From the IMG/VR virus record IMGVR_UViG_3300030109_000555, positions 1-20,026 of that record: DNA of 20,026 nucleotides. One strand, given 5' to 3'. This DNA comes from a virus. The notes beneath the pieces were generated by a model. That model was not told where the DNA came from. It saw only the letters and a list, made by a program, of their open reading frames with translations, and searched no databases. Below, one piece after another: positions 1-20,026 of the stretch (the stretch's first letter is position 1; each line of letters starts with the position of its first letter). The translations under genes and the position numbers were made by a program.

Positions 1-207
1 TTAAGTGCTAAAGGTCGTGCTAAGTTTAAGCGTGAAACAGGTGCTAATCTTAAAGCCCCTGTTACTACTAAACCAAGCAAATTAAAGCGTGGTAGTAAAG
101 CCGCTAAAAGACGCAAAAACTTCTGTTCAAGGTCAAGAGGATTTAAGCGTGATGATGGTACTTATAGTGAAAAGGCAAAGGCCGCTAGAAGAAGGTGGAA
201 TTGTTGA
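1..207 (+). CDS. Small basic protein, C-terminal part (DUF6321-like)
   Basis: The gene runs in from before the window and ends at TGA 205-207, leaving 68 visible codons. The protein is very basic, starts with LSAKGRAKFKRETGANLKAP, and has Arg/Lys-rich blocks around a Cys (RRKNFCSRSRG) and a terminal ARRRWNC. This layout resembles, from memory, the small DUF6321-type domain found in phage and virus genomes (a domain of unknown function); that match was not searched. Two cysteines (one mid-region, one at the last residue) and the density of Arg/Lys suggest nucleic-acid binding, but no catalytic motif is visible. Its last codons overlap the start of the next small gene and it lies just upstream of the portal gene, a position where small terminase-region genes are often found. 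Function unknown. Confidence 0.7.
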   Translation, partial: LSAKGRAKFKRETGANLKAPVTTKPSKLKRGSKAAKRRKNFCSRSRGFKRDDGTYSEKAKAARRRWNC

Positions 208-356
208 ATTATTGCGGGATTTGCTATACTGCCCCAAAAATATACCCTTTTGGCTACTGTAAGCCATGTTGGGTCAAGGCAGGTCGGCCCGAACCTATGA
301 AAGCATTGATAAGAGACTCGGACCTGAAGGAAAGTAGGGGTGTAATTAATGGCTGA
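204..356 (+). CDS. Small Cys-pair (putative zinc-binding) protein, about 50 residues
   Basis: A short open frame starts at TTG 204 (or TTG 201) and ends with TGA 354-356. It overlaps the end of the upstream gene by 4 bases and the portal start by 8 bases. The product begins LNYCGICYTAPKIYPFGYCK and continues with PC, giving two Cys-x2-Cys pairs 12 residues apart, the spacing of a small zinc ribbon or treble clef. The rest is polar and charged and ends RGVING. A possible ribosome binding site AAGGTGG lies a few bases upstream at 192-198. It fills what would otherwise be a 141-base gap. The non-ATG start and short length keep this from being certain; the paired cysteines and the tight stop/start overlaps on both sides argue that it is real. 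It could regulate or bind nucleic acid, but nothing shows which. Confidence 0.55.
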   Translation: MNYCGICYTAPKIYPFGYCKPCWVKAGRPEPMKALIRDSDLKESRGVING

Positions 357-1986
357 TGGAAAGCGAAGATTTTCTTTTACTAAACTATTTCGGCGTTCAA
401 CGCCAAAACCTGCCGATAGGCAGATATTCAACATGGGTATTCAGGAAAGACAGAATAACTACATGATGACGGCTCCTATCATTTATTCTATGGTTCAGCA
501 ATCAGTTATTGTAAGGACTTGTATTACTCAACTAAAACAAGAAGTGTATAGAAGAGGATATGTTTGGGAAAAGGCATATGATTCTATATGTTTAGATTGT
601 AAGAAAAAGCACACTCGACCTGTTCAAGAATGTGCTAGATGTGGTTCGACTAATCTAAGGACTCCCGATGTTAAACAATTAGAATACGCTGAAAAGTTCT
701 TAGAAGGATATGTTAATTCATCTGAGCAACTATTTATTGATGTGTTAAAAGAATTGGAAGACGATTTGAATACTATGGATGATGCGTATATTGTCTTAGT
801 GAAAGAGTATTTCTTAGACGGTAATGGAAGAATTAAGATGCACCGCATTAAAGAAGTGTATCGTGGCGACCCTGTTACTATGTTTATTTATGCTGATGAA
901 GATGGCGTAAAAGGGACAAAAGGATTTACTTGTATTAATCACCGTTCTATTCTGCACACGGAACCACATCATTCCTGTGAAGAATGTGGCAGTAATACCT
1001 TCCCTGTTCATTATGTTAATAGAGCAAATGGAGAAGACCAATATTTCTTAGAAGGAGAAGTGCTACACTTTAGTAAATACAGTCCTAGTAGGTTGTATGG
1101 TTTCTCTCCTGTAATTACATTATACAATCATATTATGACTCTAATTGCTATGGAGAATTATGTTAATTCAGCATATACTAAGAGCAGAATGCCTAGAGGA
1201 TTATTGGCAGTACAGACTCGTAACATGGATTCAATGAGAGCCTTTTGGCGTGGTGTAAAAGAGAAGATGGAATCGGACCCACACTTTATTCCTGTTATGG
1301 GAATAGAAGCAGAAAATGGTAAGGGTGCTGTTGAATGGATTAAGTTTATGGATAGTCTAAAAGAGATGGACTACATACAAGTTAAAGATGACTTACGAGA
1401 TAGGATTTCAGCATTCTATGGTGTGAGTAAAGTATTCATGGCAGATAACACCACAAGTGGTGGATTAAATAATGAAGGTATGCAAATCCTAGTTACTAAT
1501 CGTGCAGTACAAATGGCACAGAATGTGTATAATAATTATGTATTCCCTTACTTAGTTAAGCAATTCGGTATTACTGATTGGGTATTAAAACTTCCACCAT
1601 CAGAAGAAGAAGATGAAATCGCTGAACTTCGTAAAAGAGAATTAGAAGTTAGTATTGCGGCGGCTATTAAGAATCTAGGATTTGAAGTTGACATGGATGA
1701 AGATGGTCAATTTACTTTTGAAAAACCTGAACCTGAACAGCAACAAGTTGAAGAAGGACAAGAAGGACAAGAAGCAGACCCATTAGCGGGTTCTAATTTA
1801 GACCAAAGAGATTTAGATGAGAATATGCGTCAAATGGCAGAAGGCGGAAGTAAGCCACAGGAAAATCCAGCGACAACTAGAAATAAGCCTAGTGTTGAGA
1901 CAGGTCCAGATAAGCGTCTAACCGGATTACCCGAAGATGCCGGAAATCAGAATGTTGATTCAAGAACAGAAAGAAGAGTTGGTTGA
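349..1986 (+). CDS. Portal protein (HK97-type) with two zinc-ribbon-like insertions
   Basis: 545 residues; the start ATG 349 is preceded by GGGGTG at 337-342. The portal forms the ring at one capsid vertex through which DNA is packaged and ejected. The core stretch from about residue 235 to 400 has the family's usual pattern: LHFSKYSPSRLYGFSPVITL, a following helix with AMENYVNSAYTKSRMPRGLL, then a segment resembling the clip/stem and DDLRDRISAFYGVSKVFM, and a C-terminal helix around residues 375-405. Two insertions are unusual. The first has C81-x2-C84 and C95-x2-C98; the second has C195-x2-H198 and C210-x2-C213 with more histidines between (H203, H207, H208). Both look like metal-binding ribbons. 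The tail after residue 415 is acidic and Gln/Pro-rich and probably disordered. It is followed at once by the next gene. Family assignment rests on motif pattern and on neighbouring protease and capsid genes. Confidence 0.85.
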   Translation: MADGKRRFSFTKLFRRSTPKPADRQIFNMGIQERQNNYMMTAPIIYSMVQQSVIVRTCITQLKQEVYRRGYVWEKAYDSICLDCKKKHTRPVQECARCGSTNLRTPDVKQLEYAEKFLEGYVNSSEQLFIDVLKELEDDLNTMDDAYIVLVKEYFLDGNGRIKMHRIKEVYRGDPVTMFIYADEDGVKGTKGFTCINHRSILHTEPHHSCEECGSNTFPVHYVNRANGEDQYFLEGEVLHFSKYSPSRLYGFSPVITLYNHIMTLIAMENYVNSAYTKSRMPRGLLAVQTRNMDSMRAFWRGVKEKMESDPHFIPVMGIEAENGKGAVEWIKFMDSLKEMDYIQVKDDLRDRISAFYGVSKVFMADNTTSGGLNNEGMQILVTNRAVQMAQNVYNNYVFPYLVKQFGITDWVLKLPPSEEEDEIAELRKRELEVSIAAAIKNLGFEVDMDEDGQFTFEKPEPEQQQVEEGQEGQEADPLAGSNLDQRDLDENMRQMAEGGSKPQENPATTRNKPSVETGPDKRLTGLPEDAGNQNVDSRTERRVG

Positions 1987-1987
1987 T

Positions 1988-2416
1988 ATGAATTGGAAAT
2001 CTATCATTAAAAAAGCAAGAACTATGGCGGATTTAAGCGAAAGCGATAAATCAACTCTTGAAAAAGAAAAAGAAAGGTATAATAGAACCATAGAAGATGA
2101 CCCAACAGAATATGATTCATTTGAAGAAATCGTAAACTTTTACTTATCTAAAGGAGAATCAATTCCTCAAATCGTGGAAAGATTAGATGACGAATATAAT
2201 GAATGGTTCACTTCTTCTGATGGGGAAAAATGGGCTAAATCTAAGGGTGGAATGACTCATAGAGAATATTATGATGAAGTGGATGAAATGCTTGGAGAGG
2301 ATAGCGACCATTTTACCGAGGATTATGACCTTAGCGAAGAAGCACTGGAAAGGCGGTCTGAAAGAAGTGCAGATGCTTATTTTTCAGGCGGCGGATATAA
2401 TATGGGTGATGACTAA
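1988..2416 (+). CDS. Acidic hypothetical protein opening with a Trp-Lys-Ser-Ile-Ile motif
   Basis: 142 residues if started at ATG 1988, one base after the portal stop. The frame is open further upstream (ATG 1937 and 1952), but starting there would overlap the portal, has no better ribosome binding site, and would hide the N-terminal MNWKSIIKKA, which closely matches the start of the large protein at 2653 (MSSWKSIIAG). I therefore prefer 1988, probably translated by coupling with the portal. The product is rich in Asp, Glu and Ser, predicted mostly helical, with several aromatic residues (DEYNEWF, REYYDEVDEM) and a Gly-rich end (SGGGYNMGDD). No enzyme motif is seen. Its stop overlaps the next start by one base (TAATG). 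Function unknown; position suggests a virion or assembly protein. Confidence 0.75.
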   Translation: MNWKSIIKKARTMADLSESDKSTLEKEKERYNRTIEDDPTEYDSFEEIVNFYLSKGESIPQIVERLDDEYNEWFTSSDGEKWAKSKGGMTHREYYDEVDEMLGEDSDHFTEDYDLSEEALERRSERSADAYFSGGGYNMGDD

Positions 2417-2643
2417 TGAAAGAAGATAGTAAGCAAAAAGAAATAAGATTAAAGAAAGAATTAGCAAAGGTTAGGAGCCAAAATGCGGCAGATAGTCGTA
2501 AAGCAACTCCTAGTAGGGATTTCTCCGTTGGAGGATTACCGCCTGATACAAGTTACAAGAGTACCAATACATCTAATGATGTTCCCGATGTAGTATTATT
2601 GCCTTCCAAGAGAAGGGGAAAGAAAGAAAATATTCCTTTTTGA
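2416..2643 (+). CDS. Small charged hypothetical protein
   Basis: 75 residues, starting at the ATG that overlaps the previous stop by one base, so translation is likely coupled. The first half is a Lys/Arg/Glu-rich helix (KEIRLKKELAKVRSQ), the middle is Ser/Thr/Pro-rich and probably flexible, and the end has a basic patch (LLPSKRRGKKENIPF). I do not recognise it. It lies between two genes whose products share a Trp-containing N-terminus, but it lacks that motif itself. Confidence 0.65.
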   Translation: MKEDSKQKEIRLKKELAKVRSQNAADSRKATPSRDFSVGGLPPDTSYKSTNTSNDVPDVVLLPSKRRGKKENIPF

Positions 2644-2652
2644 TGTGATAGC

Positions 2653-5600
2653 ATGTCTTCTTGGAAGTCCATTATAGCAGGTCGTGAAAGCGATGTGTAT
2701 TATTTACTAAAAGAATTAGTGGAGACTTTAGACAATAAGTTACTAAAGAAGGATAAAGGATTGGAGTCGGCTATTAAGAAACTAGAAGCCGATAGAGAAG
2801 AATTGAAAAAAATACTTGAAGAACAGTTTGATAAGATGGAAGAGAATATCAAAGAAGGTAAAAAAGATTCTAACGATTACTATAATCAATTATTCCCTGC
2901 AATAGACAGAAAAGGCGGCGACCCAGAAAGCCTTGTTGATTTTGAAACTTCTATCAGAGAAACTTTAAAGGATTTTCAAATACGAGAAAATAAAACTAGG
3001 ACAATTAAAATACCCGATAATGAAATAGAAATGGCTGTTTATCAAATAAAAACCGATGTTAAGGATATTCTTGATAATCAAATTGAAAGACATTTGAAAC
3101 CTATGACTTCTGAACAAACTGCACAGAAAGAAAAAGATATTCAGGATAAGATACTTGAGTTTGAGAAAAGAATTAAACGCTATAATGAAGAAAAAAAGGA
3201 AATTCCTAAAATTGAAAAGAAAATAGAACAATTAGAGGCTGTATCGAAAAAAGAAAGTGTCACACTATATGAATTATCAAAAATATTAGACATTCCGGTT
3301 GCTAAAAAAATAATCCCATTATCAGTAAGAAGAGAAAGAGATGTAAAACTTACTAAAACCAAAAACAAAATAGATTCTTTAAAACTTAGTTTGAAAGAAT
3401 TAAATAAAAAATTATTTCAAGTACAGGTCTTCTTATCCCCAAAAACAATTGGAGGAAAAACTGAAGTTGACTTAAGCCCAAGAGGGGATATGGGACCAGC
3501 GCAGTTGTCTGCCGCAAGAAGAAAAGAAGAACAAGATAAACAAGATAAATATAAGAGCCAAATAAAGAAAGAACAGGCTCAATTAAATAAATTAGAAAAA
3601 GAATACGATAAAGAATACAAAGACCTCAATCAAGCAAAATTGGATGCTAAGAATTATAATACATTAGATACAATAGGTCGTAATGGCAGACCTAGCATCA
3701 AAAAAGAAATTAAATCGTCAAAGGGGCAGATACAAAAAATAAAATCCGACTTAGAGATAGAACAAGATAAGTTAGAAGGTTTTAAGAATAGAATAGAAGA
3801 AAGCGAAGTCAAATTAACCGATGCTCAAAAAAATACATTTGAAGGCTTCTTTGAAAATTTAGATAGGGCATACACTAGAGGAAATTTCAGTAAAGAAGAA
3901 TTAAGAAAAAAAATCATTGCTTCTGATTTAAAAGTTATAAAAAAGATTAGAGAAGAAGCACTCAAAGCATTTGATAATACTTCTGAAACTATTCGTCAAA
4001 GAATAGAACAAAGGTTTGTTCAAGATGAAGAAGATGCAAGACGAAAGAAAGAAGATAAAGGAAAGTCTCTTCGTGAACAGATTGACTTAAAGCCTAAAGA
4101 TAAAACAAGTGTGTTATTTTCTGAAATATTTACTGAAATGCAAAGTAAAGATTCTTTAAATAACCTAAAAGAAATACTAAATGAAAAAGGATTTAAGAAG
4201 TATCTTCAGATATTAGATGAAAAAATAGTAATGGAAGATAGTCTTAAAGAATTTAAAAGTATGTCAGAAAAAGAAAAGAATGATTATATTTTAGATAATA
4301 TTCCTAAATTCCAAACATACTATACTCGCATTCTTAAAATATTAGATGATGTTCTTTCTGAAGCACAGAAAGGTTCCGATAAAAAGAAAATTAAAAAGGT
4401 TGAAACTTTACTACGAGAACTACAAGCCAAGTTTGTTACCTCCTTACCAAAAGAAGAAAGAAAGAAAAGAAAGGAAGGAATTAAGTTTCAAGTGGGTGGC
4501 CCTAAAAGTAAGACGGCAGGTGGTATTAAGTTAGATGATAAAGGAATGCCAAGTCCTCCTTTAGACATGCAACTTAAAGAAGAAGAAAAAAGAATATATC
4601 AATACTTCTTTACTGTTGCCGCACCTAAGAGTGCTAAGAGTTTATTGACTACTAAAGTAAAGGGAGAAACTAAAACATTCTGGAAGAATCTAAATAGTGC
4701 AGTGGAAATATTCACTAAGAATCTAAATGAAAATTCTAGCACAGAAGAATTAGAGCAAGAATTAGTCAAATTCATTAATAAAAGAAACCTGCATACTGTT
4801 GATATTTTAAATCTAATAGGTACTACTAGGACTAATAAAAAAAGAGAAGACCTTTTGGCTATGCTAGAAAGAAGAAAGGGAGAACCTGTTGAATCTAAAC
4901 CTAGAAGAGAGCGTAAAGAAAGAAAACGCCCTGACAAGTTAGAATCTGAATTAACAGAAAAAGAAAGGAAAAAATTAGAAGAAAGAGGTAAACGCTCGCT
5001 TCCTCCAAGCAAAGAAGCCATGCTTGCAAAGGCATATCTTATTCTAAAATCGGCTGAAGAAAACAAAGAAAGAAGAATGAAAGAATGGAGTGGTTCTTTA
5101 AAGGAAATGAAAGCCAAAGCCGCTAAAATAAAAGGCGCAACGGATTCTGATGAGTTTGATATTAGCAATAGAAAACTTCATCAATTCTTTACTGATAAGC
5201 CTAGTGATAGTGATAAGTCTAAGTTATTCTCATTCATTGATGTCAATAGAAAGGGAGAAGTCTTACTTAGAGGATATGGATATAAGCCTAAAGATTCGGG
5301 GTATTTGGATATATTGAATGCCGCTACTAGCATTCTTAAAAATCTAAATACTGTCAAAAACATAGGCGGAAAAGAGATGTCTATGTTAGATGCTATCAAC
5401 ACTACTGTAAGAAAGGTGTATAAATATGAAGCAGGTAGGATTAGAACAGAAAAGAAAGAAAAAGTCGAAGAAGCGTTTTATGCCGAAGATAAAGGTCTAA
5501 TTGCTTCTGCTATCAGAAAAATTACTTTGGAGAAAAGTAGTGCTTTTATTATACCTAAAGTATTAAAAAGAAGAATGCTTCAAGAAGGAAAGAATCTTAG

Positions 5601-6285
5601 AAATGAAGCATTTAATTTATTCTTAAAGGAACCCTCTGACTTACAAAAAATACCCGACCTTGAAAAATTTATTGAAAGTTTCCAACTAACTGCTAGAAAA
5701 ACAGTTGATGAAATGACTGAATTAGAAGAAAAATTATTCCAACAGTGGGAAGATGTAAATGATTCTATTACTAAAGAGATGCCTGAATTAAAGAAAGTGG
5801 CTGTTTCTTTAGCAGAAAGTATGCAAATGTCAAGTGCAGAAGTAAGCCGACTAGAAGTGAAATTGAAAGCAAAATTTGAATACTTAGATGATATACTGGG
5901 CAAGGCTGAAAGATTAGGAGAAGACTATACTGAAAGTGGTATCTTCGTAAGCGAATATGCAGAAATAATGAAAGAAATACACAGTGAAAAACTAATTGAA
6001 CTAGAAAAACAATTAGAATCAAAAGATTTTTCTGCATACCAAACATCTGAACCTGAACAGATAGAGCAAATGATAAAAAACAAAATAAACCAATTAAAGG
6101 AATCTATTAACGAAAGACCTTTTGATATTCATATTAAAAGAATAGAGGAAAGCATTAAAAAATTAGAAGGAAAACTTCAGAAAGAAATTGATGAAATTAA
6201 AGACTTTGCTAATGAGATTGAAACAGGTCTGGCAAAATTAACTTCAAAAGGAATCAAAAGACCAAAGAAAGGTGAAGAAGAATGA
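2653..6285 (+). CDS. Giant Lys/Glu-rich coiled-coil protein (1210 residues), probable virion or assembly protein
   Basis: Starts at ATG 2653 after TGTGATA at 2643-2649, which resembles the archaeal ribosome binding site. The opening MSSWKSIIAGRESDVYYLLK is followed by very long stretches of Lys, Glu, Asp, Leu and Ile, with heptad-like spacing over much of residues 20-420 and again from about 960 to 1200. There is no signal peptide or membrane segment. A basic, likely disordered stretch (RRERKERKRPDKLESELTEK) lies near the middle. The coding strand here is strongly purine-rich, which produces several false open frames on the other strand. Length and coiled coil recall a tape-measure or internal head/ejection protein, but its place between portal and ligase, far from the connector, does not favour a tape measure. 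It ends overlapping the next start by four bases (ATGA). Function unknown. Confidence 0.8.
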   Translation: MSSWKSIIAGRESDVYYLLKELVETLDNKLLKKDKGLESAIKKLEADREELKKILEEQFDKMEENIKEGKKDSNDYYNQLFPAIDRKGGDPESLVDFETSIRETLKDFQIRENKTRTIKIPDNEIEMAVYQIKTDVKDILDNQIERHLKPMTSEQTAQKEKDIQDKILEFEKRIKRYNEEKKEIPKIEKKIEQLEAVSKKESVTLYELSKILDIPVAKKIIPLSVRRERDVKLTKTKNKIDSLKLSLKELNKKLFQVQVFLSPKTIGGKTEVDLSPRGDMGPAQLSAARRKEEQDKQDKYKSQIKKEQAQLNKLEKEYDKEYKDLNQAKLDAKNYNTLDTIGRNGRPSIKKEIKSSKGQIQKIKSDLEIEQDKLEGFKNRIEESEVKLTDAQKNTFEGFFENLDRAYTRGNFSKEELRKKIIASDLKVIKKIREEALKAFDNTSETIRQRIEQRFVQDEEDARRKKEDKGKSLREQIDLKPKDKTSVLFSEIFTEMQSKDSLNNLKEILNEKGFKKYLQILDEKIVMEDSLKEFKSMSEKEKNDYILDNIPKFQTYYTRILKILDDVLSEAQKGSDKKKIKKVETLLRELQAKFVTSLPKEERKKRKEGIKFQVGGPKSKTAGGIKLDDKGMPSPPLDMQLKEEEKRIYQYFFTVAAPKSAKSLLTTKVKGETKTFWKNLNSAVEIFTKNLNENSSTEELEQELVKFINKRNLHTVDILNLIGTTRTNKKREDLLAMLERRKGEPVESKPRRERKERKRPDKLESELTEKERKKLEERGKRSLPPSKEAMLAKAYLILKSAEENKERRMKEWSGSLKEMKAKAAKIKGATDSDEFDISNRKLHQFFTDKPSDSDKSKLFSFIDVNRKGEVLLRGYGYKPKDSGYLDILNAATSILKNLNTVKNIGGKEMSMLDAINTTVRKVYKYEAGRIRTEKKEKVEEAFYAEDKGLIASAIRKITLEKSSAFIIPKVLKRRMLQEGKNLRNEAFNLFLKEPSDLQKIPDLEKFIESFQLTARKTVDEMTELEEKLFQQWEDVNDSITKEMPELKKVAVSLAESMQMSSAEVSRLEVKLKAKFEYLDDILGKAERLGEDYTESGIFVSEYAEIMKEIHSEKLIELEKQLESKDFSAYQTSEPEQIEQMIKNKINQLKESINERPFDIHIKRIEESIKKLEGKLQKEIDEIKDFANEIETGLAKLTSKGIKRPKKGEEE

Positions 6286-6647
6286 CATGGGATTATTATG
6301 AAGAAGGTAAGGAGTTTATCTTAAAGGCAGAGAAGCAAGAGCCTAAAACTATATTGAATAGTTTAGATGCTAAACAGACTAAGAAATTAAAAAAGACACT
6401 GCAAGCGGCAGAACCTACTGAATTTTTTGGTCAAGACTTTACTAAGATGGGTGAATTAATTGATGTGCTTAAAGATTTAGACCTTACCAAATCAGATAAG
6501 AAACTAAACAAGCGCATGAAGAGTATGGATGAACGCAACCTTGACATAGTGGCAACCGCTACCAAACTCCGTAAGGACTACGAAACCTTGTACCGCCAAT
6601 TACGGGGAATGGTTTATCCAAAGAAAAAAGGTGAAAAAGATGAGTGA
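6282..6647 (+). CDS. Hypothetical helical protein (121 residues)
   Basis: ATG 6282 overlaps the stop of the large coiled-coil gene in the arrangement ATGA, so the two are likely translated together; GAAGAAG and GGTGAAG lie just before it. The product begins MTWDYYEEGKEFILKAEKQE and is Lys/Leu/Asp-rich and predicted helical throughout, ending in a basic YPKKKGEKDE. The MTW opening is shared with the gene starting at 19727, but the rest differs. No known domain is recognised. It is probably part of the same assembly set as its neighbours. Confidence 0.7.
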   Translation: MTWDYYEEGKEFILKAEKQEPKTILNSLDAKQTKKLKKTLQAAEPTEFFGQDFTKMGELIDVLKDLDLTKSDKKLNKRMKSMDERNLDIVATATKLRKDYETLYRQLRGMVYPKKKGEKDE

Positions 6648-6876
6648 AAGTGAAGATGTATTGGCTATTCTAAAAGCCTTAACCGATAAAATAGAACAGT
6701 TAGAAAAGACAGTTTATCATCAGGATAACCTCTTGATGAAGTCTGGCTTTGTAGTAGCCACAAGTCCAAGTCCAAAATTGAACAATTCAGTAGCCGCAAC
6801 TTCGGGTATTGGAGATGTTTCTAATATGGAATGGTCTGATATTCATAAGATGGTCGAAAAGATAGGTGGTCAATAA
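6640..6876 (+). CDS. Small coiled-coil protein ending in the WSDIHKMV block shared with the scaffold
   Basis: I choose ATG 6640 because GGTGAA at 6630-6635 sits at normal distance before it; a GTG at 6631 is in frame but would use up that site. The 78-residue product has an N-terminal leucine-rich coiled coil (ILKALTDKIEQLEKTVYHQD), a flexible Ser/Pro/Asn/Ala middle, and a C-terminal segment IGDVSNMEWSDIHKMVEKIG. That segment is almost identical to the C-terminus of the protease-scaffold (IDEISSMDWSDIHKMV). The shape (coiled coil, linker, C-terminal binding helix) is that of a miniature scaffolding protein, so a role in procapsid assembly or cargo loading is inferred, not shown. It overlaps the preceding gene by 8 bases and the next start by one base (TAATG). 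Confidence 0.8.
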   Translation: MSESEDVLAILKALTDKIEQLEKTVYHQDNLLMKSGFVVATSPSPKLNNSVAATSGIGDVSNMEWSDIHKMVEKIGGQ

Positions 6877-7112
6877 TGCCAGAAAGAGTAACTAAAGAAG
6901 AGAGAGTAGTTAGCCTTGCTATTGAAAAGGCTAGAAAAGTAAAAGAATTAATGCAACAAGAAAGCACTCATGAAAGATTGCCTCTTGATGATGAATTAGA
7001 AATAGTAAAGGTTAAGCGACCAAAGGCTCAATCTTCTAAACATGGAATAACTCAAGATAAGGAACACGCAAATGCCGATAATTCTAAACCTTTTAGCGGT
7101 AAATTGAAGTGA
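6876..7112 (+). CDS. Small charged hypothetical protein
   Basis: 78 residues; ATG 6876 overlaps the previous stop by one base and follows AGGTGGT at 6864-6870. The N-terminal half is a charged helix (RVVSLAIEKARKVKELMQQE); the second half is polar with Lys, Ser, His and Asn and probably disordered. No domain is recognised. The TGA stop at 7110-7112 forms part of the sequence GTGATAACATG that starts the ligase gene, so the two are likely coupled. Confidence 0.65.
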   Translation: MPERVTKEERVVSLAIEKARKVKELMQQESTHERLPLDDELEIVKVKRPKAQSSKHGITQDKEHANADNSKPFSGKLK

Positions 7113-7116
7113 TAAC

Positions 7117-9633
7117 ATGCCAGCAACCGGCCTTCTATTTGAGAAGGGTAAAGCCTCTAATGAAATCCTTCAATGTTTTGAAAAGGTTAGAGTCGCTTAT
7201 CTTTCTGCAAGGACCGACCCTAAAGAGTACGGTTCAAAATGGAGAAGTGCCATAGAATATCTTAGAGAAGAGTACGATGATTCAGGCGAGTTTGGTGAAG
7301 AATTAAAAAAATACATTGATGCTACGGAATTAGAAAATGAAGATGCTTTAGATGTAAGTACCACTATTGCTGAAAAAATATTTGAATCAGTAAAAATGAT
7401 GAGGTATTCATCTGAACAGGTATCTGACCCGTTCTCTAAAAATTTTAAGGATAATGTTCTTGAAGCATTATTAGAATCACCCGAAACAATGGTTAAATTC
7501 GTGCATTATGCTATGCGTTCAGACAATAAAGCACTAAAACCATCCATTTACAGCGTTAAAGACATGGAACCTGACACCATTACGGAGGGTCTTATGGGAC
7601 TTGACCTAGAAGTTGACGACATAGCCCTCTATATTATAGAGCATTATGGGGATGGAAAAGACTCAAAGAAGGTTGAAAAGAAAGTAAAGGCCGCACTCGG
7701 TATGTTGGAATTGTTATTCTTCTCAAAGCACGATAAAGAAGAGTGGAAAGAATTAGAAGATGTGGATATGGAAAGTGAAACTCCTAAGAAGATGATTTCC
7801 AAATCAGATACAGAAAAGGCCAAGTCTGATTTCATTACTCCTAACAAACCTATGTATAGAATATTTGATATAGATGACATAAAAGAATTAAAAGGCTTTA
7901 GTGGCGAGTGGGTAGTACAAGAGAAGTATGACGGTATGAGAATACAGATACATAAAATAGATAGTAAAATTAAAATTTATTCTTATAACGAAAAAGACAT
8001 CACTGATAAGTGTAAAGAAATACTAAAGGAAATGAAGAAGAAACATTTCGGAGATTGTATTCTTGATGGAGAATTAATACTGTTCAAAGGAGAAGAAGCA
8101 CTTCATAGAGCAGACACAATAGCACATGTCTTTAAAGACAAATACCCCGATGCAGAATTAAAAGCGCATATGTTCGACATTATGCGACACGATGATAAGA
8201 GTATTGCTGATGAAACTTTACAGGATAGAATGAATATAATGTTCAATAACTATTCCGTTCATTCTAGTGAATACTTAAATTTCCCTTCTAAGAAAGATAC
8301 TCGTATGGCGGATAGTATTAAGGATATTGAAGAATATTCTAAGGATATTATGGAAATGCCTACCTCTGAAGGAGTAGTAATTAAAGACGCTACATCAACT
8401 TATTACATTGGTACTAAAAAGAATCCTAAATGGATTAAGTGGAAGAAGTTTGTTGATTTAGATTTAATTGTATTGAATAAGAAAACTACTAAGAGTAATC
8501 TTTATTCTTATACTTTAGGTGCTGGACCTGCTGAAGAGGGAGAAGAAATAGAAGGCAATAAATACATGAATGTAGGTAAAGCCCTCAATACTAAAATTGA
8601 TGTGGAAATTGGAGATATTGTCCGTGTTAAGGTTGATGAAGTAAAGAAAAAGAATGATGTTTATTCTGTTTATTCTGCCAAAGTAATAGAAGTACCTGAA
8701 GTGGAAATGCCAGATAAAATAATTACTTTAGATTTATTATCACAAGATACTAAAAAATCTCTCAATTATGATGTAAAGGCATTAGAGAAAGGAATAGTTG
8801 TTACTGACCATATTCACGGAGAAGCCTCTATTATTATTAAAGGAGATATGGATGGCTTTACTGTTTATGGATTTAATGAACATAACTTAATGGCTAAGAA
8901 TGCTATGCTAGATTTAGATGTTTGGAAAACTCAAGCAGAAGAAATAATGAAAACTAAACAGTCTAGATTAACAGTGGCCGCATTTAATCATATGAGAGAG
9001 AAAGGTCCGAAGACTCCCAAAGAATTACATAATTATTTAGTTAAAAATCACAAGGGTATTTATGAAGATATTCTAGATAGCAAACTAACTAAGATAAAAG
9101 ATTGGATGAAACAGCGTGATGGAATATCTTTTGATGAAAACACTAAGAAGTTATTTTCTGATGCTGATAAGATTATGCAAGAAACTGATGACATTAAGAA
9201 ATATAAAACTCCTGAAGATTTAAGAGAAGGTAATTTTAAATTATATTTAAGAGATGATGAGAACCTTAATTTAGTGATTAAGTTAAAGAATGAATCCCTT
9301 AATTGGTTAATTGATTTAGAAAAGGATGATGATATATTTGCACTATTTGGCAAGGCTAACAAATACCCTGCCCAAGTAGCACAGAATCTATCTAAGAAAC
9401 AGGTAATAGATTCGGGTAAGATAAAGTTAGGTGTTCAGAGAACAGGCTACCATGAGTATTTCCTAGAGGGGAATAAGTTTGAGACTAAGATGCACTTTCG
9501 AGTAATTGAAGTGGATGGTAAAGAAATGTGGTTAGCATGGACAGGATATAAACAGGAACCTGCTGATAAAGAAGGTGACTCAGGACTATGGGATATTTAT
9601 GAGGATAGGTATTCTAAATTGGAATTACCATAA
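7117..9633 (+). CDS. ATP-dependent DNA ligase with long C-terminal extension
   Basis: 838 residues. The enzyme seals nicks in duplex DNA by ATP-dependent adenylation of a lysine. Motif I is EKYDGMR with catalytic K270; motif III is LDGELIL (316-322); IIIa is MFDIM (352-356); IV is SEGVVIKD (417-424); V is KWIKWKKF (438-445). Residues 1 to about 210 match in size and helical character the N-terminal DNA-binding domain of archaeal/eukaryal LigI-type ligases, and about 445-530 is the OB fold. Residues from about 540 on are not part of a usual ligase: a helical region and a last stretch with LGVQRTGYHEYFLEG (771-785) and MWLAWTGY (804-811), which loosely recalls LigD phosphoesterase-like domains without their usual catalytic His pattern. 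GTGATAACATG at 7109-7119 supports the start. Placement between portal and protease is unusual and suggests a role in genome maturation. Confidence 0.92.
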   Translation: MPATGLLFEKGKASNEILQCFEKVRVAYLSARTDPKEYGSKWRSAIEYLREEYDDSGEFGEELKKYIDATELENEDALDVSTTIAEKIFESVKMMRYSSEQVSDPFSKNFKDNVLEALLESPETMVKFVHYAMRSDNKALKPSIYSVKDMEPDTITEGLMGLDLEVDDIALYIIEHYGDGKDSKKVEKKVKAALGMLELLFFSKHDKEEWKELEDVDMESETPKKMISKSDTEKAKSDFITPNKPMYRIFDIDDIKELKGFSGEWVVQEKYDGMRIQIHKIDSKIKIYSYNEKDITDKCKEILKEMKKKHFGDCILDGELILFKGEEALHRADTIAHVFKDKYPDAELKAHMFDIMRHDDKSIADETLQDRMNIMFNNYSVHSSEYLNFPSKKDTRMADSIKDIEEYSKDIMEMPTSEGVVIKDATSTYYIGTKKNPKWIKWKKFVDLDLIVLNKKTTKSNLYSYTLGAGPAEEGEEIEGNKYMNVGKALNTKIDVEIGDIVRVKVDEVKKKNDVYSVYSAKVIEVPEVEMPDKIITLDLLSQDTKKSLNYDVKALEKGIVVTDHIHGEASIIIKGDMDGFTVYGFNEHNLMAKNAMLDLDVWKTQAEEIMKTKQSRLTVAAFNHMREKGPKTPKELHNYLVKNHKGIYEDILDSKLTKIKDWMKQRDGISFDENTKKLFSDADKIMQETDDIKKYKTPEDLREGNFKLYLRDDENLNLVIKLKNESLNWLIDLEKDDDIFALFGKANKYPAQVAQNLSKKQVIDSGKIKLGVQRTGYHEYFLEGNKFETKMHFRVIEVDGKEMWLAWTGYKQEPADKEGDSGLWDIYEDRYSKLELP

Positions 9634-9644
9634 TTAACCGATTC

Positions 9645-9653
9645 TTTAATATA
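9645..9653 (+). promoter_or_regulatory. Possible archaeal TATA box before the protease-capsid genes
   Basis: TTTAATATA lies in the 49-base gap between the ligase stop and the protease start, the only place in the central region where an archaeal promoter could sit between two genes. Its distance to ATG 9683 (29 bases) would put transcription start only a few bases before the ribosome binding site, giving a short leader, as is common in archaea. In A+T-rich DNA such a match occurs often by chance, and no clear BRE is seen. Confidence 0.3.
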
Positions 9654-9682
9654 GTGTAAGAAGATAGCAGGGGTTGAAGACT

Positions 9683-10897
9683 ATGAGCATTAGTGTCATG
9701 GCTACAAGGAATGATGATTTCAGAATCCTAAAAAGCGACGAATTAATGATTGGTGGTTATGCAAGTATCGAAGTTGTGGATAAACAAAACGATTTAATTA
9801 CACTAGAAGCATTAAATACCGCAGTTAAAAAGTTTATGGATGATAAGAAATTCAGAAATGTAATGACAAATCATTCTAATGTTCAAGTTGGTGAAGTAAT
9901 AGACTCTTATCGAGATAAAAGTGGAAAACTATGGAAATCAGAAGTTGATGATGTAGGATTTTTTGTAGTAATTAAATTAAGAGATGATATTGAAAAAGCC
10001 AAAGAAGTTGGAAGAGGTATTCGTAAAGGAACATTAAGGTCTTTTAGTATCGGTGGACAAGCATTACAAAAGGTAAAGAAAAGTCACGGTGAATTAGGCG
10101 AATACAACGAAATTAGTAAATTAGAACTCCATGAGGTAACAATCTGTGAAAAAGGAATTAACCCTGAAGCAAAGTTTGATATTTTAAAAAGAGATACAGG
10201 AGATGAAAAAATGAGTGATAAACTAGAAAAAGCACTAGATGAATTAGATGTTCTTCTTAAAGAAGTCGAACAGATGAAGGGCGACGAATTGGAATCAGCA
10301 GAATACGCTGATGAAGAGACTGAAACAATGGAAAATGCTGATGAAATGATGATGGAAAGGGCAGATTCAGAAGAAGACAAAGAAATGGAATCCTCTTCAT
10401 ATGATGAAAAGACTAACGAAGAAAAAGCATACCTTCGTACTCTTGATGGCGCAGGTAATCAAATTGGAGAACCAGCAGACCGTATTGTAATTAACAATGG
10501 TAAGCCTACTGCAAATGATATGCCGGTAGTTAAGGCATTTAGCAACGGAGAGTTTGATACTCTAAACCTTTCTAATTCTAACATTGAAAAGGCATACGAA
10601 GCATTCCGTCAAGAGCAACTTGAAGCACTTGCATACGAAAACCTACGAAAGTCTTTTGAAACTCGTTTTGAGTCTGAAAAGGCAAACCGTGAGAATGTTC
10701 TAGCAAAGTCTCAATATGATGCACAGGCTGAAATTGCTTCCATAAAGCAAGAATTTAGCGACCTACGCAAGTCTCTTACTGCTGAAAAAGAAACTATTCT
10801 AAAGGCACAAGAAGAGTCAGTAATTAAGATGCCAAGCATTGATGAGATTTCATCAATGGATTGGTCAGATATTCACAAGATGGTGAACAACAGATAA
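9683..10897 (+). CDS. Prohead protease fused to scaffold domain
   Basis: 404 residues from ATG 9683, preceded by GGGGTTGA at 9670-9677; a TTG at 9674 is in frame but lies inside that site. Residues 10-170 resemble the HK97/XkdF-type serine protease that cleaves capsid and scaffold during maturation: GGYASIEVVDKQNDLIT, NHS with H64, then LRSFSIGG with S120 or S122 as nucleophile, and LELHEVTICEKGINPEAKF at the end of the domain. Residues 177-250 are highly acidic, then about 290-380 forms a charged coiled coil, as in scaffolding proteins, and the end is ISSMDWSDIHKMVNNR. A fused protease-scaffold explains why the capsid protein next door lacks a long delta domain. An internal start may make scaffold alone (see 10211). 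GGTGAT directly after the stop begins the capsid gene. Confidence 0.85.
   Translation: MSISVMATRNDDFRILKSDELMIGGYASIEVVDKQNDLITLEALNTAVKKFMDDKKFRNVMTNHSNVQVGEVIDSYRDKSGKLWKSEVDDVGFFVVIKLRDDIEKAKEVGRGIRKGTLRSFSIGGQALQKVKKSHGELGEYNEISKLELHEVTICEKGINPEAKFDILKRDTGDEKMSDKLEKALDELDVLLKEVEQMKGDELESAEYADEETETMENADEMMMERADSEEDKEMESSSYDEKTNEEKAYLRTLDGAGNQIGEPADRIVINNGKPTANDMPVVKAFSNGEFDTLNLSNSNIEKAYEAFRQEQLEALAYENLRKSFETRFESEKANRENVLAKSQYDAQAEIASIKQEFSDLRKSLTAEKETILKAQEESVIKMPSIDEISSMDWSDIHKMVNNR
10198..10206 (+). promoter_or_regulatory. Internal ribosome binding site for a scaffold-only product
   Basis: AGGAGATGA matches the ideal archaeal/bacterial site AGGAGGTGA at 8 of 9 bases and stands four bases before an in-frame ATG at 10211. 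It lies exactly between the protease domain and the scaffold domain of the fused gene. Most true starts in this window have weaker matches. Confidence 0.5.
10211..10897 (+). CDS. Candidate internally started scaffolding protein (same frame as protease)
   Basis: Translation from ATG 10211 would give 228 residues beginning MSDKLEKALDELDVLLKEVE, that is Met177 to the end of the fused protein. The product would hold the acidic segment, the coiled coil and the C-terminal WSDIHKMV block, without the protease. The arrangement is known in phage lambda, where scaffold Nu3 starts inside protease gene C. Support here is the strong internal ribosome binding site at 10198-10206 and its place at the domain boundary; whether it is used cannot be seen from sequence. 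Confidence 0.45.
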   Translation: MSDKLEKALDELDVLLKEVEQMKGDELESAEYADEETETMENADEMMMERADSEEDKEMESSSYDEKTNEEKAYLRTLDGAGNQIGEPADRIVINNGKPTANDMPVVKAFSNGEFDTLNLSNSNIEKAYEAFRQEQLEALAYENLRKSFETRFESEKANRENVLAKSQYDAQAEIASIKQEFSDLRKSLTAEKETILKAQEESVIKMPSIDEISSMDWSDIHKMVNNR

Positions 10898-10903
10898 GGT
10901 GAT
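10898..10903 (+). promoter_or_regulatory. Ribosome binding site GGTGAT of the capsid gene
   Basis: GGTGAT immediately follows the protease-scaffold stop codon and is five bases from ATG 10909. It is a perfect complement to the anti-Shine-Dalgarno core GGATCACC of archaeal 16S rRNA and fits the high expression expected for a capsid protein. Confidence 0.7.
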
Positions 10904-10908
10904 TTAAG

Positions 10909-12243
10909 ATGACAGGATATATTAACACAATCGCAGATTTAGAAGCACAAGCATACGGAATGAACCTACCTGCCGGTAATGCACTATTAAAGCAAGCAGG
11001 TATGGTTGGTGGAATACACACAGGACATGACGGTTCTCCGTCATTTAGCGGTTCAGCCGTTTCTGATGTATCAGCACTATACAATGTAGTTTACGGACAA
11101 AAGGTTTGGTCTATGCTAAACCGTGAAGTTAACGCATTGTCTATGATTTCAAAGCGACCTTACACTTCAAGTGGATGGAGAGTATTAAAGAGCAGACCTG
11201 CTGGTGGAAGCGGTAATCTCTTTACTGTTGATAAAGCAGATACAGATTTAACATTGGGAGAATTGGGTTCAGATACTCCAAGAGCAGATGCTATTGGTGG
11301 TGTTCCAGAAAACGCAGGGCTTTCTTCTGCACAAGATGGATTGGGACCAATTGCACCAACTTATGCTCAATTGAACATGAGTCCAAAAGTAATTGCTCAT
11401 CAATTTGATTTCAGCGAATTGGCTATGGAAATGGCACAGATTGACGATGGAATTGGAGATATTAGAGCGCAAATGCGTGAAGATATGGGTAAGCACCATG
11501 CAGAAGTACAAAACAAGATGCTTGTTATGCCACTACAATTTTATGGTGAATCAGCACTATTACCTAACATTGGTAACAACTATACTTCATTGTTGAAGGT
11601 TATTACTTCCCATGCGGAATTAGACCTATTGGATGCACAATCTTCTCTAATGACAGATGCTTTCAATGCTACAAATGTCAGCCACATTTACGGTACAAAC
11701 CGTGATATTGAATCATTCCTTGATTCAGAAGTTGATGCAGGTACTACTTATGCGGCAACAGGAGTTAGACCACTAACTCTTACTTTGCTAAATAACATGG
11801 TTCGTAACTTGAGACTTGCTGGTGGTTCACCAAAGGTTATTCTAACCGGATATGATACCATTCAAGCAATTGCAGACTTATTGCAAAGCCAAGAAAGATT
11901 CATGGACCGAAAGGAAATTGTACCAACAGTTAACGGTGTTCGTGGAACAAAGGGTCAAGAAGTCGGATTTAGAGTAGCAACATACTACGACATTCCGCTA
12001 ATTCCTGTAAAGGACATGACACAAACCGGACTTGCTTCAACTAAACTATCTGACCTATTATTCCTTGATACAGACCATCTATGGTTGTCTGTTATGAAGC
12101 CAACTCAATACTTTGAGGATGGAATCGCTAATGGAAACCCATTCGGTGTAGGAACACTAGGAAACCGTGCATTGTACCGTACTATCGGTGAAGTCGGTTG
12201 TTCGTTCTTTAAGGGTCAAGGAAAAATTACTAACATACAGTGA
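10909..12243 (+). CDS. Major capsid protein (HK97 fold)
   Basis: 444 residues. Evidence is position directly after the protease-scaffold, size, and sequence character: a Gly/Ala/Ser-rich N-terminal arm (residues 1-55), SALYNVVYGQKVWSMLNREV (55-74) leading into the fold, an extended region with many Gly and Asp (about 98-150) that fits the E-loop, then AHQFDFSELAMEMAQIDDGI and a long helix (about 163-205) that fits the spine helix of the P domain, and an A-domain-like second half with SPKVILTGYDTIQAIADLLQ. The protein is less charged than its neighbours and its codons favour GCA, ACA and AAC more than the Lys/Glu-rich genes. The N-terminal arm may be cut by the protease, but no cleavage site can be fixed. 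It forms the icosahedral shell. Confidence 0.88.
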   Translation: MTGYINTIADLEAQAYGMNLPAGNALLKQAGMVGGIHTGHDGSPSFSGSAVSDVSALYNVVYGQKVWSMLNREVNALSMISKRPYTSSGWRVLKSRPAGGSGNLFTVDKADTDLTLGELGSDTPRADAIGGVPENAGLSSAQDGLGPIAPTYAQLNMSPKVIAHQFDFSELAMEMAQIDDGIGDIRAQMREDMGKHHAEVQNKMLVMPLQFYGESALLPNIGNNYTSLLKVITSHAELDLLDAQSSLMTDAFNATNVSHIYGTNRDIESFLDSEVDAGTTYAATGVRPLTLTLLNNMVRNLRLAGGSPKVILTGYDTIQAIADLLQSQERFMDRKEIVPTVNGVRGTKGQEVGFRVATYYDIPLIPVKDMTQTGLASTKLSDLLFLDTDHLWLSVMKPTQYFEDGIANGNPFGVGTLGNRALYRTIGEVGCSFFKGQGKITNIQ

Positions 12244-12263
12244 GATAAAGGAGAGGATGAAAA

Positions 12264-12530
12264 ATGGCATGGAGTTATACAATAGAAAATGAGACTATAC
12301 TACACGGAAATATTAAAATTGTTTTCGGTACATGGAATGCAGATTCAGTAACAGGCGGAGATATTTCAACAGGATTAAGTCGTGTTGATGTTTGTCTTTT
12401 GGGACATACAGGTTCGGCAACAGAAGCGGCAGTAGCGGCTACTAATGAAACATTTCCACTTGCAAGCGGAGATGTTACAGTAATTGCTACAAGTGGCGAT
12501 ACTGGAACATTTATTGCAATCGGACAGTGA
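12264..12530 (+). CDS. Small beta-rich virion protein, possible decoration protein
   Basis: 88 residues starting MAWSYTIENETILHGNIKIV after GGAGAGGATG at 12250-12259. The sequence is rich in Thr, Val, Gly and Ala in alternating pattern, with no coiled coil, membrane segment or enzyme motif, and ends with SGDTGTFIAIGQ. Small proteins of this sort directly after the capsid gene are often capsid decoration or stabilising proteins. That is inference from position and composition; no family is recognised. The TGA stop joins GGTG to form the binding site of the next gene. Confidence 0.7.
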   Translation: MAWSYTIENETILHGNIKIVFGTWNADSVTGGDISTGLSRVDVCLLGHTGSATEAAVAATNETFPLASGDVTVIATSGDTGTFIAIGQ

Positions 12531-12540
12531 GGTGTTTTAA

Positions 12541-13152
12541 ATGACACACACTATTTCGTTGGTCGCTGACCATAAAGGAAATACACGACCTAAAGTAATG
12601 GGAGATGAATATGTCGCTCTTGGCGATATGACCACTACTTCATATAGAACAGGTTCACCTGCTAACGCATCAGTAAATATTGATGCGGCAACAGATGAAA
12701 CTTTAACAAGAGCAAGTGGAGATTTCGTTGCTGATGGATTTATAGCGGGAGATTATGTAACAATAGTAGGTTCAGATGCGGCTAATGACGCACACTTAAT
12801 TGAATTGATGGTAGTTACTCCATTAATTCTTACAACTACTGCGGCTACTGCAATATCAGCAAATACAGGCGGCGGAGAGGTAATTACTCATGCTGGTGAA
12901 AAGATTCTAGCAAGTAGTTTTGGACTAAGCACCATGACTCATATTGAAATTGTTTCTCAGCAAAGTATGTTACAAAGATATGTTTTATCTAAGCCTTCTG
13001 ATGATGGTACATATTGCTATCTATATGCTTTTAACACTAATGCAGATAATAACAGTACGCTTTTGGGCGCATCTCTTGTAGGTGGAGCCGATGTAGCGGG
13101 CGGTGCAACTACATTAGGCGGATTAAGGCTAAAGGTAACAGGTAGTCTTTGA
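12541..13152 (+). CDS. Beta-rich structural protein, possible decoration or head-completion protein
   Basis: 203 residues, ATG 12541 preceded by TGAGGTG. The middle, ASGDFVADGFIAGDYVTIVG (about residues 59-78), has the pattern Phe-x-x-x-Gly-Phe-x-x-Gly-Asp-x-x-x-x-x-Gly found in many phage structural proteins, followed by two more beta-like segments (LIELMVVTPLILTTTAATAI). The end is Gly/Ala/Leu-rich (GGADVAGGATTLGGLRLKVT). A tail-tube protein is another possibility, but the place right after the capsid gene favours a capsid surface protein. No exact family is recognised. Confidence 0.7.
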   Translation: MTHTISLVADHKGNTRPKVMGDEYVALGDMTTTSYRTGSPANASVNIDAATDETLTRASGDFVADGFIAGDYVTIVGSDAANDAHLIELMVVTPLILTTTAATAISANTGGGEVITHAGEKILASSFGLSTMTHIEIVSQQSMLQRYVLSKPSDDGTYCYLYAFNTNADNNSTLLGASLVGGADVAGGATTLGGLRLKVTGSL

Positions 13153-13161
13153 GGTGATTAA

Positions 13162-13542
13162 GTGGTTAAGGTTAAGTTAACCCCTAAATCAACAATGGGA
13201 TTATACAACATAACACCGGACTTAACAATTACAAGAGAAAAAGAAGCAGAAGTTAGCGTTGTCTTTGCAATTAATTGCTTGGGCGACCCTAACTTTCTGT
13301 TTATTTTCTCCGAAGAAGACCGTTTGGAATTGGAAAACGCTAATGAGCAATTGTTAGATAGTGCTTCAATAGGTTTAGGCGTAAGTAATTTAACAGGCAA
13401 GATTTTGACTGATACTTTATTGCCACCTAAAATAGTGCCTAAGAAGGCTAAAGCAGTGCCTAAGAAGCGTACTCCGACCAAGACCACAAAGACGACTAAG
13501 AAAGAATCTGCTAAGGCTCCTTCTAAGTCCTCTCTTTTGTGA
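13162..13542 (+). CDS. Small protein with histone-H1-like basic C-terminal tail
   Basis: 126 residues with GTG start at 13162, preceded by TGAGGTGATTA, a near-ideal ribosome binding site, in which TGA is the stop of the previous gene. Residues 1-88 form a mixed alpha/beta globular part (MVKVKLTPKSTMGLYNITPD at the start). Residues from about 89 on are a low-complexity Lys/Thr/Pro/Ala/Ser tail (PKKAKAVPKKRTPTKTTKTT) like those of histone H1 or of DNA-condensing proteins. It could bind DNA in the capsid or a negatively charged surface; the sequence does not decide. No known family is recognised. Confidence 0.7.
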   Translation: MVKVKLTPKSTMGLYNITPDLTITREKEAEVSVVFAINCLGDPNFLFIFSEEDRLELENANEQLLDSASIGLGVSNLTGKILTDTLLPPKIVPKKAKAVPKKRTPTKTTKTTKKESAKAPSKSSLL

Positions 13543-13565
13543 AATTAATCGGTAGTGTTAATAGA

Positions 13566-13578
13566 GAGGCGTAGCCTC
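13566..13578 (+). other. Short hairpin between genes (GAGGC-GTA-GCCTC)
   Basis: A perfect 5-base-pair inverted repeat with a 3-base loop lies in the 59-base gap between two structural genes. It is the only gap of this size downstream of the capsid gene. It is not followed by a run of T, so it is not a typical terminator; it may affect mRNA stability or be chance. Confidence 0.3.
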
Positions 13579-13601
13579 CATGAATTGAAACAGGTGATAT
13601 T

Positions 13602-13901
13602 ATGGCATTCGGTTGTAGGTCAAGTGGTGTATTGGGCGCAAGTAAATTAATTGTAACAGGTAAGACTAAGTTAGTTAGCATACATGCGGCCCTTTTTATT
13701 ACAGGCGGTGACGCAGTATCAATTAATGTATATGATGGTACAGATAATTCCGGCACTAAGATAGCCATGATTGCTCATTCGACTAATGGATATTATAATC
13801 TAGAATATGACATGCACGGAGTTTTGTGCAATACAGGTCTATTCTTAGAAGTGGCTGAAGCCGGTTCATCCACCGTTAATGTTTCTATTGAATTTGCTTG
13901 A
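13602..13901 (+). CDS. Small beta-rich virion protein
   Basis: 99 residues, ATG 13602 after CAGGTGATATT, a good archaeal binding site. The sequence KLVSIHAALFITGGDAVSIN followed by VYDGTDNSGTKIAMI and ending STVNVSIEFA follows a pattern I know from many small phage structural proteins: alternating hydrophobic strands, a VYD-x-x-x-x-SGTK turn, a Gly/Cys element (GVLCNTGLFLEV), and a closing strand. It is probably a capsid decoration, fibre or head-completion protein of jelly-roll or Ig-like type. The exact role is unknown. The stop TGA at 13899-13901 runs into GGTG for the next gene. Confidence 0.72.
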   Translation: MAFGCRSSGVLGASKLIVTGKTKLVSIHAALFITGGDAVSINVYDGTDNSGTKIAMIAHSTNGYYNLEYDMHGVLCNTGLFLEVAEAGSSTVNVSIEFA

Positions 13902-13910
13902 GGTGTTATT

Positions 13911-14300
13911 ATGGCCGCATTGAACCAAGATACTAGACTAGTTATGACTATTTTATTTGTTGGCACTGTTAGTGGTGCTAATGTTTATTTTTATGCTAAT
14001 TATGGTGTTAATTTCCCATACACTACTTTGGCACACTCCGCACTATTTGGACTAATTACAGTGGGTGGAATTATGTGTCTAAAGGCACTATTTGACTTAT
14101 CATTAAATGATAAGATTGAATTGAGACTGTTGGATAGAAGAATTAATGCTTATTGGGAACGCAGGGCGAGAGATGAGCAACAAAGACAAAAACTAACAGA
14201 AACCATGAAGCAATATAATACTACAAGTATTGCGCCAAGCACACCTATGTATGAGTCAGAAAACACCATATCGAATGATTTCTTGGCTAAATTACAATGA
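13911..14300 (+). CDS. Membrane protein with two transmembrane helices
   Basis: 129 residues, ATG 13911 after TGAGGTGTTATT. Hydrophobic segments at about residues 9-29 (RLVMTILFVGTVSGANVYFY) and 38-62 (ending GGIMCLKALFDL) form two likely membrane helices. The remaining half is charged and helical (LLDRRINAYWERRARDEQQR) and probably on the inner side of the membrane, where Arg-rich ends are favoured. It is the first of three consecutive genes with hydrophobic segments, the third being a GTPase. A holin is possible by size, but the long charged C-terminal part and the GTPase neighbour make a membrane-anchor or scaffold role equally likely. No family recognised. Confidence 0.72.
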   Translation: MAALNQDTRLVMTILFVGTVSGANVYFYANYGVNFPYTTLAHSALFGLITVGGIMCLKALFDLSLNDKIELRLLDRRINAYWERRARDEQQRQKLTETMKQYNTTSIAPSTPMYESENTISNDFLAKLQ

Positions 14301-14309
14301 GGTGTTTAA

Positions 14310-14528
14310 GTGGTCTTTGGAGACATAATGGGTTTTAGTGAAACCGACTATGTGTATAATCAAAGTCGGGCGCATTCCGCCGACATGTTTTTTGTTAAAA
14401 TGAGATATTTCTTTTGGGGGCTTACAGCCTCCATATCTTGTTTTTTTATTGGAAATATAATGGGTGTTTTTGACATCAATGTTATGGGATGGATTTTAGA
14501 TAATTTATGGCACTCTTGGGAGATATAA
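14310..14528 (+). CDS. Small single-span membrane protein
   Basis: 72 residues with GTG start at 14310, preceded by TGAGGTGTTTAA; ATG 14328 is in frame but lacks such a site. One strongly hydrophobic segment at about residues 33-53 (YFFWGLTASISCFFIGNIMG) is followed by a short aromatic-rich amphipathic end (WILDNLWHSWEI). The N-terminal 30 residues are polar. It ends one base before the GTPase start, so the two are likely made together. Function unknown; it may act with the neighbouring membrane protein and GTPase. Confidence 0.65.
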   Translation: MVFGDIMGFSETDYVYNQSRAHSADMFFVKMRYFFWGLTASISCFFIGNIMGVFDINVMGWILDNLWHSWEI

Positions 14529-14529
14529 T

Positions 14530-15192
14530 ATGTCAATGATAGCGGGGTTTGCCGTAGTAGTTACGGAAGCCTGTATTGCATTTTGGAAAAGAGTACACGC
14601 AATTAATTTTGGAGTATATGGTGCGACAATGGTAGGTAAAACAACATTAAGTCATCAAATGAGAACAAGGGGAGAAGTACAAACTATTCAAGAAAGAACA
14701 GTAGGAATACATAGACCTACTAGAAAAACAATTAAACTAGAAGGAGATGTGCATACCATTAGAAGTTCTGATATAGGGGGAGAAGCAATATATTGGAAAG
14801 AATGGGCTAAAGATATGAGAATTAGAAAACCTAAATATATTATTTTCATGATAGACCATAGACATTTAGATAGTCCAGCCAATTTAGACCACCAAGTAGC
14901 ATGGAAGTTTTTAGTTGATGTTGTATTAAGTGATAGATGGCCGAATGGTAAAAGAAAAAAAGATAAAGATTATCCTATGGCAATTGGTATTTGGGCTAAT
15001 AAGTATGATGTTTGGGGAGAAATATATAAGTCTGACCGTGAAATAGATAAGCATGAAATATTTGAGCCATTTACTTACGGTATGAGAAAATTAAATGATA
15101 AAGGAATACCTACTTACAAATACATAGTTTCAGCAAAGTCAGACCCCGAAATGGTGTATAGAGGAATCACTACAATGATAAAAGATTACTGA
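14530..15192 (+). CDS. Ras/Arf-like small GTPase with hydrophobic N-terminus
   Basis: 220 residues, ATG 14530 after GGGAGATATAAT. All main G-protein motifs are visible: P-loop GATMVGKT (31-38), a switch-I-like TVGI with T57, G3 DIGGE (81-85), G4 NKYD (157-160) and G5 SAK (201-203). The order and spacing match small GTPases of the Ras/Arf group; DIGG is closest to the Arf-type DVGG. The position of the catalytic Gln (after GG) holds Glu85, so hydrolysis may be slow or depend on a partner. Residues 1-18 (MSMIAGFAVVVTEACIAF) are hydrophobic and could anchor the protein in a membrane. An insertion with Lys/Asp (KRKKDKDYP, 141-149) precedes G4. Two membrane-protein genes lie directly upstream. GTP binding is well supported; what it switches is unknown. 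Confidence 0.85.
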   Translation: MSMIAGFAVVVTEACIAFWKRVHAINFGVYGATMVGKTTLSHQMRTRGEVQTIQERTVGIHRPTRKTIKLEGDVHTIRSSDIGGEAIYWKEWAKDMRIRKPKYIIFMIDHRHLDSPANLDHQVAWKFLVDVVLSDRWPNGKRKKDKDYPMAIGIWANKYDVWGEIYKSDREIDKHEIFEPFTYGMRKLNDKGIPTYKYIVSAKSDPEMVYRGITTMIKDY

Positions 15193-15201
15193 GGAATTAA
15201 A

Positions 15202-15873
15202 ATGTATCAACAACCGAACTTAATAGGGACTAATGTTTCAATAGCACCCAATTCAACTAACCCAGCACAAATGCAACCGTTTTCTTTGAACAGGTTTTTA
15301 CCTAAACTAGCGCAGTTTAGGGCGGCTGGTAATATAACAGAATATACTTATGATAGTATTAAACCTAAAAAGAAACTAAAAGAAATAAGAAAGATTTTAT
15401 TTCCTGAAAAGAAATCTTTCCTTAAAATAAAATATGGAAACAAATTTAACTTCAAGGACATATGTGTTGTTTGTGGAACACATCATGTTTGGGAATCAGG
15501 TGATTTTTTAAGACCACCTATACCTTTAGATAAAGTAACTAAAGGTAGGCCACTAAGGGGAACCTATTGTCAAAAACATGCAGGTATTCATAAACAGATG
15601 GAAATGCTTCAACAGCAGATTTTAGCAGAAGAGAACGGTTTAGACTTCAAAGCATTCATTCCAAAGGCAAGAATGCCTCAACTGATGCGAAAGGGGCCAC
15701 TAACTACTTTAAGTAAAGATGATGTGGTCAGTTTAACCGCAACCGGATGGGTTATAAAGCCGCCCTCCTTGACAGATAGTGAGACTACTATGGCGGAAAT
15801 AGTGCGTCTTATTGCTGAAATAGGATTATCAACAGAAAGACTAAATCATTTAATTAGCGTTAAGGAGGAATAA
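15202..15873 (+). CDS. Putative zinc-finger protein (223 residues)
   Basis: ATG 15202 follows TGAGGAATTAAA. The middle holds C88-x2-C91 (ICVVCGTHH), with two histidines directly after, and C123-x2-H126 (YCQKHAG), a plausible zinc site of CCCH type. The region before it is basic (IKPKKKLKEIRKILFPEKKS), and the N-terminal 30 residues are Asn/Pro/Gln-rich and probably flexible. The C-terminal third has SLTATGWVIKPPSLTDSETT followed by a helix. Nothing identifies a family. Its place behind the GTPase and before another structural-looking gene suggests it belongs to the same module. The final codons AAG GAG GAA double as the ribosome binding site of the next gene. Confidence 0.7.
   Translation: MYQQPNLIGTNVSIAPNSTNPAQMQPFSLNRFLPKLAQFRAAGNITEYTYDSIKPKKKLKEIRKILFPEKKSFLKIKYGNKFNFKDICVVCGTHHVWESGDFLRPPIPLDKVTKGRPLRGTYCQKHAGIHKQMEMLQQQILAEENGLDFKAFIPKARMPQLMRKGPLTTLSKDDVVSLTATGWVIKPPSLTDSETTMAEIVRLIAEIGLSTERLNHLISVKEE
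15863..15868 (+). promoter_or_regulatory. Ribosome binding site AGGAGG within the end of the preceding gene
   Basis: AGGAGG lies seven bases before ATG 15876 and is the strongest purine-type Shine-Dalgarno match in the window, differing from the GGTG type used by most neighbours. It is coded inside the last codons of the upstream gene, so the two are translated in close succession. Confidence 0.6.
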
Positions 15874-15875
15874 AT

Positions 15876-16532
15876 ATGGGATTTTTAGGAACAAGTAATG
15901 GAACAGTGATGAATGCTGTTAATGCACAAAGCGACCAGCAGTTTAAGAATGTAAGTAACTTACTTTCTTTACAAGATAATCATGTTGAAGAGTTTTTCCA
16001 ATACCACGGACAACAGTTTTTTTCAGCGATGGAAAAACTATTGGAAGATGTAGTGGAAAGGTCTGTTAGTCGAATGTTAACTAAATTAGTATTCGTACAA
16101 GACTCCACTAGCGGGACTATGAAATTGCAATCAGGTTCTTTAGGAGAGTTTGAAAAGATTACACAAGAAAACATAGACTTGGATTTAACAAGACTATTAG
16201 ATTCAGCGATTAATTCAGAAGTAATTAATCAAAGAAAAATGGCTAAACAACAATACTTAGAATCTCAAGGATTTTCTTCTCCACAAAGTCAACAAGTTGG
16301 AGTAGGTTTAGCAGTTGCAGGTGTAACAGGCAATATGCAACAATATAATCAAATGCAGGGAGCGGTAAATAATGGTACTGGTTATCCTGTTCCACCAAAC
16401 GGCACAGACGGATATGGTAGGCCATATTGGTTAGATGCTCAAGGCAATATGTCACTTGAACCACCATCTTCAGGATTAGGTCTAGGAGGCGCAATACAAA
16501 AAGGTGCGGCTTGGGCAAAATGGTTAATGTGA
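15876..16532 (+). CDS. Gln/Asn/Gly-rich hypothetical protein
   Basis: 218 residues with a strong AGGAGG site. Residues 15-75 are helical and amphipathic (VEEFFQYHGQQFFSAMEKLL, EDVVERSVSRMLTKLVF); residues 140-200 are Gln-, Asn-, Gly- and Pro-rich (GNMQQYNQMQGAVNNGTGYP) and probably disordered; the end is Gly-rich and weakly hydrophobic with two Trp (KGAAWAKWLM). No signal peptide or enzyme motif is visible. The composition of the second half is like virion or fibre-associated proteins, but this is only a resemblance. Function unknown. Confidence 0.7.
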   Translation: MGFLGTSNGTVMNAVNAQSDQQFKNVSNLLSLQDNHVEEFFQYHGQQFFSAMEKLLEDVVERSVSRMLTKLVFVQDSTSGTMKLQSGSLGEFEKITQENIDLDLTRLLDSAINSEVINQRKMAKQQYLESQGFSSPQSQQVGVGLAVAGVTGNMQQYNQMQGAVNNGTGYPVPPNGTDGYGRPYWLDAQGNMSLEPPSSGLGLGGAIQKGAAWAKWLM

Positions 16533-16543
16533 GTTGATTAATA

Positions 16544-18598
16544 TTGAAACTCTATTACTCTAGTGAGCAGAAAATAGTCGAATGGAATGAAGACTATGCT
16601 AAAAAGGAGTTTTTAGATTATATTTTTCAAGACTATTCCACATCTAAAAGAACAGATGCAGAGGATATTGATGAATACATTGAAGAAATGATTGAAAGTC
16701 AAGAAGGAAAACTACCTGTAAAAGAAAAATTTGATGAAGAAGAGTTTAGAAGCATATGTAAAAAGGCAATCACAACTCTAAGAAACAAAAAATTTAGTCA
16801 GTTAGGATTTAATCCTAGATTTAAAGATGAAACTTTTAAGCAAGTGGAACCTCACATTCCTGATAAACCTATATTAGAAGCCACCGCCAAAAAAGCGGTA
16901 CAAGTGGCTACAAAAGACGATGTTGAGTTTGATAAGAAAAAACATATTGCTAGAGCATGGGGTAATAATTATAGTAAATATTTTGACACTGTTTGGGAGG
17001 CAAAAGAAAAACCAAAGATTACTGAAACATCTAAAACTGTTACTAAACAATTTGTGATTTCAGACCATGACCCTACATTAAGTAAAAAGGAAAAGGGACA
17101 AACGGTACAAATAGAACAGAGAGAACCACTGACTAAAGCAAAGAAACTTTATGATGCAGGGGTGACTTATTTTTACAAAGAAACAGCAGAGCCAAAAAGC
17201 GGAAGTTCTAGAGGATTTAAGTCTTCTTTGGGAGATATGGTATATTCAAGAACAAGGGCTTCTAAAAGAAGTTTTGGTTTAAAAACAACAGATAAGAAAG
17301 AATTAAATATGGATGAATTATCTTCTGACTTTGTGGATAAGGTAGTTAGTGAAAGAATATTAGAATATGAAAATATAAAAGATTCTGAAGGAAAGGGTGA
17401 AGGAATAAAGGTAGCAAAAACATTTGAGTATGATTCAGGAGATTCTGAATACTATTTACAAAGAGCCATGTTTTTCGTTGATGAAATGAAAGACTTCCTT
17501 GCTCTAAGTCCCGAAGAACAATTGAAACAGATGATATTTAATTCAAAAAAAGAGTTTACTGCTGAAGAAAAAGAAGAAATGACAGAAGAAGTTAGAAGAG
17601 AAGCAAAGGGTATGCTTTCTAAATTACCTTCTGACTTTAAAGAAAAAGGTACGGCCATTAAATCTGCTCTTAAAAAATATGACAGCATGATGGAAATATT
17701 AGAAAAACTAACTGAATTGGGTAATAAAGGAATGAAACTATCTAAAACAGATATAGAAAAGATAGATACCGATATTACTTCTCTTCTTGATACCATTAAA
17801 GAAGAAAAGAAATTGTATAATATTAAATCTTCAGGATATAGATTTAAGTCCGACACAGGAAAAAATCAACAATTCAATAGTCTTAGATTTGGTTTTAACC
17901 AAGGCTCAATCGCTGTATTAAAAAAGAGGGGTGGAATATATTATAATCTATGGCAAGAAGGACAAACTAGGAGAGAAAGAACCGAGACAGGGAAAGAATC
18001 AAAAAAGAAAAACCCTACAAAAAAATTGACTCCTACTCAACTAAAAGAATATAAACAAAATCAATTTGAAAGATATAACTATTTAATATCACATGTACTT
18101 AGTTGGATTGCTAAAGAATTAGATGTATTGGTGTTGGCTCAAATGAAAATGCTAAGAGAGGCTGGTAAGGCTTTAGACATAGAACAAGACAAAAAAAGTG
18201 GAACCTATTATAAACAAGACTTAAGGGCTAAGGAAGCGTTTAATGACCCTAAAAAGTGGCTTAAAAAGGAAGCAAAGGCGGCTCTAGAAGATATGTTAAC
18301 TCTCTATGAGATTACATTAATAGTCGTTGAAACAACTCCACCTGACGGAAAGAAAAAATATAGTATTAAAAAGTGGAATATAACACCTAGACAACAATAT
18401 CTTAGAGGAAGAATACCATTAGGAACGGGAACCTCTGTTGCTACCGGAGATACAATGGCAGATACAGGTAAATATCGTAAGACTAGTGCTGTTAGTCAAG
18501 AAGCCTTGCCTTCTGAATTAAAGAAAAAGGTCGGTTATTTTTCTTCACTAATAAGAAGAAGATTCAAAGAAATAGCAACTAGCGTGAGGGAGATTTAA
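16544..18598 (+). CDS. Large charged hypothetical protein (684 residues), TTG start
   Basis: The reading frame starts with TTG 16544, about five bases after GTTGAT, a one-base variant of the GGTGAT site; the next in-frame ATG is over 100 bases downstream and would remove a conserved-looking start (KLYYSSEQKIVEWNEDYAKK). The protein is Lys/Glu-rich with predicted helical and coiled regions at about residues 330-430 (MTEEVRREAKGMLSKLPSDF), and a more mixed C-terminal third including SHVLSWIAKELDVLVLAQMK and a closing basic LIRRRFKEIATSVREI. No membrane segment, protease or nuclease motif is recognised. It directly precedes the connector gene and its composition recalls the 1210-residue protein at 2653, without visible sequence identity. 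It may be a virion protein. Confidence 0.78.
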   Translation: MKLYYSSEQKIVEWNEDYAKKEFLDYIFQDYSTSKRTDAEDIDEYIEEMIESQEGKLPVKEKFDEEEFRSICKKAITTLRNKKFSQLGFNPRFKDETFKQVEPHIPDKPILEATAKKAVQVATKDDVEFDKKKHIARAWGNNYSKYFDTVWEAKEKPKITETSKTVTKQFVISDHDPTLSKKEKGQTVQIEQREPLTKAKKLYDAGVTYFYKETAEPKSGSSRGFKSSLGDMVYSRTRASKRSFGLKTTDKKELNMDELSSDFVDKVVSERILEYENIKDSEGKGEGIKVAKTFEYDSGDSEYYLQRAMFFVDEMKDFLALSPEEQLKQMIFNSKKEFTAEEKEEMTEEVRREAKGMLSKLPSDFKEKGTAIKSALKKYDSMMEILEKLTELGNKGMKLSKTDIEKIDTDITSLLDTIKEEKKLYNIKSSGYRFKSDTGKNQQFNSLRFGFNQGSIAVLKKRGGIYYNLWQEGQTRRERTETGKESKKKNPTKKLTPTQLKEYKQNQFERYNYLISHVLSWIAKELDVLVLAQMKMLREAGKALDIEQDKKSGTYYKQDLRAKEAFNDPKKWLKKEAKAALEDMLTLYEITLIVVETTPPDGKKKYSIKKWNITPRQQYLRGRIPLGTGTSVATGDTMADTGKYRKTSAVSQEALPSELKKKVGYFSSLIRRRFKEIATSVREI

Positions 18599-18599
18599 A

Positions 18600-19718
18600 A
18601 TGCCGGTAGCATCCTCCCCAAGTGACTATACTGCGATTAATGTTGATTATTCAACAGGAAGTGGTTTTTATACAGATAAAGGAGCAGTTTCAGATTTGCT
18701 CCAAGTACCGGCATTTTCATCTTCCACTTATCCAAGTCAAGCACAAATAGGTTCGATTATTAAGAACATAGAAGGTGTTGTTGATGACAAGGTTAAGCGT
18801 TCATACCGACCAATAATTTATGAAAATGAGTTTCATAACTTTGAGTTTATTCGCCATCCTATGCAATCTTATTATGGTGGTTATGTAGGTTTTATTCAAT
18901 TAGATACTTTAAAGGTTAAAAAGATTATTTCATTAAAGGTATGGCAAGGTAATCAATATCAGGAATTAGCATCTGCTTCAGCCTCTATTACATTAGATAC
19001 AACAGGCTATAATAATCTAAGAAGCATAACTTTGCAATTACCTAATAGCGGTGAATCATGGGTGCTTTATCATCATGCAGAAGGAAGTCTAGCCGCCCAC
19101 AATACATTCCATAATGGCTTCGGTTCTAAAACAACTGCGAAAGATATATGCCATTTAATAAATGAAGAATATCCCGCCAATACTGCACAATTCACAGGTG
19201 CTACAAGAGATAAGATACTAACTTCTTCTCCTAATAGTCTAAACATAAGTGATTTCTTTTATGCAAGTACAGACCCCGATGATAGCAATAAAATAAACAT
19301 TTCTAGCCTTTTATCAGGAGAGGATGGCTCCTATTGTACTATTACAACGGCAGATAAGGCGGGTCAAACATCAAGCACTACTGTATCTGCGTTCACCGAT
19401 ATGCAAGATATGAAGAGACTTGGTTCCTTTTGGTCTATTGGTGATGAAGGCCGTATTTTCTTCCTTAGAGATTATCCATACCATACTCAAAACTCTATCA
19501 TTGTGACTTATATTGCAGGTAGTAGTCGAGTACCGTCTGCAATTCATAAAGCCACAACAATGTTAGTGGCGGCAGAAATATTGAGACATGATGACCAAAC
19601 TATTCTTATTGCAGAAACAGGTGGTAATATTACTACCAAAGAAAAGTATGATATATTGGTAAAAGAAGCCAACGATATATTGAAGGGCAAGGGCGACTTA
19701 GTATTTTTACTTGAATAG
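18600..19718 (+). CDS. Probable head-tail connector (Ad1/gp6-like)
   Basis: 372 residues; ATG 18600 follows GAGGGAGATTTAAA and starts one base after the previous stop. The N-terminus VSDLLQVPAFSSSTYPSQAQ followed by IGSIIKNIEGVVDDKVKRSY has the pattern of phage adaptor proteins (an LL-x-x-P-x-F-x-x-S-T-x-P-x start, then a helix binding the portal). The C-terminus SIIVTYIAGSSRVPSAIHKA, followed by TTMLVAAEILRHDD and EKYDILVKEANDIL, matches the end of gp6/gp15-type connectors (VTY-x-x-G-x-x-x-VP-x-x-I-x-x-A, then helices). At about 150-275 there is an extra beta-rich stretch that makes it longer than the usual adaptor of 100-200 residues. It would attach below the portal to close the head. Family call is by pattern only. 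Confidence 0.65.
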   Translation: MPVASSPSDYTAINVDYSTGSGFYTDKGAVSDLLQVPAFSSSTYPSQAQIGSIIKNIEGVVDDKVKRSYRPIIYENEFHNFEFIRHPMQSYYGGYVGFIQLDTLKVKKIISLKVWQGNQYQELASASASITLDTTGYNNLRSITLQLPNSGESWVLYHHAEGSLAAHNTFHNGFGSKTTAKDICHLINEEYPANTAQFTGATRDKILTSSPNSLNISDFFYASTDPDDSNKINISSLLSGEDGSYCTITTADKAGQTSSTTVSAFTDMQDMKRLGSFWSIGDEGRIFFLRDYPYHTQNSIIVTYIAGSSRVPSAIHKATTMLVAAEILRHDDQTILIAETGGNITTKEKYDILVKEANDILKGKGDLVFLLE

Positions 19719-19726
19719 GTGATAAC

Positions 19727-20026
19727 ATGACTTGGAATTGGTACGATATTGAAAAATTATCTGAGGATGAAAAGGAAGAACTTAAACGGGAGATGGGTGC
19801 AGATAAATTACCTGCACTTCCTAATTTAAATGGCGAAGTGACAATTGATGAAGCGAGGACTATATTAGACCAAGAACGCAAAAAAATAGAAGACAAGAAA
19901 AAGAATGCTGAAGCAGGTAAAACTGCACCAAAGATGAATCTTCAAGAGTTACAGGAACAGCAGGGTAAAAAAGAAAGAAAGAATATAGTAGGGAATCTGT
20001 TAGAAGAAACTAAACCTAAACCACCT
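19727..20026 (+). CDS. Charged protein, N-terminal part, cut by window end
   Basis: Starts at ATG 19727 after AGGTGATAAC, an ideal archaeal site, and stays open to the last base (100 codons seen). It opens MTWNWYDIEKLSEDEKEELK, carrying Trp-Tyr-Asp-Ile-Glu-Lys, similar in pattern to the WSDIHK block of the scaffold and the WKSIIK start of the gene at 1988. The rest is Lys/Glu/Asn/Gln-rich and predicted helical, with Pro/Lys-rich end. No domain is recognised; its place next to the connector suggests another head or tail component. Confidence 0.75.
   Translation, partial: MTWNWYDIEKLSEDEKEELKREMGADKLPALPNLNGEVTIDEARTILDQERKKIEDKKKNAEAGKTAPKMNLQELQEQQGKKERKNIVGNLLEETKPKPP

Follow-up and report, generated by a model that had tools for sequence, protein, structure and literature searches.

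The window, a stretch of 20,026 nucleotides analysed at its full length (IMG/VR record IMGVR_UViG_3300030109_000555), carries at 14530..15192 a gene that, to judge from its motifs, family profiles and predicted fold, encodes a small GTPase. The features of this gene and of the block around it are listed below, with counts given over the loci that have room for the gene in question.

349..1986, plus strand: portal protein (PF04860 3e-11, phrog_18178 3e-68)
9674..10897, plus strand: prohead protease, S78 family
10909..12243, plus strand: major capsid protein (MCP), HK97 fold, SU10/HVTV-1 type (PF17236 7e-7, phrog_24667 2e-24, HVTV-1 MCP 2.7e-30)
13911..14300, plus strand: p13911, small membrane protein with 1-2 hydrophobic segments and a charged C-terminal half (330/331 loci)
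14310..14528, plus strand: p14310, membrane protein of 72 aa; single hydrophobic segment, RAHSAD motif invariant (335/341 loci)
14530..15192, plus strand: Arf-like small GTPase gene, 220 aa, ATG to stop (open reading frame, family profiles, predicted fold, conservation)
14533..14595, plus strand: predicted N-terminal hydrophobic/amphipathic helix, aa 2-22 (model, hydrophobicity and moment in 45 relatives, conservation)
14620..14643, plus strand: G1 / P-loop GATMVGKT, aa 31-38 (GxxxxGKT in 185/185 distinct homologues)
14695..14706, plus strand: G2 / switch I RTVG, aa 56-59 (T57 invariant)
14770..14784, plus strand: G3 / switch II DIGGE, aa 81-85 (residue 85 is Gln in deep clades, compare Arf DxGGQ)
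14998..15009, plus strand: G4 NKYD, aa 157-160, guanine specificity (185/185 distinct homologues)
15130..15138, plus strand: G5 SAK, aa 201-203 (183/183 homologues reaching SAK)
15202..15873, plus strand: p15202, conserved, with a CxxC...CxxH zinc-type motif (305/307 loci)
15876..16532, plus strand: p15876, with a conserved NLL.LQ.NHVE.F..YHGE core and an AWAKWL C-terminal tail (289/289 loci)
18600..19718, plus strand: p18600, head-tail adaptor-like (HVTV-1 gp125 frame 9.4e-18, phrog_17057 4e-13)

A sequence-only reading of this DNA had proposed a Ras/Arf-like GTPase in which GATMVGKT, DIGGE, NKYD and SAK are ordered and spaced as in small GTPases; it described the gene as tightly packed between structural-looking genes and outside any early-gene region. 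All four motifs are present, and the G2 threonine (T57, in RTVG) was additionally found. The packing is as tight as described, since the upstream open reading frame ends at 14528, which places the p14310 stop codon 1 nt ahead of the GTPase start codon at 14530, and the next frame opens at 15202. The gene is located in the late structural block, with the portal, the S78 protease and the HK97-type MCP upstream and the head-tail adaptor-like gene downstream. An ATP-dependent DNA ligase is also encoded on the GTPase strand, together with portal, protease and MCP.

Family and fold of the GTPase

Among all six-frame open reading frames of the window, the GTPase frame was the sole match to a loose pattern of the five motifs, a pattern that never occurred when the six-frame proteome was shuffled (0/2000). 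Wider sampling brought the homologue set to 222 distinct sequences, and GxxxxGKT, T-x-G, Dx-GG[E/Q], NKxD and SAK follow each other in order in 214 of the 215 that are full-length. Column counts were taken from 185 distinct homologues, in which G31, G36, K37, T38, T57, D81, G83, G84, N157, K158 and D160 are invariant. Residue 85, the catalytic position, is Glu in 181 and Gln in 41 of the 222 distinct members, with Gln85 in deep clades and Glu85 in the clade of the window, which itself has Glu. Mapped on the tree, this residue changed about five times, in a pattern consistent with an ancestral Gln under midpoint rooting only. The Ras mutant Q61E provides a precedent that Glu at the catalytic position need not abolish hydrolysis.

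Each of 23 close members individually matched the profiles TIGR00231 small_GTP (E up to 1; best 7e-6) and PF01926 (E up to 1; best 6.5e-5). The window protein scored below every curated family cut-off (Roc, for example, 17.7 vs 27) and showed no Arf match among the Pfam matches listed. The deep-branching relative L323 surpassed the Pfam Ras cut-off (PF00071, 23.2 vs 21.6 bits) and reached 19.7 bits with Pfam Arf (PF00025), for which the cut-off is 22.3; the best E value with PF00025 among 45 members was 3.8e-5. In HHalign comparisons, a profile of 185 GTPase sequences gave a probability of 91% against HRAS, represented by a sequence identical to PDB H-Ras, and of 76% against a four-sequence Arf alignment. 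These sequence comparisons do not decide between Arf, SR-beta, Ras and Roc at this finer level.

That the gene instead encodes another P-loop enzyme (a packaging ATPase, kinase or recombinase) merely resembling a GTPase is extremely improbable. Weak, sub-threshold P-loop matches to AAA domains and Sak4-like proteins were obtained, but NKxD and SAK are invariant, and the same HHalign profile that recovered HRAS and Arf gave probabilities of at most 0.5% with five P-loop ATPases and kinases (thymidylate kinase, RadA, TerL, RFC and AAA of HVTV-1) and with the MCP. The matches to packaging ATPase, kinase and RecA-like enzymes spanned only 8-19 columns. The score of L323 above the Ras cut-off and the top structure matches, all of them GTPases, also stand against such an enzyme.

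The structure of the GTPase, modelled from an alignment of 45 sequences (pLDDT 74.2, pTM 0.75), shows strands and helices in G-domain order, with a six-stranded G-domain fold; confidence is low at switch I (pLDDT <50 at aa 47-56). An earlier AF2 model, built on 23 close rows, was of poor quality (pLDDT 56), and its fold matches were disregarded. The best fold match (VIA) was ARF6, with Z 15.9 and 2.7 A rmsd over 161 residues, and the leading rows belong to the Arf family, followed by Asgard ArfR (Z 15.0 for GerdArfR1, and 14.5), Gtr1 (14.4), Rab (about 14) and G-alpha (13.9). Fold rows within 1 Z were treated as ties, and therefore Arf is just moderately preferred over Rab. Foldseek returned small GTPases at E 2.5e-7, with Ras ranked first, and among the matches listed from the predicted viral structures of BFVD there were essentially GTPases of giant viruses of eukaryotic hosts. 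The Ras/Arf-like assignment of the sequence-only reading is thus supported by the profile searches and by a fold closest to Arf, and the other P-loop enzymes tested are rejected.

The best fold matches are also where the likeness to Arf/Arl proteins (Arf1, Arf6, Arl1, Arl3) and to Asgard ArfR lies, and it extends to DxGG[Q/E] at G3, TxG at G2, a helix before the G domain and a non-glycine residue at the position equivalent to Ras G12. Unlike Arf, the viral protein does not have Gly2 for myristoylation, the aligned members starting mostly with MS- and with MAT- in the L242 clade; its catalytic residue is Glu in most members, and it scores below the Pfam Arf cut-off where bit scores were listed, contains extra loops at about aa 137-146 and between G4 and G5, and is encoded in a virus structural operon. 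Because of the missing Gly2, the mostly Glu catalytic residue and the weak Arf profile scores, we do not class it as an Arf. In contrast to Rab and Ras, it has no C-terminal prenylation Cys, and the viral members shown end in -DY or -EY. The likeness to SR-beta (SRPRB) consists of weak profile matches, obtained for 39 of 45 members (3e-5 at best), and of a hydrophobic N-terminal segment immediately preceding the G domain, but the matches are sub-threshold (best 14.8 bits vs 25 among the matches listed), and the viral gene stands in a late operon without an SRP partner. Giant viruses of eukaryotic hosts also encode small GTPases (Rab, Ras, Ran); these resemble eukaryotic family members, whereas the gene studied here occurs in tailed archaeal viruses, in a morphogenesis block, and is conserved group-wide.

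No homologue of the GTPase was found in 50,697 phage records (tblastn, two queries), PHROG offered no convincing family, and PADLOC gave no match to a defence gene. Many matches of two degenerate-motif scans were unrelated genes or eukaryote-like Arf genes, the latter kept solely as Arf references. Ordinary eukaryote-like Arf genes are carried by the IMG/VR contigs L165, L180, L183 and L184, which are possibly giant viruses or eukaryotic fragments.

A core gene of the magrovirus structural block

As the window is a 20 kb fragment, its identity was tested on relatives. All of the 12 long relatives (contigs of 70-99 kb) have PolB, and 9 of them have a Cpn60 chaperonin; their PolB lies on the opposite strand from the GTPase and is mostly split into two separate pieces. 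Magrovirales have tailed-virus genomes of 90-110 kb with PolB, often a chaperonin, and replication and structure blocks on opposite strands, and they infect marine Poseidoniales archaea (PMC10768690, PMC12999244), which is the basis for the host assignment here. By gene content and layout, the window belongs to a magrovirus, a tailed virus of Poseidoniales.

The sequence-only reading had asked whether the gene occupies the same place in related viruses, and it was present wherever the relatives had enough sequence. A scan anchored on the MCP, and so independent of the GTPase, found the GTPase in 54/54 loci with enough downstream sequence. The gene order runs from the MCP through two small membrane proteins to the GTPase, which is followed by the zinc protein, p15876 and the head-tail adaptor. 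In loci anchored on the GTPase, the MCP lies upstream in 280/280 with room. In this count and in those listed above for p13911, p14310, p15202 and p15876, the scans overlap, so that the loci are not all independent contigs. On these counts, which come from sequence, the GTPase is a core gene of magroviruses and part of their late virion-building block.

For p13911, p14310, p15202 and p15876 no convincing match to known families was found in Pfam or PHROG. In p15202 the motif CVVCG...GTYCxKH is conserved, and the gene adjoins the 3' side of the GTPase in most loci. Two large charged open reading frames of the structural block, at 2653-6285 (1210 aa) and 16544-18598 (684 aa), are barely conserved, with matches in just 2-3 loci at 27-29% identity; relatives retain a large open reading frame at the place of 16544-18598. 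In the relative L242 (about 6670-7350), the short gene upstream of p13911, of the p13602 family with a GGCRSSGA start, seems to be tandemly duplicated.

Among 31 diverse genomes, the mean pairwise identity of the GTPase equals that of the MCP (0.67 in both), the other neighbours lying at 0.46-0.59. The distances between GTPases correlate with those of the MCP and all neighbours (Mantel r 0.82-0.86; MCP/capsid 0.82; 0/999 permutations), so the gene has moved together with the backbone of the virus. Each of the long genomes tested (12/12) holds one copy. In seven close GTPase pairs dN/dS was 0.02-0.12, which indicates purifying selection. A non-functional relic or passenger gene, which we also considered, is ruled out by these dN/dS values, the invariant motifs and the presence in 54/54 loci.

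The related halovirus HVTV-1, of the Druskaviridae, has a homologous MCP and adaptor in identical order in its structural operon (MCP 2.7e-30, gp125 9.4e-18), but the GTPase cassette is missing: a profile search that covered 100,000 of its 102,319 bases gave no homologue of the GTPase, p13911, p14310, p15202 or p15876. Since the cassette is found in all tested magroviruses and is absent from HVTV-1, it was probably either inserted into or lost from a shared head module.

The sequence-only reading also held that the gene could have been taken from an archaeal host. A search of 84,980 species genomes with two exact conserved peptide patterns, which is of limited sensitivity, recovered no close cellular homologue, and its sole match was a virus contig, L084. 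Distant host homologues, and with them an origin from the host, are compatible with this search. L084 (NZMJ01000024.1), which has the MCP, the GTPase and their neighbours, is a magrovirus contig filed in a public genome of the bacterium Maricaulis, into which it was apparently misbinned. The IMG/VR contig IMGVR_UViG_3300021958_000021 (184,733 bases) holds two different magrovirus structural blocks (L070 and L076) about 90 kb apart and probably represents two genomes joined in assembly.

A putative membrane switch in assembly or exit

The model contains a helix at aa 2-22, in which G6 and F7 are almost invariant and an acidic residue stands at position 13. Over 45 relatives, this helix has a mean moment of 0.35 (range 0.27-0.64) and a mean hydrophobicity of 0.37. 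It is transmembrane-like in the clade of the window (maximum Kyte-Doolittle 1.8), other clades being less hydrophobic and more amphipathic (moment up to 0.64), a variation that leaves more than one mode of membrane contact conceivable. Together with the membrane proteins encoded upstream, the hydrophobic N-terminal helix makes a membrane-associated switch the best-supported reading.

Arf proteins are a functional precedent for a GTP switch at membranes. A second one comes from archaea, where the small GTPase ArvA (HVO_3014/OapA) is needed for vesicle formation in Haloferax volcanii; Arf is its closest Pfam family by profile search, and it has a predicted N-terminal amphipathic helix and conserved partner genes (PMC10927574). 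Compared by description, ArvA and the viral protein are both Arf-like small GTPases of the archaeal domain with an N-terminal helix and partner genes, but ArvA is cellular, with arvB and arvC downstream, whereas the viral gene is followed by p15202 and p15876. ArvA is the closest functional precedent for the viral GTPase.

Our preferred reading, which we hold tentatively, is that the protein is a virus-specific, Arf-like core GTPase, most likely a membrane-associated GTP switch acting in virion assembly or exit. The five invariant G motifs, the Arf-type fold, the DxGGQ of the deep clades, the N-terminal helix and the upstream membrane proteins all point to a switch, as do the presence in all capsid-anchored loci (54/54), the low dN/dS, the MCP-level conservation, the phylogeny matching that of the capsid and the ArvA and Arf precedents. 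Membrane binding, the identity of the partners and the role in assembly or egress are what we infer. The N-terminal hydrophobic helix would attach the GTPase to the host cytoplasmic membrane, either alone or packed against p13911 and p14310. Binding and hydrolysis of GTP would then recruit and release partners, for which p15202 and p15876 are candidates, and through this cycling the building of the capsid, the packaging of DNA or exit could be tied to the membrane when and where needed. HVTV-1 assembles without the cassette, and therefore such a step cannot be universal for this virus type. We know of no magrovirus in culture.

Other roles can be imagined for a GTPase in this position. It may be a structural component of the virion, its fold serving as a nucleotide-loaded scaffold or as a neck or internal protein, with the membrane proteins belonging to an injection apparatus. 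A location flanked by decoration-type genes and the head-tail adaptor in every locus examined, and a conservation equal to that of the MCP, would suit this role, which we nevertheless regard as unlikely: all catalytic and guanine-binding motifs, NKxD and SAK included, are invariant, and the catalytic position admits only Gln or Glu, which exceeds the needs of a dead scaffold. It is similarly improbable that the protein is a mimic for host takeover, competing with or replacing a host small GTPase (of the ArvA type, or one of polarity or motility) and altering the host surface. Archaeal small GTPases do have such cellular roles (PMC10927574), and the gene is kept as a single copy in every long genome; on the other hand, it lies in the late structural block and not among early genes, and the peptide-pattern search, within its limited sensitivity, recovered no close cellular homologue.

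A switch for the timing of lysis, through which the GTPase would control holin-like p13911 and p14310 and link the opening of the cell to finished capsids, appears more improbable still. Two small hydrophobic proteins immediately upstream in nearly all loci, and the late-gene location, are what such a switch would have; but neither protein matches a holin family, the long conserved charged half of p13911 is unlike a simple holin, and lysis genes do not usually keep a fixed place within a head module. Returning to the membrane switch in assembly or exit, a bolder form of it would have tailed archaeal viruses own an ancient Arf-like system, composed of the GTPase and two dedicated membrane proteins and obligatory in assembly or exit, which is conceivable but rather doubtful.

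Significance for tailed archaeal viruses

Few viruses of surface-ocean archaea are as widespread as the magroviruses. A conserved viral small GTPase together with two membrane proteins offers a concrete, testable candidate for the step at which tailed archaeal viruses are assembled at the archaeal membrane or exit across it. The magrovirus papers covered mention no small GTPase, nor did we find one reported for other tailed viruses, the annotation tables of the founding magrovirus papers lying outside our coverage; as far as checked, tailed viruses would here have their first known small GTPase among core genes. It would also add an independent Arf-like branch that is not cellular and bears on how membrane-trafficking switches arose. 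If the bolder form of the membrane-switch reading is true, a whole order of tailed viruses would depend on a small-GTPase membrane switch as a core function of morphogenesis.
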